From contig CAILEP010000007.1 in assembly GCA_903833275.1 (NCBI GenBank), positions 62,001 through 126,000 of the forward strand: 64,000 nucleotides of DNA, read 5' to 3'. A program made the position numbers and the translations under genes. The notes beneath the pieces are model-generated. The model ran no database searches, was not told where the DNA came from, and saw only the letters and a list, made by a program, of their open reading frames with translations. Source of the stretch: an uncultured Bdellovibrionales bacterium (lineage in GTDB: Bacteria; Bdellovibrionota; Bdellovibrionia; Bdellovibrionales; UBA1609). This document shows, one piece after another, positions 1 to 64,000 of the stretch (positions are counted from its first letter, which is position 1; each line of letters opens with the position of its first letter).

Positions 1-792
1 GAAAATCGCAAACGGAAAGTGAAAGGCATGCCAATAGCCCATCATCTGCTGAAAGGGCTCGATAAAGACCTGTTTGCGTTTGGTTTCGGCATACACCTGT
101 AAAACTATCGAAAGTTTTTTGGGCCACGTTGGGCCGACGGGTACCTCGTTAAAGGCGAGGCGTATGTCGCCAATAATTGCAGAGAAAAACACGACAATGA
201 GATTATAGTCTTCCATGTCAGCGGGTACCCCGGCCATTTGCATGGCGCGGCCCATGTACTGGGCTTTTTCTTCTGGCGGGATCACTAAATTACGCTTCTT
301 AAAAGACGCATCAATACGTTGTGAAATGCGCTCGCATAGATTTTCTAGATCTGATTTTCGAGTCAAAAGTTGCACATAGAAGTAGCGCCCGATAATGCCG
401 CTTGAGAAGGAGACCACCATGCTCCAAAAACTAATGGCGACAACGCCGCGTACTTTGAAATTGCAATGATAGAGAATGAGCGTCGGCCCGAGTAGGCCAC
501 AAAAAATATGAAAATCGAGCCAGGCTCTTAGGCTGCCGAGCGGCCGCATAAACGCAAATTTTTTGCGCATCGAATAGAGGTTCATAATGATCATCAGCCC
601 GAGGCCAACCCAACCCAGCCAAAGAGAAAGCGAACGACCAGGGACGGTTGAAACCACGAAAGCTTTTGGCAGAATGCCCGAATGCTGAAGTAGCATAAGG
701 ATGCTACGGCCGGGCTGATGCGAAAGCGCCCAAAATTCGTAGCCGAAATAAACGGTTCCAATTATCCAAACTGAAATATACAAGATCATCAT
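1..792 (-). CDS. Partial b-type cytochrome-like membrane protein
   Basis: The reading frame is open from an ATG pair at 792 to the left edge (264 codons), so the C-terminus is missing. An in-frame TAG lies two codons upstream. I see four hydrophobic segments at about residues 1-23, 55-72, 90-108 and 115-140. The third carries two histidines about 14 residues apart (FHIFCGLLGPTLILYH), as expected for haem b ligation in cytochrome b561 or ferric-reductase-like bundles. The fourth ends in SGIIGRYFY, a motif I associate with cytochrome b/b6-domain proteins. A soluble charged region follows, then another hydrophobic stretch at the cut. It follows the 27-haem lipoprotein gene by 80 bases on the same strand and is probably in its operon, perhaps passing electrons between quinol and the c-type cytochromes. 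The haem b reading is inference. Confidence 0.65.
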   Translation of the reverse strand, partial: MMILYISVWIIGTVYFGYEFWALSHQPGRSILMLLQHSGILPKAFVVSTVPGRSLSLWLGWVGLGLMIIMNLYSMRKKFAFMRPLGSLRAWLDFHIFCGLLGPTLILYHCNFKVRGVVAISFWSMVVSFSSGIIGRYFYVQLLTRKSDLENLCERISQRIDASFKKRNLVIPPEEKAQYMGRAMQMAGVPADMEDYNLIVVFFSAIIGDIRLAFNEVPVGPTWPKKLSIVLQVYAETKRKQVFIEPFQQMMGYWHAFHFPFAIF

Positions 793-861
793 GATCTAAG
801 AATTTTATTCGTTGTTTTCGCTATTTACTAGTTGAGCGCAGCGCAAGCAGATCTAGGTCGG

Positions 862-884
862 GGCAATTGATTCTACCAATTGCC
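862..884 (-). other. Stem-loop spanning the stop codon of the 27-haem gene
   Basis: GGCAATTG (862-869) and CAATTGCC (877-884) form a perfect 8-bp stem with a 7-base loop that contains the TAG stop of the cytochrome gene. There is no T-run after it on the minus strand, so it is not a standard terminator. It may be a processing or stability element between the cytochrome gene and the downstream membrane-protein gene. Confidence 0.4.
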
Positions 885-3800
885 GCCAGTGGTATAATTT
901 AAAGTCGTGTTATTCCAGGTCGGGGGTTTCGCCCCCGAGTGTTGGTGGCAGGCCACGCAGCTCGTGGTCGCACTGAGCCCAGTGGTAGAGGTGCCGCCGG
1001 CGACTAAAGATGCCCCGGCCTCATGGCCTGGCGCCTTTTGGGTAAATCTACCCAAGTTAGTAGTGATCGTCGTGGCTGATACAACGAGGCTCGTGGTTGC
1101 ATGACAGAAACCACAATTGACACTACTTGCGCTGGACGGGTGATCCCAGCCGATAATCGAAGCTGTCGAGTTGTAGTTTAAGTGGCAAGTTGCACAATCA
1201 GAACTTGTGATTGCGTGAGTGGTGTTGGTCGTGATTTGGGTCGGGTGGGCTATTGTGACGGTTGTCGGGGTGCCCCACTTGGTATTGGCGGTAACAGCGA
1301 GCGTAATGGTCGCGGGCATTGCGCCGCTAGCCCCGAGCCAATTTGGCGCCGCGGCAGTACCTGTGCCCGGCACGTCATGACATGATTTGCAATCGCCGTT
1401 GCCGAGTGTAGCTGGATTATGATCGGGTATAACGTGCCCTGCAGTATCGGCAACGACACCATTGGCCGGACGCTCTTGTACGTGGCAAGTTGCGCAGTTA
1501 CCGGTGATCATAGACTTGCTTGAAAAATTAGTATGAAAGGTTGCGTCCTTCCACTTGTTGCCGGTTAGGCCGGCGGTGGTGTGACAGTAGTTACAATCTT
1601 TAGCGGCGACATCAGCCTCCGTATGTGTAACCTGCGCGTGAATAGTCGAAGCGCCAGAAATTAAAGAGGCTGATAATTTTGCAGAATTCGTCAACCCAGC
1701 AGGGATATCATTGCCCGTGCCGGCGACGGCACCACCACCATTAGTAAGACCATGACAAGCTTGGCAGCTCGGTGGTGTCGCAATGTTGATATGCACTTGA
1801 TCCGTGTTCTTCCAGGTCGTGGGTAGAGCAGCGGGGGTTGCGCTCGCCGTGAGATCGCCCTTGTGGCAAGTCGCACACTCAGCCGGTACATTTGGCGAAG
1901 CGTGGTTCATGTGTTGCGCGTCGTTAGCACTGATGGTCAATGTTAACGGTTTGGTCGTATGACAATCGACGCAAGAAGTGATTGCCGTCGGCGGGATATT
2001 TTTATGAAAGAACGCAAAACCAGGGTTGGCGACGTTGTTCCAGCTCGTGGGTATAGCGGTCGAGCCAGTGATCGTGGTCACAATTTGTGCATTAGAGGTA
2101 AAGGCGTGGCAGGCCGTACAGTCGCCAGCAACTGAAGCGGAAGTGTGCTTCATGCCCGTTACATATAAATTGGCAGCTGTGTAGTTGGTGACGGCGGCGC
2201 CGGTGCCAGCCGGTACCGTTGTAAAGTGACAAGTCGTACAATTGCTTGGCAAAACGCCAGCCGGTAAATTTTTATGAAAATTAGCGCCAGTAAAATCGGT
2301 GCCGGCGCGGGTGTTACCGTGGCAGGTGATACAATCAAGCCCGCCGACCGCCGTTTGGCCATTCGACAAAAGTGCCGCGTGGTTCATCGGGGTGTTCGCT
2401 TGAACTGCGCCCACGATGTCAATCGGCGCCGTATTGATATGGCAGTCTTTGCAAGAAGTTAAATTAGTATTGGTCACCCCAGCCGCTTTGTGAAAGGTCG
2501 CCGGCATAATAGTGGGGAAGGCCGTATGGCAAGTCGCACAATTAGTTGGTGTAGTAGCCGTTGGGTTCGTCGACGTGATAAGCGGCAACCCGACTGCGCC
2601 CACTTGAGCCGACCCGTGTAGCATTTGATCGTAGAGCTGCGGCACCGGTGATGGGTTTGTCGCAACAATTTGGCCGAGAGGCAAAGTGTTTGAATTAATA
2701 TGGGTCGGCGTCGGAGCAATCGTCGTCTTCGGCGCGCTGGGGTTCGGGCCCATCAGTGCATTCAATGACATGCCTTGGCCACCGCGCCAATCGGTATCGC
2801 CCCAAAGGGTCTGGCTCGCGGTTAAATAATTTGCGTAAGCTTTACCAGCGACCACGACGCCATTGATCGTGCCACCAGTGACGGTCGTCATGTGACAACC
2901 AATACAATCACCCTGGCCATCTGTTGTGTGACTGAATGTGCCAGCGTAAAAAGTGTTCGGGCCAATGCTAACAGTGGGCCGTTGCGAATTGTGGCAAGTT
3001 TGGCAAGATGTCAAAGTGTCGGTGGCAGCCGCACCATTTGCATAAGCGGTGGCGTGATTAAAATTGCCATTTGCCCAATTGACCACGGCCGTATAGCTAG
3101 AAACCGCGTGGCAAGTATCACACTGAAGACTATTGCCGTGGGCAGTAGAATTGGCGGTGGCACTTAAATCAAAGGGCTTATGAGTTGCATCGTATGCGGT
3201 GAATGCATTTGCTACGCCATTCGCGGTGAGAAAAGTTGAATTTGTTGGGCGCTGTGAATCGTGGCACGCATTGCACTTACCGGCGATCGTGGCGTTGTTG
3301 GTAGTATTGTGAAACTTGCCGTTTGCCCAAGCTGTTGTGCCGGCGGCTTGCACTTGCGCCAACGTCGTTGGAGCTGCGTGACAGCCGATACAATCGCCTG
3401 CACCAGCCGGGTCAGAGGCGTGATTAAACTTCGTCAAAGTAGTTGAAGCGGCGGTTGTCGGCACGAGCCCGGTCGGCAAACTGTTGCCGTGGCAATCTAA
3501 ACAAGAGGTTGGCTGACTGGCCCCGAGTGAGGGGTGAAAGTAGGCGACAGGGCCATTTGTAGAAACAGTTTTAAGCGGAACATTCCAGCCATTGCCAACT
3601 GTGGCCGCGGCGGTGGGCACTTGGTGACATTGGGCGCAGTTATTTGAAACCAGAGTTGTTGTCATTTGGGTAAACGTGCCGTTTGCATTTTTTGCCCAAA
3701 CCACGGCCCCGTGATTCATCGCGGGTGAGGCCGGGTTGCGAGTTGTCGAATTAACCGGCCCGACAAAGCCAGCGGGAACATTGCTATTGGCGATCGTATG

Positions 3801-4604
3801 ACAGTCTGTGCAGCTTGCGGGTTGCGCAATGGCGGCAGCTGTTAACGAAGTGTGAAAGTATCCATACTTATAAACGCCCGTTGGGGCGCCCGCGTGACAG
3901 AGTACACAGCTGTCCATGTTGGCTGAAGAAACGGTCGTTGTCGCATGGTTCATGCTCATTAGTATCGTTGCCGATGCCGTGGTCGGGAAGGTGAGCGTGG
4001 TGCCAGTCCACGACGGAATATATTCTGTCAAATTAAAGTCACTGCCTGAGTAGTCGACCGGCTTTGGCGGTGCAACGACACCACCTTGCCAGTCGGTGTC
4101 GCCAAATATAGGCGAACTTGAAGTCGAATAAACATTAAATGAAGTCGAAAGAGATTTTTGATGGCAACCAACGCAATCGACATTGGCGGGGTGAGTGAAG
4201 GCCGTCGTTGTATAAGTATTCGGACCGACCGCGACGGTGGGCCGTTGTGAGCTATGACAATTTTGACAATTTGTTGGCGTCGGTGAGTGTGTGTAATGGC
4301 CGCTGCCCCACTCTGCGGCGGTGCGAAACCCGACCGAGGTCACCATGTGACAGCTGATGCAATCGACCCCAGCGCCGTGAGTGCTATAATCAAATGGTGC
4401 ACTTGGGTTTAGCGCAATAAAATTGGCGGTGGACGTTGGGCGTTTGCTTTCATGACAAGTCGAGCAGCTGGTCTCTGTGCCCAAGTGGCTAAACCCGGCG
4501 CTGGCCAGACTGGCATCGACAGAAGGCGCTTTGACCCCGCAGTTCTGAAACAACAGAACTAAAGGGATCGCGACTAAAATGAACTGCCAATATAGCTTTT
4601 TCAT
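873..4604 (-). CDS. 27-haem c-type cytochrome lipoprotein
   Basis: A 1243-residue protein with 27 CXXCH haem-binding motifs counted by eye, spread over its whole length, so it is a large multihaem cytochrome c. The N-terminus is a lipoprotein signal: a hydrophobic stretch ending LLFQNC, with the lipidated Cys at residue 22. It should be lipid-anchored to the periplasmic or outer face of the envelope. The spacers are rich in Thr, Ala, Asn and Gly and contain isolated histidines (FNHA, MNHA, KFHN) that could be distal axial ligands. One block of two haem motifs followed by GDTDW-x-GG occurs twice, near residues 110-175 and 540-625, so the protein grew partly by internal duplication. The ATG overlaps the stop of the upstream oxidoreductase gene (TAATG), so translation is probably coupled. 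Terminal electron transfer at the surface is inferred from the context. Confidence 0.85.
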   Translation of the reverse strand: MKKLYWQFILVAIPLVLLFQNCGVKAPSVDASLASAGFSHLGTETSCSTCHESKRPTSTANFIALNPSAPFDYSTHGAGVDCISCHMVTSVGFRTAAEWGSGHYTHSPTPTNCQNCHSSQRPTVAVGPNTYTTTAFTHPANVDCVGCHQKSLSTSFNVYSTSSSPIFGDTDWQGGVVAPPKPVDYSGSDFNLTEYIPSWTGTTLTFPTTASATILMSMNHATTTVSSANMDSCVLCHAGAPTGVYKYGYFHTSLTAAAIAQPASCTDCHTIANSNVPAGFVGPVNSTTRNPASPAMNHGAVVWAKNANGTFTQMTTTLVSNNCAQCHQVPTAAATVGNGWNVPLKTVSTNGPVAYFHPSLGASQPTSCLDCHGNSLPTGLVPTTAASTTLTKFNHASDPAGAGDCIGCHAAPTTLAQVQAAGTTAWANGKFHNTTNNATIAGKCNACHDSQRPTNSTFLTANGVANAFTAYDATHKPFDLSATANSTAHGNSLQCDTCHAVSSYTAVVNWANGNFNHATAYANGAAATDTLTSCQTCHNSQRPTVSIGPNTFYAGTFSHTTDGQGDCIGCHMTTVTGGTINGVVVAGKAYANYLTASQTLWGDTDWRGGQGMSLNALMGPNPSAPKTTIAPTPTHINSNTLPLGQIVATNPSPVPQLYDQMLHGSAQVGAVGLPLITSTNPTATTPTNCATCHTAFPTIMPATFHKAAGVTNTNLTSCKDCHINTAPIDIVGAVQANTPMNHAALLSNGQTAVGGLDCITCHGNTRAGTDFTGANFHKNLPAGVLPSNCTTCHFTTVPAGTGAAVTNYTAANLYVTGMKHTSASVAGDCTACHAFTSNAQIVTTITGSTAIPTSWNNVANPGFAFFHKNIPPTAITSCVDCHTTKPLTLTISANDAQHMNHASPNVPAECATCHKGDLTASATPAALPTTWKNTDQVHINIATPPSCQACHGLTNGGGAVAGTGNDIPAGLTNSAKLSASLISGASTIHAQVTHTEADVAAKDCNYCHTTAGLTGNKWKDATFHTNFSSKSMITGNCATCHVQERPANGVVADTAGHVIPDHNPATLGNGDCKSCHDVPGTGTAAAPNWLGASGAMPATITLAVTANTKWGTPTTVTIAHPTQITTNTTHAITSSDCATCHLNYNSTASIIGWDHPSSASSVNCGFCHATTSLVVSATTITTNLGRFTQKAPGHEAGASLVAGGTSTTGLSATTSCVACHQHSGAKPPTWNNTTLNYTTGGNW

Positions 4605-5944
4605 TATTTCGCCTTTGCTAAGCCTTCGCCGAATTTCTTTTCAATTTTAATACCAACACTTGAGAGAAACTTGTGAGGCAATTCGGCACCCGCCATCACA
4701 AAAATAAAATCATTAGGTACTTTAACTACTTCATTTTCTTTTTTAATTTCAACGTAGTCATCATGAATCGAAACAACACCAGAATTAAACCATATATTTA
4801 GACCGACCTCTTTTTCTAACGTACGCAACCGGTTCTGATTGTCTTCGTTGCACCGGTCGAAGGTCCCGGTTCGAACGAGTTGGTGAACCTTATTGCCCCA
4901 ACGTTTGTCGGCCAACATTTGAGTGACTTCTGCACCGGCGTTACCGCCGCCAACCACAACAATATTTTTCTTTTGATACTGTTCGGGGTCTATCAGATTA
5001 TAGGTCACCTTGGGTTTGTCTTCACCAGGCACGCCTAATTTACGGGGCGAACCGCGAACTCCCATAGAAAGAATGACCTTGCGGGCAGTAATATCGCCCT
5101 TGTTAGTCTTGACGACAAAAATGTCGCCCTTCTTTTCAATATTTTCAAAGCGTGTCTTTTCTTGGACCTTAAGACCGGCTTGCTTTCGCACTTTGTCGAA
5201 GTAGGAAAGTAGTTCCTCTTTTGAAACCTCATGCTGCGGGAATTTCGCAAGCCCCACGATAGGCAAGTTAAACGGGTGACTCATAACCAGTTTTTGTCTT
5301 GGGAAGCTATATATAGTGCCGCCGAAAGCGTTTTGCTCAATCACCATATAGTTTTTCTTTTTGGCAACAGCGTTCATGCCGGCGGCAATACCGGCGGGGC
5401 CCGCGCCCACGATCAAGATATCGGTGTCAGCTTTGGCATTCGGCAAATTGCTGAGGGCATGGTCAGCGGCCATGACCCCTTGTTTGACAGCATTTCGAAT
5501 GAGGCCCATGCCGCCCAATTCGCCGGCGATGTACATGCCGGGCACGTTTGTTTCATAGTTCGTTGATACGCGGGGGATATCCATTCCGCGAGTTTTTGTT
5601 CCGAAAACTAAATCGATGGCACCCATGGGGCAGACCACTTCGCACTCGCCGTGGCCGACACATTTGGTGGGGGTGACAAGCACCGCTTTATGATTGATTA
5701 GCTGTAATATGTCGCCTTCTGGGCAGGCCGTAGTGCAGGCCCCACAACCGATACAGAGACTTGTGTCAATATCAGGGTGCATCGTCATCGGTTCGTTCAT
5801 TTGACTGTCGACTGCTATCTTTAGTTTAGCCTTGGCCTTTTTATGGTGTTTGGCGCGGCCTTTAGAACGAGATAGCACCACGACTGCGCTGACCAGCAGA
5901 AAGAAAACAATCGTAATATGGTCAATCAAATAATGCAGAACCAT
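4604..5944 (-). CDS. Membrane-anchored ferredoxin/FAD-dependent NAD(P)H oxidoreductase
   Basis: 446 residues. A single N-terminal membrane helix (about 9-25) is followed by a Lys-rich linker and a ferredoxin-like region. The first cluster motif is CIGCGACTTACP (Cys64, 67, 70, 74). The second is CVGHGECEVVCP, where His98 stands at the usual second Cys. A thioredoxin-reductase-like fold follows, with GAGPAG (about 180) for FAD and GGGNAGAE (about 333) for NAD(P)H. I see no CxxC redox pair of the thioredoxin-reductase type, so a disulfide substrate is unlikely. The likely role is electron exchange between NAD(P)H, flavin and Fe-S centres at the inner membrane. It is the first gene of the leftward operon and overlaps the 27-haem cytochrome start, so it is a plausible electron entry or exit point for that chain. 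The physiological partner is unknown. Confidence 0.8.
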   Translation of the reverse strand: MVLHYLIDHITIVFFLLVSAVVVLSRSKGRAKHHKKAKAKLKIAVDSQMNEPMTMHPDIDTSLCIGCGACTTACPEGDILQLINHKAVLVTPTKCVGHGECEVVCPMGAIDLVFGTKTRGMDIPRVSTNYETNVPGMYIAGELGGMGLIRNAVKQGVMAADHALSNLPNAKADTDILIVGAGPAGIAAGMNAVAKKKNYMVIEQNAFGGTIYSFPRQKLVMSHPFNLPIVGLAKFPQHEVSKEELLSYFDKVRKQAGLKVQEKTRFENIEKKGDIFVVKTNKGDITARKVILSMGVRGSPRKLGVPGEDKPKVTYNLIDPEQYQKKNIVVVGGGNAGAEVTQMLADKRWGNKVHQLVRTGTFDRCNEDNQNRLRTLEKEVGLNIWFNSGVVSIHDDYVEIKKENEVVKVPNDFIFVMAGAELPHKFLSSVGIKIEKKFGEGLAKAK

Positions 5945-6170
5945 GTCGCCTCGTTAAGGTTTGGTGGGCCGGTGCCCCATTAGTACAAGTTTATTAGTAA
6001 TTTATCGGTCTGACAGCTCAATTGCTCAACCGTTTCACCTTGGGACACTCTAACTTCACGCGCCGGCGCTCTGGCACGATAAGTGACGAACTTTTAGCCA
6101 GTTTTGGGGGCGAAAAAGAATTGACGTCTCTCCGGCACTGACCAAAACTTAGACATTAGAAAATAGATTC
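5945..6170. promoter_or_regulatory. Divergent promoter region of the two cytochrome operons
   Basis: These 226 bases separate the leftward oxidoreductase-cytochrome operon from the rightward barrel-cytochrome operon, so both promoters must lie here unless they are further out. No clear Fnr palindrome (TTGA-N6-TCAA) was seen. A CTGGCACG at 6071-6078 resembles a sigma-54 -24 element, but the matching -12 element reads GTGA instead of TTGC. TTGACG at 6121 could be a -35 box without a good -10. Confidence 0.4.
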
Positions 6171-7499
6171 ATGCGAATATTTATACTCGGGTTCTTTCTT
6201 TTACTAACCTCCGCTCAAGCCTTTGCAAACAAGGTCAACGGTCGAATTGAGCTCGGTGGTTATACGGCCACAGAAAGGTTCGTCGACACAACGGGTGGCT
6301 CGCAAGAAAACGATTTTCAGCTATTTACTTTTCGTTCATTTTTAAGTGTTAGCGAAATCGGCGACTCGAAATATGAATTTAATTCTGACGTTCGCGATAA
6401 ATACGATTTCTTTGATACTCTTAATAAAGCGCAACTGACGCTTGACCCGTCCAATACATTTCAAGTGCAACAGCTCAATATTCGCAAACCCATTTCGGGT
6501 GATTCTGGCATGGGGTACACCGTTGGCCGTACCGCGGTGCCAGAAGCTGGGGGCGCGTTTAACGATGGTTTGCTCGTGAAATATCACACCCAATCTTACA
6601 TTGATTATGCTGCGTTTGGAGGGTTGAACCCCAAGATCCCAGGGCAGGCCCATCTTGATTTTAATTCTAAAGCAACTACTTACGGAGTGTTTTTATCTTA
6701 TCAACCAAAAAATGTAGAGTGGAACAAAAGCTTTTACCTGACCCACGCCCTCGTAAGTCAGGCTGATGATGGCCATACAGATCGGCAATATCTTTTTCAC
6801 AATTTGAGTTATCAATGGCGCAATAACAGTCGTCTTATCACCTTTCTTTATCTCGATTTTATACCTCGAACGTATATTCAAGAGGGCAGTGTTTTTTGGC
6901 AGCAAGAGCATTCGGACTACTTTTACAGCAAGCTTTCGCTGCTCGGGGTTGATTCTATTGGTTATGTTCACATTCAGGGCAAGCTTGATAAGTTAGACCC
7001 GTCGCCTTACAAACAGGCCTCGCTTGCGTTTGATTATCGCTTTAACCCGCTCGTCACTTGGGAGCTCGCGACACTTTACGGCCATCGTAATTTCGACGGG
7101 CTTTCTAAAACCGAGTATGCGCTCTCGATGGCCAACCAGAGAAGTTTTGGCCCCAATTGGGCCACCAATTTCACTATTGGGCATCGTAATAATTTTGTCA
7201 GCAATGATGAGTTTGGTCGCGTGGGTATTGGGTATTACTCTCGAGCTTGGGAGACCTTTGCGAATATTGAAGCCGGCATTGAAAAATACACTCAGGTCAG
7301 TACAACTCACCATCCTCTTGTAACTGAGCTTGGCATTACTCATTTTTGGAGCAAGCAACTCTACCTAACAGGTTCTTTCGAGAGAGATGCGAACGAAGAG
7401 GTTACGATTCTTTCGGTATTCTTTAAGCTCGGTTATCGTTACGGCAATCGCGAGATACCACCGCTGCGGGATGGTTCGCCAGTGAAGGGGTCGCTCTGA
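6171..7499 (+). CDS. Outer-membrane beta-barrel protein linked to a multihaem cytochrome
   Basis: 442 residues with a Sec signal peptide (about 1-20, cleavage after AFA). The mature part is rich in alternating aromatic and polar residues (for example TYGVFLSYQP, YFYSKLSLL, ASLAFDYRF, QLYLTGSFERD), typical of transmembrane beta-strands. It has no haem motif. The stop overlaps the start of the 30-haem cytochrome gene (TGATG), so the two are translationally coupled. Pairing of a barrel with a multihaem cytochrome is the hallmark of porin-cytochrome conduits such as MtrAB and PcaAB types. I do not recognise it as MtrB or PioB by sequence, and it is shorter than MtrB (about 690 residues). An outer-membrane sheath for the cytochrome is inference. 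Confidence 0.7.
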   Translation: MRIFILGFFLLLTSAQAFANKVNGRIELGGYTATERFVDTTGGSQENDFQLFTFRSFLSVSEIGDSKYEFNSDVRDKYDFFDTLNKAQLTLDPSNTFQVQQLNIRKPISGDSGMGYTVGRTAVPEAGGAFNDGLLVKYHTQSYIDYAAFGGLNPKIPGQAHLDFNSKATTYGVFLSYQPKNVEWNKSFYLTHALVSQADDGHTDRQYLFHNLSYQWRNNSRLITFLYLDFIPRTYIQEGSVFWQQEHSDYFYSKLSLLGVDSIGYVHIQGKLDKLDPSPYKQASLAFDYRFNPLVTWELATLYGHRNFDGLSKTEYALSMANQRSFGPNWATNFTIGHRNNFVSNDEFGRVGIGYYSRAWETFANIEAGIEKYTQVSTTHHPLVTELGITHFWSKQLYLTGSFERDANEEVTILSVFFKLGYRYGNREIPPLRDGSPVKGSL

Positions 7500-10015
7500 T
7501 GAAAATGCAACGTTGGTTGATGTTTTTGTTATGTGCGGTCGTGGTCGGCGCACCGGGCAGTTTGGTTGTCGCGAAAAACGAAGGTGTGCTTAACAAATTA
7601 TTGGCCCCCGGGCCGTTGATCGAGGGTCACGCCGACCTCGAGGGCTCTGATTGCTTAAAGTGCCATGACGCTGGTAAGGGCGTGCCCGACAGCAAGTGTT
7701 TGGCTTGCCATAAAGAAATTCGCCCGTCTGTAGAGAACAAGCAGGGGTTTCACGGCTTGAACTCAAAAACCTGTCGTGAATGTCATGCTGACCATAAAGG
7801 TCGTGAGTTCAATACGGTGGCGGTTGATCAAAAGACTTTCGATCATGAAAAATTAACGGGCTACACTCTCGAGGGCAAGCACTCGAAATTAAAGTGTGAA
7901 GAATGTCACAAAGAAACCCGTAAAGAAAAACCAATTCGCCAAAATGAAATTCGATTTTTTGGTCGCCAATCGAGCTGTGTGGCCTGTCATAGAAAAGATG
8001 ACGTGCACTTTTTCAAAGACAAATGGGCGAAGAAAGATTGCGCCAGCTGTCACTCGCCCGCGTCTTGGAAAGAAAAAAACCATTTCGACCATTTAAAAGA
8101 AACCAAATACCCTCTGAAGGGTAAGCATCTTAAATTGAAGTGTGCCGAGTGCCATATCGTTAAGGGCACCAAGACCAAGTCAATTTACCAGTGGCCTTCG
8201 TTTAAGACCAAAGAATGCCTTGAGTGCCATGAAAGCCCACATAAAGGCCGTTTGGCTGAGCGTTTTCAAGGCGGTCGTTGTGATAAGTGCCACAACGAAA
8301 CCGAGTGGAAGTTACCGAAGTTTGATCACGCTGTTACGAAGTACCCGCTACATGGCAAGCATGCGCAGCTCAAGTGTGAGGGCTGCCATAAGCAAGATGC
8401 GAAGGTGATCGCACAGCCCGATCGAAAGAACTGGAAATGGTTAGGCCTCAAGTCACAATGCTTATCTTGCCACAAAGACTATCATCGCTTTGGCGCGCAT
8501 GAGATGAAGCGCTTTGCGCCACTCAACTCGTGTACGCCCTGTCACACCGACGTGAAGTGGGATGATATTAAGCACTTTGACCACAACATGAACACGCGAT
8601 TTATGGTTGACGGCAAGCATGACGAATTGAAATGCGAAGAGTGCCATTTGACCAAAGACGCCAAGGCAAAGCCAGTGGTCTGGCTCAAGGTTGGCAACTA
8701 CAATTGGCCGTCGCTTGAAAAGAAGACGTGCGAGAACTGCCATAAAAACCCCCATGTCGGTAAGTTTAGCGAAAAGATTTTGGCCAAAAAGTGCACGTCA
8801 TGTCACATCACTCGGGCTTGGGTGATTATGAAAAACGGCAAAGACTTCGATCACTCTAAGACCCGTTTTGCTTTGACCGGGGCTCATCGCAAGGCGAGCT
8901 GTGCCGAATGTCATTCGCGTGATAAAAAAGAAATCTACAAATTTAAAAATTTTGAACAGAAGTTTTGTATTGATTGCCACGACAGCGTGCACACGAAAAT
9001 GTTTAGCGCCAAATTCAATGCGGCCTCGTGCGCCGAATGTCATGGCACTGATTCGTTCGCCAAGCGCCCGCCCTTTAATCACGACATAACGAGAATGCCG
9101 TTAAAGGGTGCGCACGCAAAAGTAGACTGCGAGCAATGTCATACCCCGAGCAGCTTGAAACTTTTGGTCTTAGCACCAAGCGTAAACAAGAAACAGTACC
9201 CCAAGGGCAAAACGTTTGTGCACGACAAGTTTCAATTCAGTGGTTACAAACAGGGCGAATGCTCGACCTGTCACTCGGACGTTCACAAGGGTCAAGTTGG
9301 GTCTGATTGCCTGAAGTGTCATACTGAAACCGAGTGGAAGTTAAAGGTTTTTGAGCATGACAAGAAAACCAAATACGAATTGCGTGATAAACATAAAGAT
9401 GTTTCGTGCAGCAAGTGTCATTTGCCTGTCAAAGGTGAAACTGTAAAAGAATTCAAGCGCATTGTGCAGGTCATTCGCTATGCACCGATTTCGTCTGAGT
9501 GTAGCGCTTGTCATAAAGATGCGCATAAAGGTAACTTCGGCCCGAGCTGCAAAGAATGTCACTCAGAACGGGGCTGGAAGGTCACGCGCGACTTTCACAA
9601 GAGTTTCACGCTGACCGGCATTCACTTTTCTCTCGATTGTGCCGAGTGCCATCGCGATGGCCGTAAACTCGCCGGTCTTTCGCAGCAGTGTCTCGCTTGT
9701 CATCAAAAAGATGACGTGCACTATGGCACTTTGCCGCGTTGTCAGGATTGCCATCGCCAACAGTTTTGGGAGATTGCGAGCTTTAAACATTCGCTTACGA
9801 TGTTCCCGCTCAGAGGGGCTCATCGTACGCTCGATTGCGCCGTCTGCCACGCGGGTGGGGTTTCGGCGGTCGGGGCCGGGGTTTATCAGGGGCTGTCGAC
9901 AACTTGTCTCGTCTGCCACCAAGCTGACTTTCAATTTGGCCATGTTGCGCCGGGCGGGCACGGGGCCGGCGGGCCTGTTTGCACCGATTGCCATCATAAT
10001 CAGTTTAGATTTTAG
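7499..10015 (+). CDS. 30-haem periplasmic cytochrome c
   Basis: 838 residues with a signal peptide (about 1-26, ending VVAKN) and 30 CXXCH motifs by my count. The protein is built of a repeat in which FDH-x-x-T-x-(Y/F)-x-L-x-G-x-H-x-x-L-x-C-x-x-CH is followed by paired CXXCH motifs and HKG or WK. Histidines in the FDH and GKH positions are likely second axial ligands. The mature protein is Lys- and His-rich, unlike the Thr/Ala-rich 27-haem lipoprotein, so the two are not recent duplicates. It lacks a lipobox and so should be periplasmic. Its coupling to the upstream barrel gene and to a downstream TlpA-like thioredoxin suggests a periplasm-spanning electron wire that needs active haem attachment. 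It might be a wire to the outside or a store of electrons. Confidence 0.87.
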   Translation: MKMQRWLMFLLCAVVVGAPGSLVVAKNEGVLNKLLAPGPLIEGHADLEGSDCLKCHDAGKGVPDSKCLACHKEIRPSVENKQGFHGLNSKTCRECHADHKGREFNTVAVDQKTFDHEKLTGYTLEGKHSKLKCEECHKETRKEKPIRQNEIRFFGRQSSCVACHRKDDVHFFKDKWAKKDCASCHSPASWKEKNHFDHLKETKYPLKGKHLKLKCAECHIVKGTKTKSIYQWPSFKTKECLECHESPHKGRLAERFQGGRCDKCHNETEWKLPKFDHAVTKYPLHGKHAQLKCEGCHKQDAKVIAQPDRKNWKWLGLKSQCLSCHKDYHRFGAHEMKRFAPLNSCTPCHTDVKWDDIKHFDHNMNTRFMVDGKHDELKCEECHLTKDAKAKPVVWLKVGNYNWPSLEKKTCENCHKNPHVGKFSEKILAKKCTSCHITRAWVIMKNGKDFDHSKTRFALTGAHRKASCAECHSRDKKEIYKFKNFEQKFCIDCHDSVHTKMFSAKFNAASCAECHGTDSFAKRPPFNHDITRMPLKGAHAKVDCEQCHTPSSLKLLVLAPSVNKKQYPKGKTFVHDKFQFSGYKQGECSTCHSDVHKGQVGSDCLKCHTETEWKLKVFEHDKKTKYELRDKHKDVSCSKCHLPVKGETVKEFKRIVQVIRYAPISSECSACHKDAHKGNFGPSCKECHSERGWKVTRDFHKSFTLTGIHFSLDCAECHRDGRKLAGLSQQCLACHQKDDVHYGTLPRCQDCHRQQFWEIASFKHSLTMFPLRGAHRTLDCAVCHAGGVSAVGAGVYQGLSTTCLVCHQADFQFGHVAPGGHGAGGPVCTDCHHNQFRF

Positions 10016-10037
10016 TTTTATTTGAAAGGCTCATCGC

Positions 10038-10586
10038 TTGAAAATGCCAGCAACCCGTAAAATTATTTTTGCCGTTTTGCTCATCTTGTTTGTTGCCGGT
10101 GCGGCGACGCTTTTTTTGAAATTTAAAAAACGGGCGTCTGAATCATCAAATTTTTCTGTGCGAGTTGAAGATGGCCTGCCGCCACCCAGCTTGCCCGGCC
10201 AGCGGGCGCCATCCTTTGAGGCCATCACCATGGCGGGGCAGAATTATAAATACAACCCAACCCAAAATGAGCGAACCCTGGTGGTGTTTTGGGCTTCTTG
10301 GTGCCCGCCCTGCGCCGAAGAAACACCGGCGCTTATTGATTTTTCGAAACGCCACAGCAATTGGCAAATCGTGGCTGTCTCGAACGATTCGACAGAGAGA
10401 GAAATTCGTGATTTTTTTAAAATATTTCCGAATTTAAGCCAGCCCAATATCGCGATAGTTTGGGATCTCGAAAGACGAGTCTCAAATGCGTATGGGGTAA
10501 CGGGCTTGCCTGAATCTTTTATGATCGATCAAAAAGGTTTATTGATTCAAAAATTTATCGGCCCAGTCGATTGGAAGAAATTCTAA
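10038..10586 (+). CDS. TlpA/ResA-like membrane-anchored thioredoxin
   Basis: 182 residues. An N-terminal membrane anchor (about 8-27) is followed by a periplasmic thioredoxin-like domain with the active-site motif WASWCPPC (Cys89 and Cys92) and the downstream GLPESFMID segment with the cis-proline region. Proteins of this TlpA/ResA/CcmG type reduce the CXXCH cysteines of apocytochromes c before haem attachment. It starts 22 bases after the 30-haem cytochrome gene, so it is probably co-transcribed and dedicated to maturing the multihaem proteins. Start ATG at 10038; a possible alternative in-frame TTG or GTG upstream was not preferred. Confidence 0.83.
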   Translation: MKMPATRKIIFAVLLILFVAGAATLFLKFKKRASESSNFSVRVEDGLPPPSLPGQRAPSFEAITMAGQNYKYNPTQNERTLVVFWASWCPPCAEETPALIDFSKRHSNWQIVAVSNDSTEREIRDFFKIFPNLSQPNIAIVWDLERRVSNAYGVTGLPESFMIDQKGLLIQKFIGPVDWKKF

Positions 10587-10637
10587 CTTTCGCTCGAGCG
10601 GCGCCATGAAGGGCTCGCGCCGTGGGCGAGTCAGTGA

Positions 10638-11318
10638 CTAGACAATAATCCCGGCGATTTCTTGAAGGCGAGAATGATCGCGAATCTCAACTCGGCGGCC
10701 TATTTGTGCAATAATTTGCTCTTCTTCAAAATGGCCTAAGGTGCGAATAACAGATTCGGGTGTCGTGCCGGCCCAGTCGGCCAATTCTTTTCGGGTAAAT
10801 TTATGTTCGGGGATATTACCGACAAAATAAATTAACGCTTCGGCTACACGGCAGGGCACATCTTTGTCGACCCCACTGAGAAGGCGTGATTGTAGAAGGC
10901 GAAGTTCTTTAAAAGCGTCTGTCATAAATTTAATAGCCAGGTCAGGTGAGTCGCGCAGCACTTGGCGAAAAACTTCACCCTTAAAAGTGCAAGTGCTTGT
11001 ATCTTCAACTGCGGTGGCTGAAAAAGAAACGGGCTGGTTAGCAAGCACTGAGCCTAAGCCCAAGACCTCGCCACCTTTAATAAAGCCAACAGTCACAGAT
11101 TTGCCTTCGCGGCCCATAGTTTCAAGTTTGATAAGGCCCATACGCAAACAAAATACCGACCCGATGTTGTCGTTCTGGTCGAATAGAACTTCGCCTTTTT
11201 TAAAATTGTGCGCGTGTTTGAAATTATCAAACAGGGCCTGATTCTGATTCGAAAGCAGGTGAAAGCCTGTTGTTTGAAAAGATTGACACTGTCGACAGCT
11301 GTGCGGAGTGTTATTCAT
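10638..11318 (-). CDS. Crp/Fnr-family transcription regulator
   Basis: 226 residues. The N-terminal half is a cyclic-nucleotide-binding-type beta-roll (about 20-140, with the GEVLGLGSVL segment). A dimerisation helix follows, then a C-terminal winged helix-turn-helix with TRKELADWAGTTPESVIRTL (about 177-196), typical of Fnr/Crp recognition helices. The N-terminus has C-x-x-C (Cys8, Cys11), but I do not see the full four-Cys set of Escherichia coli Fnr, so an oxygen-sensing Fe-S cluster is uncertain. It faces the cytochrome operon convergently and is the obvious candidate to control it. An ATGA-N6-TCAT palindrome at 11337-11350, just upstream of its start, resembles an imperfect Fnr site and could be autoregulatory. 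Confidence 0.85.
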   Translation of the reverse strand: MNNTPHSCRQCQSFQTTGFHLLSNQNQALFDNFKHAHNFKKGEVLFDQNDNIGSVFCLRMGLIKLETMGREGKSVTVGFIKGGEVLGLGSVLANQPVSFSATAVEDTSTCTFKGEVFRQVLRDSPDLAIKFMTDAFKELRLLQSRLLSGVDKDVPCRVAEALIYFVGNIPEHKFTRKELADWAGTTPESVIRTLGHFEEEQIIAQIGRRVEIRDHSRLQEIAGIIV

Positions 11319-11424
11319 AAAGACCCTCTAGCAACTATGATGCGGGTCATTCAAGCACTTTCTGTTTTAATCGGCAATAGGGTATTAGGGGTGGGCCAAA
11401 TTTTTTTACTTAGCCCCTTCGTAA

Positions 11425-12693
11425 TCAGGGTCGGTCGCCGTAGCGTTTCACTTTGTATCCAGTGCGTAGGTTGCTTGGGTTTACTGATTTATATTTTACA
11501 ATCAGTTTGCCGCCGGGTTCTGGGTTTAATTCAAGATTTGGGTTCAAGTGAACGCTGTTGTTTGTCGGATCGTATTGAAAGCCGATTAGATCAGGCGATG
11601 TTTCGAAGGGGACTTGTTGCATGTTGGGGCAGCCCGGCTGATCTGCTAAGTCAGGCCTTGGGATGCCGTAACAAACCGTAAGCGTGGCGCTCGGGTCGCC
11701 GTTAATCATTGGAACTCCACGAGAAAGTGAAATGACCTTGGGTAGTGTTCGAGTTCGAATCGACTTGCCGATCTCGGCTAATTTGTCGCCAAAAGGTTTA
11801 CATAGCGTCACCACATTTGACTCATCAATCGATGCAAGGTGCAGCAAATCTTCGATTTTTACCGGTGGGCCGCCAGGGTCACGTACGCACGAATTGTCGT
11901 CTGTGGGCACGACGGCGCCGTAGATCATGACCTTCGAGCGGTCACCATTGGCTGAAGCGAGAAGCGAATAGTAGAGCTCGCTAGCGCTACTGCGAGAGTC
12001 GTCCGTTGCATCAGTAACGAAGAAAATTATTTTATATGCGTTTGGGCCAAAGAAAAACCCGCTTTGTCGAGACATTTTGTCCTGAGACAATTTGTCGCCA
12101 CCAGGCAAGTTAAAGGCGGCGGCAACTGGCGAAAACGATTCTTCAAACTCGGGGCCGCCATTCTTTAAAGATTGAACGCCAATATTAATCGTATTTTTTA
12201 AAAGATCTTTGAGGTTAGCGTCGGCCGATGAAATAAAAAATTTATCTTTAACAATCGAATTTGGGCCGTCTTTAACCGGGCGAAATTCGCCGTTCTCAAA
12301 GGTATTCAATTTGTCAGTGCCCGCGAATTTAGTTTTGTAGTTTTGCGAGTCGTAGGTTCTGTGATCGTAAATAGATACAACCGCGAGATGATATTCAATT
12401 GGGTTTTTGCGTGTAAACTCATCGACGAAGCGATTGATGTTGTCGGCCATTTGGGGGTGCAAGAGCATACTGTCAGAGGTGTCGACCACGACAAGTATTT
12501 CAGCTTTCGGGGTTATGTCGAACTGTACACCGCCACCATTTTCAGAAAATTTCTCGTAAGCCGGCTTTGGGTTCATCATATAACTTGTCGGCGGAGAACT
12601 GCAGGCGACTAAAAGCGCAGAGGTCATAGCCACAGGGCCCGCAATTGCCAAAATATTTCTAACGGCATTTACTAGTGTTGCTTGGGTTTTCAT
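11425..12693 (-). CDS. vWA-domain lipoprotein, CglB-like adhesin candidate
   Basis: 422 residues. A lipoprotein signal ends LLVAC with the lipidated Cys at 31. A von Willebrand factor A domain starts at about 64 with a perfect MIDAS motif DTSDS (Asp71, Ser73, Ser75) and a later FFVTDATDD that can supply the MIDAS aspartate. The C-terminal part has several cysteines (NSC, TLC, TVC, PGC) that could form disulfides. Such domains bind a divalent metal and a ligand. It is the last gene of the TolQ/TolR-AgmX operon, with its ATG overlapping the stop of the gene before it by 4 bases. In Myxococcus the gliding adhesin CglB is a vWA lipoprotein of about this size, so a surface adhesin for gliding is a good hypothesis. 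The link is by context and architecture only. Confidence 0.75.
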   Translation of the reverse strand: MKTQATLVNAVRNILAIAGPVAMTSALLVACSSPPTSYMMNPKPAYEKFSENGGGVQFDITPKAEILVVVDTSDSMLLHPQMADNINRFVDEFTRKNPIEYHLAVVSIYDHRTYDSQNYKTKFAGTDKLNTFENGEFRPVKDGPNSIVKDKFFISSADANLKDLLKNTINIGVQSLKNGGPEFEESFSPVAAAFNLPGGDKLSQDKMSRQSGFFFGPNAYKIIFFVTDATDDSRSSASELYYSLLASANGDRSKVMIYGAVVPTDDNSCVRDPGGPPVKIEDLLHLASIDESNVVTLCKPFGDKLAEIGKSIRTRTLPKVISLSRGVPMINGDPSATLTVCYGIPRPDLADQPGCPNMQQVPFETSPDLIGFQYDPTNNSVHLNPNLELNPEPGGKLIVKYKSVNPSNLRTGYKVKRYGDRP

Positions 12694-13499
12694 ATGCTCG
12701 CTCTTTTCTTAGTTATTTTCTTGCCCGAGACATTAAGTGTTGGGCATTCTTTAACCTGAGCTTGATATTTACCAAGTTCATCAAGCCATACTTCGTCATT
12801 AACTTTAAACTTCATAACATCAGAGCCCGAGGCGATCTGCCCCTGTTCGAGGCGGTTGTCATTTTTCTTTGTAAGGCTGATGCGCTCAATCACTTCGGCT
12901 TCAATCACCTGAAGTTTATTGATGACCCCATCAATTTCTTTAAGGCCGTTTCGCCCGTGAAGCTGAAGATTCGGTTTATTAGAGGCCACCTCGGTTTGAA
13001 GGGTGTCGATTCTCGGTTTCATTTGCGTTTTAAATTTTTCGGTGACTTTGAATACAGTGGCGTAATCGCAGATTTTCAAATTTGTTAGGGCAGCCGTAAA
13101 GTAAATTTCGGGGCTTACGCGGTCTGCAAACATTGGCGCCATTGCTGTTTGCAATGTGGCGATGACGTCAGCATATCGACCTTTGCGGCCGAGGGCCTGA
13201 GCCTTCTCATCAATTGAGGTCAGCCAGAAGGCCGATCTCTCGGGGATCTGGTTGTACTCTTCGAGAGCCGCATCTAATTTTTCGGTTTGAAAATAAATTC
13301 GAGCGCGAGTCAGGTGTAACAGATCAGCGGCAATTTGTTTTTTCGTATCAAGTTCGTTCAAAATGGCGAGAGCCTGTGTCGTTTGATTTTTCAAAGCCAA
13401 CTCGAGGGCGCGATCGAAGGCCCCGGCACTGGCGTTCTGTGCAGATGCGCTTTGAATAATAGCGATGGCTAGAATGCGGCCAAGAGTTTTTAAGATCAT
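12690..13499 (-). CDS. Exported helical repeat protein, GltC-like position
   Basis: 269 residues with a signal peptide (about 1-24). The first half is helical and reads like tetratricopeptide repeats (ALELALKNQTTQALAILNEL, LHLTRARIYFQTEKLDAAL, EYNQIPERSAFWLT). The second half is charged and probably coiled-coil, ending in a Lys/Arg-rich tail. It is therefore likely a periplasmic scaffold protein. It overlaps both neighbours by 4 bases (ATGA). In the myxobacterial glt genes a TPR protein (GltC) sits next to the beta-barrels GltA/GltB and the lipoprotein GltK. The same neighbours are found here, so this is the positional counterpart of GltC, though shorter. Confidence 0.6.
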   Translation of the reverse strand: MILKTLGRILAIAIIQSASAQNASAGAFDRALELALKNQTTQALAILNELDTKKQIAADLLHLTRARIYFQTEKLDAALEEYNQIPERSAFWLTSIDEKAQALGRKGRYADVIATLQTAMAPMFADRVSPEIYFTAALTNLKICDYATVFKVTEKFKTQMKPRIDTLQTEVASNKPNLQLHGRNGLKEIDGVINKLQVIEAEVIERISLTKKNDNRLEQGQIASGSDVMKFKVNDEVWLDELGKYQAQVKECPTLNVSGKKITKKRASI

Positions 13500-14266
13500 A
13501 ACAAGAACCCGATTGAAAGTGTGCTTATGACGGTGTTTTCATTGCGCGGGCCACTATAGATTTGATCTGTGTATGATTGATAGCGAACTTCAAATCGACT
13601 CGTTAGATGTTGCGACATCCAGAGGCCGATGCCGCCGCCGGCCGTCCAGGTGCTGGTGCTGCCCGAGTTGAGTACGATTTGCCCTGCTCCGCCTAACAAG
13701 TAGATATCAAATTGCGCAACGCCAAGGTCGAACATGTTGAGCTTACCGTATATCGGGTAGAAGTTGATTACGCCAACAGTTGAGTTCTTCGGGTAGTCGA
13801 CGGCCGGTTGAGTATAGGGTTGACCCAGAGCCGCCGAATTTGAGGCGTCATTAAATACACGCGTGCCTTCAGAGGTCAGTGAGTTTGTGAAGTTGGCATA
13901 GCGTACGCCGACTGACCAATGTGGGTTGATGTGCAGGTCAAGATTGCCGCCTACAGATTGGGTGTTGATATAGGGGTCGCCGCCGCCGACGAGGCCGTAA
14001 TTGAGGCCCATTTCTAATCGCCAGTGGCGATCCACTTCGCGTTTTTGGACGATCTCAGTTTTGTTGGTTGGGCTCAAATATTTGGCGCGACGAACAAGTT
14101 CGGGGTTGCCGCCCAAAGTGTCGATTTTTGATTTCGGGTTGGCATTTTCGCTCTCGGTGGCTTGTTGTGCGGCCGCGCTTGATAGCGACCACGTCAATAC
14201 AACCGCATAACCGATGTAAAGCAGCGCTTTCGTTAACTGCAATGATCTTACTTTCGGTGAATTCAT
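13496..14266 (-). CDS. Outer-membrane beta-barrel, GltA/GltB-like
   Basis: 256 residues with a signal-anchor or signal peptide (about 12-33, ending SSAAAQQ). The mature domain has regular beta-hairpin features (RLEMGLNYGLVGGG, GNLDLHINPHWSVGVRYANF, GGIGLWMSQHLTSRFEVRYQ) and ends in an aromatic/leucine terminal strand (STLSIGFLL), as in 8-stranded OmpA-like barrels. It should sit in the outer membrane. Its size fits the GltA and GltB barrels of the Myxococcus gliding complex. It overlaps the lipoprotein gene upstream and the repeat-protein gene downstream by 4 bases each. Barrel assignment is firm; the gliding role is inferred from the operon. Confidence 0.72.
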   Translation of the reverse strand: MNSPKVRSLQLTKALLYIGYAVVLTWSLSSAAAQQATESENANPKSKIDTLGGNPELVRRAKYLSPTNKTEIVQKREVDRHWRLEMGLNYGLVGGGDPYINTQSVGGNLDLHINPHWSVGVRYANFTNSLTSEGTRVFNDASNSAALGQPYTQPAVDYPKNSTVGVINFYPIYGKLNMFDLGVAQFDIYLLGGAGQIVLNSGSTSTWTAGGGIGLWMSQHLTSRFEVRYQSYTDQIYSGPRNENTVISTLSIGFLL

Positions 14267-15768
14267 GGCTTCGACCCTCCGCTGGCTTTCGTGGCTGCCG
14301 CAGTTGCCTTAATCGGCGAACAATTTGCGGCCTTGCCAGTTAAGCTAACTTTAAAATTTAAATCTTTTTGTTGTTTCGAAGTACCCAAGGTCGATTCTGT
14401 GCTGATAATAAGATTTGTTGTGCCTTCTTTCGCGTCACAGTTGCTGGCCACTTGTACGTGGCAACTTTTTACGCAAGCGCCGGTTTTACAACCCATGATC
14501 TCACCAATGGCGGCTCCACCCGCTTCGCAGGTGAGGCTGAGCTCGACGCCGTCTTGCGCTAATTTCAACGTGGCGTTCGATTTGGTGGCCTCTGCAGTTT
14601 TGCCTTGATCATCGGTATCTTTACCGGCCTTGGTCGGATCACTGATTCGAATTGAGTTCACTTTAACTTCGCCGCGAGCACCATCGGCTTTAATAAAAAA
14701 CTGCTCGCTAATTTGACTGCCAATTTTTGCGCTGGCCGTACCGGCCCCGCCAACAAACTTGGGCTCGCCGGCCTTATCTGTCATATTTACTTTGATAGCG
14801 ATGAGGCGATGTTCGTCCGAAGTTTTTTGACTGTATTCATTGTAGGCCGAAATATAAAACAGCGCTTCGCCGGCAGTGAGCTCGCCTTTTTGAAACTTAG
14901 CCTTAAGGGCTGGAGTACGATCGATTTGCTTCTGAAGTTCGTCAGCAAACGTTCGGGCCTTGAAGTTGATTACATACTCATAGCGAGCGCGGCCTTGGGC
15001 GTCAGCCCCGAGTGATCGGGTCTGAGTGGCATGAAGGTCGGTTGCCGAATAGCCATCCATTTGCGCGAGTTCGAGCGACGGCTCTTGGGGCCCACGCTCA
15101 AAGTTAATTTTCAGATCTTGGGCTTTGTGCAAACCTTTTGCCGCTGCTACAAACTGAATTTTAACGTCTTGGTCGGCGTTAACTTCTGACCCGGGTATTA
15201 ATTTAATCGGATTGGTTTCGCTTTTTTCGATAATGGGCTGGTCTTGCTCTTTATATAACGTAACCGTCAAATCTTTTTTAGCGTAGTAGCCGGCGAGATT
15301 GGCTTTTGAAACAGCCGAGCTTGACGGGTCGAGAACGAAACTCAGTTGTAAATCAAGTGGTCGATTATTTTCAGATGCAGAAAGAAGATTAGTTGCAGGT
15401 GCCCAGCGAAGCGCGAATGAATCGGGGCCAACGCGCGTGAAGGTTGCACCAGCCGGCCCCTTTGTCATAATCACATTGTAGTGCACGCTCGAGTTGTCGT
15501 TAAAAAACAAACGGACCTTGAAGTTAACAGCTGTATTTTCACCTTGGTAAAATACCAGGCTGTCTTGATTGTCTATGCTGAAAAGCTGAGTTTGAGTAGT
15601 CTGATCGGCAGATTGGCGTTGGTAGGCGGGTACTGAATTTTTGAGCGACTCATAGTTTTGCAAAGGGTCTTGGCTTCGAGAGCCGCAGCCGATTGAAAAT
15701 AGAGTGGCTGTTGCAAGGGTGCCTGAGAGCAGCGCGTTCGCAAACAGTGTGTTAAATTTGGTCTTCAT
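14263..15768 (-). CDS. Large lipoprotein, GltK-like position
   Basis: 501 residues. The lipoprotein signal ends FSIGC with the lipidated Cys near residue 28. The rest is beta-rich and soluble with a run of repeated Ig-like or cadherin-like patterns (SVHYNVIMTKGPAGATF, DSFALRWAPATNLLS) and a Cys cluster near 425-460 (CEAGG, CKTGACVKSCHV, SNCDAKEG). The last domain resembles a small disulfide-stabilised module. I do not recognise the family. It lies between the AgmX-like gene and the beta-barrel gene, the place of the lipoprotein GltK in the myxobacterial gene order. An outer-membrane-attached partner of the barrel is likely. Start ATG at 15768 has a clear GAGGAG ribosome-binding site. Confidence 0.6.
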   Translation of the reverse strand: MKTKFNTLFANALLSGTLATATLFSIGCGSRSQDPLQNYESLKNSVPAYQRQSADQTTQTQLFSIDNQDSLVFYQGENTAVNFKVRLFFNDNSSVHYNVIMTKGPAGATFTRVGPDSFALRWAPATNLLSASENNRPLDLQLSFVLDPSSSAVSKANLAGYYAKKDLTVTLYKEQDQPIIEKSETNPIKLIPGSEVNADQDVKIQFVAAAKGLHKAQDLKINFERGPQEPSLELAQMDGYSATDLHATQTRSLGADAQGRARYEYVINFKARTFADELQKQIDRTPALKAKFQKGELTAGEALFYISAYNEYSQKTSDEHRLIAIKVNMTDKAGEPKFVGGAGTASAKIGSQISEQFFIKADGARGEVKVNSIRISDPTKAGKDTDDQGKTAEATKSNATLKLAQDGVELSLTCEAGGAAIGEIMGCKTGACVKSCHVQVASNCDAKEGTTNLIISTESTLGTSKQQKDLNFKVSLTGKAANCSPIKATAAATKASGGSKP

Positions 15769-15789
15769 AAATAACTCCTCAAAAAATTC

Positions 15790-17133
15790 TTAGCCTTCAG
15801 ACAATCTTTTTAAAACAAATGGATAAGTCACTCGTACGCTTACGTTGCCAGTGGGTTGCGGAAACTTCCAACCGCGCAATTTACTGACAATGCAGCTTTC
15901 AACTCGTTGCGAACCCACTGAAGTATTGGCCACTTTTGCCGATTCAACAGCACCGCGTGAGCCGATCACAAACTTTACCGCAACACGGCCTGAAAGATCT
16001 GGATTGGCCTGTAAGCCTTGTTCGTAGCAGTAGGTCACCTGGCCAATGTTTCGTTGGATCACAGTATTAATCTGATCGCGATCAAGACCGCCTTCGATCA
16101 ATGATTCTTCGCCGAGCGGTTCAAAGTAGGCGCCGGCAGAACCGGCCATGTGCATGGTGCCGTAACCTGGGCGACCGCCACCGAGCCCGCTCGAAGCCGT
16201 GCCCCCGTAGCCTTGAAGAGAATTGCCCTGGCCGTTGCCGATGCCAGTGGCGATCAAGCCTTTGCCGAGCAACCCACGAGTGAAGCCACCGCGCATCGCA
16301 GGGCCGCCGTAACCGATGCCAGGGCCGTCGTGTTTGGCGTTAACGTTTAGCCCGCCCGAGCCGTGATATTGAGTGCCCATGCCGCCACCAAGCACACCGA
16401 GCGCGCCTGAATTCTGCATGCTCGTGCCAGGGCGACTGCTGTTTCCGTGCCCTTTGGCCGAAGTTGAGGTTGCGACGACATCGCGGCGAATCTTGACGTG
16501 TTTGCTTGTCACTTTTGCAGTGACGGTTTTGTTTTTTAAATTTTGCTGATTGATTTTGTGCTCAGCCATATCAACGACTTGGTGATTGGCTTTGGCTTCT
16601 TCGATGTGCTGCTCGAAAACTTGCACAGTGACGGCCTGAGGGGCCTTCTCAAAGAAACGATGCATAACCCAAGCTGAAATCAATACGAGGGCCAGCGCGG
16701 CGACATGGCCGAGCGAAGAGTAACCGATGAACTGTACAAATTTACTATTGTCTTCTTTTGTTGCGGTCACGTCTTTCTTAAGTAATGCGGCATCGGTGTT
16801 CTCAATCATGCGCAAGCGACCAAAGGCCCCGATCGAAATAGGTTTTATTCTAAGGTTAGAGCGCTCGATGACCGTGATCAGCTGAAAAGCGTCGCGTTTA
16901 GCGGCCGGGGTCGCTTCATTCTGCTCAGCAACCAATTTCATTTCATTCTCAAAAGCGATCAAGTTATCAACAAATTCGATTCTCTGACGATCAGCGCGAA
17001 CAACCGCAAAAAGTTTATTGGTGCGCCATTTGATGTAGCGAATAGTCTCACCATTCGAATTTTCAAATACGATATTTTCGTTTTTCAAACCGGTTTTCAT
17101 TTTGCTAACCTCTACTTCTGTGCTCGGTCTCAT
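15790..17133 (-). CDS. AgmX/PglI-type TonB-like protein
   Basis: 447 residues. A cytoplasmic N-terminal domain (about 1-135) precedes one membrane helix (about 144-163, HVAALALVLISAWVMH), a periplasmic linker, a Gly-rich stretch (about 235-345) and a C-terminal TonB-like domain (about 355-445, QVTYCYEQGLQANPDLSGRV ... WKFPQPTGNVSVRVTYPF). The C-terminal module matches what is annotated as the AgmX/PglI C-terminal domain in myxobacterial gliding proteins. It should link inner-membrane motor movement to the outer membrane. The ATG at 17133 overlaps the preceding stop (ATGA) but has no Shine-Dalgarno sequence. A second ATG at 17100 is preceded by AGAGGT at good distance, and could be the main start. 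Confidence 0.82.
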   Translation of the reverse strand: MRPSTEVEVSKMKTGLKNENIVFENSNGETIRYIKWRTNKLFAVVRADRQRIEFVDNLIAFENEMKLVAEQNEATPAAKRDAFQLITVIERSNLRIKPISIGAFGRLRMIENTDAALLKKDVTATKEDNSKFVQFIGYSSLGHVAALALVLISAWVMHRFFEKAPQAVTVQVFEQHIEEAKANHQVVDMAEHKINQQNLKNKTVTAKVTSKHVKIRRDVVATSTSAKGHGNSSRPGTSMQNSGALGVLGGGMGTQYHGSGGLNVNAKHDGPGIGYGGPAMRGGFTRGLLGKGLIATGIGNGQGNSLQGYGGTASSGLGGGRPGYGTMHMAGSAGAYFEPLGEESLIEGGLDRDQINTVIQRNIGQVTYCYEQGLQANPDLSGRVAVKFVIGSRGAVESAKVANTSVGSQRVESCIVSKLRGWKFPQPTGNVSVRVTYPFVLKRLSEG

Positions 17134-17417
17134 GGGTTCAGCCGACTGTTTTTAAGCCGGTCCTTATAATCGGTGCGATAATCCAATAGATTCGAAAGCT
17201 CTTTTTCGTTTTCAACAGTCACGAGCCCCTCATTAGCGCTCTGATATTGCCCGCGCACTGTCATGCCATCAAATTTGAAGTCAGTGCCAACGTCGGTGGC
17301 GGTCGCTGCATTGGCTGCGGTGATAGGCTTTTTCGTTCGCTTAGGTTGAGAGCCGGCATAAGACACAGATGCCACGCCGATCGCCAAAATAATTGAAAGA
17401 GCTTTTAATGCGATCAT
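17130..17417 (-). CDS. Small exported protein of the gliding-type operon
   Basis: 95 residues with a signal peptide (about 1-22, ending SYAGS). The mature part is short and charged (GTDFKFDGMTVRGQYQSANE ... LLDYRTDYKDRL) with no domain I recognise. It overlaps the upstream TPR gene and the downstream AgmX-like gene by 4 bases each, so it is translated as part of the operon and is real. Its place next to AgmX/TPR genes resembles that of small periplasmic Glt proteins such as GltF, but I see no sequence basis for that name. Confidence 0.65.
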   Translation of the reverse strand: MIALKALSIILAIGVASVSYAGSQPKRTKKPITAANAATATDVGTDFKFDGMTVRGQYQSANEGLVTVENEKELSNLLDYRTDYKDRLKNSRLNP

Positions 17418-20400
17418 CTGGCCACCTTTTTCTGGGTCGAGAGCTTATCGTTCAAGTTCTCAAGTCGGGCTTCAAGAAATACCACCATCGGGACTTCATC
17501 GCGACGAGCCTCAATCTTCTTCAGAGTCTCAATTTTCTCAGTATCAAAAGGCTGCGATCGAACGGCAAGGCGCGCGCGATTGGCTTCATCGCGCGAAGGT
17601 GTTTTGCGGGCCTGCTCGAGAGCGCGTTCGATTTCACTCGCCTGGCCTCGTGGAGCAAAGCGCGAAAGTAAATTCAAGTCAGATATCAAAAGTTGACGTG
17701 CGCCACCGAATTCGGTCTGAGAAAGCTCCATCAACTTAGCGACGGCACCAGACTGAGCCCAGAGAGAGGCCAATTTCTGCTTGGCGGTCTCAGCGGTGGC
17801 CTTAAAGGGTGCCGCGCGCTCATGTAAGAGTTGGGCATAGGCTCGGCGCTGGCTTTTCTTTAGATTTCGGGGCAATGGCAATGCGAGAAGGTCATTGTAC
17901 AGACGGCTATATTGTTCGGCGACGCGATTGAGCGCAATAATTTGAAGAGTAAAGTCATTGCGGGCCATAGCGAAATTGGCGCGTTTCTCCGCCGTTTTTA
18001 ACAAGGCGATTTTAATCTTTAGTGTTCTTTGTATCCCGCTATCACTTCGAGTGTTTAGGTGGGTTTGGCTGAGCATTTTATCAAGTTTTTGATCTGAGTC
18101 GAGGGCCAGGTAACGTTGAATAGTCGGGTAAGAGCTGCTTCGGGCGATACTGCGATCGTTTGAATACTTCTTAAGTTCATCGATGCGGCGAGATTTGGCA
18201 AAAGCCTCAATCACGCTCGCGCCATAGATCTCAGGTGACTTTTTAAGTTGAGCGCGAAAAGTGCCGAGCATCTGCCACGGGTTCTTCGCTTCATGAATCA
18301 TTTTGGCATAAACGCCAGCGGCTTGGGCCTGATTGTGGGTACTGCGCAAAAAGTTTTGATAGTAAATGCGGGCATCGTGACCAGATAACTCAGCGAGCAA
18401 AGCGAATTTTAAATAGCGAGCATCGATGCTGAGGTCAGAAAAGTGAATTTGTTTAGCGACCCGAAACGCATTTGAAAAATCGAGGCGCGCCTCAAAGGCC
18501 CAGAGTTGAGCGCCGTTGGCGAAATCTTTATCGGTAGGTGATAATTTTTTAATGCTGAGCATATTCTGGGCGGCCGTCAAAACGGTATTAATGTCCGATA
18601 TCTTTTGCGCCATCAGAATTTGGTTTTTGTAGATCGAAGCGCGTTCTTGTTCGGTCGCGCCGGCAAGAGGGGCGGCGCCTAACTGGCTCAGAGCTGCCGC
18701 GACCTCAGAATTGTTGCTGATATTTTTGCTATATCTTTGGATTGAAGCATTGACCGTGGCTTTTCTAGCAACTGCCAAATAATTGTTCTTTTTCTGCGGA
18801 AAGTTCGAAGCGTATATCTTCGACTGACTTTCGACATGGGCGGTGTCGCCGATATTGGCCCACGAGTCGAGGGCGAGGTCGGCAGCTTGAAGTCTTAAAG
18901 AAAGATCACGGCATTTTGATTCGTTAGCGATTCGGTCAAATTCGGCTGCGGCCTCGGCAAATCGTTTTTGATCATACTTAAGATGTGCAATCTGATATCG
19001 AACTTGAAATTGCTTTTCGCCATCGGGTCGTAAGCTTAGATAGTGCGCATAGGCGCTGGTCATAATGGCTTTGTCAGTCGACTCTTCGGCGCACTCGATC
19101 TCAGCTAGTAGCGAACCCTCTAGGGTTTTTGCCAAGAAAATACGTTTGGCGTCAGTGATATCATGAGAATTAAGTTGTCGCGCACTTTCATCTGCCGATT
19201 GGGCATAGAATTTTGCAGCGGCTTCGCGATGCTGTCTGCGACGCGCAATGTGGCCAGCCCATTGAACCATCTCAACGTCGCCTGAGTTGTACTGCGCATA
19301 TATTTGCAGGGCTTCGTAAAGGCCTTCGCTTGGGTTCTTTTTTTCTTTTTTAATCCAAGTGTGAGCATAAGCTCGCGAGCGAGCGCGAAGATCGTCGCAA
19401 TTTTCTTGCTTCTTACAATCAGCTTGTGCGAGGCCTATATAGAATTTCTTGTAAAGGTCGAGTGATTGGCGATAGAGATTTTGATCCCAAATGGTCTGTG
19501 CGGTTCTAATTTGAATCTCGAGAGACTCATCACCGGCTACCGTGCCCAGTGCCGTGTAACGTTGCCATACAAGCAGCGCGCCCGCCTTGTTGCCCAAACG
19601 GTCGGCCTCTTGGCCTAAGTAGAACAAATTCGAGCGGCGTTCAGATTCGGGGCTCAGTGAGATTAACTGTTCGATTGAACTATTGTCGATACCATCACGT
19701 GCAATAAAAGTGGCGAGGTCACGTGCCATGTCTTTTTGAAATGAAGAATCGGCGGCGGCAGAGTTGGCCCGAAGTGTTCGAAGGGCCGCCAAGACGATAG
19801 ATTTAGCTTTGCGAGCATTGCCATTGTTAAATTGGCACCACGAAAGTCGATATTGAGCCAATGTGGGGTTAGAGATTTCAAAGTTCAGTGCCTGCTCATA
19901 ATTTTTGCGAGCTTCTGGATAGTTGCCGCCACGAAAGTAAAGTTCGCCAAGGCCAGCAAAGCTTTCGCCGCGCAAAGAGCCTTTGGTGCTCGGTGCCGCC
20001 AGCGTGGCTTTAAAAAGCCCTTCGGCTTTTTTAGTGTCGCCTTGAAGTGAATAGAGGTGAGTTACCTGCATTAATGCATGCTCTTTCTGTTGCCCACTCG
20101 TGTGGCTAAGAGCGCTCATATAGTAATCAATGGCCGTCGTGCGATCAAGTTTTGCGCCGTCACAGGTTTTGCAGCTCGTGGCTTCTTCGTCGATGGTTTT
20201 GAGGCGCGCGCGATCAGAATAGAGATCGGCAAGGCGCACACGAAGTGCCATTTCGCCGGCTTGGCCTTTTAGCCCGGGCAGTGCCGATTCGAGTTTTTTG
20301 ATAACCATATTGTGGGTCGCGACGTCCATTTTGAGCGGAGCAGAATCTTCAGATTCAGAACCGCCGGCCAGGGCAACCGCCGAGGTTAGCATCGGTGCAA

Positions 20401-20443
20401 GAATCGAAATTAGAAAAAGGTTTCGACCTACACGGTTTTGCAT
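17414..20443 (-). CDS. 1009-residue periplasmic TPR protein
   Basis: A signal peptide (about 1-27) is followed by helical repeats over nearly the whole length, with classic TPR spacing such as AIDYYMSALSHTSGQQKEHA, GLGELYFRGGNYPEARKNYEQAL and LAQYRLSWCQFNNGNARKA. The sequence has CKTC near residue 95 and few other cysteines. Long TPR proteins act as scaffolds. In the Agl-Glt gliding complex of Myxococcus, several TPR proteins (GltD, GltE, GltI) fill the periplasm between motor and outer membrane. This gene directly follows the second TolR-like gene (no gap) and overlaps the small exported gene. TPR content is clear; the exact counterpart is not. Confidence 0.8.
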   Translation of the reverse strand: MQNRVGRNLFLISILAPMLTSAVALAGGSESEDSAPLKMDVATHNMVIKKLESALPGLKGQAGEMALRVRLADLYSDRARLKTIDEEATSCKTCDGAKLDRTTAIDYYMSALSHTSGQQKEHALMQVTHLYSLQGDTKKAEGLFKATLAAPSTKGSLRGESFAGLGELYFRGGNYPEARKNYEQALNFEISNPTLAQYRLSWCQFNNGNARKAKSIVLAALRTLRANSAAADSSFQKDMARDLATFIARDGIDNSSIEQLISLSPESERRSNLFYLGQEADRLGNKAGALLVWQRYTALGTVAGDESLEIQIRTAQTIWDQNLYRQSLDLYKKFYIGLAQADCKKQENCDDLRARSRAYAHTWIKKEKKNPSEGLYEALQIYAQYNSGDVEMVQWAGHIARRRQHREAAAKFYAQSADESARQLNSHDITDAKRIFLAKTLEGSLLAEIECAEESTDKAIMTSAYAHYLSLRPDGEKQFQVRYQIAHLKYDQKRFAEAAAEFDRIANESKCRDLSLRLQAADLALDSWANIGDTAHVESQSKIYASNFPQKKNNYLAVARKATVNASIQRYSKNISNNSEVAAALSQLGAAPLAGATEQERASIYKNQILMAQKISDINTVLTAAQNMLSIKKLSPTDKDFANGAQLWAFEARLDFSNAFRVAKQIHFSDLSIDARYLKFALLAELSGHDARIYYQNFLRSTHNQAQAAGVYAKMIHEAKNPWQMLGTFRAQLKKSPEIYGASVIEAFAKSRRIDELKKYSNDRSIARSSSYPTIQRYLALDSDQKLDKMLSQTHLNTRSDSGIQRTLKIKIALLKTAEKRANFAMARNDFTLQIIALNRVAEQYSRLYNDLLALPLPRNLKKSQRRAYAQLLHERAAPFKATAETAKQKLASLWAQSGAVAKLMELSQTEFGGARQLLISDLNLLSRFAPRGQASEIERALEQARKTPSRDEANRARLAVRSQPFDTEKIETLKKIEARRDEVPMVVFLEARLENLNDKLSTQKKVAR

Positions 20444-20935
20444 TTAGGTTTCATCCTCTTGAAGAACGGCAAAGCGAACTTGCTCAAAGCCAGCTTGCAA
20501 TCCTGAAAGTACGGCTGGGTTGATTTGTGAGAAGCTCGCTTTTCGATCAGCTTGAATCACAACATAAGGAGTATGAGTGCGATCTTTCTCGGCCTTCAAT
20601 GTTTCAGCCAGATGATCAATGGCAATTGCGGTCTTACCAATAAAGTAGTGACCATTTTGAACCATAACCACGAGACCACCTTCAAGTACGGTGCTGTGGT
20701 AAGCGTGGGGCAATGACATATTCTTTGGTACATCCATGCTCTCGCCACCAAATGAAGTCGCTAGCAAGAGGTACGCGAGAATTGTTGTAAAGCAATCAAC
20801 AAGAGAGGTGAGAGATATCGTCGTAGCGATTTCTTTTTTACCGTTTGAAGACTGCGCGGGTCGCATGACGCCCAAGCCACCGAGGCTTGATTCGATTTGC
20901 GTTTCGTTCATAATTTGCATCGTCTTAAGGCTCAT
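20444..20935 (-). CDS. ExbD/TolR-like motor subunit with the conserved Asp
   Basis: 163 residues. A cytoplasmic N-terminal tail of about 40 residues precedes one membrane helix (about 41-61). It contains LTSLVDCFTTILAYLLL, in which Asp47 corresponds to the proton-path aspartate of ExbD, TolR and MotB. A small periplasmic domain follows (YVVIQADRKASFSQINPAVL) of the TolR/ExbD fold. It is the second of two TolR-like genes after a TolQ-like gene, the arrangement of aglR-aglQ-aglS. It probably forms the stator with the other two and powers the TPR/TonB-like parts with proton motive force. Confidence 0.85.
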   Translation of the reverse strand: MSLKTMQIMNETQIESSLGGLGVMRPAQSSNGKKEIATTISLTSLVDCFTTILAYLLLATSFGGESMDVPKNMSLPHAYHSTVLEGGLVVMVQNGHYFIGKTAIAIDHLAETLKAEKDRTHTPYVVIQADRKASFSQINPAVLSGLQAGFEQVRFAVLQEDET

Positions 20936-20981
20936 AATTTAATCTCCCTCGCGGGTTCAAGGTTCATTCCACAAAATTCAA

Positions 20982-21431
20982 TTACAGTGGCGCGATACCG
21001 ACCTGCGAGAAGTTCTCTTTTTTCAATTTATCCATGACAAAAATAATATCTTCGTATGAAGAATCAGCCGCCGGCAGCACCATTGCCATTTTCAGGCCCG
21101 GCATTTTCGACTTAATGAGGTGCGCGTACTTTTCGATAGCAATGAGATTGCTGTGGGCAATTTTAAAATCGGGCATACCTTTTGTTTCTAGGTTTTTGCC
21201 GTCGTTGACCACTAAACGAACCGAGCCATCATTGTCAAACTTCGCCCAGAGCGACATCGGGTTCTTGGCGGTTTCGGCACCATCGGTGCCGAAAGCCTGA
21301 TCTGTATTGAAAGTACCGATGCGAGTCCAGACCGAGACCAAAAGCAAGAAGCTGATGCACACGGCGAGAACCGAAATAAACGGTAGGAGGTTCAGTTCAA
21401 ATTCAAGATGTCTTTTTTTAGATCTTGCCAT
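20982..21431 (-). CDS. ExbD/TolR-like subunit lacking the membrane Asp
   Basis: 149 residues. The short cytoplasmic N-terminus and single helix (about 13-34) read ELNLLPFISVLAVCISFLLL. By alignment with the PLVDV motif of TolR and ExbD, the proton-binding Asp is replaced by Ser, and there is no other Asp in the helix. The periplasmic part (about 60-149) has the usual end (KMAMVLPAADSSYEDIIFVM). A stator with one Asp-bearing and one Asp-less TolR-like subunit is suggested by its neighbour at 20444-20935. The ATG has SD GGAGC upstream and lies 23 bases after the TolQ-like gene. Confidence 0.8.
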   Translation of the reverse strand: MARSKKRHLEFELNLLPFISVLAVCISFLLLVSVWTRIGTFNTDQAFGTDGAETAKNPMSLWAKFDNDGSVRLVVNDGKNLETKGMPDFKIAHSNLIAIEKYAHLIKSKMPGLKMAMVLPAADSSYEDIIFVMDKLKKENFSQVGIAPL

Positions 21432-21454
21432 ACCATTGCTCCTTCAGCGATTTC

Positions 21455-22150
21455 TTAGTTGCCTTTTTGCGGGCGCGAAACTTTCGCGGGTACTGATTCA
21501 AAACTAAAGCTCAACCAATTAAATGCTTTGAATGCGGCTTGGTTCAGATCTTCTTGCAAATGATTCGTTCTGTTCATCAAAATTGCGTACATAACCAGAG
21601 CCGGTATCGCCATAATTAAGCCGTAAGCTGTGGCGTTCATGGCAAGGGCCACACCCTGTGTAAGGTACATTGATTTTTCAGCTGCATTCATGCTTGAAAC
21701 TGACGAGAAAGCCTGAATCAAACCAATGATCGTGCCCAAAAGGCCGAGAAGGGTACCAACGTTACCGAGCATTGAAAGAAAGCCTGTGCGTCTTTCAAGT
21801 TTCGAATTCTCAACAGCTAAGATCTCGTCCATTTTTGCTTGAATCTCGTCGCGACCACCCATGTCTTGCGCAGCTAAAATACCGGCTTGAATAACGGCGG
21901 CAACAGGTTCGTTGCGCGAAAGCGTTCGGGCTTTCGAGAGAGCTAAATCAAGACGACCTTTCTTAATGTCATCTTCAAAATCTTTAGCGATCGCTTTTTG
22001 ATTCTGACCGCGATTGATGAACAGCGCATAAACGCGCTCAGCAATTATCGCAATTGAGAAGATCTGCGCGATCATAATTGCGAACATCCAGATGCCGCCC
22101 TCAGAAAAGGCTTTGGCGATCGATGAGATGATGTTTATGTGTGTTTCCAT
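21455..22150 (-). CDS. TolQ/ExbB/MotA-type proton channel subunit
   Basis: 231 residues with three membrane helices: one near the N-terminus (about 15-38), one with LGNVGTLLGLLGTIIGLIQAF (about 133-153) and one with NATAYGLIMAIPALVMYAIL (about 172-192). These two later segments are the signature of MotA/TolQ/ExbB proteins. It is the first gene of the operon and is followed by two TolR-like genes, the same trio as AglR-AglQ-AglS of the Myxococcus gliding motor. It also fits Tol-Pal or ExbBD function, but no TolA, TolB or Pal gene is nearby. The Shine-Dalgarno AAGGAG is clear before the ATG at 22150. Confidence 0.88.
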   Translation of the reverse strand: METHINIISSIAKAFSEGGIWMFAIMIAQIFSIAIIAERVYALFINRGQNQKAIAKDFEDDIKKGRLDLALSKARTLSRNEPVAAVIQAGILAAQDMGGRDEIQAKMDEILAVENSKLERRTGFLSMLGNVGTLLGLLGTIIGLIQAFSSVSSMNAAEKSMYLTQGVALAMNATAYGLIMAIPALVMYAILMNRTNHLQEDLNQAAFKAFNWLSFSFESVPAKVSRPQKGN

Positions 22151-22608
22151 TTTACTCTCCTTAAAATTTTACTTTTGCTTCACGCCAAAAATTGTCAGCT
22201 TGCTTATAATTTTTTCGTGCTAGCGTTTTTCTTTTCCGAACAACCTTAACGCAATCGCGATGCCAGCGCCGCCGAGGCCCTTGGGTTCGCTCGCTCAAGC
22301 CTGTGGGCAATTGTTTCATTGCAGGTGACGAAAAGAGGCGCGGGCGGTGAATCAAAGAGCTGAAACTCAATAGTTCGAATTTGTGCGTGTTGAATAGGCT
22401 TTGATCAAACTTCAATTATGCAGTGGCTGCGCCGACATTTTTGCCAATTATTGTCACTCTTGGCGGTATCTGGCGTAGATTTGGCACACTCCTAATATAT
22501 AGGGCGCAATTAAGGTGGTGCCTGCGCACCAGTTCGTCATTAAGCCGATCGCCCTACGGCACTGATTTTGCTCATCTATGAGATGTTTTACTTAACAGGA
22601 GTACCAGT
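22151..22608. promoter_or_regulatory. 458-base divergent intergenic region
   Basis: This region separates the gliding-type operon from the rightward lipoprotein gene and should hold both promoters. I found no convincing -35/-10 pair or sigma-54 site by eye. Near the lipoprotein gene there is a nested stem-loop: AGGGCG (22501-22506) pairs with CGCCCT (22550-22555) and encloses TGGTGC-CTGC-GCACCA (22516-22531). It could be part of the 5' leader of that gene. An open frame on the minus strand (22161-22415) was rejected. Confidence 0.4.
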
Positions 22609-23721
22609 ATGTCTATCCACACACGAAGCCCGTTGTTTTCATTTAAGAGCGTAATTGCCCTTAGTGGCCTGATGCTAATGGCGGCTTGCGCGAAACACGC
22701 AATGCCGACCTATTACGATTCGAACGGCAATGTGATCCCTTTTAGCAAATATAAATTGGCTAAAATGTGTACGGCGCCCAAGCGCCTTGAAATTGCCAAC
22801 GATACAGAAAACACACTCAACAAGCTTGGCAATAGGTCTCAATTTCGTGTGCAAACAGTTTTAACAAAAGATGATGTGCCGGCATTGCCCGAGGCGGCCA
22901 CACCGCGAGTGAGCCTTGAGACTATCAATAGCATTCGCGCATTGATAAATAGCGAAATCCCTGAGGCCCAGTACCCGGTGAGCGAGAGTGTTATCGAAAA
23001 CTCAACTTCAAATAACGCCCTACACGTCACCACCACTTGTGAGAACCTCAAGGCCGTTTACATGGGCCCCGGCACTAAAGGTATTATTGACGGAGATCTT
23101 AAAGACATCGGCTCACATAAAATAGTAATAGAGGGAGTTGATTCTGTAACAAACCAAACGGTCACGGTTACCATCGTTAAAGATATGCCGAAGAGAGCGA
23201 CACAGAAGAAAGCCCTGGCAATTGCTGAAGATAAAGATGCAGCCGGAATCCACACTTTTAAAATCAGCATGGTCAAAAAGACCGAATTGGGCGATCGTAA
23301 AATTGAGTTTGTTCAAACTGTCGTTGACGACGTAAGCGCCCCCGTAGAAATTGACCCGGCGTTATTAGCCATTTACAAAAACATGTCGGCGGCCGCTGAA
23401 GACAAAGCCGCAGCAGCCGAAATTGCTGCGATCGCAGATGCTTCAAAAATCGAATTCTCAGTATTGATGGCAGCACGCAAGGCCATTGCTAACGTGAAAT
23501 CACCCGTTCCAGAGGCCGGGTTAGCGCCAGCGGCACCAGCCGCCTCAGCCGCACCAGCCGCCCCTCCGGCTCCGCAATCAACCCCCGCGAAAGCTCCTGC
23601 GGCCGCGCCTGAAGTGATGACTGTTGAGCACTTGCCGTCAGCACCCGCGACGTCGCCAGGGGCCACGACTGACGCGGGTTCACCTGCGACTCCAGATGCG
23701 GGTTCATCAGAAACTAAATAA
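22609..23721 (+). CDS. Lipoprotein with a Pro/Ala-rich C-terminus
   Basis: 370 residues. A lipoprotein signal ends MLMAAC (lipidated Cys near 27). The central part (about 30-260) has no domain I recognise and contains segments such as KGIIDGDLKDIGSHKIVIEG that look beta-rich. The last 80 residues are low-complexity Ala/Pro/Ser/Thr, probably an extended cell-wall- or surface-spanning tail. SD AGGAG lies 6 bases before the ATG. The gene stands alone between the gliding-type operon and pcrA, with which it converges. Function unknown. Confidence 0.65.
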   Translation: MSIHTRSPLFSFKSVIALSGLMLMAACAKHAMPTYYDSNGNVIPFSKYKLAKMCTAPKRLEIANDTENTLNKLGNRSQFRVQTVLTKDDVPALPEAATPRVSLETINSIRALINSEIPEAQYPVSESVIENSTSNNALHVTTTCENLKAVYMGPGTKGIIDGDLKDIGSHKIVIEGVDSVTNQTVTVTIVKDMPKRATQKKALAIAEDKDAAGIHTFKISMVKKTELGDRKIEFVQTVVDDVSAPVEIDPALLAIYKNMSAAAEDKAAAAEIAAIADASKIEFSVLMAARKAIANVKSPVPEAGLAPAAPAASAAPAAPPAPQSTPAKAPAAAPEVMTVEHLPSAPATSPGATTDAGSPATPDAGSSETK

Positions 23722-23727
23722 GGCCGC

Positions 23728-26043
23728 TTAGCCCACGACTTGTAGGCGAGCGTGTTTCACCATAAATTTTTTCAAGGATTGGTCAGCGAATAGTACGCTG
23801 ACTTTTTGTTGATCTCCGTGGCCCTCAACTTGAAACACAGAGCCGACTCCAAAAATTGGGTGTCGTACGCGCTGACCGCGCTTGAGATCGTTGTTCTCTG
23901 ATTCAGAATCGCCGCCGCTAAACGCGTTGTTGTCAAAATCACTTTCATAGTTTGGGAAGGCCGAGTCGCTCGCGGGTTTAGGCCGACCAGCCGATCGAGA
24001 TGCGTCGTCCATATTGCCAGCGGCGCCGCCACCGGCCCCCGGGCCAAATTTAGCAGCAAAACGATCAAGAAAGGCGGGGCGTCGGATGCGTGCATTCGAG
24101 TTCACATACTCTTCAGGCAGATCACCCAAAAACTGACTTGGTGGGCGATTTTCTTCTTGGCCGTAAACGCGGCGTGATCGGGCATAGCTCAAAAATAAGT
24201 TCTCTCGCGCACGAGTCATTCCGACATAAAAAAGACGCCGTTCTTCTTCAAGCCGATGAGGGTCACCTTCGTTCAAGCTCTGCGCTGACGGAAAGAGCCC
24301 CTCTTCGAGGCCCACAACAAAAACGTTTTTGTATTCAAGACCTTTCGAAAGGTGCAGCGTCATCAAAGTGACCGCCTCGTTTTGGGCGTCGACTTTGTCA
24401 GCATCTGAAATGAGTGACATTTCTTCGAGAAACGCCGGGAGGGTGCCTTCTGTGCCGCGCTCGTCTTCGAATTGCAAAATGGCATTCTGAAATTCTTCAA
24501 GGTTTTCGATTCGTGCCATAGACTCTGGGGTGTTCTCTTCGCGCAACTTTTGGGCGTACCCAGTCTCTTCGAGAATGCGCAAATAGATTTCAGATGGTGT
24601 TTGTGTTTCGACGAATGCTTTTAATTTTTCGATCAAGTGCCGAAAGTTTTGCAGTTTATTGCAGGCCCCGGCATGAACCAATCGCTCTTCAGCGACTTTT
24701 TGAGCGGCATCGAATGCCGAGATCGATCGCTCTGAGGCGTACTTCATAATTTCTTCAAGGGTGGTTTTGCCAATGCCGCGAGCGGGGTTGTTGACCACTC
24801 GATAATAGGCCACATTGTCATTCGCATTGAGCAAGAGCCGCATGTAACAAATCACATCTTTGATTTCTTTGCGCTCATAAAACTTCACGCTGCCGATAAG
24901 GCGATAGGGTATCGAGTTGCTTCGCAGCTGTTCTTCAAGCACCCGTGACTGCGCGTTCGTGCGGTAAAAAACCGCAATGTCGTTTAGGCCATAACGGCGA
25001 GTGCCGAGCAGATCTTGCACATTGCGGGCGACAAAGCGAGCCTCGTCGTACTCATTGTTCTCAGACTGAACAGTGATTTTCGACCCTTCTGCATTTTGGG
25101 TGAAAAGCGTTTTGTCTTTGCGCTGACTATTTTTGGCTATGACCTTCGACGCCGCCTCTACAATGTTTCGAGTCGAGCGATAGTTTTCTTCAAGCTTCAC
25201 AACTTTAGTTTCCGGAAAGTCTTTTTCGAAATCTAAAATATTTTTAATATCCGCGCCCCGCCAACTGTAGATTGACTGGTCTTCGTCACCAACGACGCAA
25301 AGGTTGCGGTGTTTTTCGCCGAGGATCTTAATGATTAAATATTGAATGTGGTTGGTGTCTTGATATTCATCGACCAGAATAAAGCGAAAAGTATCGCGAT
25401 AGCGCTCGAGAACCTGGGGGTGTAGGCGAAACAGTTCGTAGGTTTTGAAGAGTAAATCGTCGAAGTCGAGCGCGTTGGCGCGCTTCATCTCTTCTTCGTA
25501 AAGGCCGTAAACTTCAAGGGTGGTTTCGTCGAATCGTAAAAAGGCCTTCTGTTGCACGTTCTCGGGTTTGAGCCCGAGCATTTTGGCCTGAGAGATTTGA
25601 TGGCGAAACCCTTTTGGCGAATAGACTTTATCATTGAGCTCGAGGTCGTCGCAGATTCGTTTCAATAAACTCAGTTGATCGCCGTCATCGTATATTACGA
25701 AAAACGGTTGGTAGCCGAGGTTATGAATTTCGCTGCGCAAAATTCGCGCGCAGGTCGAGTGAAAGGTCGAAATCCAAAGCTGTTCGTGCATCGGCACACC
25801 GGCGCGAACCAGAAGTGATTCAATTCGTGAGGCCATTTCTTTCGCGGCTTTGTTGGTGAAAGTAACGGCGAGAATCTGACCAGGAGTAGCCTCGCCCTGC
25901 AGAATAATATTAGTCATGCGATAGGTGAGCACGCGCGTTTTGCCAGAGCCGGCTCCCGCTAAAATAAGAAGGGGGCCCGTTAAAGTGGTGGCTGCCTCTT
26001 TTTGAGCGGGGTTCAATTCGTCGAGTAATTTGTCGAGTTCCAT
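23728..26043 (-). CDS. pcrA: UvrD/PcrA-type DNA helicase
   Basis: 771 residues, full length for superfamily 1A helicases. Motif Q is in LNPAQKEAATT, Walker A is AGAGSGKT (about 31-38), motif II is VDEYQDTN, motif III is GDEDQSIYSWRGAD, and later motifs include TLHLSKGLEYKNVFVVGLEEG and FYVGMTRAREN. The C-terminal end (about 720-770, GVGSVFQVEGHGDQQKVSVL) is the Tudor-like domain that binds RNA polymerase in PcrA. It unwinds DNA 3' to 5' in nucleotide-excision repair, replication restart and removal of RecA. The gene is alone on its strand, with convergent stop to the lipoprotein gene only 6 bases away. Confidence 0.95.
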   Translation of the reverse strand: MELDKLLDELNPAQKEAATTLTGPLLILAGAGSGKTRVLTYRMTNIILQGEATPGQILAVTFTNKAAKEMASRIESLLVRAGVPMHEQLWISTFHSTCARILRSEIHNLGYQPFFVIYDDGDQLSLLKRICDDLELNDKVYSPKGFRHQISQAKMLGLKPENVQQKAFLRFDETTLEVYGLYEEEMKRANALDFDDLLFKTYELFRLHPQVLERYRDTFRFILVDEYQDTNHIQYLIIKILGEKHRNLCVVGDEDQSIYSWRGADIKNILDFEKDFPETKVVKLEENYRSTRNIVEAASKVIAKNSQRKDKTLFTQNAEGSKITVQSENNEYDEARFVARNVQDLLGTRRYGLNDIAVFYRTNAQSRVLEEQLRSNSIPYRLIGSVKFYERKEIKDVICYMRLLLNANDNVAYYRVVNNPARGIGKTTLEEIMKYASERSISAFDAAQKVAEERLVHAGACNKLQNFRHLIEKLKAFVETQTPSEIYLRILEETGYAQKLREENTPESMARIENLEEFQNAILQFEDERGTEGTLPAFLEEMSLISDADKVDAQNEAVTLMTLHLSKGLEYKNVFVVGLEEGLFPSAQSLNEGDPHRLEEERRLFYVGMTRARENLFLSYARSRRVYGQEENRPPSQFLGDLPEEYVNSNARIRRPAFLDRFAAKFGPGAGGGAAGNMDDASRSAGRPKPASDSAFPNYESDFDNNAFSGGDSESENNDLKRGQRVRHPIFGVGSVFQVEGHGDQQKVSVLFADQSLKKFMVKHARLQVVG

Positions 26044-26281
26044 TTGTATAACCCCAGGGTGCTAGCTTTCTATCTGACTTCGCGGCGGCCTTCAACTCTG
26101 GCGGACGCAGGCGGATTTTTTTAGCTATTTCGGAGGGATAGAAGTCTTAGCCCTTGCTGGCAATCCTATTGGCGCATAGCGTAATATTTTCTAAACCCTT
26201 GATTTTTAGGCCGATTTCAATCAAAACCGGATGTTCATAAGTCAATCGAATGTAACCGTGTGGTAAAGGACTAAGCAAAGC

Positions 26282-26587
26282 ATGGCTAAACTGAGCTCAA
26301 TTTTCAAAAATAATCGTCGTCGCGCTCTTTCAACAAAGCACTTCAAAGCTCGTCGCGAACTTCGTGCAAAATCGATTGACCCAAAATTATCTGACTCTGA
26401 TCGCGAGGCCGCATTTTTGAAACTTCAGAAAATGCCACGTGATGGTTCTCCGAGCCGTGTTGTAAATCGTTGTCGCATCACAGGTCGCCCGCGCGGCAAT
26501 CTGCAACAGTTTGGCCTTTGCCGAATTAAATTTCGTGAGTTGGCTCTTACCGGTAAAATCCCAGGCGTTACAAAAGCGAGCTGGTAG
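26282..26587 (+). CDS. rpsN: Ribosomal protein S14
   Basis: 101 residues, matching the long zinc-independent (C-minus) type of bacterial S14: it has the PRDGSPSR[13 protein letters not shown] core and ends KASW, with no CXXC zinc motif. It binds 16S rRNA in the small-subunit head. Here it is monocistronic and away from the ribosomal-protein operons, with its own terminator. That placement resembles the alternative S14 copies that some bacteria express under zinc limitation. No Zur-like palindrome was seen upstream, so it may equally be the only copy. SD is weak (GGACTAAGCAAAGC). Confidence 0.95.
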
Positions 26588-26641
26588 TATTTTCTGAGTT
26601 GGCCTGGTTCGCCTTCTAAGGCGTAGACGGGTCGAATTACA

Positions 26642-26675
26642 AAGCACGGTGGTTTCGACCCCGTGCTTTTTTTTT
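26642..26675 (+). terminator. Intrinsic terminator after rpsN
   Basis: AAGCACGG (26642-26649) and CCGTGCTT (26661-26668) form an 8-bp stem with an 11-base loop, followed by a run of T to 26675. It ends the rpsN transcript. The minus-strand FMN reductase gene ends just after it. Confidence 0.88.
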
Positions 26676-26694
26676 GCTTTCGGCGCTTGCCGCG

Positions 26695-27258
26695 TTACTT
26701 ACTAACCGGAAACAAATTTTGAGATTTCAACGCGGTAATAAATCGCACAAACCCATTGGCCTGTTTATCCAGTAGATCGGTTACATTTTTATCGACGATT
26801 TTGCCGTCTTTCAGGGCGTCACCGATATTGGTGATAAAAACCCGTTCAGGGTAGGCAAAGGCGTTTCGGTAGTTGAAGACCTGTTGTAGATGCTCGACCG
26901 GTCTCAACCCGCCCCAGCGAAATCCAAGGCCGACGAAGGCAACGGGTCGAAACTCAAAAGAACGGGGATAGCTCCAGTGGTCGATAAAATACTTGAGCGC
27001 ACCCGGCATTGAGCCATTGTACTCGGGGGTCACGATAACAAGGCCCTCTGAATCGTTAACTTTCTCAATGGCTTTGGTGAACTCTGTGTGCAGGCCTTGC
27101 CCGCTGTAATGCTGACCCGTGAGCTCAGAGTAGGGCAGTTTGGCTAAGTCGATAATTTCAATGTCAGATTTATATTTTTTTAAATGTTCGGCTACAACTT
27201 CCGCTACTTGTCGAGTGCGAGAGCCGGGTCGATTGGTGCCAGAGAGAACGTAAAGCAT
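26695..27258 (-). CDS. NAD(P)H-dependent FMN reductase
   Basis: 187 residues, the normal size of the NADPH-dependent FMN reductase / chromate-reductase-like flavodoxin-fold family. The N-terminal phosphate-binding loop is SGTNRPGSRTRQ (about 6-17). The family motif VTPEYNGSMPGALKYFIDHW lies at about 79-98. It should bind FMN and reduce flavins, quinones or metal ions with NAD(P)H. A Shine-Dalgarno AAGGAG is 8 bases before the ATG. The gene is probably monocistronic or the second gene after the SPOR gene, with a 54-base gap. Confidence 0.88.
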   Translation of the reverse strand: MLYVLSGTNRPGSRTRQVAEVVAEHLKKYKSDIEIIDLAKLPYSELTGQHYSGQGLHTEFTKAIEKVNDSEGLVIVTPEYNGSMPGALKYFIDHWSYPRSFEFRPVAFVGLGFRWGGLRPVEHLQQVFNYRNAFAYPERVFITNIGDALKDGKIVDKNVTDLLDKQANGFVRFITALKSQNLFPVSK

Positions 27259-27312
27259 GGGGTGGGTACTCCTTCAAATCGATATTGAAGGAGTATAAGT
27301 GAATTCGAATTA

Positions 27313-28254
27313 TTATTTTACTATTTTTTGAACGATGGCCGTCGATACGATCTGTGTGGCCAAAAGCTCTGTGCGATAATTTGATGCGCTTTTTTGATCT
27401 GAAAACAACCCGACGCTAACGCGGTACCAAGTTTTGCCACCAATTTGGGCGGGTACGAAGAACGCATTGTAGCCTTTTTCAGTCAGTTCAGTGGCGCGGC
27501 CTTTTGCTTCAGCTTCAGTCGCAAACGACGCGACCTGAACGGTGAATTTACCAACGGCGCTTGTCGCAACATTGGGTAATGCAGCGGCTGGCTTCGCAAC
27601 GTGTTTGCTAACATCAGCGGCGGGGGCCATATCGTGTGCGACGCGATCCGCAGCTTTTGCAACTGGGGCGGCTGACCAATCTGCTTTTTCGGGCGCCAAG
27701 GCTTCAGTGGCGGCTACTTTTTTGCCATGAGCGGGCTTTTGTTGAGCGGCTTTATGGTCGGCCATAACTTTTTCAGTCATGCCTTCAGCCACTTCAGCTT
27801 TTGCCTTTGAGCGGTGAGTGTAACCTTCGGCCGATTTCTCTGCAGATTTCTCTGCAGATTTCTCTGTTGCTTTCTCTGTAGCACCGGCGGTCTTCTCAGC
27901 GCCTTCAGCAGCAGCAGGCTTTCGGGCCTCGGTCTTTATAAATTCTTCGGCGAGATTAGAAACTTCTTCTTCAGTGATTGGCTTTGTTGAAGCCTCTTCG
28001 CCCGCTTCGGCAGGTTTGCCTTCGGCATTGGCTGCAGACGGAGCTTCGGCTTTTTCACCGGTTTCGGCATGGGCGGCTTCAGCTTCTCCGGCCGTGTGGC
28101 CGTAATCCACCTCAAGAGCCGCGCGATGAAAATCGCTGTCGCTCACTTGTTTGCCAACATAAGTACCCACAGAAAATGAAAGCAGCGATATGAAGAATAT
28201 TAAGACCAACTTCACCGCTGTGTCGGCCTTTGAGCCACCTTCAGCTTTACCCAT
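27313..28254 (-). CDS. SPOR-domain membrane protein with Ala/Lys/Glu-rich linker
   Basis: 313 residues. A short cytoplasmic tail is followed by one membrane helix (about 13-31), then a long low-complexity linker (about 50-230) rich in Ala, Glu and Lys, with EKSAEKSAEKSAEG repeats. The C-terminal SPOR domain (about 234-312) has FTVQVASFATEAEAKGRATE and WYRVSVGLFSDQKSASNYR. SPOR domains bind denuded glycan strands at the division septum, as in FtsN and DedD. A role in cell division or envelope remodelling is likely. The 12-base DNA repeat at about 27838-27885 encodes the EKSA repeats. Confidence 0.82.
   Translation of the reverse strand: MGKAEGGSKADTAVKLVLIFFISLLSFSVGTYVGKQVSDSDFHRAALEVDYGHTAGEAEAAHAETGEKAEAPSAANAEGKPAEAGEEASTKPITEEEVSNLAEEFIKTEARKPAAAEGAEKTAGATEKATEKSAEKSAEKSAEGYTHRSKAKAEVAEGMTEKVMADHKAAQQKPAHGKKVAATEALAPEKADWSAAPVAKAADRVAHDMAPAADVSKHVAKPAAALPNVATSAVGKFTVQVASFATEAEAKGRATELTEKGYNAFFVPAQIGGKTWYRVSVGLFSDQKSASNYRTELLATQIVSTAIVQKIVK
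27836..27885. repeat. 12-base tandem repeat inside the SPOR gene
   Basis: GATTTCTCTGCA repeats about twice perfectly, followed by two degenerate units (GATTTCTCTGTT, GCTTTCTCTGTA). On the coding strand it gives the EKSAEKSAEKSAE linker. Length change by slippage would keep the frame. Confidence 0.6.
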
Positions 28255-28356
28255 AAAAACCCCTCCTGAATATTACATCTATCGTACCGGTAAGCGGAGG
28301 GGCGGGTCAAATCTTTGCGTCTTGACAAAAGGCCATAGAGAGTCAAACCTTCGGGT

Positions 28357-29166
28357 ATGATCGACTTAGATAAAGCATTGAAATGCGCGACGAAGGCGGC
28401 GATTATTGGTCGCCAAGTGCTCACCGAATATTTTGGCCGTTTGGCCCATGTTTCTGAAAAAGATCAGGCTGGGCTAGTGAGTGAAGCCGATAAAGAGAGC
28501 GAACGTCAAATTTCTGAATATTTATTGTCTGAAATGCCCGAGATTGCGATCTTGGGTGAAGAGTCTGCTTATAATAAACAGGGCTTTGGCCTAGTTGGTG
28601 ATGAGCGCAAGAAGGGTTTGTGGCTGATCGACCCTCTCGACGGCACCACAAATTATGTTCATAAGCTACCCATCTATTGCGTGAGCATTGGTCTCGAATT
28701 CGCGGGCGAACTTCAGGTGGCCGTGGTCGATGTGCCGACGCTTGATCGTTTCTACACGGCGGTTCGCGGGCGCGGGGCTTTCGTTAATGGCGAGCGCATG
28801 CAGGTCAGCAACCGCTTTCCAGTTTCGAATGCCTTGTTGGCAACAGGTTTCTCTTCATATGACAAAGCGGCTCTGGCCCAACAGCTTAAAGTTTTTGGTT
28901 CGCTCGTTGGTGAGGCGCGCGGTATACGCCGTGCTGGTTCGGCGGCTTACGATTTATGTTTAGTCGCTGAGGGTGTTTTCGATGGCTATTGGGAGCGCAA
29001 TCTTCAGCCGTGGGATTCTGCTGCTGGAGCATTGCTCGTGAGAGAAGCCGGCGGGATGGTCACTAACTACAATGGCGAAAAGTACGACCCGTTTGACAAC
29101 ACGTTGGTCGCGGGCAACCCAAAGATTCACCAATTTCTTCGCGAGCGAATTAATTCGGTAAAATAG
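28357..29166 (+). CDS. suhB: Inositol-1-monophosphatase family protein
   Basis: 269 residues, the usual family length. Metal-binding and catalytic motifs are present: GEES near 67, the classic WLIDPLDGTTNYVH (about 91-104) and the C-terminal WDSAAGALLVREAGG (about 219-233). It hydrolyses inositol 1-phosphate or related sugar phosphates in a Mg-dependent manner; in enterobacteria the homologue SuhB also takes part in rRNA antitermination. The gene is divergent from the SPOR gene and is not part of the flagellar operon, which begins after a separate promoter. Confidence 0.92.
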   Translation: MIDLDKALKCATKAAIIGRQVLTEYFGRLAHVSEKDQAGLVSEADKESERQISEYLLSEMPEIAILGEESAYNKQGFGLVGDERKKGLWLIDPLDGTTNYVHKLPIYCVSIGLEFAGELQVAVVDVPTLDRFYTAVRGRGAFVNGERMQVSNRFPVSNALLATGFSSYDKAALAQQLKVFGSLVGEARGIRRAGSAAYDLCLVAEGVFDGYWERNLQPWDSAAGALLVREAGGMVTNYNGEKYDPFDNTLVAGNPKIHQFLRERINSVK

Positions 29167-29331
29167 TCGCTGACTAAAGTCTACAAAACGATTCGCTTTC
29201 AAAAGTCCTGTCAAAAATTAGAGAGTCGTAACGGCCGTACTCGTCAAAACTCGCCCAATTTAGACGCGGCAAAAATTGCCTACACAAACAAAACATAAGT
29301 GTTTTTGCACTCGACTCAAAACAAAGTCCAG

Positions 29332-29348
29332 TTGGCATTAGAGTTGCT
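29332..29348 (+). promoter_or_regulatory. Sigma-54 promoter of the flagellar operon
   Basis: TTGGCATTAGAGTTGCT matches the sigma-54 consensus TGGCAC-N5-TTGC. GG at 29334-29335 and GC at 29346-29347 have the required 10-base spacing. Transcription would start near 29359, giving a leader of about 100 bases before fliL. The region 29167-29331 upstream holds no gene and may carry enhancer sites for a sigma-54 activator; none was identified. Confidence 0.82.
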
Positions 29349-29459
29349 CTGATCTTCAGATGAGGGGATGTGTGTAATTTGCATACAGTCCAGTTATCGC
29401 GACATTGGTCACGATAATGACAGAGCTACTCGTTTAGCGGATTCGACTTGGAGGGTTAC

Positions 29460-29993
29460 GTGGCAGAGAAAAAAGCTCCAGAGGCAGCGCCAGCAGCGGC
29501 AGCAGCGCCATCATCGGGTGGCAAGCCCATTTTGTTTATCGCGCTTGCGATCTTTAATATGATCGTAGTGGCTGGCGTGGGCGCCATGATCTACCTCAAT
29601 AAAAAGAAAGAAGCGGCCGAGCCCAAACTTGATGCGGTTATTCAAGGCGAAAAAGAAGCGCAAAAGAAAGAGGCGGACGAGCCAGAGTTTATCGGTAAAT
29701 TGATCCCGCTTGAAACGTTTCTAGTTAATCTTTCAGGAAGCCGTGGCCAGAAACTGGCGAAAATTAATATGGAACTCGAAGTGAACAACGACGAAGTTCA
29801 AAAAGAAATCGACAAGCTTAAGCCAAAAATTCGAGACATCATCATTATTATATTGTCATCGAAGGCCTACGCACAGGTCGCTACGACCGAAGGCAAAGAT
29901 GCCTTACGTGAAGAAATTCGAGATCAAGTGAATCTGTTTTTGACCAAGGGCAAGATAAACCGCGTCTACTTTACAGAGTTTATCTACAACTAA
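29460..29993 (+). CDS. fliL: Flagellar basal-body protein FliL
   Basis: 177 residues from the GTG at 29460. This start is chosen because GGAGG sits 5 bases upstream; the in-frame TTG at 29448 lies within the Shine-Dalgarno region. A single membrane helix (about 24-46, ILFIALAIFNMIVVAGVGAMIYL) is followed by a periplasmic FliL domain (about 74-177) with LETFLVNLSG and DIIIIILSSKAYAQV. It surrounds the stator units and supports torque. It is the first gene of the operon driven by the sigma-54 promoter. Confidence 0.93.
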   Translation: MAEKKAPEAAPAAAAAPSSGGKPILFIALAIFNMIVVAGVGAMIYLNKKKEAAEPKLDAVIQGEKEAQKKEADEPEFIGKLIPLETFLVNLSGSRGQKLAKINMELEVNNDEVQKEIDKLKPKIRDIIIIILSSKAYAQVATTEGKDALREEIRDQVNLFLTKGKINRVYFTEFIYN

Positions 29994-30011
29994 CCGAGCG
30001 AGGGGAGTGCT

Positions 30012-31040
30012 ATGAGTCAGGTTTTATCTCAAAACGAAGTTGATGCCCTGCTAGCCGCCGTTTCTGAGGGCGAGATTGCCTCGACGGAGCCCGCCGGTGG
30101 CGGTGGCGGCGGTGGTGGTGGTGGCGGTAACGCCGGCAACGACGGCAAGAAAGATGATCGAATTGTCGTTGCTTACGATCTGACGAGCCAAGATCGAATT
30201 ATTCGCGGCCGTTTGCCCCAACTTGACGTTATTTATGAAAAATTCATGCGCTCGTTTCGAGTTTCGTTGTCTTCAGCACTTCGCAAAATTGCGACCCTTA
30301 ACCACGCCAGCACTGACTTCTTAAAATTCGGCGAATTTATTAATACTCAGCCGATGCCAACCTGCATGAGTGTTTTGCGGTTCAATGCTCTTCGTGGTTC
30401 CGTTCTTCTTGTTATTGAGTCAAAGCTAGCCTACGCGCTAGTCGATAATTTTTTTGGCGGAGCCGATCGGCCCTATACAAAAATAGAAGGCAAAGACTTT
30501 ACCGCGATCGAACTTCAAATTATTCGTAAGGTCGTGGATCTCGCCATCGGTGATCTCGAAGAGGCCTGGGTGTCGGTCGAAAAAATAGATTGCTCATTTG
30601 TGCGAACCGAGATCAATCCGCAGTTCGTCGGTATCGTACCGCCCACAGACATTGTGATCGCCTCGACCTTTGACGTTGAATTAGAAAACGCCAACGGAAT
30701 TATTACGCTCGTTATCCCCTACTCAACGATCGAACCGATAAAACAAAAATTGCAATCAGGCTTTCAAGTTGAATCCGATCAAACTGACAAAAAACTTTGG
30801 TCGGCAACCATCATCGAGCAGCTTTTGGGCGCTGAAGTTGAGCTTAAAGTGAATCTGGGTGGAACCGAAATTAGCGTCGATGACCTTATGCAGTTAAAGC
30901 AGGGCGATGTCATATCGCTCGACCAAGACGCGACCGGTGAGTTTGATGTTCAGATCGAAGGGGTTCCAAAGTTCAAATCTTATTATGGCATTCACCACGG
31001 CTCTGTGGCCGTACAATTGACACGAGAGATTACACGCTAA
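30012..31040 (+). CDS. fliM: Flagellar motor switch protein FliM
   Basis: 342 residues. The N-terminal CheY-binding and switch peptide region VLSQNEVDALLAAVSEGEI (about 3-21) is followed by an unusual run of Gly residues (about 30-41). The middle domain (about 50-230) has RLPQLDVIYEKFMRSFRVSL, and the C-terminal SpoA domain (about 255-335) reads LLGAEVELKVNLGGTEISVDDLM. It forms the C-ring with FliG and FliN and receives CheY-P to set rotation direction. SD GGGGAG precedes the ATG at 30012. Confidence 0.97.
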   Translation: MSQVLSQNEVDALLAAVSEGEIASTEPAGGGGGGGGGGGNAGNDGKKDDRIVVAYDLTSQDRIIRGRLPQLDVIYEKFMRSFRVSLSSALRKIATLNHASTDFLKFGEFINTQPMPTCMSVLRFNALRGSVLLVIESKLAYALVDNFFGGADRPYTKIEGKDFTAIELQIIRKVVDLAIGDLEEAWVSVEKIDCSFVRTEINPQFVGIVPPTDIVIASTFDVELENANGIITLVIPYSTIEPIKQKLQSGFQVESDQTDKKLWSATIIEQLLGAEVELKVNLGGTEISVDDLMQLKQGDVISLDQDATGEFDVQIEGVPKFKSYYGIHHGSVAVQLTREITR

Positions 31041-31052
31041 TAGGGGGCAGTT

Positions 31053-31412
31053 ATGGCCGATGATCAGACCGCGAAGAAGTTAGACGAAGTGAAACCAGAT
31101 GTGTCAAACATCGGTAATGGTATGGGGGTAACAACCGGCGATGAGAAATCAGATCGCAACTTGGCGTTGATTCTCGACATCCCACTTAAGGTGACGGTGG
31201 AGTTAGGTCGCACCAAAATGGTGGTGAACGAGCTCTTAAACCTCGGGCAGGGCAGCGTTATCGAGTTGAGTAAGCTCGCCGGTGAGCCGCTCGAAGTTCT
31301 TGTTAACAACAAGCTAGTCGCGCGCGGTGAGGCCGTGGTTGTAAACGAAAAATTTGGCGTACGACTGACAGACATTATTTCGCAAACAGAACGCGTCGAA
31401 CAGTTGTCATAG
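31053..31412 (+). CDS. fliN: Flagellar motor switch protein FliN
   Basis: 119 residues with the SpoA domain (about 40-115): DIPLKVTVELGRTKMVVNEL ... GQGSVIELSKLAGEPLEVLV ... KFGVRLTDIIS. It completes the C-ring below FliM and docks the export ATPase FliI/FliH. It lies 12 bases after fliM. Confidence 0.97.
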   Translation: MADDQTAKKLDEVKPDVSNIGNGMGVTTGDEKSDRNLALILDIPLKVTVELGRTKMVVNELLNLGQGSVIELSKLAGEPLEVLVNNKLVARGEAVVVNEKFGVRLTDIISQTERVEQLS

Positions 31413-31450
31413 AATTTCGTTATTCTCTTTAAACAGCGAAAGGGTAGGCC

Positions 31451-32485
31451 ATGCGATCGTTCTTGAGTTTAATGTCACTAAGTCTTCTAATCGTCGGGTT
31501 CAATGCAAATGCAGCCGTAACGAAATCAGCGGCAAAGGCGAATGCTCAGCGGGCCGCAGCCGAAGCCTCGGCAGCGAAAGAAGCAGCGGCTAAGTTAGCC
31601 GTAGCTGAAGTTGGTGACGACGGAAAATTTGAGCCGCAGGCGCTGGACGTACTGCCTGAGAAAAAGATCGAAGAGGTTGATTTAAGTGCAGCGGCTGATC
31701 AGGCGATTCGCGATGCAGCGGCTCGACTGACGGCATCGGCCACAAAGAAGCCAACAGCCGCACCTTCGGCTACTGAAGCGCAGGCTGCCGATTCGGCGAA
31801 GAGTGAGATGACAGCCGTTAAAGGTGCAGCTGAAAGTACGGCTGGTGGCGTAGTTGAAAGCAAAGCACAGGCCGCGATAGACAATAATACGAATATCAAC
31901 GCGAATAGCGCAGCGGCATCAACCGAGGCGACTAAAAACTTAAAAGAAACCGAAATCCCAGTTTTGGCAAACTTTGGAGCCAAAAAAGAGGCGATCGCGA
32001 GCCCCTGGGCAAGAATCATTCTTAGCTTTCTCACTATCGGCGCGCTCGCGACGGGGCTCATTCTCTTTTCGCGCTGGTATAACCGTCGCACCAAAGGCAC
32101 CAAAGACACCAATAAAATAAAAATTCTCACGCAGCATTTTCTTGGCCCCAAAAAGAGTTTGGCAATCGTGCGTGTGGCGGGTGAGACCATTCTAATCGGC
32201 ATCACCGACCAAAATATTTCAATGCTAAAATCACTCGCATTGTTAGATGACGAGATCCCAGAATCGACTCCAACTCACTTTGGGCAGTCTATGGTTCAGG
32301 CTGACGATCGCGCCCGGGGCGATGCGCCGGGCCATGATACCTATACCGCCGCACCACCGGCTAAGGCGGCAGTGGCGGCGACGAATATTGATCGAGAGGC
32401 AAACTACGATCATCTTGAAGATTTGGTTGTGACCAATATTAAAGACAAAGTGTTTAGCAAACTTAAAAGCTTGAGGCCTCTCTAG
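31451..32485 (+). CDS. fliO: FliO with a long Ala-rich N-terminal part
   Basis: 344 residues, about three times the length of enterobacterial FliO. A signal-like segment (about 1-22) and an Ala/Lys/Glu-rich low-complexity stretch (about 23-175) come before the membrane helix (about 182-200, WARIILSFLTIGALATGLILF) and the FliO core (about 208-260, KNKIKILTQHFLGPKKSLAIVRVAGETILIGITDQ). A Pro/Ala-rich tail ends the protein. FliO assists assembly of the FliP ring of the export gate. Its stop overlaps the GTG start of fliP by one base, so translation is coupled. Confidence 0.9.
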   Translation: MRSFLSLMSLSLLIVGFNANAAVTKSAAKANAQRAAAEASAAKEAAAKLAVAEVGDDGKFEPQALDVLPEKKIEEVDLSAAADQAIRDAAARLTASATKKPTAAPSATEAQAADSAKSEMTAVKGAAESTAGGVVESKAQAAIDNNTNINANSAAASTEATKNLKETEIPVLANFGAKKEAIASPWARIILSFLTIGALATGLILFSRWYNRRTKGTKDTNKIKILTQHFLGPKKSLAIVRVAGETILIGITDQNISMLKSLALLDDEIPESTPTHFGQSMVQADDRARGDAPGHDTYTAAPPAKAAVAATNIDREANYDHLEDLVVTNIKDKVFSKLKSLRPL

Positions 32486-33234
32486 TGAAAAGATTTGCAT
32501 TTTTCTCTGTTATCGCAGTCGTGGTGTTTGGGTACTTCTCTTCGGCCCATGCGCAGATGACTTTGCCGACCCTCAATTTGGGTTACAAAACGACGAACGA
32601 CCCGCAAGAGCTCGTCACCAACATTAAGCTCTTGCTCGGTCTTACGGTGTTAACCTTAGCTCCCGCAATCTTGATTATGATGACAAGTTTTACTCGCGTA
32701 ATTATCGTCTTGTCATTTGTGCGGCAGGCACTCGGCACACAGAATATGCCCCCAAACCAACTTCTTGTTGGTTTGGCTCTATTTATTTCGCTTTTTATCA
32801 TGTCGCCGTTTCTACAAAAAATTAATACCGAAGCCGTGCAACCATTTTTGAGTGGCGAGATTAAGCAAGAAGAGGCATTGGACAAGGCGTTGACCCCTCT
32901 GCGCGGTTTTATGTTCAATCAAACCCGCGATTCAGATCTCGCGCTTTTTGTGAACCTCTCTAAAATGGCCAAACCAAAAACTCGCGCCGATGTGCCCACG
33001 CAGGTTCTGATCCCTTCTTTTATTATCTCAGAACTTAAAACAGCGTTTCAAATCGGGTTCATTATCTATCTACCGTTTCTTGTAATCGACATGGTTGCGG
33101 CGAGCGTACTGATGGCCATGGGTATGATGATGTTGCCGCCAGTGATCATATCACTGCCGTTTAAGATTATGATTTTTGTTTTGGTCGATGGTTGGACACT
33201 GATTGTAGGTTCGCTCGTAAAAAGTTTCGGTTGA
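32485..33234 (+). CDS. fliP: Flagellar export gate protein FliP
   Basis: 249 residues with a cleavable signal (about 1-23) and the FliP/SctR core of four membrane helices. Signature segments are TVLTLAPAILIMMTSFTRVIIVLSFVRQALGTQNMPPNQ (about 54-92) and the last part DMVAASVLMAMGMMMLPPVIISLPFKIMIFVLVDGW. Five copies form the export-gate spiral with FliQ and FliR. GTG start overlaps the fliO stop. Confidence 0.97.
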   Translation: MKRFAFFSVIAVVVFGYFSSAHAQMTLPTLNLGYKTTNDPQELVTNIKLLLGLTVLTLAPAILIMMTSFTRVIIVLSFVRQALGTQNMPPNQLLVGLALFISLFIMSPFLQKINTEAVQPFLSGEIKQEEALDKALTPLRGFMFNQTRDSDLALFVNLSKMAKPKTRADVPTQVLIPSFIISELKTAFQIGFIIYLPFLVIDMVAASVLMAMGMMMLPPVIISLPFKIMIFVLVDGWTLIVGSLVKSFG

Positions 33235-33251
33235 TCGAGTTTGGGTGAGAT

Positions 33252-33524
33252 ATGCATGAAGAACTGATTTTGAAATTAGGGCAAGACGCGATTCGGACTA
33301 CGGCTCTACTTGCTGCACCAATGTTGATCGCGGCTCTCGTGATTGGCTTGATTATTAGTATCTTTCAAGCGGTCACGCAAATTAATGAAGCGACGCTGAC
33401 GTTCATTCCGAAGATGATCGTAATCTTTCTTGTAATTTTGGTGGCTGGGCCTTGGATGCTCGATGTTATGACCCACTACACAACAGAACTTTATGAAAAC
33501 ATTGCCTCATTTGTGAGGGAGTAG
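33252..33524 (+). CDS. fliQ: Flagellar export gate protein FliQ
   Basis: 90 residues with two membrane helices (about 18-38 and 54-73): LAAPMLIAALVIGLIISIFQAVTQINEATLTFIPKM is the FliQ/SctS signature. It forms the outer coils of the export gate with FliP and FliR. It begins 17 bases after fliP. Confidence 0.96.
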   Translation: MHEELILKLGQDAIRTTALLAAPMLIAALVIGLIISIFQAVTQINEATLTFIPKMIVIFLVILVAGPWMLDVMTHYTTELYENIASFVRE

Positions 33525-33525
33525 C

Positions 33526-34305
33526 TTGGAATCTGTTTACAATTTCAGCATGGCCGAAATTCTTGCCTTCGCTCTCGTTTTATTGCGAATGGTGGCTTTC
33601 GTGGTAACCATGCCAGTTATTGGTACAGCTGTTGTGCCGGCCCACGTAAAAGCTCTTTTCGCTCTGTCAATGGGCATCGTTGTGTTTCCGATCTTGCACT
33701 GGCAGAAGATACCAGTCGATTTCGAATCAATGATGATTGTATCGTTAGCCGTCAAAGAGGTTGCGGTCGGTCTATTTCTCGGTTTTATCGCGCGTTTGTT
33801 CTTTATGACCGTATCGATGGCCGGGCAAATCATGAGCGTTTCGTTGGGCATTTCATCGGCTCAGCTTTTTAACCCAGCTATGGCTGAAACCTCAACGGCA
33901 TTTGATCAAATCTATCTGACCTTGGCGTCAATGTTTTTCTTCTCAATCAATGGCCATCATCTGCTCTTCTCGGCACTCATCGATTCTTTTCGCTTGGTGC
34001 CGCTGCAAAATATGGGTTTACACTTCATGGGGTTGCAAGACTTCGGTGCTATTGTACAGAAAGTCATGGGTGTGGCGGTCAAAATGAGTGCCCCACTGAT
34101 GGTGTCGATTCTTTTTATGAATGTCGCTGTGGCTGTAATCGGGCGAGCCGTGCCGCAAATTAATATTTTAATTACAAGTATGCCGGTTAATATTTTGGCC
34201 GGGCTAATGGTGACGATTGTTTCGATGCCGTTATTAATATGGCAAATGCACGATTTGTTAGAATTGACCTCTGGGCAACTTTTTCAAATATTAAAGTCAC
34301 TTTAA
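33526..34305 (+). CDS. fliR: Flagellar export gate protein FliR
   Basis: 259 residues with six or more hydrophobic segments, typical of FliR/SctT. TTG at 33526 is taken as start because GAGGGAG lies just upstream, although an ATG (33550) is possible. The gene follows the fliQ stop by one base. FliR is the single-copy cap of the FliP/Q/R complex that forms the entry to the export channel. Confidence 0.94.
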   Translation: MESVYNFSMAEILAFALVLLRMVAFVVTMPVIGTAVVPAHVKALFALSMGIVVFPILHWQKIPVDFESMMIVSLAVKEVAVGLFLGFIARLFFMTVSMAGQIMSVSLGISSAQLFNPAMAETSTAFDQIYLTLASMFFFSINGHHLLFSALIDSFRLVPLQNMGLHFMGLQDFGAIVQKVMGVAVKMSAPLMVSILFMNVAVAVIGRAVPQINILITSMPVNILAGLMVTIVSMPLLIWQMHDLLELTSGQLFQILKSL

Positions 34306-34320
34306 CGAAAGATAGGCATA

Positions 34321-35382
34321 GTGGCAGACGAAGAAGGCGAACGAACAGAAGAACCTACCTCCCAGCGCCGCGAAGATTTTCGCAAGCGTGGGCAAGTGGC
34401 TCAGAGCAAAGAATTAGGCTCTGTGCTGGTTCTTTTGGGCTCGCTTATTTCCGTGTGGATGCTTGGCCGCTTTTTCGTTCAGCAAATGTTTGAGATTTTC
34501 ACTCGTTCGTTTACAGATTATTTGGTGACCAGTGCTCGCCAAGAAGATTGGTTCGCCGCGACTAAGTTCGCTTTTGGTCGGGCCGCCTTGATAGTCGCGC
34601 CCCTCGGCGCCATCCTTTGGGTTATAAATGTGGCGTCTACGGTTTTACAGGTCGGCTTCTTGAACAATGAAGAGGCCCTTAATTTTGATTTTAATCGTTT
34701 AGATCCGGTTGAGGGCTTTAAACGCATCTTCACTCTAAAATCAGTGATCGAAGGCGCCAAGGCTATGGCCAAGGTGACTCTAGTTGGCGCCGTCGTTTAT
34801 ATTGTCATCTCTGGTGAAATTAAGAATATCCCGCACTTGAGTAGCTACGACACAAATACCCTGATGATCTATGTAGGGCAGTTGTTGATTAAGCTTTTTG
34901 GTTGGGTCGGTATTTTCATGTTCGTTCTCGCTGGCGCCGATTATCTCTTTCAGCGCTTTGAGCTCGAGAAGAAGATGCGGATGACAAAGCAAGAAATTAA
35001 AGAAGAAATCAAATCTCGAGAGGGTGACCCGATGATTCGGGCCCGAGTTCGTAAGCTTCAGCGCGAAATGTCGAATCGACGAATGATGGACAAAGTTCCA
35101 AAAGCCGATGTGATCATTACAAATCCGACACACATCGCCGTCGCCCTTCAATATACCAAAGATATGGCAGCACCAGTGTTGATTGCTAAAGGCGCAGATT
35201 TGATGGCTGAAAAAATTAAACAAGTGGCTCGAGATGCTAATGTCCCGATTATAGAAAATAAGCCACTGGCACGAACAATTTTTAAGACAATGAAATTAGG
35301 GCAGGCCATCCCGCGCGAACTTTATACAGCCGTAGCCGAAGTTCTTTCTTATATTTTTAGAACCAAAAAGAGAAGAGCGTAA
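34321..35382 (+). CDS. flhB: Flagellar export switch protein FlhB
   Basis: 353 residues starting at GTG 34321. Hydrophilic N-terminal segment ADEEGERTEEPTSQRREDFR (a FlhB/SctU signature) is followed by four membrane helices and a cytoplasmic domain with the self-cleaving motif NPTH (about 270) in VIITNPTHIAVALQY. Cleavage at NPTH switches export from hook/rod to filament-type substrates. Confidence 0.97.
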   Translation: MADEEGERTEEPTSQRREDFRKRGQVAQSKELGSVLVLLGSLISVWMLGRFFVQQMFEIFTRSFTDYLVTSARQEDWFAATKFAFGRAALIVAPLGAILWVINVASTVLQVGFLNNEEALNFDFNRLDPVEGFKRIFTLKSVIEGAKAMAKVTLVGAVVYIVISGEIKNIPHLSSYDTNTLMIYVGQLLIKLFGWVGIFMFVLAGADYLFQRFELEKKMRMTKQEIKEEIKSREGDPMIRARVRKLQREMSNRRMMDKVPKADVIITNPTHIAVALQYTKDMAAPVLIAKGADLMAEKIKQVARDANVPIIENKPLARTIFKTMKLGQAIPRELYTAVAEVLSYIFRTKKRRA

Positions 35383-35388
35383 CTATTT

Positions 35389-37488
35389 ATGGATGATATC
35401 TTTCAGTTTCTAAGAAAGTTCGAAAAGTACACAAAGAACGCCGATCTATTTATGGCGTTTGGTTTAGTTTCGGTTTTAGCAGTTATGCTCATCCCGTTGC
35501 CCCCGTTCTTGCTCGATATTGCGCTCACGCTATCTCTGACTCTTTCTATTCTTATTTTGCTTGTGGCTCTCTACACGAGAAAGCCACTCGATTTCAGCGT
35601 GTTTCCGAGCCTTTTATTGATCACGACCCTTTTTCGTCTTGCCCTGAACGTGGCGTCAACACGTTTGATTCTCACCGAAGGTCATAACGGCCCGCAAGCG
35701 GTTGGTCAGGTTATTTCGGCATTCGGTCAGTTCGTTGTGGGCAATAACTATGTCATCGGCTTTGTGGTCTTCGTCATCCTTGTCGTCATCAACTTTGTCG
35801 TTATCACAAAGGGTTCTGGTCGAGTGGCCGAGGTCGCCGCGCGCTTCACCTTAGATGCAATGCCTGGTAAGCAAATGTCAATCGATGCCGACATGAACGC
35901 CGGGCTTATCACTGAGAAAGAAGCTCGTCAGCGTCGGCGCGAAATTGAAATGGAAGCTGACTTTTACGGATCGATGGATGGTGCCAGCAAGTTCGTGCGT
36001 GGTGATGCGATCGCGGGTATTATTATCACTATCGTCAATATTGTGGGCGGCCTTTTTATCGGGATGTTTCAGCGTAATCTCGATCTCGCCACTGCAGCAA
36101 AATACTATACAATGTTAACGATCGGTGATGGCCTTGTGGCGCAAATACCGGCGCTCATTGTTTCTACAGCTGCTGGTATCGTGGTCACCCGTAATTCGGG
36201 CGGCCAAGACATGGGTCAGGACCTTGCTCGTCAGTTGTTTATGAAATGGAAGGCCCTAGCGATCGTTTCGGGCATTCTTACTATGCTTGGGATAGTGCCG
36301 GGGTTGCCTGGGTTGCCATTCTTTTTTATGTCGGCGCTTCTGGGCGTCACCGCCTGGATGATTCGTCGCCTTGATCAAGACAAAGAAGATGTGGCGAAGA
36401 AGCATGTTCAAGATGAAGCCACGAAGCCCAAAAAAGAGAATATTGAAAGTCTTTTGCCTCTTGATCTTATTGAGCTTGAGGTGGGCTATGCGCTAATCAA
36501 TGTCGTTGAATCGAACCAATCTGGCGATTTGCTCGAACGAATCGTTAGCATTCGAAAGCAATTTGCGCTGGATCTGGGTATCGTCATCCCGAGCATTCAT
36601 ATTCGCGACAATTTACAGCTGAACCCCGGTGAGTACCGCGTAATGATCAAAGGTAACAAGGTTGCTGGCGGTACGTTGCGCGCAGATTGCATGCTAGCCA
36701 TGGACCCAGGCAATGTCAGTGCGCGAGTCGATGGTATCGCGACTAAAGAGCCGGCGTTTGGGCTGGACGCAATTTGGATTTCAAAGAATTCAAAAGAAGA
36801 GGCCGAAATTGCTGGTTACACAGTGGTTGATTTGCCGACGGTTATGGCAACTCATATCACTGAGGTTATTCGCGCACACGCTTACGAACTCTTCGGCCGC
36901 CACGAAGCCGATTCGCTTATTGAAAACCTTAAAAAACAATATCCAAAAGTGGTTGAAGATCTTATCCCCAATGTTCTGGCGTTGGGTGTGGTGGTGAGAG
37001 TTCTGCAGAATCTCTTGAAAGAACACGTTTCGATTCGCGATTTGCGCACAATTTTTGAAGCTCTCGCCGACGAGGGCAGTCGCACCAAAGACACTGAGAT
37101 GCTGACTGAGAACGTGCGTAAATCATTGGCGCGAACGATCACCCGAAAATACATGAATGATGAGGGCCAAGTGCAGGTAATGACAATGGGCCGTCAGCTC
37201 GAAGAGATGGTATCGAATTCGCTTCTGCAGACAGAGCAGGGTGTTCAGTTGGTTATGGACCCTCATTCAGCCCAGGATATGATTAATAGAATTGCGCGCA
37301 CCATTGAAACGCATCCAGAAATTGCAGGCCAACCGATTCTGCTGACCAGCCCAACAGCGCGACGCCATATACATAAATTAACGGCGCGATTTATTCCGCA
37401 ATTGATCGTTCTTTCGCACAACGAAATTACAACCGACGCCAACATTTCATCTGTTGGCCAAGTAGAGGTCGTGGCAAATGCAGGTTAA
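35389..37488 (+). CDS. flhA: Flagellar export component FlhA
   Basis: 699 residues. The N-terminal half has eight membrane helices with LRLALNVASTRLIL and the FHIPEP-type region AARFTLDAMPGKQMSIDADMNAGLI (about 148-180). A conserved linker and the large cytoplasmic domain (about 340-690) follow. FlhA forms the nine-fold export ring and binds chaperone-substrate complexes. The stop overlaps the flhF start by 11 bases. Confidence 0.97.
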   Translation: MDDIFQFLRKFEKYTKNADLFMAFGLVSVLAVMLIPLPPFLLDIALTLSLTLSILILLVALYTRKPLDFSVFPSLLLITTLFRLALNVASTRLILTEGHNGPQAVGQVISAFGQFVVGNNYVIGFVVFVILVVINFVVITKGSGRVAEVAARFTLDAMPGKQMSIDADMNAGLITEKEARQRRREIEMEADFYGSMDGASKFVRGDAIAGIIITIVNIVGGLFIGMFQRNLDLATAAKYYTMLTIGDGLVAQIPALIVSTAAGIVVTRNSGGQDMGQDLARQLFMKWKALAIVSGILTMLGIVPGLPGLPFFFMSALLGVTAWMIRRLDQDKEDVAKKHVQDEATKPKKENIESLLPLDLIELEVGYALINVVESNQSGDLLERIVSIRKQFALDLGIVIPSIHIRDNLQLNPGEYRVMIKGNKVAGGTLRADCMLAMDPGNVSARVDGIATKEPAFGLDAIWISKNSKEEAEIAGYTVVDLPTVMATHITEVIRAHAYELFGRHEADSLIENLKKQYPKVVEDLIPNVLALGVVVRVLQNLLKEHVSIRDLRTIFEALADEGSRTKDTEMLTENVRKSLARTITRKYMNDEGQVQVMTMGRQLEEMVSNSLLQTEQGVQLVMDPHSAQDMINRIARTIETHPEIAGQPILLTSPTARRHIHKLTARFIPQLIVLSHNEITTDANISSVGQVEVVANAG

Positions 37489-39097
37489 GAAATTTGAAGC
37501 AAAATCGATAAAAGAAGCAATTGACCTGGTGAAATTTCATCTCGGCCCCGATGCAATTATTCTATCGGCCAAAGAAAACGTAAAACGCTTCGGCCTCATG
37601 GGTGAAACGAGTGTCGAAGTCACGGCGGCCGTTTCAGAAAATCGGTTACGTAAGAAGCAATTTGCTGAGCGCAAACTCGACACCCGTTCAAAAGAGAGGT
37701 TTCTCAAAGCCACCGCGAATAATCAAAAGAAGTTCATTGATAAGGTTTTCGATCAAAGCGAAATGAGTTCGGCTGAAATGGAAGAGGGCGATGAGCTTTA
37801 CACCTCGCAGGCGCAAGAACAAACGGCTGCCGATGCGAATGCGGCTCTCAGGGCAGCAGCGGCAAAGGCCGCGGCTACTCCGGCCGTGCCAAGAGAAAAT
37901 GGCATAACGGGCATTCGCTATGCTGACATCGGCAATGACTCTTATCGTGAGGGCGGAGTGCAAACCGGCCACGCGCCGACACCGGCAGCTAATGCAAGAA
38001 GAACAAACTCGGCCCAGACTCAAACGGCGGCCCCCGCGGCTCGCCCAACCAAAGCCAGTTCATCGGCGCCCCAATCGTCGACCCCACAGACGGCGCAAAC
38101 GTCAGTTGCCCAAACTACGGCGCTGACTCAAGGGGCTATCTCGACGGGCAGTGTAGCGAACGAAAAAATATCAGCACTGCAAAGCGAAATATCATACCTC
38201 AAGGGTCTACTCGATCGCTTTCAGCGCATGCCCCAGGGTTTTGTTTCAATGCACCCGGGTGGCGAAGATGGTTTGCCCTACGAGCTCAGTTTTATGTTTA
38301 AGAAGCTGACAGACGCCGGCATGAGCCACGCTAACGTGGTCGAAATTTTGAAAAAGGCCAATCAGCTTTTGCCTGCGGAGCAAAAGAAAAAAGCCCCCTT
38401 TGTTGATGGCTGGGTTATTAAATATCTTCTTGATCACCTTCAAATCGTTGATCGCCCATTTAAGAAAAAGTATCAAATTTTTCTAGGCCCAACCGGGCAG
38501 GGTAAAACATCGACCGTGGTGAAGCTGGCCTGCCAATTAATTATGAAGGCTAAGAAACGCGTCGCACTTATTTCGGGCGACCATGTAAAGGTCGGTGCAC
38601 CCGATCAATTTAAGATCTATGCGCAGATTTTGAATGCTCCTTATGCGATGATTAATTCGCAACAAGATTGGGAGCGCTTGATGCCCCAACTTGACGATGT
38701 GGATTATGTTTTTGTTGATACTCCCGGGGTTAATCTTAAAAATCCGATGGATCTCGACACAATCAAGAATATCTTACCGCCGACCGGTGTGGCCGCGGAT
38801 ACCCATTTCGTACAGTCGATAATGGCGCGCGACACAGAGGCCTTTGAGATCGCTGATCGTTTTCGCATTATCGGTTTTGACGATGTTATCTTTACTCGAC
38901 TCGACGAAGCCGTGCAGCATGGGCTTATTTATAACTTTCAAAAGAAGTTTCAACTGCCACTGCATTCGTTTGGTATCGGAAATTCAATACCCGATGATTT
39001 CGAGATGGCGACCAAAGAACGAGTCGTCGATCTTATATTTAACTTAAGTAACTACAGAAAAGAATCAAGCAAAGAATCAAGCAAAGGAAGAGGTTAG
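37478..39097 (+). CDS. flhF: Flagellar placement GTPase FlhF
   Basis: 539 residues. An N-terminal region (about 1-90, KSIKEAIDLVKFHLGPDAIILSAKENVKRFG) precedes a low-complexity Ala/Thr/Gln linker (about 110-225). The C-terminal NG-type GTPase domain has the P-loop GPTGQGKTSTVVKL (about 334-347), FVDTPGVNLK (G3 region) and TRLDEAVQHGLIYNF. The SRP-like FlhF GTPase marks the pole for a single flagellum together with FlhG. The overlap with flhA fits a tight operon. Confidence 0.93.
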   Translation: MQVKKFEAKSIKEAIDLVKFHLGPDAIILSAKENVKRFGLMGETSVEVTAAVSENRLRKKQFAERKLDTRSKERFLKATANNQKKFIDKVFDQSEMSSAEMEEGDELYTSQAQEQTAADANAALRAAAAKAAATPAVPRENGITGIRYADIGNDSYREGGVQTGHAPTPAANARRTNSAQTQTAAPAARPTKASSSAPQSSTPQTAQTSVAQTTALTQGAISTGSVANEKISALQSEISYLKGLLDRFQRMPQGFVSMHPGGEDGLPYELSFMFKKLTDAGMSHANVVEILKKANQLLPAEQKKKAPFVDGWVIKYLLDHLQIVDRPFKKKYQIFLGPTGQGKTSTVVKLACQLIMKAKKRVALISGDHVKVGAPDQFKIYAQILNAPYAMINSQQDWERLMPQLDDVDYVFVDTPGVNLKNPMDLDTIKNILPPTGVAADTHFVQSIMARDTEAFEIADRFRIIGFDDVIFTRLDEAVQHGLIYNFQKKFQLPLHSFGIGNSIPDDFEMATKERVVDLIFNLSNYRKESSKESSKGRG

Positions 39098-39098
39098 C

Positions 39099-39938
39099 AT
39101 GAGCGCGAGCATCCAATCGTTTCAGCTTCAGAAGAATAAGACCCGCACGATCAGTGTAACGTCGGGCAAAGGCGGCGTCGGCAAGACCACGCTGATTTCA
39201 AATCTCGCGCTGACGCTCAGTCAGCAGGGCAGCAAAGTTCTGATTCTTGATGGCGACCTGGGCATGGCCAACGTTGACGTCATGTACGGGCTGCGCGCGG
39301 CGCACTCGCTCGAATCAGTGTTGAGTGGCGAACTCGAAATTCGAGATATCATTGTTGAAGTAGCGCCGAATGTGCATCTGATACCGGGCGGCGGCGGAGT
39401 GTACGAGCTGCAAAATCTCAGTTCGATCGAAAAGAAAACGATACTAGATCAGGTCAGTCAGTTGAATGAACCCTATGATTATTTGCTAATCGACACCGCT
39501 TCGGGCATCAACGACAATGTGCTTTATCTCAATGCCGCAGCTCAAGAGATTCTTGTGGTGGTGACCCCTGAGCCGGCGAGTCTGACTGACTCTTATGCTT
39601 TGATTAAAGTGCTTAATAAAAAATATCGTGAACGTCGATTTTCAATTGTTGCCAATATGGTGCAAGACGAGGCGGAAGCCATGCAGGTCTATCGTCGCCT
39701 CAGTGACGTGGCCAGCCGGTTCTTAAGCGTCAGCCTCGACTACAAAGGGTACATACCTTCGGATAGCAACTTGAGGGTGGCAACAAAGTCGCAACAATTA
39801 GTGCTTCAATCTGACCCTCGATCTCCGTCTAGCATTGCAATTCGGATGCTAGCGGAAAAGCTAAGTGGTTACGCGCCAATGGGTCAAGTTAAAGGTGGCA
39901 TGCTGTTTTTCTGGGAGCAAATGATTGGGGTCGCGTAG
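39099..39938 (+). CDS. flhG: FlhG/FleN MinD-like ATPase
   Basis: 279 residues with the deviant Walker A motif SGKGGVGKTTLISNLAL (about 23-39), DGDLGMANVDVMYGL and LIDTASGINDNVL. FlhG counts flagella by limiting FlhF and the master regulator FlrA/FleQ, and would keep one polar flagellum. It starts 1 base after flhF. Confidence 0.95.
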   Translation: MSASIQSFQLQKNKTRTISVTSGKGGVGKTTLISNLALTLSQQGSKVLILDGDLGMANVDVMYGLRAAHSLESVLSGELEIRDIIVEVAPNVHLIPGGGGVYELQNLSSIEKKTILDQVSQLNEPYDYLLIDTASGINDNVLYLNAAAQEILVVVTPEPASLTDSYALIKVLNKKYRERRFSIVANMVQDEAEAMQVYRRLSDVASRFLSVSLDYKGYIPSDSNLRVATKSQQLVLQSDPRSPSSIAIRMLAEKLSGYAPMGQVKGGMLFFWEQMIGVA

Positions 39939-40015
39939 CAGATTAGGACTTTTGAGTCGCGATTCAGTTTGATAAAATTTATCGTAAGCGTGTGGAATAA
40001 TTAAGGGGTGGGGAT

Positions 40016-40819
40016 ATGTCTAAAGCTACAGGCGGCGCAAATGCCAGTGTGCTCTTACAGAAATACAAAGAAGAGCCAACTAAGGTAACCGCAAAGCAAA
40101 AAGATGCTCTTATTATGGAGTATGCTCCTCTCATAAAGTTCATTGCGCAGAAAATCGCAGTGCGCTTACCCTCTCATATTGAGCTCGATGATTTAATTTC
40201 GAGCGGGGTGATTGGCCTTATGGATGCCATCGAAAAATATGACCCAAAACGAGACAATAAGTTTAAGACTTACGCTGAATTTCGAATTCGTGGTGCGATT
40301 CTCGATGAGCTTCGGGCTCAAGACTGGGTGCCGCGATCGGTTCGTGATAAAGCCAAAATGCTCGATAAAACAATGGTTGAGCTCGAATCGGCCCTGGGTC
40401 GCACGGCCACGGACGAAGAGGTGGCGGCTAAGCTCGGCTGCTCAATGGATGAATTTTACGACCTGATAAATCAGGTTCGGCCTGTGAGCGTGCTTTCGAT
40501 CGATGAAGCCAGCACGTTTTCAAATGTCGACAAAATGTCGATTATCAATTTGCTTGAAAGCTGTAAGCTGAACAACCCGTTCAATCAATTGAAAATTAAG
40601 TCAGTAAAGCAGATTGTAACGAAATCAATTGGAGAGTTGCCTGAGCGTCAGCGCTTAGTGCTTTCTCTTTATTATTACGAAGATCTTAATTTGAAAGACA
40701 TCGGTAAAATCTTGCGCGTCACTGAAAGCCGCGTTTCGCAATTGCATGCCCAAGCCATTTCGCGTCTTCGCGCAAAGTTGACCATGCATTTTGAAGAGCA
40801 AGAACTAGAAGCTGTTTAG
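40016..40819 (+). CDS. fliA: Flagellar sigma factor sigma-28
   Basis: 267 residues. Region 2 reads LIKFIAQKIAVRLPSHIELDDLISSGVIGLMDAIEKYDP ... FKTYAEFRIRGAILDELRAQDWVPRSVR. Region 4 reads LPERQRLVLSLYYYEDLNLKDIGKILRVTESRVSQLHAQAI. This is the FliA/WhiG type that transcribes late flagellar genes. It follows flhG by 77 bases, the same flhA-flhF-flhG-fliA order as in Pseudomonas and Vibrio. SD AAGGGG is 8-10 bases before the ATG at 40016. Confidence 0.96.
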   Translation: MSKATGGANASVLLQKYKEEPTKVTAKQKDALIMEYAPLIKFIAQKIAVRLPSHIELDDLISSGVIGLMDAIEKYDPKRDNKFKTYAEFRIRGAILDELRAQDWVPRSVRDKAKMLDKTMVELESALGRTATDEEVAAKLGCSMDEFYDLINQVRPVSVLSIDEASTFSNVDKMSIINLLESCKLNNPFNQLKIKSVKQIVTKSIGELPERQRLVLSLYYYEDLNLKDIGKILRVTESRVSQLHAQAISRLRAKLTMHFEEQELEAV

Positions 40820-40839
40820 TAAAAGTCTAGGCGGGCGCA

Positions 40840-41931
40840 TCAGGTCGCCCCAGTCATCTGGGTTTTGATCTTTTTCATTATCTTAGCCTCGAGTTGGCGA
40901 GCGGCTTCGCGGGTCATGCCGTAGCGATCGCCGATTTGTTGAAGCGTTAAGGGCTCGTCAGCTAACAGCCGATTCTCAAGAACAAAAGTTTCGCGCTCGG
41001 TGAGTGAGGGTCGAATTTTTTCAATTTGCGTATGTAGTATGTGAAGCTCTTCTCGATGGCCGAGCTCGTCGTCAGTGTCGATGGTTTCGGCGTTGGCGGT
41101 CACGTCAAGTAGGGTGGTCTTGTCTTCAGCGTCGCGTGGTTTGTCGAGGCTTACATCTCGTTGCAAAACGCGTTGGCTCATTTCTTTGACTTCGTCTTGG
41201 GGTATACCGAGGCGGCCGCTGATCTGCATTGTGCCGGCCTCCATACCCATGCGTTCAAGTTCAGCACGGCTGCGTTGAAGTTCGTAAAACAGCTTTCGCT
41301 GCGTATGCGTTGTGCCGATGCGAACCATTGAATAGTGCCGCATTAAGAATTCTTGAATTTGCCCGCGAATCCACCAAACAGCGTAAGTGATAAGTCTAAC
41401 GCCTTTATGGGGGTTGAACTCTTTTACGGCCTGCATGAGGCCGACATTGCCCTCTTGAATAAGGTCAATTAGGCGCGCGCCAAACTTGGTGTACTCCATG
41501 GCGACTTTGACGACAAAACGCAAGTTCGAGGTAACAAGTTTTTGGGCGGCTTCGCGATCACCAGTCTCGCGGTAGCGTACGGCCAAATCATGCTCTTCTT
41601 CGCGGGTGAGGAGCGGGTACTTTCGAATTTCGGCCATGTACCGAGCGACCGGGTCTGTGGACGACACTAGCTCTGTCGATTTGACAGGGGCAACCTTGGT
41701 TCTTGCCGACGACGTTCGCGCCGGTGCCGCTACTTTTTTGGCTTCAAGTTTTTCTATTTCGGCGATGATTTTATCATCGATATCGGGGCTAATATCTGCG
41801 ATCAGGTTTTCATCCATAATTTCAGGAGTTAGGGTTTTGGGCTGTTTTTTCAGGCTTTTCGGCGCCGCGGCTTTTTTGGCAGCAGATTTTAATGTGGGCT
41901 TGGCTTTAATTTTAGCTATAGATTTAGCCAT
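40840..41931 (-). CDS. rpoH: RpoH-type heat-shock sigma factor with N-terminal extension
   Basis: 363 residues, about 80 longer than Escherichia coli RpoH (284) because of a Lys/Ala-rich N-terminal extension (about 1-90). Region 1.2-2 starts VARYMAEIRKYPLLTREEEHDLAVRYRETGD. Region 2 includes FVVKVAMEYTKFGARLIDLIQEGNVGLMQAVKEFNPHKGVRLITYAVWWIRGQI. The segment TQRKLFYEL matches the RpoH box (QRKLFFNLR) and separates it from RpoD. Region 4 reads PLTLQQIGDRYGMTREAARQLEAKIMKKIKTQM. The gene converges with fliA, with stops 20 bases apart. Confidence 0.88.
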   Translation of the reverse strand: MAKSIAKIKAKPTLKSAAKKAAAPKSLKKQPKTLTPEIMDENLIADISPDIDDKIIAEIEKLEAKKVAAPARTSSARTKVAPVKSTELVSSTDPVARYMAEIRKYPLLTREEEHDLAVRYRETGDREAAQKLVTSNLRFVVKVAMEYTKFGARLIDLIQEGNVGLMQAVKEFNPHKGVRLITYAVWWIRGQIQEFLMRHYSMVRIGTTHTQRKLFYELQRSRAELERMGMEAGTMQISGRLGIPQDEVKEMSQRVLQRDVSLDKPRDAEDKTTLLDVTANAETIDTDDELGHREELHILHTQIEKIRPSLTERETFVLENRLLADEPLTLQQIGDRYGMTREAARQLEAKIMKKIKTQMTGAT

Positions 41932-41944
41932 GTTGGGCCACCCG

Positions 41945-42250
41945 TTAGGCTAAAGAATCTTCAAGCTTCTTCTTGAGGGTGCTTTCAACCATCCCTTTAA
42001 AGAGGGCGAGGGTAAGTGGTAGGTCAATATGAAGTTCGACTTCAGAGCCGTTTGACCCCGCGCGAACCTGCATATTGGCTTTAAATAATTTGCCGTGCGC
42101 CACCCCAGTCATCTTGTCTTCATCAAATTTGCAGGTGTAGCTAGGGTCCAATCTCTTTAGGTCGCTGTCGTTATTCAGTACCGCTTTTACTTTGGTAAAA
42201 GCTTCAGAGGGTTTCAGGCCGGTTTTTTGTTGAATTACAAGCTTTGGCAT
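41945..42250 (-). CDS. Polyhydroxyalkanoic acid system family protein
   Basis: 101 residues, the size of the PHA_gran_rgn family (Pfam PF09650). It starts MPKLVIQQKTGLKPSEAFTK and ends in a helical tail LALFKGMVESTLKKKLEDSL, with a beta-strand middle of the START-like/ligand-binding type. The family is named from neighbourhood with polyhydroxyalkanoate genes, but many members have no such link. Here it stands directly upstream of rpoH (13-base gap, same strand), suggesting co-expression in stress. Function unproven. Confidence 0.72.
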   Translation of the reverse strand: MPKLVIQQKTGLKPSEAFTKVKAVLNNDSDLKRLDPSYTCKFDEDKMTGVAHGKLFKANMQVRAGSNGSEVELHIDLPLTLALFKGMVESTLKKKLEDSLA

Positions 42251-42378
42251 AGAGCTAAGTTAAGCTTTTTGCCGAGGGCTGTCTAGTGCCGCGAACACAA
42301 AAATTATGCAGCTACTGTCTGGTTTTAGCTCGATCTAACACTTGATCTAAAATCGCCATCGTGCGAAATTGTTTGCCT

Positions 42379-44178
42379 ATGAAATTTATCGCACAAACCA
42401 AAAGAACGAATTACTGTGGTGACCTTCGAATTGAACATAAAGGGCAAAAAACCGTCCTGATGGGATGGGTGAATACACGCCGCGATCATGGCGGGCTTGT
42501 ATTTGTCGACCTTCGCGATCGCGCCGGCCTTGTTCAAATCGTAATGAACCCGCAAGAGGCGGCCTGTCAAGCGGCTAAAGATGTGCGTGGTGAATACGTC
42601 GTTGCGATCGAAGGTATCGTGCGCGCTCGACCAGAGGGTATGCGTAATAAAAATTTAAAAACCGGTGATATTGAAGTTGAAGCTCAACGCGTTGAAATTC
42701 TCTCAGAAGCGCGCACCTTGCCGTTCGACCCCTCAGACGAAAAAGTTTCTGAAACTTTACGGCTCAAATATCGCTACCTCGATCTACGTTCCCCCCGATT
42801 GCAAGGCCATTTGATTAAGCGCCATGAGGTGATGATGCTAGTGCGCGAGGGCTTGCATGCTAAAGGTTTTGTCGAAGTTGAAACTCCAATTTTATATAAA
42901 AGCACTCCAGAAGGTGCGCGCGACTATCTTGTGCCCTCACGTGTGAACCCTGGCACTTTTTATGCTTTGCCTCAGAGCCCACAGACATTGAAGCAGCTCT
43001 TGATGATCTCGGGCATGGATAAATATTTTCAAATCGCTCGCTGTTTTCGCGACGAAGATCTGCGCGCTGATCGGCAGCCCGAGTTTAGTCAGATTGATTT
43101 AGAAATGAGTTTTGTTGATCGCGATGACGTGATGGCGGTCGCTGAAGATGTCGTTCGTCTTATCTGGAAGCGCATTAAGAATGTCGATGTCGGGCCAGTG
43201 CCTGTCATGACCTACACTGAAGCCATGAATCGTTTCGGGTGCGACAAGCCCGATCTTCGTATTTCTTGGGAGCTCAAAGATCTTACTGAGAAATTGAAAA
43301 CCTCAACGTTCAAAGTTTTTTCAGATGTCGCGAGCCGAGGCGGAGCGATCAAAGGCCTTTATGTTCCGGGGGCCGGGGGCTTTTCGCGTGGGCAATTTGA
43401 TAAGCTCACAGATAAAGCAAAACAAATGGGGGCTAAGGGTCTCGTCTACATCAAGATTGACGAAAAGAACCAAGTTACGTCGCCTGTTTCAAAATTTTTT
43501 AGCGAAACCGAATTGCGCGATATTTACAACGCCTGTGGTGGTGATGCCACTCGCGGCAACGGCACTGTATTTATTGTGGCCGATGACTTCAGCGTGAGCT
43601 GCGCAGCACTTTCGGCATTGCGTTTACATTTAGCGGCTGAGCTAAAGGCTATCGATACGGCACAAGATCGATTTCTGTGGGTTGTTGACTTCCCACTTCT
43701 TGAGTACGCCGCAGAAGAAAAACGTTGGGTGGCTTGTCATCATCCGTTTACCGCTCCGAAAGATGAAGATCTCGATGCGCTCGTGAACAAACGCGAGAGT
43801 GAATTTTCTCGGCTTAAAGCGAAAGCTTACGACTTTATTTGCAACGGCAATGAAGTCGCGGGCGGCAGCATTCGAATTCACAGCGGTGAAGTGCAGAAAT
43901 TTATGTTTGATGCGCTCGGGATGTCAGAAGACGAAATCAAACTCAAGTTCGGATTTTTTATTGAAGCATTGACCTACGGCACGCCCCCTCATGGCGGCAT
44001 CGCTTGGGGCCTAGATCGCTTGGTTATGATTTTATGTGGCACCGAAGCCATTCGCGAAGTTATCGCGTTTCCGAAAACAGCGAAGGCGACGGATCTGATG
44101 GCTGAAGCGCCGAGTACGGTGTCGAGGGCACAGCTCATTGAACTAGGCATTCGCCTCATCGAGACAGGCCCAGTTTAA
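42379..44178 (+). CDS. aspS: Aspartyl-tRNA synthetase
   Basis: 599 residues from the ATG at 42379 (MKFIAQTKRTNYCGDLR); a GTG at 42361 would add six residues. No Shine-Dalgarno sequence is evident before either. The anticodon-binding domain holds GWVNTRRDHGGLVFVDLRDR. The catalytic domain has motif 2 FQIARCFRDEDLRADRQPEF, the bacterial insertion (GAD domain, about 300-420) and motif 3 GIAWGLDRLVMIL near the end. It charges tRNA-Asp. The His after RRD in the tRNA-binding loop is the residue type seen in non-discriminating bacterial AspRS, which also aspartylates tRNA-Asn for the amidotransferase route. Confidence 0.97.
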   Translation: MKFIAQTKRTNYCGDLRIEHKGQKTVLMGWVNTRRDHGGLVFVDLRDRAGLVQIVMNPQEAACQAAKDVRGEYVVAIEGIVRARPEGMRNKNLKTGDIEVEAQRVEILSEARTLPFDPSDEKVSETLRLKYRYLDLRSPRLQGHLIKRHEVMMLVREGLHAKGFVEVETPILYKSTPEGARDYLVPSRVNPGTFYALPQSPQTLKQLLMISGMDKYFQIARCFRDEDLRADRQPEFSQIDLEMSFVDRDDVMAVAEDVVRLIWKRIKNVDVGPVPVMTYTEAMNRFGCDKPDLRISWELKDLTEKLKTSTFKVFSDVASRGGAIKGLYVPGAGGFSRGQFDKLTDKAKQMGAKGLVYIKIDEKNQVTSPVSKFFSETELRDIYNACGGDATRGNGTVFIVADDFSVSCAALSALRLHLAAELKAIDTAQDRFLWVVDFPLLEYAAEEKRWVACHHPFTAPKDEDLDALVNKRESEFSRLKAKAYDFICNGNEVAGGSIRIHSGEVQKFMFDALGMSEDEIKLKFGFFIEALTYGTPPHGGIAWGLDRLVMILCGTEAIREVIAFPKTAKATDLMAEAPSTVSRAQLIELGIRLIETGPV

Positions 44179-44288
44179 AAGACCCATCTGCTTTGTTACT
44201 CATTCGCTCGCTTGTGCGACCTACGGATACGTAGGTCTCCGCGCTAGCTTCATTCGCGCCTCGCATCTGGGCCTTTTAAACTGGGCCT
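44167..44288. repeat. Long inverted repeat at the end of aspS
   Basis: GGCCCAGTTTAAAAG (44167-44181), which includes the aspS stop codon, is perfectly complementary to CTTTTAAACTGGGCC (44274-44288). Between them GACCTACG-GATA-CGTAGGTC (44218-44237) forms a perfect 8-bp hairpin with a tetraloop. The whole block could fold as a long imperfect hairpin. No T-run follows, so it is not a simple terminator; a genome-wide intergenic repeat or RNA-stabilising element is possible. Confidence 0.7.
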
Positions 44289-44337
44289 GGGCGTTGGTCG
44301 AAGTTGGGGCCATCTGCTTTGTTACTCATTCGCTCGC
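44184..44337 (+). repeat. 28-base direct repeat (two copies)
   Basis: The 28 bases beginning CCATCTGCTTTGTTACTCAT occur at 44184-44211 and again at 44310-44337, identical in both. The first copy lies inside the long inverted repeat and the second outside it. This suggests duplication of a repeat-family unit. Confidence 0.85.
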
Positions 44338-44354
44338 CGAGTCTTGTCTCAGAA

Positions 44355-44462
44355 TTAGACGTTTGGACCATCGAAAGTCTAAGGGCCGCGGCCGATGAGT
44401 GGCATGAGTGAAAACTCACCACCGCAGGCAAGGATGCCACGCGGTTAGGCACAGGAGGTGCC
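44355..44462 (+). promoter_or_regulatory. Structured 5' leader with the Shine-Dalgarno in a hairpin loop
   Basis: Three paired elements precede the gene at 44467. TTAGAC (44355-44360) pairs with GTCTAA (44377-44382). GTGGCAT (44399-44405) pairs with ATGCCAC (44434-44440) and encloses GAGT-GAAA-ACTC (44406-44417), a stem with a GNRA-type loop. Last, GGCAC (44448-44452) and GTGCC (44458-44462) close a loop of AGGAG, so the ribosome-binding site is in the loop. I could not match it to a known riboswitch. A cis-acting RNA is inference. Confidence 0.5.
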
Positions 44463-44466
44463 AGCC

Positions 44467-44949
44467 ATGGAAAAAATCAGCTCGATCATTCCAAGTAATT
44501 CAAGAGTAACAACTGTCGATATGAAATCCAGTGGGACCGCTCGATCGGGCACACCCGGTTTCGGTCGCGATACCCTGCCCACCAAAGAAATGGATCGCCT
44601 TCATCATCCAGAAACCGCAACGCTTGCGATTGAACGTCACAAAGACTTAATGGGGCAACGTGAGGCGGCCAAAGACCCGCGAGTTGAAATCATCACGAAG
44701 CTTTCAGATAAATTTTTTAATTCGAAAGCGAAAGAAGATGAGCTTCCTGAGATTCGCAATCCGGAGAAGTACGAAGGCATGGCCGGCATTAATATCGATG
44801 AGATGCGTCCGTCAGCGGCGAGTGGCCCGACCCGGTCAACGCCGCGTTCGCGCGCAGAATCGGCATCACTTGCTGCCGCCAGTGCCGCGGCGAATGAGGC
44901 CGAAGAAGACACGCCAATGATGGGTCATCGACTCGACGTAATGGCTTGA
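44467..44949 (+). CDS. Unknown 160-residue low-complexity protein
   Basis: Starts at ATG 44467 with AGGAGG 8 bases upstream (44453-44458); the in-frame GTG at 44458 overlaps that site. No signal peptide or membrane helix. The N-terminus is MEKISSIIPSNSRVTTVDMK, then a charged helical middle (LAIERHKDLMGQREAAKD) and a Ser/Ala/Arg-rich C-terminal half, so it is probably largely disordered. I do not recognise the family. The 3' end overlaps the convergent cpaF gene by 25 bases. The structured leader suggests regulated translation. Confidence 0.6.
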   Translation: MEKISSIIPSNSRVTTVDMKSSGTARSGTPGFGRDTLPTKEMDRLHHPETATLAIERHKDLMGQREAAKDPRVEIITKLSDKFFNSKAKEDELPEIRNPEKYEGMAGINIDEMRPSAASGPTRSTPRSRAESASLAAASAAANEAEEDTPMMGHRLDVMA

Positions 44950-46049
44950 TAGATCGTTTCAAGGCAAAACCCGTGCTCTTCGAGTGAGCTCAATTTGTAA
45001 ATGCCTTCAAGGCGCCGACCCTCAGGCGCCTTTACTACGTTAATAATATATTGAATCCCGAAAAATATGAGGTGGCGAATTGCGCGCAAAGACCATTGGG
45101 GTGCCCCCATTTGCACGAGCATTTCGAGACGCATTAGCCCTTGCCTCGGATTTTCAGCGTGTAAGCTGCCCATGCCGCCACGGTGCCCGGTTGAAAAGGC
45201 CATTAGCAGATCGCGGGCTTCATTGCCTCTCACCTCGCCGATGATAATACGGTCAGGGCGCATCCGAAGCGACTGCCGTAGTAGTTCGGCCAGATCGACA
45301 TCTCGCAGAAGGCCATTAAGGTCGATACGTGAAAGAAGTTTTGTCGATGCGTGATTGGGCAATTGTATTTCGCTGGTGTCTTCAATGCACACAACGCGCT
45401 CATCAGTTGCGATTTCTTGAAGGCAGGCGTTAAGCACCGATGTCTTGCCGCTACTTGTGCCGCCGATCACCAAGAACGAGCTTTTTGCTTCAATAATTTG
45501 ACGAATTTTCTGGATCGCACTGCTCGGTGCCCATTGGGCCAGCTCGAGCGCCGACAGTGTCCATGGTGATTTTGGGTGACGACGCAATGAAAGGTGCGGT
45601 TCGCCGGTGGCCAGCGGCGGGATTATTAAGTGCAATCGAAAATCACGCCAGTAGCCGTCAGCAAACGGGCGATTGAGGTTGGCTTGCACGCGCGCCTCCG
45701 TTTGCAGCCGCTGTAGAAAGTTGTGGTAGCTAACGCGCGAAATAAACTGATCGCCGAAGCGCTCGAGTTGACCATCGCGCTCAACCCAGATTGAGTTGGG
45801 GCCGTTGATCAGAATCTCAGTTATGCCCGCGTCGCCTAATAGAACTTCGAGTGGCCCACAGCCGAAAATTTCATGTTCGATGCGGGCAAGAACTGACGGG
45901 TCGGCGCCAGTAAATCGAGTGCTAGCAAGATGGCCAAATGCGCTTTTCAAATCTTCTCTATGTTCACGCGGTAGACTCGCTATATCGATATGAATTTCAT
46001 TTTGCAACTGCAGTACGACCTCGTTGTATAGCTCAGTTTGATTCATCAT
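44925..46049 (-). CDS. cpaF: CpaF/TadA-type secretion ATPase
   Basis: 374 residues. The N-terminal domain (about 1-150, EIFGCGPLEVLLGDAGITEILINGPNSIWVERDGQL) and the ATPase core are as in CpaF/TadA/VirB11 proteins. Walker A is GGTSSGKTSVLN (about 196-207), the Asp box region is CIEDTSEIQL, Walker B is PDRIIIGEVRG and the His box includes TGHRGGMGSLHAENPRQ. It powers extension of Flp-type pili in the Tad system. It follows the secretin gene with a 17-base overlap. Confidence 0.92.
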   Translation of the reverse strand: MMNQTELYNEVVLQLQNEIHIDIASLPREHREDLKSAFGHLASTRFTGADPSVLARIEHEIFGCGPLEVLLGDAGITEILINGPNSIWVERDGQLERFGDQFISRVSYHNFLQRLQTEARVQANLNRPFADGYWRDFRLHLIIPPLATGEPHLSLRRHPKSPWTLSALELAQWAPSSAIQKIRQIIEAKSSFLVIGGTSSGKTSVLNACLQEIATDERVVCIEDTSEIQLPNHASTKLLSRIDLNGLLRDVDLAELLRQSLRMRPDRIIIGEVRGNEARDLLMAFSTGHRGGMGSLHAENPRQGLMRLEMLVQMGAPQWSLRAIRHLIFFGIQYIINVVKAPEGRRLEGIYKLSSLEEHGFCLETIYQAITSSR

Positions 46050-47364
46050 GTTTCTTCCAATCTTTCGGCATTTTGATGTCTTGCGACTCGTCGTGTACGT
46101 TTACAATTTGAGGGGTTACAAAAATGACAAGTTCAGATCGAGAGGAGGTGAAATTTTTCGAGCTAAAAAGCCGGCCAATGATTGGCAGTCGAGAAAGTAG
46201 CGGCAGACCCTCAGAGCTTTCGTCCCAATTGTTACGTATCAGGCCACTTAGTACAATAGTGCGTGGCTCGGCCAAATCAAAGTGGGTTGATATTCGATTT
46301 GATTTGAGAGATGGCAATTCGTCATAGACTTTGTCAGGCATCGAGACTTCGGTGGTAAGCTCGATGCTTACTTTGCCTGAGAAGTCGGCGATTGGTTTTA
46401 TTTTAAGATAGATACCGTGGCGCTTCCAGACCACCTCGTGCACGTAATGGTTGGCGACTTTTATTGGTAGCTCGCCACCGGCAAGAAATTCAGCTTCGCT
46501 ACCGCTTCGGGCGAGAAGATTGGGTGAGGCAAGAATGCTGCCGAGCCCGGCTCTTTCGAGGGCGTGCAAGGTCAGCATCACTTGTGCTTGACCGTTAAAG
46601 GCTGGCGAAATTTGGGCCGAGGCTGAATCCGGCCACTCAACTCCAAGTTGCTGGCTTGCAGCTTTGTTAACTTCGGCCACCACAATATTGACTCTCACAA
46701 GCGGCTGTATCGCGAGTGCCGACTTTTCGTAAACTCGCGCGATGCCGAACGGCGCTAGAATTTCATCCCATTGCGGCGCTAGATTTTTAAATTCATCCGC
46801 AATAATGGCCCGGCTTTCAGGGCTAAATAGAAAGTTCGGGGCTGGTAAGTTTTTTGCGTAAACATTCTCGCGTAAGAATTTTAGAACCTGAGGTTTAATG
46901 TCATCATCGAGGCGACCACGAAAGGTATACTCACCGCCGTAGCTTTGGGCGGTCTGGGCCAACAACTGCCAGTCGCTCAAGCGATGCAACTCGCCGCTGA
47001 CCACGATTTGGTTGCCATTCATGGTGACGTTCAACCCTAATAGATTTCGGCTTGCTTCTTTGAGCGCCGCGAACAGACTCGCATGGCTGGCGCCGTTAAC
47101 AAAAAACTGAAAATCGCGCGAGGCGATTTTGAGAACGGCGTGGCCCGGCGTTCGCCCCACCACCTCGACATGGTTGCCCTTATCCTCGACAGAGATCACG
47201 CTATTGCCATGCACATGGGCAACCTCATTGGGGTCGATTGAAATATCCTTGCGTTGCCCAACTGTCAGATTTAAAGTTTCGCCCCAAGTCGAGGTCGAGC
47301 CTGCGAAAATACCCGCCCATGTAAGCATGCACAAAGTAACTAATCGAAATTTTTGAACGCTCAA
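46033..47364 (-). CDS. cpaC: CpaC/RcpA-type Tad secretin
   Basis: 443 residues from TTG 47364, chosen because AAGGAGG lies 7 bases upstream; a longer frame from 47484 lacks a ribosome site and would put 40 charged residues before the signal peptide. The signal (about 2-26) is followed by the pilus-assembly N-terminal domain (LNLTVGQRKDISI ... FQFFVNG). Then come N0/N1-like modules and the secretin domain at about 240-430, with VNIVVAEVNKAASQQLGVEW, LARSGSEAEFLAGGELPI and ELVIFVTPQIV. It forms the outer-membrane channel of a Tad pilus. It lies just upstream of cpaF. Confidence 0.9.
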   Translation of the reverse strand: MSVQKFRLVTLCMLTWAGIFAGSTSTWGETLNLTVGQRKDISIDPNEVAHVHGNSVISVEDKGNHVEVVGRTPGHAVLKIASRDFQFFVNGASHASLFAALKEASRNLLGLNVTMNGNQIVVSGELHRLSDWQLLAQTAQSYGGEYTFRGRLDDDIKPQVLKFLRENVYAKNLPAPNFLFSPESRAIIADEFKNLAPQWDEILAPFGIARVYEKSALAIQPLVRVNIVVAEVNKAASQQLGVEWPDSASAQISPAFNGQAQVMLTLHALERAGLGSILASPNLLARSGSEAEFLAGGELPIKVANHYVHEVVWKRHGIYLKIKPIADFSGKVSIELTTEVSMPDKVYDELPSLKSNRISTHFDLAEPRTIVLSGLIRNNWDESSEGLPLLSRLPIIGRLFSSKNFTSSRSELVIFVTPQIVNVHDESQDIKMPKDWKKHDESN

Positions 47365-47497
47365 ATCGGTGCCTCCTTGTTGGCCAAACTTTGTTGCAAA
47401 ATCTGTGTCACATGAATTAAGATGTAAGACAGCTCCTGTCCGATAGTATTTACCTCCGGACAATACTGAACTTTTGCGGAACAAATCGGAAAACTAA

Positions 47498-51187
<3,690 letters not shown>

Positions 51188-51192
51188 TTTAT

Positions 51193-51226
51193 CGAGTGGC
51201 TTTGCATCGCTAGCGATGGCCACTCG
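51193..51226. terminator. Hairpin between metH and the transglutaminase-like gene
   Basis: CGAGTGGC (51193-51200) pairs with GCCACTCG (51219-51226) and encloses the palindrome CATCGCTAGCGATG. It lies just after metH and covers the stop codon of the convergent gene, so it may stop or protect both transcripts. T-runs are weak on both sides. Confidence 0.5.
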
Positions 51227-52745
51227 GCAGTGCGCCTGTTGCGAGCTCTAATAGTTTATCCAAGACGAACCTTAACGGCGCATTGGTTTTTGATGCCGTG
51301 CTTGCCGTGGCCACTGCGGTATCGATGCTATTGACCTTGAGGTCTTCAATGTTGAGTGCTGTCGAGTTTTTGACCGGCATCCAGATAAAATCTGGGTGCG
51401 CATTTTGATACCACTCGCCGCCGAGAATCTCGCCTTTGGCGTCAAGTTCGAGATCATAGTGGTAGTGCACGGTGGTGCGTAAATCGCGCTCGGGTTCATC
51501 GGTGTTAAGGCCTCGTGGTTTTGACTCGATGACATAGGTGACCGCCATGATGACGCCAACGATCTCGACAGCGAGAGGGTTATTTCGAAATTTTTTAAAT
51601 TTGTCATGAAGTTTGGGGTCATCCAATTTGACTCGAGCCTCTGAAAGTACATCAGTCGTATCAAATGATATTGGATTGAAATATCGAAAGCTGTAGGCCA
51701 CAACCGGTTGGTTCCAAACTTCGTAATCAAACGCCGCGTCGATAACAAAGGGCCTTTTAGCAACGGCGACCTGGTTAATCACCACCTGATGCCACGCCCC
51801 TGGGTTGAGATCAAAACACTCTTGGTCAAGAATGCGACCTGTTTCAGGGTCGCGTTTGGGCGACTTTTGGGCACAGCGCTGGCCGATAAATCGAGTGCCA
51901 AGTTCAGAGCGATCGTTTTTTATATTAATGCCGTTAGCCCACTTTAAACTGGCAAGAGCTTTTAGGTCGTCGGGGCGAAATATAATTTCTTCGTTCGACT
52001 TGAAAGTATTGAGTTTGATCTTGTGGGTCGGTCGAGGCTCCATAAATGAAGCCGGGGCCCAGCCGTGGCAGATGCCCATCCAAGATTCAACTTGCCCGTG
52101 TTCATCGAAGTTACTTTTGCCTTCTTCCCAGCTTGAGTGGGCAAGAGTGTAACTGTCATCACCGAGTAGGCGATCGTATTTTTCAGCTGGTGAAAGTAAA
52201 TCAATTTCAGCCTCAGCCGACGGGTTTTTGGTGAAGTATTCAAAGCCTTCTGTCCAAGTTGAAGCAGCGCCTGGTGGCGGCGCGTTCTTGTCGCGGTAGC
52301 GTCGCGCAGCCCCGCCGTTTCGAATGGGCCAGTAGTCACCTGACCACGGTTGAATATCTACTTCACCCTTGCGATGGGTATCTAAAGACGAAATATCGGT
52401 TAATATTTTTTCAGCCTCCAAAAAGTGCTCAGGGTTTTCTTGATCTGTTTTGGGTGCAAACACCACCCCAAGCCCGTGGTGCCCGATATTATGGCTTGTT
52501 TCGCGAATCGCCCAACGGCTCGCCTCACGAATGGCATCGCGGCTTGCGTCTCGGCGACAGGCGGTAATTTTGTCATCAATTATTTCTTGCGCAACTCGAT
52601 CACCGGTTTTCTCAGGCATCAAGTCCATCGCGATTTTTGGGTCGCTTCGAAATTTATTTAGAAATGAAGTCGTGGCCAGTGCATTCGGCCCACAAGCGGT
52701 ACCTAAAGCGGCAATAAAAAATATCAGCAATGCTTGAGTATTCAC
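51210..52745 (-). CDS. Exported transglutaminase-elicitor-like protein
   Basis: 511 residues with an N-terminal export signal (about 1-18); Cys18 may be lipidated, but the lipobox (LGTAC) is imperfect. The segment VESWMGICHGWAPASFM carries Cys226-His227, the place of the catalytic Cys in transglutaminases of the Phytophthora GP42/elicitor type (TGase_elicitor family). Further features of that family are GDYWPIRNGGAARRY near 137-150 and FVIDAAFDYEVWNQPVVAYSF near 334-354. Such enzymes cross-link proteins through Gln and Lys. The gene stands alone between two methionine genes. The family call is from motif memory, and the protein target is unknown. Confidence 0.65.
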   Translation of the reverse strand: MNTQALLIFFIAALGTACGPNALATTSFLNKFRSDPKIAMDLMPEKTGDRVAQEIIDDKITACRRDASRDAIREASRWAIRETSHNIGHHGLGVVFAPKTDQENPEHFLEAEKILTDISSLDTHRKGEVDIQPWSGDYWPIRNGGAARRYRDKNAPPPGAASTWTEGFEYFTKNPSAEAEIDLLSPAEKYDRLLGDDSYTLAHSSWEEGKSNFDEHGQVESWMGICHGWAPASFMEPRPTHKIKLNTFKSNEEIIFRPDDLKALASLKWANGINIKNDRSELGTRFIGQRCAQKSPKRDPETGRILDQECFDLNPGAWHQVVINQVAVAKRPFVIDAAFDYEVWNQPVVAYSFRYFNPISFDTTDVLSEARVKLDDPKLHDKFKKFRNNPLAVEIVGVIMAVTYVIESKPRGLNTDEPERDLRTTVHYHYDLELDAKGEILGGEWYQNAHPDFIWMPVKNSTALNIEDLKVNSIDTAVATASTASKTNAPLRFVLDKLLELATGALPSGHR

Positions 52746-52884
52746 GGTTGACCCCCTCGGCCCTTTTCGAATTCAAGATAGCCATCAAGACTCAGGTTTA
52801 ACCCCAGGGCGAATATCAAAAGATGACGGTGCTCACAATTTGTGCGTTATGTTTAAATATTAAATGGAGCTACGCGAAAAACTT

Positions 52885-54858
52885 CTAGCCAAATACCGCA
52901 CGAATCACCTGAAGGGCGATATCTGCGCGATTAAATGGGGCTGAGACTTGAAACCCTGCGACTAAATCCTTGGCTTCGCGCATTGTGTGAATCGCAATTT
53001 CAATCCCGCGCTTGAGGGCCTCTTCTTTTGAGTCGCCGGCTTTTTTCATTTCTTGAATAATTTTATCCGGAACATCTACCCCGGGGACTTCGTATTTTAA
53101 AAACTCAGCATTTCTCAGGCTGACGAGAGGCCAGATGCCCATAATAATCGGGATTTTTGTCGGCCCAACAGCCGCCATAAATTTCTTGTAAGTATCAAGA
53201 TTGTAAATTGGCTGGGTGATTGCAAAATCACAGCCCGCTTCAATCTTATAGCGAAACCGACTGACTTCGGTTTTTGCGTTACGCGCCGTTGGGTTTAGCG
53301 CCACTCCGATGGTGAACGAGGTCGCGCTTTTTGTTGAAGCGCCACCGAGATCGAGGCCGCGATTAAGTCGCGAGACGATGTGGGTGAGACCAATCGAATC
53401 GACGTCGTAGACGGCAGTGGCGCCTGGGTTGTTGCCGAGCTTTGGCGGGTCGCCAGTCACCAGCAGAAGATTGCGAACCCCAGCTACGTGGGCGCCCAAA
53501 ATATCAGATTGCAAGCCAATCAGATTTCGATCGCGGCAAGTGAGGTGCGGTATGGGTTCGAGTTTGTAAGCGCGCGCCACATGGGCCGCCAACTGCAACG
53601 AACTAATGCGCGCCATGGCTCGCGCACCGTCTGGGATATTAACAAATTTAACGCCACCATCGGCGAGCTCTTGGCACCGCGTCTCAAATTTCGGAAAGTC
53701 TGTCAGGCTGGGCGACACCAACTCAACAGAAATAATTTTTTCACCCAAAGCCAGTGCCTCGCCGAGCTTGCTACGTTTTTCAAGCGCAGCCATTTCGATT
53801 TCTTCGTCGATAATCGGTTGAATCGACTTCGGCAAGGTGCGGGTGGCATCGTGCTGGTGTTGGGTCATTCGTACGGCGTTCGCAATGGCCTTAATGTGCG
53901 AACTATAGACCCCCGAATGCCCACCAACTATGAGCGCACCTGCTTGCACAAAGCGTTTGGCAAACTTGCCGATATAGTCAGGGTTGCAGAGGTAAATATA
54001 TTGATCGTTTATGTATCGAGGCAAGCCAGCATTGGGCAGCGCCATGATCGGGCGGTCGGTCAAGCGGCGGAGATTTTCAACCGCAGTCAGCATTGGGCTC
54101 GGGCCAATTTCGCCACAAACGCCAATGACATCAATGTTTTCTTTTTCGGCTAGTTCTGCCAATTGCTCGAGCGTATGCCCGAAAGAGGTCTTCATGCTTT
54201 CATTGAGGCCGATATTTACAAATAATGGTTTCTTCGATATTTTTTTAACGGCGCGAATGGCGCATTTTAACTCATTAAAATCATGAATTGCGTTGATCGC
54301 GAAGCCATGCACGCCGGCTTCGTCGAGATTTTTGACGACCTCGGTAAACATGGTTTCGGCTTCTTTTAGACTTGTCGGCCCAAGTGGTTCGACAAGGACA
54401 CCAATCGGCCCCAATAAACCAAGCACGAAATTATCGGGGCCCGCTGCTTTTAACGCAAGCTCGGCCGAGCGACGTAAAATTTTCGGCAGGTCGTTTTGTA
54501 ACCCGTATTGCTGAAGTTTAGCGCGAGTCGCGCTAAAGGTATTAGTGTGAAATATTTGAGAGCCGGCTTCGCGAAAGCCGGCGACAACTTCTTTGATGGC
54601 CTGAGGCTCAGTTAGCGAAAGCTCTTCAAAGCTTCGGTTAATGTAGAAACCTTTATCGTAAAGAGAAGTCGCCATAGCGCCATCTGCGACAATTGGGTTT
54701 TTTCGTTCAGTGAGAAGTTGGCGTAAATCATCTGAGCGATTTTGTTTCTTCTTTGCAGGCGTTGCCGGCGCAACTTTCACCGCTGAATTAGCTTTCGCCG
54801 GGGGCGTCGCCTTTTTAGGAGCGGTCGTTGGACGTGGCGGTTTGGGCGGCGTTTTCAT
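52885..54858 (-). CDS. Homocysteine methyltransferase-like/MetF fusion with lost zinc site
   Basis: 657 residues. A Pro/Ala/Lys-rich tail (about 1-42) precedes a homocysteine S-methyltransferase-like domain (about 45-345) and a methylenetetrahydrofolate reductase (MetF) domain (about 370-650), the order of YitJ-type bifunctional proteins. In the first domain the zinc-binding GGCCGT of active enzymes is GGHSGVYS (about 311-318), and the earlier NCG motif is shifted to GVCGEIGP. So two and perhaps all three zinc Cys are gone and methyl transfer to homocysteine is doubtful. The MetF half keeps LTCRDRN, LLLVTGDPPKLG and DFAITQPIYN for FAD and folate. It should supply methyl-THF to MetH. Confidence 0.87.
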   Translation of the reverse strand: MKTPPKPPRPTTAPKKATPPAKANSAVKVAPATPAKKKQNRSDDLRQLLTERKNPIVADGAMATSLYDKGFYINRSFEELSLTEPQAIKEVVAGFREAGSQIFHTNTFSATRAKLQQYGLQNDLPKILRRSAELALKAAGPDNFVLGLLGPIGVLVEPLGPTSLKEAETMFTEVVKNLDEAGVHGFAINAIHDFNELKCAIRAVKKISKKPLFVNIGLNESMKTSFGHTLEQLAELAEKENIDVIGVCGEIGPSPMLTAVENLRRLTDRPIMALPNAGLPRYINDQYIYLCNPDYIGKFAKRFVQAGALIVGGHSGVYSSHIKAIANAVRMTQHQHDATRTLPKSIQPIIDEEIEMAALEKRSKLGEALALGEKIISVELVSPSLTDFPKFETRCQELADGGVKFVNIPDGARAMARISSLQLAAHVARAYKLEPIPHLTCRDRNLIGLQSDILGAHVAGVRNLLLVTGDPPKLGNNPGATAVYDVDSIGLTHIVSRLNRGLDLGGASTKSATSFTIGVALNPTARNAKTEVSRFRYKIEAGCDFAITQPIYNLDTYKKFMAAVGPTKIPIIMGIWPLVSLRNAEFLKYEVPGVDVPDKIIQEMKKAGDSKEEALKRGIEIAIHTMREAKDLVAGFQVSAPFNRADIALQVIRAVFG

Positions 54859-54882
54859 GAAAAAATATTATACCTTTGGATA

Positions 54883-55983
54883 TTAGGCCAAATCCACTTC
54901 AAAAGAAGCTCGCACATGACCTTTGGGGCACTCAATCTGCAACTGAGACGAATGTCTTTTTAATAGGGCCTGAGTAAGGCTGAGGCCCAAACCTAAGCCC
55001 TGTGAATGCTTCATAACATCTTCATCAAGAGTGAAGGGCTTTAAAATCTTGGCGATCGTTTTTTCAGAAAGCGGTTGGCCTTCGTTAGTTACGGCGAGTT
55101 CGATGCGGTCGCCGTCGAGCATGGCGAGCTCGATTTCGATTGAACTGTCGGCGTCGCCAAATTTAATGGCGTTATCGATTAGGCGCTCAACGGCCGCGCT
55201 CACCACCTGCGGGTCGGCCTTGATTTCGTAATCTTTTTTCGGAGTCACAAATTTTTGTTTTTTAACCGCAGCCTGCTCCGCAAATCTTTGAGTCAGGTCA
55301 CCGATTAACTTTTGGGTTGAAACTTTTTTCTTCGATATCTTTAAAAGCCCGGTCTCGGCCGAAACAAATGACAAGACGTCGTCGATAATTCTTTTTAGTT
55401 TTTGTGAGCCGCTTTTAATGCGATCGATGTATTTAATTTGTTCGTTGTCGAGATTGGTTTCGGCCAGCAATTCAAGAAAACTCATGATCACCGTCAGAGG
55501 GGTTTTCAGCTCGTGGTTGATCAAAATCATGAAACTGTTTTTTGAATCGTCGAGAGTTTTGAGTTCGTCGAAGGCTTTTTGAAGTTGAATATTTTTTTCG
55601 CGCAGCTCGTGTGACAACTCATAGCGTTCGAGGGCCTTGTCGACGGTGTTGGCGAGATCAATAGAGTCCCATGGTTTGGTGATGTAGCGATAAACTTGGC
55701 CCGAGTTGATAGCATCGATAACTGAATCGATATCGGTGTGGCCGGTGAGCAATATGCGAATGGCGTCGGGGCAAATTGACATCGATTCTTGCAAAAACTC
55801 GACCCCGGTTTTTTTCGGCATTCGCTGATCGCTGATAATCAGCGACACTTCATTTTTTTTCAGCAGAGCTAGACCTTCGGCGGCCGAGGTGGCCTTTAGT
55901 ACAGCAAATTTCTTACGAAAAATTCGCTCGAGCGCTTCGACGTTATCAATTTCATCATCGACTAATAGAATTGTGTGTTTCAT
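54883..55983 (-). CDS. Receiver-histidine kinase hybrid
   Basis: 366 residues. The receiver domain comes first (about 1-120) with phospho-acceptor Asp52 in IISDQRMP, the acidic pair DDE near 9-11, and KPWD near 104. The dimerisation domain (about 145-215) has the phospho-His157 in LINHELKTPLT, and the ATPase domain (about 250-365) has N box LIDNAIKFG and G box GLGLGLSL. No input domain or membrane helix is present, so it is a cytoplasmic relay that takes its signal from another kinase through the receiver. It is divergent from the Met/Gly-repeat gene and follows none in an operon. Target unknown. Confidence 0.9.
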   Translation of the reverse strand: MKHTILLVDDEIDNVEALERIFRKKFAVLKATSAAEGLALLKKNEVSLIISDQRMPKKTGVEFLQESMSICPDAIRILLTGHTDIDSVIDAINSGQVYRYITKPWDSIDLANTVDKALERYELSHELREKNIQLQKAFDELKTLDDSKNSFMILINHELKTPLTVIMSFLELLAETNLDNEQIKYIDRIKSGSQKLKRIIDDVLSFVSAETGLLKISKKKVSTQKLIGDLTQRFAEQAAVKKQKFVTPKKDYEIKADPQVVSAAVERLIDNAIKFGDADSSIEIELAMLDGDRIELAVTNEGQPLSEKTIAKILKPFTLDEDVMKHSQGLGLGLSLTQALLKRHSSQLQIECPKGHVRASFEVDLA

Positions 55984-56139
55984 GTCTTAAATGTGAGTGT
56001 AGAATGAGGTTAGACGCTTAGCAACTAATTGGTTTTTGACTCAACTTGCAGGTCGAAAAGGTCGATATGAAAGTTGTAAGATTGGCTGTGGATTCGCGTC
56101 TTTGACGATAAGTGAAAGACAAAAAATAGGGGAGCGCTC

Positions 56140-58116
56140 ATGAAAATTCTTATTACCTTCGTAACCATCGTGTTAGCGACCTTGCTATCCATGATGGGTG
56201 TCGGCGTCACGCAGGCTCATGCACAGGGCATGTATGTTGGCGGCGGTGCTTACTTCGGGATGGGCGGCGGCTCTTGTCAGCCGGCGATCCCCCACGGCAT
56301 CAAAAAAATCGAAGATGACCAAAAGCGCCTCGCGAAAGAAGCCAAAGCCGCTGATCGCGACGCTGAGAAAGCCGATCGTGAAGCTGAAAAGGCCGATCGA
56401 GATCTAAAGAAAGCTGAAAAAGATATTAAGTCTTGGCTGCGTGAGCCGGTGGCTAAGGCCGTCATTAATCATCTAAAGGGCGGTGGGCCTCCAGAGGGTT
56501 ATCCGAATCCGCACGATGGCGCTGTTTGTAACGGTGGCAACGAAGTGAACAGAAACGCTGTGCCGTTTTCTGGCTATTGCGCCGGTGCTGGCGCGGCCGA
56601 CCATCAGCAGTTATCTACTACACCGAGAAATGAAGCCGATCCGGTGACGGCACCAGGTACATGCACCGCACCCTGTTGGACGCTTGGCTACGAAGGTGAA
56701 CATTGGAAAGAACTCACCGATTCAGGCTTTACAGCCGAAGTCGATGGCAAATCAATTTGCTATTCGCACAATGGCTACGTCGATAAGAAAAACCGAGATT
56801 ACATCGATGGCACGTCGGGTGCGCAGTACTGTAACGACGCTATTCAAAACTACAAAGACCTCAAAGAGAAATACGATAACGCGCAAAGGGCCAAAGCCGA
56901 AGCCGAGCGCCGATCGCGCGATATCGCCGATCAAATGGAGCGCAAAGAAGACGACCACGATTACGAAGTCAGTCGTTGGCAAGACAAAGCCGCCGATTCG
57001 CAAAGCCAAGGCGGCTTTTGCTACACTTGCGCCTACGGCACACGAGAAACTTCAACCACTGACAAAGTTCTCGGTTTGACCGGCACTATAATTTCTGCGG
57101 CAGCCATGTACGGCGGCGTAAAATACGCCGTTAACCAAAACCAAGCTCTCGGTTGGCCGACGAACCCGTGGATGGCCTATGGCATGGGCTACCCGCTATT
57201 AATGAACTCACTTTATGGCGCTGGCTTCGGCGGCGGGTCCGGTTCGATGGGCTGCTCTGGCGGTATGTCACCCTATGGGGGCGGCGGCGCATTTAATTAT
57301 CCGGGCGGAATGTATCCGGGCGGAATGGGCGGCGGAATGTATCCAGGCATGGGCGGCGGAATGTATCCGGCCATGGGGTACCCAGCAATGGGTATGATGG
57401 GCGGAATGCCAATGGGCGGAATGGGTATGATGGCTGGCGTTGGCATGGGCATGATGGCCGGAATGCCAATGGGTGGTTACCCCGCAAGTGGCATGGGGAT
57501 GATGGCTGGTGTTGGCATGGGTATGATGGCCGGAATGCCAATGGGTGGCTACCCCGCAATGGGCATGATGGCTGGTGGCGGCATGGGCATGATGGCCGGA
57601 ATGCCAATGGGCGGAATGGGAATGATGGCTGGTGGCGGCATGGGCATGATGGCCGGAATGCCAATGAGCGGAATGATGGGCGGCTATCCCGCTGGTGGTA
57701 TGGGCATGATGGGCGGTTACCCGGCAGGCGGCATGGGCATGATGGGTGGTATGCAGGCCGCCTATCAAATGCAGGCCTTGCAGCAACAACAAATGATGTT
57801 GCAACAACAAATGCAGTCGCAAAAATACCAAGCCGAAAGTTCGCTCTACTATCAGTTGAATGTGATTCAAAGTCAGATCCAACAGATTGAATCAATGTAC
57901 GGTGGTTCAGGCGGCGGCTTCGGCGGTGGTTTTGGTGGTGGCGGTGGTTTTGGTGGTGGCGGTGGCTTCGGTGGAGGCGGCGGCTATGGCGGTGGTTATG
58001 GCGGCGGATACGGCGGCCCACCTCCCGGTTTTAGCTACGCGCCTTACAGCCCCTTTGGTGGCACGGCGGGTTTAAATAACGGCACAAATACAAATGGTCG
58101 CGGCTTAGGCTTCTAA
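56140..58116 (+). CDS. Exported Met/Gly-repeat protein
   Basis: 658 residues with a signal peptide (about 1-29, ending AHAQG). A charged helical region (about 57-105) repeats ADRDAEKADREAEKADRD, likely a coiled coil. A Cys-containing region follows (about 110-300). A weak hydrophobic stretch (about 308-335) leads to a Met/Gly-rich block (about 365-545) of units such as GMMAGMPMGG repeated four times with variants, then a Gln-rich stretch and a GGGFGGG tail (about 587-630). I do not know this family. Met-rich repeats can bind copper(I) or form flexible extended polymers; both are guesses. SD GGGGAG lies 6 bases upstream. A terminator follows. Confidence 0.75.
   Translation: MKILITFVTIVLATLLSMMGVGVTQAHAQGMYVGGGAYFGMGGGSCQPAIPHGIKKIEDDQKRLAKEAKAADRDAEKADREAEKADRDLKKAEKDIKSWLREPVAKAVINHLKGGGPPEGYPNPHDGAVCNGGNEVNRNAVPFSGYCAGAGAADHQQLSTTPRNEADPVTAPGTCTAPCWTLGYEGEHWKELTDSGFTAEVDGKSICYSHNGYVDKKNRDYIDGTSGAQYCNDAIQNYKDLKEKYDNAQRAKAEAERRSRDIADQMERKEDDHDYEVSRWQDKAADSQSQGGFCYTCAYGTRETSTTDKVLGLTGTIISAAAMYGGVKYAVNQNQALGWPTNPWMAYGMGYPLLMNSLYGAGFGGGSGSMGCSGGMSPYGGGGAFNYPGGMYPGGMGGGMYPGMGGGMYPAMGYPAMGMMGGMPMGGMGMMAGVGMGMMAGMPMGGYPASGMGMMAGVGMGMMAGMPMGGYPAMGMMAGGGMGMMAGMPMGGMGMMAGGGMGMMAGMPMSGMMGGYPAGGMGMMGGYPAGGMGMMGGMQAAYQMQALQQQQMMLQQQMQSQKYQAESSLYYQLNVIQSQIQQIESMYGGSGGGFGGGFGGGGGFGGGGGFGGGGGYGGGYGGGYGGPPPGFSYAPYSPFGGTAGLNNGTNTNGRGLGF
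57301..57760 (+). repeat. Imperfect tandem repeats coding the Met/Gly block
   Basis: The unit GGCATGGGCATGATGGCCGG and close variants recur many times between 57301 and 57760, with lengths near 30-66 bases per unit. It codes GMGMMAGMPMGG with variants. Such arrays change length by recombination. Confidence 0.75.
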
Positions 58117-58174
58117 GCACTTACGATCTGAATTTGCGGCCTACACGCAGCAAATATAAAATTCGACACTGACG

Positions 58175-58202
58175 ACGCCTATCAAAAAATGATAGGCGTT
58201 TT
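58175..58202 (+). terminator. Intrinsic terminator after the Met/Gly-repeat gene
   Basis: ACGCCTATCA (58175-58184) and TGATAGGCGT (58190-58199) form a perfect 10-bp stem with an AAAAA loop, followed by a short T-run. It ends just before the amidohydrolase ATG at 58208. Confidence 0.85.
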
Positions 58203-58207
58203 CAATT

Positions 58208-59599
58208 ATGGCGAAGCTTTTCTCCGGATTAATCGAAAACTGCTACGACAGTCACGTGCACTGGCTGGGCACCGGCCAATTTGCAAGTCGCATTCGTTTG
58301 CATGAGCTACGCAACCCCGAGCGCGATCTGCCGCTTCTCTCGATTTCGCCGACTCAAAAAAATCGACCATGGCTCGTCGGCTTCGGTTGGGATCAAAATC
58401 TTTTTATGGATGACGATTCGGCCGGTGCGGCTAATAAAAAATTTCCGACCCATGAGACTCTTGATCGATACTTCGCGGATAAACCGGTTTATTTTTTGCG
58501 CATCGATGGCCATGCAGCGTGGGTCAATCGGCGGGCGCTCGAGCTCGCCGGTCTTTGGCGCAAAAACCCCGAGGTGCCGGCTGGCGGCGCAATTCTGTTG
58601 AAGGCCGATGGGTATCCAACGGGCGTTGTGCTCGATCATGCTCTGCAGCTCTTTGAAAAACTGCTGCCAAAAGCCTCAGCAATTCAAGTAAAGGCGGATT
58701 TGCTCGAAGCACAAAATATTTTTCTTCGGGCAGGCTTTACCCACATTCGCGATATGAGTTGCGACGACCTTCAATGGGCCGCGGCTTGCGAACTCGAAGC
58801 GCAGGGTCAACTGAATCTCGCGGTTGAACAATTTTTTAGCGCTGACGACCCGATTACTTTTGACGAACAACTTCGCAAGGCGGTGGCCCATCGGGCTGAA
58901 CGCGCTCACACTCCGCAAGCGTTATTGCAAGTGGCGGGGGTCAAAGTTTACCTCGATGGGGCGCTTGGTTCAGAGGGGGCCTGGCTTAGTCAGGCTTACC
59001 AGACGTCGCAATCATCGGCATTGGCAAATGCCGCAAACTTTGGCCTGCAATTACTGACGCCCGAAGCTCTTCAAGATTTTATTGAAAAAGCCTGGCTGAA
59101 AGAGATGCCAATTGCGATTCATACAATTGGCGACGAGGCCGCCCACTGCGCCGTCACCAGCGCGCTCAAAATACGCGAGCAAAAAGGCCTCAATGGGGTT
59201 TTGCATCTCGAGCACGCCGAACTTCTTCGCCCCGAAACAATTGCGCTAATGCCGCGACTAAAGGTCACTTGCCACATGCAGCCGTGCCACTTTCTCTCTG
59301 ATCGCCGTTGGCTAAAAGAAAAATTAGGGCCGCTGGCCCGTCACGCTTTTCAGTGGCGCGCCCTCGAGCAAAGCTCGGTGAATATCGCGATGGGGAGTGA
59401 CAGCCCCATCGAACCACCTTCACTTCAGCGCAACATCGACGCCGTTGCGCTGGCGGCCGACGAAGGCCTGCTAGCTCCGCAAACTTCAATTTCGAAATGT
59501 CACGCTCACCCAAATCATCAGTGGGCACCAAAAACAAGAACACGTTTCGAAGACGGCGCAGCGGCCGAAGTTTGGTTTCGCGGCGACAAAATTATTTAG
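58208..59599 (+). CDS. Amidohydrolase of the YtcJ type
   Basis: 463 residues, shorter than typical YtcJ (about 530). The metal-binding motif DSHVHW (about 14-19) opens the TIM barrel. Later ligands or catalytic elements are VKVYLDGALGSEGAW (Lys as carboxylated bridge), IHTIGDEAAH, LEHAELL and MGSDSPIEPPS. It is a zinc-type hydrolase of amides or related bonds; substrate unknown. No signal peptide, so cytoplasmic. It begins right after the preceding terminator, whose stem-loop leaves only 5 bases upstream of the ATG, so its promoter must lie within or before that sequence. Confidence 0.85.
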   Translation: MAKLFSGLIENCYDSHVHWLGTGQFASRIRLHELRNPERDLPLLSISPTQKNRPWLVGFGWDQNLFMDDDSAGAANKKFPTHETLDRYFADKPVYFLRIDGHAAWVNRRALELAGLWRKNPEVPAGGAILLKADGYPTGVVLDHALQLFEKLLPKASAIQVKADLLEAQNIFLRAGFTHIRDMSCDDLQWAAACELEAQGQLNLAVEQFFSADDPITFDEQLRKAVAHRAERAHTPQALLQVAGVKVYLDGALGSEGAWLSQAYQTSQSSALANAANFGLQLLTPEALQDFIEKAWLKEMPIAIHTIGDEAAHCAVTSALKIREQKGLNGVLHLEHAELLRPETIALMPRLKVTCHMQPCHFLSDRRWLKEKLGPLARHAFQWRALEQSSVNIAMGSDSPIEPPSLQRNIDAVALAADEGLLAPQTSISKCHAHPNHQWAPKTRTRFEDGAAAEVWFRGDKII

Positions 59600-59620
59600 G
59601 CGAATATTTAACAAGCGATT

Positions 59621-60661
59621 TCAAAAGCCTTCTGTGTGGCTCGGCGGGGGCGATGTTTCGCCCCGCGGCTGAAGAGAAAATACCACGGCGCCAATTACGG
59701 CGGTGGCCCCAACCCAAAACCACGGCTTTCTGTAGAAGGCAGTATGTGTTTCAACCGAAGAGCTCACCTCAATGGCATTGATCGGGTCAGCCAAATTATT
59801 CGTGCGGCTTAAGCTCGAAGCCCCACCCACGGTGACAGCCCGTTTCACAGGGGTCACGCAATTCTGCGAATAGACGAGCCCGACGTCATTTATGTTGAGA
59901 TCGAAGCCAAGGGCTAAGTTAAGCTCTGGGTTTTCACACGAGCCGCTGACCAGGGTTTGCATTGTGGGCTTTAGATTTTTAATTTCTCTGGCATTTATGA
60001 CCCGAGAGATCGGGGCATATTTCGAAGACAAATAGGTAATGCGAACCATGGCATCCGGCAGAGAGATCGGCGCTGCATTGGCAATTTCGTATGGCAGGCC
60101 ATTTATCAAAATTTTATCGAACCCAAATTCGGGCGGGGGGTGAAACAAAATCGTGCCGAGGCGAAGTCTAATTCGCCGGTACTGTTCGATCAGCGGCGGC
60201 GGAAATAGTTCTTTGGGTGGTTCGTAACGACTGTTAAATTCGATCACCAGGCGCAGCCATTTTTCTGTTTCAATTGTCGAGCTGCTGAGTTGAGCCAAGC
60301 GCATGCCCGCAATTTGAATCATTTCGCCGTAGATTTCGGGCCAGTCGCTTTTGTAAGCGAAGGCATAGACTCTTTCCCAATCGGGTTTCATTGCTGAAAT
60401 TTCAGATTGTAGAAAAACTTGTTGAGCGTGGGCGAACGCATTTTTCAATTCGCTGCGGATGGAGGTTTCATCACTGCGCTCGAGCCAATAGCTGGCAAAG
60501 CTTTGGTACTCGCGATTCGACTCAAGAACGGTTGAAAATTCTGTTTTTGAAATGCGAGTTGATTGAAGAAGAATCATGGGCGACGCCCAGGCCAGTTCAC
60601 TTGAAAATATCGTAAGCGTTAGAGCGCCACAGAGCCAACGAGTTGATTTGAGCGAAAACAT
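59621..60661 (-). CDS. Exported protein with C-terminal membrane anchor, Tad operon
   Basis: 346 residues from ATG 60661, preceded by AAGGGG at good spacing; longer frames upstream lack a ribosome site. A signal peptide (about 1-24, ending AWASP) is followed by a helical domain (about 30-180) and a short beta-rich stretch (ILINGLPYE ... ISLPDAMVRITYLSSKYAPISR) that looks like a PEGA-type domain. One C-terminal helix (about 313-331, WFWVGATAVIGAVVF) anchors it. It follows the CpaB-like gene by 10 bases and so belongs to the Tad-type operon. Function is unknown; a periplasmic pilus-assembly factor is possible. Confidence 0.65.
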   Translation of the reverse strand: MFSLKSTRWLCGALTLTIFSSELAWASPMILLQSTRISKTEFSTVLESNREYQSFASYWLERSDETSIRSELKNAFAHAQQVFLQSEISAMKPDWERVYAFAYKSDWPEIYGEMIQIAGMRLAQLSSSTIETEKWLRLVIEFNSRYEPPKELFPPPLIEQYRRIRLRLGTILFHPPPEFGFDKILINGLPYEIANAAPISLPDAMVRITYLSSKYAPISRVINAREIKNLKPTMQTLVSGSCENPELNLALGFDLNINDVGLVYSQNCVTPVKRAVTVGGASSLSRTNNLADPINAIEVSSSVETHTAFYRKPWFWVGATAVIGAVVFSLQPRGETSPPPSHTEGF

Positions 60662-60671
60662 ATTGAGCCCC

Positions 60672-61199
60672 TTAGTTGTCGATGACAATTCGGCTGGGTT
60701 TAGCAGCGGCGCGCACTTCGCCCATCGCCTTCGTCGGGTTTTGCACAATAGCAAAAAATGGTTTAACGCTTGCTTTAACAAGCGGCCCAGACTGGTTTTC
60801 GGGCACCAAAATCGAAAACTGTTCGTTATTTCTCGGGCTACGCACAATTTTAATACTGCGGGCGATGGCCTGTGATTCACCCGGAATATAGAGGTCGACG
60901 ACGCCAAAGCGGCCAATGATGGCATCGAGCGAGGTCAAATTTTGAATCTCAATCGGCAGCAACACAAAACCAGTTGGTATATACGTGTCGAGCCCATTTA
61001 GGTCGGCCAAGGAGCCATCATTGGGCGTACTCAGCCCATCATCACCGTTGCTGTGGGTGTCAGCGAGAACCGCGATGGTCAGGCAAAAGGATATTATAAT
61101 CGCCGGCAGAGCCCATTTTTTTGCCAAGATGTTTTTGTAGGTGACGATCAGTTTTTCTTCGATGGCTCTCTGGCTGCGGACGAAATTGGTTGATGGCAC
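60672..61199 (-). CDS. CpaB/RcpC-like Tad protein, start uncertain
   Basis: 175 residues from a GTG at 61199. One membrane helix (about 30-46, WALPAIIISFCLTIAVLAD) and a periplasmic domain with YIPTGFVLLPIEIQNLTSL, GRFGVVDLYIPG and SIKIVRSPRNNEQFSILVPE. This fits the base-of-pilus protein CpaB/RcpC in order and fold features but is short (CpaB is about 250-300), so it is a tentative call. The 5' part overlaps the pilin-like frame 61060-61347 by 140 bases. A one-base change in a G6 run (61205-61210) would join the two into one 224-residue protein. Confidence 0.5.
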   Translation of the reverse strand: MPSTNFVRSQRAIEEKLIVTYKNILAKKWALPAIIISFCLTIAVLADTHSNGDDGLSTPNDGSLADLNGLDTYIPTGFVLLPIEIQNLTSLDAIIGRFGVVDLYIPGESQAIARSIKIVRSPRNNEQFSILVPENQSGPLVKASVKPFFAIVQNPTKAMGEVRAAAKPSRIVIDN

Positions 61200-61347
61200 G
61201 TAGGCCCCCCGTTGTAAGGTTTAGGTACAAAACTATAAATAGCAAAAAGCTAGCCAGTAGAACTACGCCCTCGACGATTACCTGTCCGGATTTGTCCGCG
61301 ATCCGCCGTTCTGTCCGAGACCTGCGTCCGAAAGTTTGGAATTTCAT
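61060..61347 (-). CDS. Third pilin-like frame, possibly frameshifted
   Basis: 95 residues. Its ATG overlaps the stop of the TadG-like gene (ATGA). The N-terminus MKFQTFGRRSRTERRIADKS then G-QVIVEGVVLLASFLLFIVLYLNL is a class III pilin-like signal, with a prepilin-peptidase-type Gly before the hydrophobic helix and Glu at position 5. After residue 46 the sequence becomes Arg/His/Pro-rich (RPQPESHRRKTDRHLQKHLG), which looks like out-of-frame translation. The real protein may end or shift at the G6 run. I keep it as a likely real but disrupted start. Confidence 0.45.
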   Translation of the reverse strand: MKFQTFGRRSRTERRIADKSGQVIVEGVVLLASFLLFIVLYLNLTTGGLRAINQFRPQPESHRRKTDRHLQKHLGKKMGSAGDYNILLPDHRGSR

Positions 61348-62099
61348 TCGTCGAAACCCACATCGGTCATCTGGGATTGAAAGTGTTCGTTTAATTCTCG
61401 ATCAACGATCGTTGCGGAGCATTGGTGGTGGTGAAGCGATCGCGCCAGAGGCGCTTGGGCCAACCTTAAATCGGCGAGTAGCGAAAATCGCGAGGCAAGA
61501 ATTGTCGCAAGCGGAGACGAATACTCCATGGTGACCCTTTGGTTTTGAAAGAAATTTTCGACGGGGTGATACTCAGGTGCCATTTGTAGCGGCGGGCTGG
61601 CGCGAACTAAGAGCCGGCCTGAATCGAATTGCGAGACCGCAAAACTCATTTTGTTTCGAGCGGCATGAGCTGAAAATCGAGATTCTTGGTCTGACGAATC
61701 GATAATGGCATGTTGAACGGCGGCCAAGGCAATCTGTGCCGATGTAATGCGGGCCAATTCGGCCACGCAAATGGCGATGGCCGGCGCATTTGCATTCGCT
61801 TCGGCCGCCGCCAAACGTTTCTGCCAAACGCTCTTTGAGCGCATTAGTCGTCTTGCTGCCGAGTTATGCCTTAGCAATTCATTTAGCTTCTTGGCGCGCT
61901 GATCTTGAAGGCTAAATACCGCATGATCACATTCAGCTGCGGCCCGAACTTCAAATTTTAAAATCAATGCAAGCCCGGCGACGGCCGAGAGAATGACTAG
62001 GGTCACCGGGGCGAAGATCATTAAGGCAACGGTGATAAAGCCAGCAGATCGTTTTCGGTTAATTTCTGTTCGACTTTCAGCAGTTCGTACTTTGCGCAC
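61344..62099 (-). CDS. TadG-like pilus-associated protein
   Basis: 251 residues from GTG 62099, with AGAGGT 4-5 bases upstream; a longer frame from ATG 62123 or further is possible. One helix near the N-terminus (about 20-47, GFITVALMIFAPVTLVILSAVAGLALILKF) follows a Lys/Arg-rich leader, then a helical coiled stretch with many Ala and Gln. This resembles TadE/TadG minor proteins of Tad pili. It overlaps the TadE-like gene by 79 bases and the next frame by 4 bases. Confidence 0.6.
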   Translation of the reverse strand: MRKVRTAESRTEINRKRSAGFITVALMIFAPVTLVILSAVAGLALILKFEVRAAAECDHAVFSLQDQRAKKLNELLRHNSAARRLMRSKSVWQKRLAAAEANANAPAIAICVAELARITSAQIALAAVQHAIIDSSDQESRFSAHAARNKMSFAVSQFDSGRLLVRASPPLQMAPEYHPVENFFQNQRVTMEYSSPLATILASRFSLLADLRLAQAPLARSLHHHQCSATIVDRELNEHFQSQMTDVGFDE

Positions 62100-62458
62100 G
62101 GCGACCTCTTTCGATTGCACCATTCGACAGACCCGGTTATTGCCCATCGATTTTTCGAGCCCTCTTTTTTTTGAACGATAACAACAGGGTCGCGGTGGAT
62201 GCGCCCCCACGGGAGTACGTGCAGTGCCTCTCGCAAGTGTGAGGCGCAATCGCGGCCCAGTCGAATTTCACAGCGCAATCTTTGGTAGAGCTGGTATTCG
62301 ATCCAGAGGCGAGAAACGCCCATGCTAAAGGGTTGAGCCCGCGCTAGGCAAAAGACCATGGCGATGGCGGAGGTCACAATTAAGCTCTCAATGAGAGCCG
62401 ACCCCGTTCGGCCGAACGAACTACTTTGGGCCGAAAGTTTATTTGCTGCGAGAAGCAT
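62021..62458 (-). CDS. TadE-like pseudopilin
   Basis: 145 residues. The leader SSSFGRTG precedes SALIESLIVTSAIAMVFCLA, a class III pilin-type segment with Glu at position 5 after the Gly. The rest has three Cys-containing stretches (LRCEIRLGRDC, EWCNRKRSPC) that may form disulfides. It overlaps the Flp pilin gene by 20 bases and the TadG-like gene at the other end. Type is clear; exact role as minor pilin is inferred. Confidence 0.72.
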   Translation of the reverse strand: MLLAANKLSAQSSSFGRTGSALIESLIVTSAIAMVFCLARAQPFSMGVSRLWIEYQLYQRLRCEIRLGRDCASHLREALHVLPWGRIHRDPVVIVQKKEGSKNRWAITGSVEWCNRKRSPCAKYELLKVEQKLTENDLLALSPLP

Positions 62459-62756
62459 TCGCGTCGCTCGCCGACCCCGTCATGAAGTCGCTCATGTCTT
62501 TTTTCGAATAGTCGCTCGAGGTTACGGCATCAAATCGAACCGGATTTTCTTTGTCGCCTTGAATCGCTTTGGTGATCTGAGCAAATTTGGCCGAAACAGA
62601 GTGACCCATCACGCGAACCACACTCATCGTGGCCACCGCCATCAATGCGGTGAGAATAAGGTATTCGACTAAGCTTTGCCCGCTTTGGCCTTGTCGACAT
62701 CTTTGTTTGCGCGAATTTCTAGATCTCAGTTTTTTAATTCTCATAAGCCCTCTCAT
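62439..62756 (-). CDS. Flp/Fap-type major pilin
   Basis: 105 residues, or 101 if it starts at the second ATG (62744), which has AGAGGG just upstream. A basic leader RQGQSG precedes QSLVEYLILTALMAVATMSVVRVMG, matching Flp pilin signals where prepilin peptidase cleaves after Gly and Glu stands at position 5. The mature part is longer than the usual 50-60 residues and ends Ser/Ala/Asp-rich. It heads the second Tad locus. The pilus motor and secretin genes are 12-15 kb upstream (44.9-47.4 kb). Confidence 0.82.
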   Translation of the reverse strand: MRGLMRIKKLRSRNSRKQRCRQGQSGQSLVEYLILTALMAVATMSVVRVMGHSVSAKFAQITKAIQGDKENPVRFDAVTSSDYSKKDMSDFMTGSASDANASRSK

Positions 62757-62895
62757 TGAGAGAGCTCATTGCAAATTCAAATCCAAATTAAGGGTGGATT
62801 TCGGCTACGTGGGGTACGAAATGCTCCGGATGTCCGAATAGGGTTCGAAGTGCGGACGAATCCGCACGGATTGAATTTTACAATTTAATGGGAGC

Positions 62896-63708
62896 TTAGC
62901 GCTTCTTGGCTTTGCCTTTGCTTTTGGGCTTTGCCTTTGCTTTTGCCGGAGTCGCTTTTTTGATTTTTGCAGGCTTTGCTTTGGCAGCCTTCGCCATTTT
63001 TTCTTTAGCGAGTTTTGCTTTGAGCGCAGCCGCTTTGATTTTCTTCGCTTGATCTTCGGCGCGCTTTTTGTCGGCGGCAGCCTTAGCTTTAGCGCGCGCT
63101 GCTTCAATTTTTTCTTTAGCAGCCGCTTTTGCGGCGGCCTCTTTCGCTTTGGCTTTTTGAAGAGCCTCTTTTTTCTTTTCAATAAGGGCGAGAGCTTTTT
63201 CTTTCGCGGCCGCTTTGGCTGCAAGAGCTTTCTCTTTCGACTTCTCTTTGGCTTCGATAGCTTTCTGTTTTGCTTTCGTTTTGGCTTCGGCAATACGAGC
63301 TTTTTCTTTGGCCTTTTGGTCGGCAATTTTGGCTCTTTCTTTAGCGCGTTCGTCAGCGGCAGCTTGTTTTGCTGCTTGAGCTGCAGAGCGAGTGGCTTCG
63401 CGGGCGGCAACGCGGGCGGCTTTAGCTTCAGCCTTAATTCGGGCCTTTTCTTCAGCGCGGGCGCGAGCTTCGGCTTGGGTTGCAGCCATGGCGGCAGCAG
63501 CTTCTTGCGCTTTTAGGGCTTTACGGCGCTGCATAATTTTGGTCAAAATCTCATAGGCTTCACGTTGCAAGCCATTGTCGTAAACAAAGCTATAAAACCC
63601 TTGAATTTCAGGGCTTTGACGAAATTTTTTGGCAGTTGTAGGTAGGCTCTCTGAAGCCTTAAAGTCGATAAAATTGCCGTCTTTTGATAAGTTCGGTTTG
63701 TTTGCCAT
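62896..63708 (-). CDS. Lys/Ala-rich histone-like protein
   Basis: 270 residues. A globular N-terminal domain (about 1-70, FIDFKASESLPTTAKKFRQSPEIQGFYSFVYDNG) is followed by about 200 residues of Ala/Lys/Glu repeats (AKEKARIAEAKTKAKQKAIEAKEK) and a very basic tail (KAKPKSKGKAKKR). This resembles histone H1-like or AlgP/Hc1-type DNA-compacting proteins. No signal peptide, so cytoplasmic and probably nucleoid-associated. SD AGGAG lies 5 bases before the ATG. The basic C-terminus fits DNA binding; the globular part is not recognised. Confidence 0.65.
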   Translation of the reverse strand: MANKPNLSKDGNFIDFKASESLPTTAKKFRQSPEIQGFYSFVYDNGLQREAYEILTKIMQRRKALKAQEAAAAMAATQAEARARAEEKARIKAEAKAARVAAREATRSAAQAAKQAAADERAKERAKIADQKAKEKARIAEAKTKAKQKAIEAKEKSKEKALAAKAAAKEKALALIEKKKEALQKAKAKEAAAKAAAKEKIEAARAKAKAAADKKRAEDQAKKIKAAALKAKLAKEKMAKAAKAKPAKIKKATPAKAKAKPKSKGKAKKR

Positions 63709-63799
63709 AACTCTCCTCTAAAATTCTTTCGCATGCTAGATTAGCCCAACAATTAAGTCAATGCCCCTTAATCCCCTTTTTCTGCGGAGTGCTTTCACC

Positions 63800-64000
63800 A
63801 TGCAGCTTCTCTCAGGGTCACAAGTCGCTGAAAAAAAGCGCCTCGAGATCAAAATCAAGGTTCGTCAATTTGCCTTCGACCATGGCCGGCCACCTGGGCT
63901 CGCTGTTGTATTGGTTGGTGACGACCCCGCTAGCCAAGTTTACGTCAAAAATAAAATCAAGGCCTGTAGCGACACCGGCATTCAGTCTTTTCACAATCAA
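63800..64000 (+). CDS. folD: FolD, N-terminal part (cut by window edge)
   Basis: 67 residues are visible from ATG 63800, with GGAG 10 bases upstream. The frame QLLSGSQVAEKKRLEIKIKVRQF ... LAVVLVGDDPASQVYVKNKIKAC is the N-terminal substrate domain of methylenetetrahydrofolate dehydrogenase/cyclohydrolase, including the YVKNK segment with catalytic Lys. FolD makes 10-formyl- and 5,10-methylene-tetrahydrofolate for one-carbon metabolism. The remaining three quarters lie outside the window. Confidence 0.93.
   Translation, partial: MQLLSGSQVAEKKRLEIKIKVRQFAFDHGRPPGLAVVLVGDDPASQVYVKNKIKACSDTGIQSFHNQ

Follow-up and report, generated by a model that had tools for sequence, protein, structure and literature searches.

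A 30-haem cytochrome made of three-haem modules in a predicted PCC3-like porin-cytochrome cluster of Bdellovibrio relatives

Introduction

The closest described counterpart of the locus studied here is PCC3, a porin-cytochrome system predicted by He et al. 2017 (PMC5566968). According to passages of that paper its genes encode a porin, a periplasmic multihaem cytochrome, a large extracellular cytochrome and an inner-membrane protein (IMP) of ~300 aa that bears WX3HX13H twice, contains SGXXG and has five TM helices. Most of the porins have a large predicted number of strands, up to 42, and the model places the system in iron oxidisers, with electrons passing from an outside donor to the quinone pool (PMC5566968). 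The periplasmic PCC3 cytochromes of Gallionellaceae are described with 21, 24 or 27 haems (PMC10734462), and ~200 Å of periplasm is given as bridgeable by ~27 haems (PMC7096707). The hosts named in the passages on PCC3 are Alpha-, Beta- and Gammaproteobacteria (PMC5566968; PMC10734462). We came across no PCC3 biochemistry in the parts of the literature that deal with this predicted system, and found no report of PCC3 from the Bdellovibrionota in article text of open-licence PubMed Central. Long periplasmic haem chains are also described from Geobacter: GSU1996 (12 haems) consists of tandem three-haem c7-like domains with one His-Met haem per domain, and the haem nanowires GSU1996, GSU0592 and GSU2210 (27 haems) were proposed to act as electron capacitors (PMC10138318).

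We analysed a stretch of 64,000 nucleotides (the window) together with its relatives across the phylum. Judged by gene content and motifs only, its cluster matches a variant of PCC3.

Results

Gene cluster

The genes that carry the argument are the following:

1..792, minus strand: inner-membrane protein IMP (281 aa; WX3HX13H twice, SGXXG), whose gene continues beyond the left window edge (complete gene G000:C7:61947-62792)
873..4604, minus strand: LIPOCYT27, 27-haem lipoprotein-like cytochrome and putative extracellular partner (27 CXXCH; Pfam MtrC/MtrF II-IV domain, 1.1e-37)
4604..5944, minus strand: flavoprotein FER4FAD with an N-terminal TM helix and ferredoxin-like Fe-S and FAD/NAD(P) domains (Fer4 and Pyr_redox families)
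6171..7499, plus strand: outer-membrane beta-barrel porin, 442 aa, overlapping the start of the CYT30 gene by its final base
7499..10015, plus strand: CYT30, 30-haem c-type cytochrome, 838 aa, 30 CXXCH, with a hydrophobic N-terminal segment followed by ten three-haem modules
10038..10586, plus strand: TlpA/ResA-like thioredoxin (Pfam AhpC-TSA, 4.4e-17; NCBIfam DsbE/ResA matches below cut-off)

For the porin a Pfam search returned no family. Its AlphaFold2 model had 21 long strands at a moderate mean pLDDT of 57.4, and in Foldseek and VIA the porin resembled, among the matches listed, membrane beta-barrels including MtrB (6r2q_B). A porin homologue lies directly upstream of the cytochrome, usually overlapping it, in 24 of the 27 complete copies (window counted), and the porin ORFs beside cytochromes of 21-33 haems measure 439-484 aa, one partial porin apart. 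All eight aligned IMP homologues share W91-H95-H109, S131-G132-G135 and W254-H258-H272. Kyte-Doolittle segments were found at residues ~5-24, 52-72, 90-110, 112-135 and 253-280 and, in several rows, additionally at ~195-217, which gives five or six. The hydrophobic N-terminal segment of FER4FAD is followed by Lys/Arg. At E <= 1e-60 this flavoprotein was detected in 27 of the 28 genomes that have the porin, and the other 340 gave no match; scanning viral contigs with the flavoprotein alignment yielded no relative.

The N-terminus of LIPOCYT27 ends in LLFQNC, a putative lipobox, and the protein may be located at the surface. Many, though not all, of the relatives' stretches contain a LIPOCYT-like gene, and unlike those of the cytochrome the haem numbers of these proteins are often not multiples of three (e.g. 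13, 20, 22, 10, 28, 26). CcsBA also belongs to the conserved cluster, and a TlpA homologue occurs in 9 of the relatives' stretches; the thioredoxin probably serves haem attachment. A CRP/FNR-type regulator is encoded at 10638-11318. Allowing <= 2 mismatches, we counted 53 FNR-like sites in the window compared to 38 expected, a number reached in 2 of 100 shuffles, and none of them lies between 5945 and 6170.

Three-haem modules of CYT30

The initial annotation had described a 30-haem cytochrome with an FDH/GKH-CXXCH repeat at 7499-10015, and both count and repeat were confirmed. The strict FxH...GxH...CXXCH pattern occurs eight times and a looser ninth copy begins at residue 699. In 20,000 shuffles with CXXCH held fixed the strict pattern was absent from 19,988 and appeared once in 12. 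However, the FDH...GKH...CXXCH stretch tags only every third haem. The complete unit approximates F-D-H...T-x-Y-x-L-x-G-K-H-x2-L-K-C-x2-C-H ... C-x2-C-H-x3-H ... C-x2-C-H-x4-W, so that the array is modular as proposed but its unit holds three haems and not one. CYT30 divides into ten segments of 63-92 aa with exactly 3 CXXCH each, all on the plus strand:

7574..7837, plus strand: M0, N-terminal and divergent, haems 1-3
7838..8083, plus strand: M1, haems 4-6
8084..8320, plus strand: M2, haems 7-9
8321..8575, plus strand: M3, haems 10-12
8576..8845, plus strand: M4, haems 13-15
8846..9073, plus strand: M5, haems 16-18
9074..9349, plus strand: M6, haems 19-21
9350..9592, plus strand: M7, haems 22-24
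9593..9781, plus strand: M8, haems 25-27
9782..10012, plus strand: M9, C-terminal, haems 28-30

A failure of the repeats to align beyond CXXCH had been named beforehand as the result that would speak against the repeat. With the CXXCH residues removed, the mean identity among M1-M9 was 29.2% compared to 18.4% in 40 shuffled sets (maximum 20.0%); it thus exceeded every shuffled set and the repeats do align. In 66 of 68 cases a module and its closest neighbour in another protein agreed in module number.

Residues 5-27 form a hydrophobic segment (Kyte-Doolittle) consistent with a signal peptide, and a periplasmic location, which agrees with the published PCC3 model, is plausible. CYT30 reached Pfam Cytochrome_C7 (PF14522) with 115.7 bits over 7 stretches, compared to a gathering cut-off of 24.8. 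Against the DmsE/MtrA-type decahaem family (TIGR03508) it scored 66.1 bits, below the curated cut-off of 192.2, and its 30 haems differ from the ten of that family. The array may be distinct from the MtrA decahaem fold as claimed, while its module profile matched MtrA (6r2q_A, 5.3e-10) and the c7-type dodecahaem 3ov0 (4.8e-10) about equally. With CYT30 alone a sequence search of the PDB gave no match at E <= 0.01, whereas family or module profiles hit many multihaem proteins with weak to moderate scores, too little to assign a fold. The AlphaFold2 model of the cytochrome, built on four sequences, had a pLDDT of 31.8 and is unusable as a structure.

Candidate haem ligands

In a seven-row alignment of the CYT30 family 30 candidate free-His positions are kept for the 30 haems: 29 columns are invariant apart from gaps, and H620 is displaced by one column in two rows. 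The CXXCH His columns are likewise all kept, except for one missing module of L012. We found no conserved Met column (>= 6 of 7 rows) in this alignment. In all 24 complete porin-linked copies the free His are at least as many as the haems, and in one relative both numbers equal 21. This conservation supports the fixed His as candidate axial ligands; from the sequences, full haem loading with bis-His ligation would be expected.

Haem number among relatives

As complete porin-linked copies we counted the window and those ORFs not cut by a contig end that have at least 20 CXXCH, a porin in the stretch and a best blastp match to CYT30 of at least 30% identity. Left out of the complete copies were L060 and L065, whose proteins duplicate those of L011 and L012, and the contig-split or broken L016/L017, L063, L064 and L075. 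The porin-linked count further leaves out L072-L074 (counted apart), L071 with 13 haems and L076 with 7, as well as four ORFs in L055-L058 that are distant (22-24% identity; 21, 37, 42 and 7 CXXCH; two open at a contig end) and putatively encode extracellular partners.

All 24 complete porin-linked copies, window included, have 21, 24, 27, 30 or 33 haems and the three complete copies without porin (L072-L074) have 27 each, so the haem numbers of all 27 complete copies in the phylum are multiples of three. On the porin tree of 23 copies the haem number changed at least 10 times. Leaving the window aside, all 23 porin-linked copies had a first segment nearest to M0, and 22 had a last segment nearest to M9; in the exception, L011, the search pattern split the last module, whose pieces were nearest to M9 and M8. 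Length varies in the middle, in three-haem steps with both ends kept, and how far the wire reaches is probably determined by the number of modules. Haem numbers not divisible by three were seen in a homologue from Emticicia (23 haems), in a short relative with 7 and in a 334-aa ORF of genome G226, which has 13 haems and no M0-like start and may be truncated.

Distribution

A CYT30 match (E <= 1e-10) was present in 34 of 368 phylum genomes. IMP accompanied it in 31 of these 34 and the porin in 27; hypergeometric values for the co-occurrence ignore genome relatedness and were not relied on. The 7 genomes with a cytochrome match and no porin match include three with 27-haem proteins of family f28, which lie beside a different gene.

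Outside the phylum, plasmid pEMTOL02 (NC_018749.1, L036) of Emticicia oligotrophica, cultured isolate DSM 17448, carries a distant homologous cluster. It shares CcsBA, IMP (31%) and the flavoprotein (42%); its cytochrome, with 23 haems compared to 30, is 32% identical over 660 columns. There are also a 40-haem cytochrome and a porin-like protein with a weak match (probability 40.5%) and, as a further difference, the CcsB and CcsA matches fall in one 1028-aa protein. Matches on sphingomonad plasmids (2 records of the 46 inspected besides Emticicia) were not counted as PCC3, the cytochromes being short and no porin annotated in the stretch; the genes next to these cytochromes encode a flavoprotein or an Fe-S protein, and an iron-reductase-like or a hypothetical product.

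Discussion

Proposed role and alternatives

We consider it likely that in a porin-cytochrome electron conduit of the PCC3 type CYT30 forms the periplasmic wire, and the system probably moves electrons through the entire cell envelope of these Bdellovibrio relatives. Electrons from NAD(P)H in the cytoplasm would enter the anchored FER4FAD at its FAD and Fe-S clusters, pass to two haems b of IMP and then to the 30 c-haems of CYT30, which would bridge the periplasm; from there they would reach the outer-membrane porin, the surface multihaem lipoprotein and an outside acceptor. CcsBA and TlpA would serve the large haem-attachment load. Membrane topology, the spanning of the periplasm, docking to the porin and the substrate are predicted here, and we favour export as the direction. 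A wider version, to which we are inclined to give less than even credence, would make the cluster a self-contained line from NAD(P)H to the outside that bypasses the quinone pool, unlike the PCC3 model, and that has moved between phyla; one polypeptide across the periplasm would then make diffusing carriers superfluous there and would serve, in three-haem steps, as a ruler for the envelope of each lineage.

The same wire could instead conduct into the cell, taking electrons from Fe(II) or a different donor and passing them to the quinone pool or NAD(P)+. This differs from the conduit proposed above in direction only, so that the odds of the two overlap, and it follows the published PCC3 model of an outside donor feeding the quinone pool (as given in PMC5566968). 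We hold uptake to be unlikely, though a serious contender: a protein with NAD(P), FAD and Fe-S features accompanies the porin cluster in nearly all porin-bearing genomes. Electron transfer from Fe(II) to NAD+ would moreover be thermodynamically uphill. That CYT30 is a capacitor which stores electrons without an outside acceptor, its length setting capacity and not reach, appears improbable. Tandem three-haem domains as in GSU1996, for which the capacitor reading is published (passages of PMC10138318), and the high Cytochrome_C7 score speak for it. However, the gene is linked to a porin and co-occurs with IMP and the flavoprotein, a pure store would not need constant ends around a variable middle, and the His-Met haem per domain of GSU1996 has no conserved Met to correspond to it here.

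A repeat-enlarged conduit of the MtrA/MtoA/PioA type, lying wholly inside the porin, would account for the presence of MtrB among the fold matches of the porin and for the DmsE-family decahaem model matching all 7 scanned members of the CYT30 family (best 6.1e-26). We regard it as very improbable, since the score of CYT30 stays below the family cut-off, MtrA is matched about equally to other multihaem proteins, and most of a chain of 21-33 haems should not fit in the barrel of a 439-484-aa porin. Hardly credible is a pseudo-array with haem on only part of the CXXCH motifs. Haem attachment is predicted from sequence, but the CXXCH His columns are kept (apart from the missing module of L012), candidate ligands are equally numerous and CcsBA and TlpA stand in the cluster.

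From the basic, Lys-rich composition the initial annotation had also deduced an acidic partner, which found no support: across the 24 copies net K+R-D-E varied between +18 and +118, haem propionates not being included in this count, and LIPOCYT27, as the only putative partner measured, is near neutral (-5).

Module, haem number and ligand count are precise predictions that can be tested on short constructs, and the natural variants of 21 to 33 haems offer a test of whether one cytochrome can span the periplasm. The conserved flavoprotein points to NAD(P)H and not quinone as the cytoplasmic end. A cultured isolate, E. oligotrophica DSM 17448, holds the distant homologous cluster, and Bdellovibrio relatives gain a probable extracellular electron route.

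Comparison with known systems

MtrCAB, MtoAB and PioAB also have a periplasmic multihaem cytochrome beside a porin, and MtrCAB a surface multihaem cytochrome; they differ in having 10 haems compared to 21-33, and the porin here is smaller, MtrB having 26 strands. IMP resembles the membrane domain of ferric reductases and NADPH oxidases in HX13H on predicted TM3 and TM5 and two predicted haems b, although the IMP family did not reach the cut-off of Pfam Ferric_reduct (PF01794; 1 of 8 members at E 0.77) and the flavoprotein of the cluster is encoded by its own gene and combines a Pyr_redox domain with Fe-S motifs. In PpcA the third free His is placed otherwise than in the CYT30 module, where it follows the second haem motif. 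With GSU1996 and GSU2210 CYT30 shares the single periplasmic chain with many haems, and with GSU1996 also the tandem three-haem domains; GSU1996 has a His-Met haem per domain, whereas in CYT30 each haem has a candidate His and the gene is linked to that of a porin.

The likeness to PCC3 extends further. The porin gene adjoins that of the periplasmic multihaem cytochrome, the putative LIPOCYT27 supplies an extracellular multihaem cytochrome, and IMP has both WX3HX13H motifs and SGXXG at 281 aa compared to ~300 aa. The repeats, the idea of spanning the periplasm and the low residue-to-haem ratio (838/30 = 28, compared to 22-39 in the published passages) are shared as well. The differences are the 30 haems (21-33 in relatives) compared to 21-27 in the published passages, ~21 predicted porin strands (from the model with mean pLDDT 57.4) compared to up to 42, the presence of CcsBA and TlpA in the cluster, a flavoprotein in 27 of 28 porin genomes where the passages on PCC3 mention none, and the hosts, which are here Bdellovibrionota and a Bacteroidota plasmid.

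Modular structure and candidate haem ligands

The window lies on contig C7 (62001-126000) of a 3.08 Mb genome in 35 contigs. We refer to the following features, with coordinates relative to the window:

873-4604, minus strand: 27-haem lipoprotein-like cytochrome
4604-5944, minus strand: flavoprotein (FER4FAD)
6171-7499, plus strand: porin, directly 5' of CYT30
7499-10015, plus strand: 30-haem cytochrome (CYT30), an ORF of 838 aa with 30 CXXCH motifs
10038-10586, plus strand: TlpA-like protein, 3' of CYT30
reaching the window edge, minus strand: membrane protein

Past the signal region CYT30 consists of ten segments of 63-92 aa (M0 at the N-terminus to M9 at the C-terminus), each holding exactly three CXXCH, when the cuts are placed at the F-x-H (or F-H) ahead of each G-x-H-x4-CXXCH. 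Outside CXXCH the modules M1-M9 shared a mean identity of 29.2%, compared to 18.4% in shuffles (maximum 20.0%), and with this alignment past the motif the initial annotation passes the refuting test set for it. The FDH/GKH-CXXCH repeat described there is real, but it is only the start of each three-haem unit.

The named relatives of CYT30 belong to three MAGs that carry the label Bdellovibrionales or Bdellovibrionaceae. We detected the family in 6 of the first 98 related genomes searched, counting its own, and in 34 of 368 phylum genomes (E ≤ 1e-10), where the only match in G126, G127 and G223 is an open frame of 277 aa. A seven-row alignment of the family contains the 30 CXXCH histidine columns and 31 further columns with His in at least four rows. 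Of these free-His columns 29 are invariant save gaps, H620 is shifted one column over in two of the rows, and 358 is dispensable; the 29 columns together with H620 thus supply one candidate distal ligand for each of the 30 haems. Met columns kept in six or more of the seven rows were absent. Free His at least equalled the haem number in all 24 complete porin-linked copies, and one relative has 21 free His, exactly matching its 21 haems.

Variation in haem number

All 24 complete porin-linked copies have haem numbers that are multiples of three: 30 (14 copies), 33 (3), 27 (2), 24 (3) and 21 (2). The three complete copies without porin, relatives of family f28 (stretches L072, L073 and L074), each have 27 haems and adjoin a different gene of 216-240 aa. 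Departures from the rule are the Emticicia homologue (23 haems), a G226 ORF of 13 haems whose start does not resemble M0, a short 7-haem relative, and copies that are broken or cut at a contig end. The G350 cytochrome (L064, G350:C52, 8685-11675) is split into two ORFs, by assembly error or decay.

Haem number changed at least 10 times across a porin tree of 23 copies (a single midpoint-rooted FastTree with support values unused and one partial porin omitted). Excluding the window's own copy, the first segment is nearest M0 in 23/23 porin-linked copies and the final segment nearest M9 in 22/23, the exception (L011) being a cutting artefact; gains and losses of modules fall between these two kept ends. 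For 66 of 68 modules the nearest neighbour in another protein carries the same module number. The additional module in L018 is closest to M7 of its own protein, which points to an origin by tandem duplication.

Gene neighbourhood and partner proteins

CcsB and CcsA homologues lie just beyond the window (L013, 13057-16937), and a similar pair occurs elsewhere in the genome (L026). The parts of the cluster recur among relatives in varied order and not all in each stretch; some stretches are truncated at contig ends. Among 27 complete copies, 24 have a porin ORF directly 5' of the cytochrome, mostly with an overlap of 1 or 4 bases. At the thresholds used, matches to the cytochrome and to the membrane protein were each present in 34 of the 368 genomes, matches to the porin in 28 and to the flavoprotein in 27; 31 genomes have both cytochrome and membrane protein, and 27 have both cytochrome and porin. 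Of the 28 porin genomes, 27 have a flavoprotein match, compared with 0 of the remaining 340 genomes. G124, the sole porin genome without a match, is an 80%-complete assembly of about 720 contigs.

Elsewhere in the window, a minus-strand block (12690-22150) appears by eye to include genes for ExbB- and ExbD/TolR-like proteins, and homologues of three of its genes also lie downstream of the cluster in L012. A second multihaem cluster of the same genome (L025, G000:C16, 2800-10625) encodes proteins with 4, 10, 4, 2, 7 and 9 CXXCH beside a secreted-looking protein of 411 aa, possibly a further electron route.

The predicted porin model has 21 long strands (pLDDT 57.4, residues 1-110 below 50), and its listed structural matches are membrane beta-barrels. 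The model says beta-barrel; MtrB is among the matches (VIA Z 16.6, 290 residues, rmsd 5.7) but tied with unrelated barrels, and we draw no MtrB-family assignment from them. In the membrane protein W91-H95-H109, S131-G132-G135 and W254-H258-H272 are invariant in 8/8 homologues, including that of Emticicia. The flavoprotein combines Fer4 and Pyr_redox domains. Basic residues follow its hydrophobic N-terminal segment, and the positive-inside rule would therefore place the main part of the protein in the cytoplasm. In the second of its Fe-S motifs, CVGHGxC, a position normally occupied by Cys is an invariant His. A motif resembling one of thioredoxin reductases (ETNV.G..IAGELGGMGLI) precedes the Rossmann motif instead of following it; by eye the protein looks circularly permuted. 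The G098 flavoprotein (L055) is split into two ORFs, by assembly error or decay.

Possible transfer and loss

In Emticicia oligotrophica DSM 17448 the plasmid pEMTOL02 encodes, in one run, CcsBA, the membrane protein, the flavoprotein, a 23-haem and a 40-haem cytochrome and a porin-like protein, the last matched by a weak profile comparison. The 40-CXXCH protein (L036, 15746-18751; 1001 aa) is probably the extracellular partner there. The plasmid location and the scattered occurrence in Bdellovibrionota suggest putative transfer of the cluster. G001, from the genus of the window's genome, has a TlpA match and short membrane-protein fragments (L033, G001:C37, 3055-4562), and the cytochrome was not found in this genome, which looks like loss or decay of a copy. 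Two sphingomonad plasmids (L077, 6220-9576; L078, 4366-7723) carry a flavoprotein or Fe-S protein, an iron-reductase-like or hypothetical gene and a small cytochrome c3-family protein, a possible porin-less minimal form.

Proposed working and comparison with PCC3

The cluster probably forms a trans-envelope conduit of the PCC3 type, the porin-cytochrome system predicted by He et al. (2017). NAD(P)H would donate electrons via FAD and Fe-S to two haems b and so across the inner membrane; from there they would be passed to the 30-haem chain at one end, move by hopping to the end held in the porin and exit via the surface cytochrome. The linked flavoprotein makes export likelier than uptake, though we give that direction only about an even chance. 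A ruler reading with quinone bypass seems rather doubtful.

In its sections on PCC3 the 2017 proposal describes a porin with extracellular and periplasmic cytochromes of very many haems and an inner-membrane protein of ~300 aa likely to hold two b haems; it already noted repeats and suggested that the periplasm is spanned (PMC5566968). The motifs of our membrane protein are those published for that inner-membrane protein. For Gallionellaceae, the account of the PCC3 periplasmic subunit gives 21, 24 or 27 haems (PMC10734462), again multiples of three as in the Bdellovibrionota copies. According to the estimate in a review passage, some 200 Å would take about 27 haems (PMC7096707); our scaling of that figure gives reaches of about 155, 220 and 245 Å for 21, 30 and 33 haems. 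With the proposal, these haem numbers and the span estimate all published, the CYT30 system is not new in kind. We found no description of a PCC3-type system from Bdellovibrionota in the open-licence PubMed Central literature. The PCC3 sections described above name no flavoprotein, whereas the Bdellovibrionota cluster has one.

Follow-up and report, generated by a model that had tools for sequence, protein, structure and literature searches.

A conserved ten-gene operon of the Agl/Glt/Nfs superfamily in Bdellovibrionota, encoding a putative proton-driven motor and a candidate vWA/MIDAS lipoprotein adhesin

Four clusters of motor and Glt genes are known in Bdellovibrio bacteriovorus (PMC2797640), and Bdellovibrio clusters of this kind have been termed 'gliding clusters' (PMC12546842). 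At one B. bacteriovorus locus, Bd0828-0838, motor and Glt genes lie together (Luciano et al. 2011, PMC3169522). Expression of Bd0412-0420 is 4-7 fold up at 30 min of predation (PMC2797640); proteins of the Bd0411-0421 cluster reach their maximum between 45 min and 1 h, those of Bd2368-2377, Bd2368 included (log2FC 2.83), at exit (PMC12546842). The Myxococcus Agl-Glt machine employs vWA outer-membrane lipoproteins (PMC4488436). Two Bdellovibrio proteins, Bd0875 and Bd1483, each carry a lipobox, and their vWA domain is set in a small beta domain built from both termini; deletion of bd1483, a related class II vWA gene, caused no visible defect in predation (PMC11003981). We found no mutant, localisation or motility tests of the class I genes described below in the literature.

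The operon analysed here lies in a window of 64,000 nucleotides from an uncultured Bdellovibrionales bacterium. It is a minus-strand run of ten open reading frames, from 22150 to 11425, and all ten gene types originally listed were confirmed in place by open reading frames, family matches and fold:

21455..22150, minus strand: first gene, AglR/TolQ-like inner-membrane proton-channel protein, 231 aa (Pfam MotA_ExbB 8e-27)
20982..21431, minus strand: AglQ/TolR-like protein 1, 149 aa (Pfam ExbD 1.4e-9; kept in related operons)
20444..20935, minus strand: AglS/TolR-like protein 2, 163 aa (Pfam ExbD 2.8e-15)
17414..20443, minus strand: GltD-like periplasmic TPR protein with a signal peptide, 1009 aa (TPR matches)
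17130..17417, minus strand: GltF/CglF-like small exported protein, 95 aa (NCBIfam CglF/GltF 6.6e-4)
15790..17133, minus strand: GltG-like TonB-type transducer with a C-terminal AgmX/PglI domain, 447 aa (NCBIfam GltG 1.4e-40; myxo_SS_tail 2e-32)
14263..15768, minus strand: lipoprotein with Ig/cadherin-like beta-sandwich domains, 501 aa (lipobox Cys28; AF2 model)
13496..14266, minus strand: GltA/GltB-like outer-membrane beta-barrel, 256 aa (TIGR04565 OMP_myx_plus 4.9e-28)
12690..13499, minus strand: GltC-like TPR protein, short form, 269 aa (NCBIfam GltC 1.3e-9, partial)
11425..12693, minus strand: last gene, vWA/MIDAS lipoprotein and candidate adhesin, 422 aa (lipobox, MIDAS residues, fold, fixed last place)

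Read in the same direction, the nine junctions measure +23, +46, 0, -4, -4, +21, -4, -4 and -4 bases. Five of the nine are 4-base overlaps, making 'mostly 4-base overlaps' a fair description, and the GltF/CglF-like gene overlaps both of its neighbours by 4 bp. A gap of 106 bp follows the vWA gene, and scans for promoters and terminators gave about as many sites as shuffled sequence (14 against 12.5, and 21 against 18.3). The proposal that motor, periplasmic, outer-membrane and vWA-lipoprotein genes are joined in a single operon is supported; the presence of motor and Glt genes at one locus is not new, having already been described for Bd0828-0838 (PMC3169522).

The linkage of a TolQ/TolR-type motor to GltG-, GltD- and GltC-like proteins places the operon in the Agl/Glt superfamily. 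Family profiles match Myxococcus AglR (profile A6 against the protein M1, 1.6e-60), the Hyalangium protein in GltD position (4e-38) and NfsD (2e-41), the Myxococcus ORF adjoining GltG (GltF-like family, 1.4e-5), Myxococcus GltC (2e-26), and, for the barrel, Myxococcus GltA (5.6e-13) and GltB (3.7e-13). The transducer had been described as AgmX/TonB-like, of which the TonB-type part stands; the protein is nearer GltG (139.5 bits) than AgmX/GltJ (41.2 bits). No FHA domain was detected in the window GltG (Pfam) or in the class I proteins of B. bacteriovorus HD100, and none of GltE, GltH, GltI, GltJ and GltK was recognised among the ten operon genes. Parts of ExbB/ExbD/TonB type would also be expected of a TonB/Tol-like transport or secretion system, one option proposed for Bd0412-0420 (PMC2797640), in which the motor would power uptake or export through an outer-membrane pore and the vWA protein would be a chaperone or receptor. 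We regard this as very unlikely, given that the searches turned up neither a TonB-dependent receptor nor a plug domain, that the sole barrel is of the small OMP_myx_plus type, and that the GltC, GltD and GltF homologues indicate the Glt family.

In the AglR tree, class III sequences group with Myxococcus AglR (M1) with support of 99/96 and class I stands apart (100/99), a result that was the same with more taxa. The window operon, ten genes ending in the vWA gene, falls in the class I clade in the AglR, GltG and GltC trees, its GltG clustering with the Bd0412-0420 type (98/92). By these trees, and with strong support, the operon is a separate paralogous lineage. All three trees are unrooted, and the suggestion that the operon is ancestral is not supported.

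A class III locus is present in the same genome, on contig 31 at 249-259 kb. Its AglR groups with that of Myxococcus and its GltG carries an FHA domain, as Myxococcus GltG does; it has no vWA gene. On sequence evidence this locus, and not the ten-gene operon, is the Agl-Glt ortholog of this genome, the operon having neither an AglR that groups with M1, nor an FHA domain in GltG, nor a recognisable GltK. Could the operon nonetheless be a compact but genuine Agl-Glt gliding machine, complete with an equivalent of CglB? Every layer is encoded, the GltG, GltC, GltF and barrel matches are those of such a machine, and the published name 'gliding clusters' (PMC12546842) agrees with it. However, a better ortholog (99/96, with FHA) exists in the same genome, CglB was not detected, and the trees largely refute orthology, making this reading improbable. 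Of the 'Agl-Glt-like gliding operon' originally predicted, membership of the Agl/Glt family is therefore retained and identity with the Agl-Glt machine itself is not, on the AglR, GltG and GltC trees and the lack of FHA. Equivalence of the operon to Bd0828-0838 was also rejected, the HD100 loci showing Bd0828-0838 to be of class III and without a vWA gene.

A further explanation is an Nfs-like function, in which the motor would move or assemble a surface polysaccharide coat, in the manner of Nfs in Myxococcus spores, and the vWA lipoprotein would bind coat or envelope instead of giving traction as an adhesin. Searched with the class I GltG profile, the two Myxococcus proteins rank with the Nfs-type GltG first (3.8e-55) and the gliding GltG second (7.4e-46). 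According to PMC3858216, Nfs has the AglRQS motor in common with gliding yet is not a motility machine, and the B. bacteriovorus clusters vary by life stage (PMC12546842). Against this, NfsG joins GltG in the GltG tree (89/87), and the operon lies outside the NfsG clade; no vWA gene was seen in the Nfs-type operon read (L181, L250, L295); and class I operons come with motor genes of their own. We consider an Nfs-like role unlikely.

The 501-aa lipoprotein has an invariant lipobox Cys28. The VIA fold comparison of its AF2 model (pLDDT 75) returned protocadherin (Z 10.3, rmsd 11.2, 299 aligned) and KIT (Z 10.0, rmsd 7.7, 298 aligned), with no standout family beyond Ig/cadherin-like sandwiches. 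From its sequence and model the protein is predicted to be surface-exposed. Identity with GltK (CglC) was considered and rejected, the two not being detectably similar, hhalign of the family (A3) with the Myxococcus protein in GltK position giving a probability of 1.4%.

The candidate adhesin matches Pfam VWA_2 weakly and below the cut-off (E 0.009), and no PDB chain is similar to it in sequence. Its AlphaFold model (pLDDT 86) folds clearly as a vWA/integrin I-type domain (Z 14.0, rmsd 3.3, 181 residues), and the lipobox Cys31 and residues D71, S73, S75, E184 and D228 are invariant across 32 relatives. A lipobox, DxSxS with downstream acidic residues, and a vWA fold together mark a vWA/MIDAS lipoprotein, which we infer to be exposed at the cell surface. 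Proteins with a vWA domain can also be periplasmic, serving as assembly factors.

The vWA protein was originally taken as the counterpart of CglB, an identity that we rejected on sequence, no orthology with CglB being detectable. The CglB model NF033757 (cut-off 200 bits) had no match at E<=1 to the window protein and a single one (E 0.23) among the 32 relatives, a search with the vWA family profile (A1) did not find CglB at E<=10, and hhalign aligned only 67 C-terminal columns of the family with CglB. The CglD model NF033765 (cut-off 400 bits) likewise did not match the window protein; it gave weak matches, far below that cut-off, to 24 of the 32 class I relatives (best E 3.7e-11). The same was true of the MIDAS adhesin model NF052240 (cut-off 700 bits), which missed the window protein and matched 29 of the 32 relatives far below the curated cut-off. 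With this model the HD100 class I vWA proteins scored 29 and 41 bits and the Bd0875 candidate 731 bits. By these searches the vWA protein is closer to the vWA domain of CglD and to the Bdellovibrio MIDAS adhesin Bd0875 than to CglB.

Of the 52 class I operons within the order Bdellovibrionales that could be assessed (60 genomes), 50 have the ten genes in this sequence with the vWA gene last, as do all eight class I operons from other orders of the phylum. The linkage is therefore not due to chance, and the class I arrangement is conserved across the phylum Bdellovibrionota. A first count had 13 class I operons lacking the vWA gene, most of which proved to lie at contig ends or to have a vWA gene that had been overlooked or was too diverged to be recognised. 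The gene is truly absent from two otherwise complete operons (L236, L238), both of one genus, so the vWA protein is not absolutely required. Co-occurrence of vWA and motor genes in relatives is what the original prediction had staked itself on, and it was borne out. In the vWA tree, too, entry-type and exit-type operons separate, so the gene has travelled with its operon. We did not find this conserved motor-adhesin linkage stated in the literature.

Class I operons were located in HD100 at roughly 388-399 kb and 2272-2283 kb, which we assign by position and gene count to Bd0412-0420 and Bd2368-2377. On this mapping the vWA genes would be Bd0412 and Bd2368, and the published signal-peptide flags of Bd2369, 2370, 2373 and 2374 (PMC12546842) agree with the mapped gene order.

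Our conclusion from these results is that the ten genes probably specify a complete machine of class I, a lineage of the Agl/Glt/Nfs family, which spans the envelope, is driven by protons, is stage-specific and has its own dedicated adhesin. Proton flow through the TolQ/TolR-like motor would move the GltG-like transducer, with force relayed by the GltD-, GltF- and GltC-like periplasmic proteins to the outer-membrane barrel (GltA/B-like) and to the Ig-like lipoprotein. The surface-held vWA lipoprotein would grip the substrate via its metal site, cycles of pull and release producing traction. The likeliest use, ahead of general surface gliding, would be to gain traction on surfaces, prey-derived or other, during a single stage of life; we propose a stage-limited role because the closest operon, Bd0412-0420, peaks at prey entry and its sister, Bd2368-2377, at exit. 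General surface gliding is more probably the work of the class III locus, the Agl-Glt ortholog. Somewhat more tentatively, class I may be functionally a third branch of the Agl/Glt/Nfs motors, with an integrin-I-like adhesin, private to the motor, built into nearly every operon, and duplicated for entry and exit.

If so, class I would be a motor-driven adhesion machine acting both on and inside prey, not a general gliding engine. The phylum-wide linkage of a vWA/MIDAS gene to the motor nominates one adhesin per motor and makes the adhesin question in Bdellovibrio gliding testable, the genes being Bd0412 and Bd2368 if our mapping holds. The published 'gliding clusters' comprise three paralogous kinds, only one of them the Agl-Glt ortholog, which cautions against reading the four clusters as a single machine.

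Systems of this kind are known, and the present arrangement in part from Bdellovibrio itself. The motor, GltC, GltD, GltF, GltG and barrel proteins of Myxococcus Agl-Glt are homologous to those of the operon; the Myxococcus machine is spread over several loci, with both GltA and GltB and an FHA domain in GltG, whereas the operon is a single locus with one barrel and no FHA. Class III (the Bd0828-0838 type) is an all-in-one Agl-Glt locus with an AglR ortholog and FHA and without a vWA gene, ordered in Bdellovibrio as barrel-barrel-GltC-GltD-...-GltF-GltG-AglR-AglQ-AglS. The Nfs sporulation machine of Myxococcus has GltC/D/F/G-like and barrel proteins in common with the operon; the Nfs loci read have neither a linked motor nor a vWA gene, and Nfs groups with Glt in trees. 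Bd0875, Bd1483 and CglD share the DxSxS vWA domain with the class I vWA proteins but are placed in a different part of the vWA tree. Closest are Bd0412-0420 and Bd2368-2377 (HD100 L302 and L305), with the identical ten genes in the same order and the vWA gene last, differing in the lengths of the GltC-like protein (269 aa in the window, 358 or 534 aa in B. bacteriovorus class I) and of the lipoprotein (501 aa, against 356 or 386 aa).

The genome that carries the window is 3.08 Mb in size, and the window lies on its contig 7. The operon under study belongs to a known cluster type and occupies the following stretch:

22150 to 11425, minus strand, ten-gene operon

The junctions between its genes measure, in order, +23, +46, 0, -4, -4, +21, -4, -4 and -4 bases, and 106 bp beyond the final gene, that of the vWA protein, there is a gene for a Crp/Fnr-type regulator, called by inspection of the sequence. 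Library searches matched the operon products to a MotA/TolQ/ExbB protein, two ExbD/TolR proteins, a large TPR protein, a GltF/CglF-like protein, a GltG-like transducer, an OMP_myx_plus barrel and a GltC-like TPR protein. The last protein matched VWA_2 weakly, and the 501-aa lipoprotein had no match in the library search; its assignment as GltK did not hold up. Nearby, window positions 6171-10586 (plus strand) encode three proteins in succession: one of 442 aa that is beta-barrel-like, one of 838 aa in which the CxxCH haem motif occurs 30 times, and one that is thioredoxin-like. This row looks like a porin-cytochrome electron conduit.

The original prediction took the operon for an all-in-one Agl-Glt-like gliding operon. 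Using Myxococcus loci obtained through an MglA scan, we found that profiles of the window operon's lineage (class I) match GltC (2e-26), GltA (5.6e-13), GltB (3.7e-13) and GltG (9.6e-48), as well as AglR of the Myxococcus locus M1, whose proteins of 245 and 162 aa have the published lengths of AglR and AglQ (PMC3169522). In the AglR tree, M1 groups with a second Bdellovibrionota lineage, class III (99/96), while class I forms a separate clade (100/99). The GltG and GltC trees set class I apart from Glt, Nfs, class III and a further lineage, class II, at 100/100, and class I remains a clade when the trees are enlarged with other orders (97/93 and 99/97). Furthermore, Myxococcus GltG and class III possess an FHA domain that is absent from class I. 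From these splits and the distribution of the FHA domain we conclude that the window operon is a paralogue, so the Agl-Glt identity does not hold; the ortholog in this genome is the class III locus on contig 31 (L253). Given that every tree is unrooted, we make no judgement on whether the operon is ancestral. Two observations accompany this comparison. Class II, another paralogous kind, has at L249, L298, L299 and L301 a related vWA gene that stands at the opposite end, upstream of AglR. Locus L071 (BNCN01000011.1), titled Comamonas sp. KCTC 72670, holds a Myxococcus-type MglA (99%) and gltC, and is probably a mislabelled myxobacterium.

What did stand is the operon itself, which is real and strongly conserved. 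Sampling 60 genomes of the order gave 59 class I GltG genes in 44 genomes, and 46 of the 59 have a vWA gene on the same strand, 2.2-5.1 kb downstream. Inspection of the 13 exceptions revealed a vWA gene after all in three (L242, L243, L247) and a diverged candidate in L239 (E 0.0012), while the operons of L236 and L238, from one genus, are genuinely without one; seven end at a contig edge and were left out of the count, G048:C164 being judged from coordinates. A vWA gene is therefore present in 50/52 assessable class I operons, and in other orders of the phylum all eight assessable class I operons close with one or more. The vWA tree has the same two subgroups as the operon (Bd0412-0420 type and Bd2368-2377 type), from which we conclude that the vWA gene stayed with the operon. 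This fixed motor-adhesin linkage is the new and useful part of the analysis. In another order, L310:377-4780 (minus strand) has four tandem vWA lipoprotein genes after a class I GltC-like gene, and the class I operon of L308 has two vWA genes, which suggests adhesin diversification. Two orphan vWA genes with no operon close by, L053:13497-14576 (plus strand) and L047:1990-3105 (minus strand), fall within the exit-type class I vWA clade and are copies departed from the operon.

The identification of the vWA protein as CglB was not borne out at the level of sequence. A profile of 32 operon vWA proteins did not find CglB in Myxococcus at E<=10, although CglB does occur in the Myxococcus searched (1.4e-175); in a smaller search set, of far fewer sequences, CglB reached just E 0.002-0.003. 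Conversely, the CglB model matched one of the 32 proteins (E 0.23) and had no match in the B. bacteriovorus-like genome G049. Weak matches were obtained with the NF052240 (Bd0875 type) model in 29/32 and with the CglD model in 24/32. The vWA protein may nonetheless share the role of CglB, against which failed membership is no argument. A Myxococcus lipoprotein of 404 aa (L187:4183-5397, minus strand), encoded beside genes for a lon protease and imuAB-like genes, ranks among the Myxococcus proteins most closely related to the operon vWA proteins.

The genome taken as HD100 has class I operons in two places, about 388-399 kb and about 2272-2283 kb; its class III locus occupies 777-788 kb, and its class II locus, in which the vWA gene is located upstream of AglR, extends to about 1405 kb. 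By position and gene count, these map to Bd0412-0420 and Bd2368-2377 (class I), Bd0828-0838 (class III) and Bd1473-1483 (class II). The naming of Bd0838, the final gene of class III, as AglS (PMC6561027) supports the class III mapping; Bd1480, named aglQ (PMC9140294), and Bd1483, a MIDAS lipoprotein (PMC11003981), agree with the class II prediction and support that mapping; the HD100 class II vWA gene appears to be Bd1483. Signal-peptide flags in the published Bd2368-2377 table (PMC12546842) agree with the class I gene order. L321, scoring 731 bits against NF052240 (cut-off 700), was identified as Bd0875. Bd0412-0420 is up-regulated 4-7 fold 30 min into predation (PMC2797640). For the cluster Bd0411-0421 the peak comes at 45 min to 1 h, and for Bd2368-2377, Bd2368 included, it comes at exit (PMC12546842). 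The window GltG clusters with the Bd0412-0420 type (98/92). A profile search of genome G043, taken as B. exovorus, detected no class I GltG gene or operon, unlike the sampled genomes of HD100's genus, each of which has at least one class I GltG gene. B. exovorus is an epibiotic predator. This single case fits a class I role inside prey, and a link between the absence in G043 and life within prey is possible.

Beyond the parts, order, paralogy, conserved linkage, fold and conserved metal-site residues that we establish, we propose that protons would drive movement of the GltG-like transducer, that periplasmic TPR proteins would pass the force on to the barrel and lipoproteins, and that the vWA protein would grip in a MIDAS-dependent manner at one particular life stage. 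In the main texts of open-licence papers we found no experiment on any class I gene, nor any mention of the terminal vWA gene of these operons. Across 32 relatives of the vWA protein, the lipobox Cys31 and D71, S73, S75, E184 and D228 are unchanged throughout. The integrin beta-I MIDAS site follows the pattern DxSxS plus Glu plus Asp. An AlphaFold model of the protein (pLDDT 86.4, pTM 0.82) shows a vWA domain with strands C-terminal to it, and the structures that it matches best are integrin I domains (Z 14.0, rmsd 3.3, 181 residues). Its layout is similar to that of Bd0875 and Bd1483, which have a lipobox and a MIDAS domain set into a small beta-rich domain (Tyson et al., PMC11003981).
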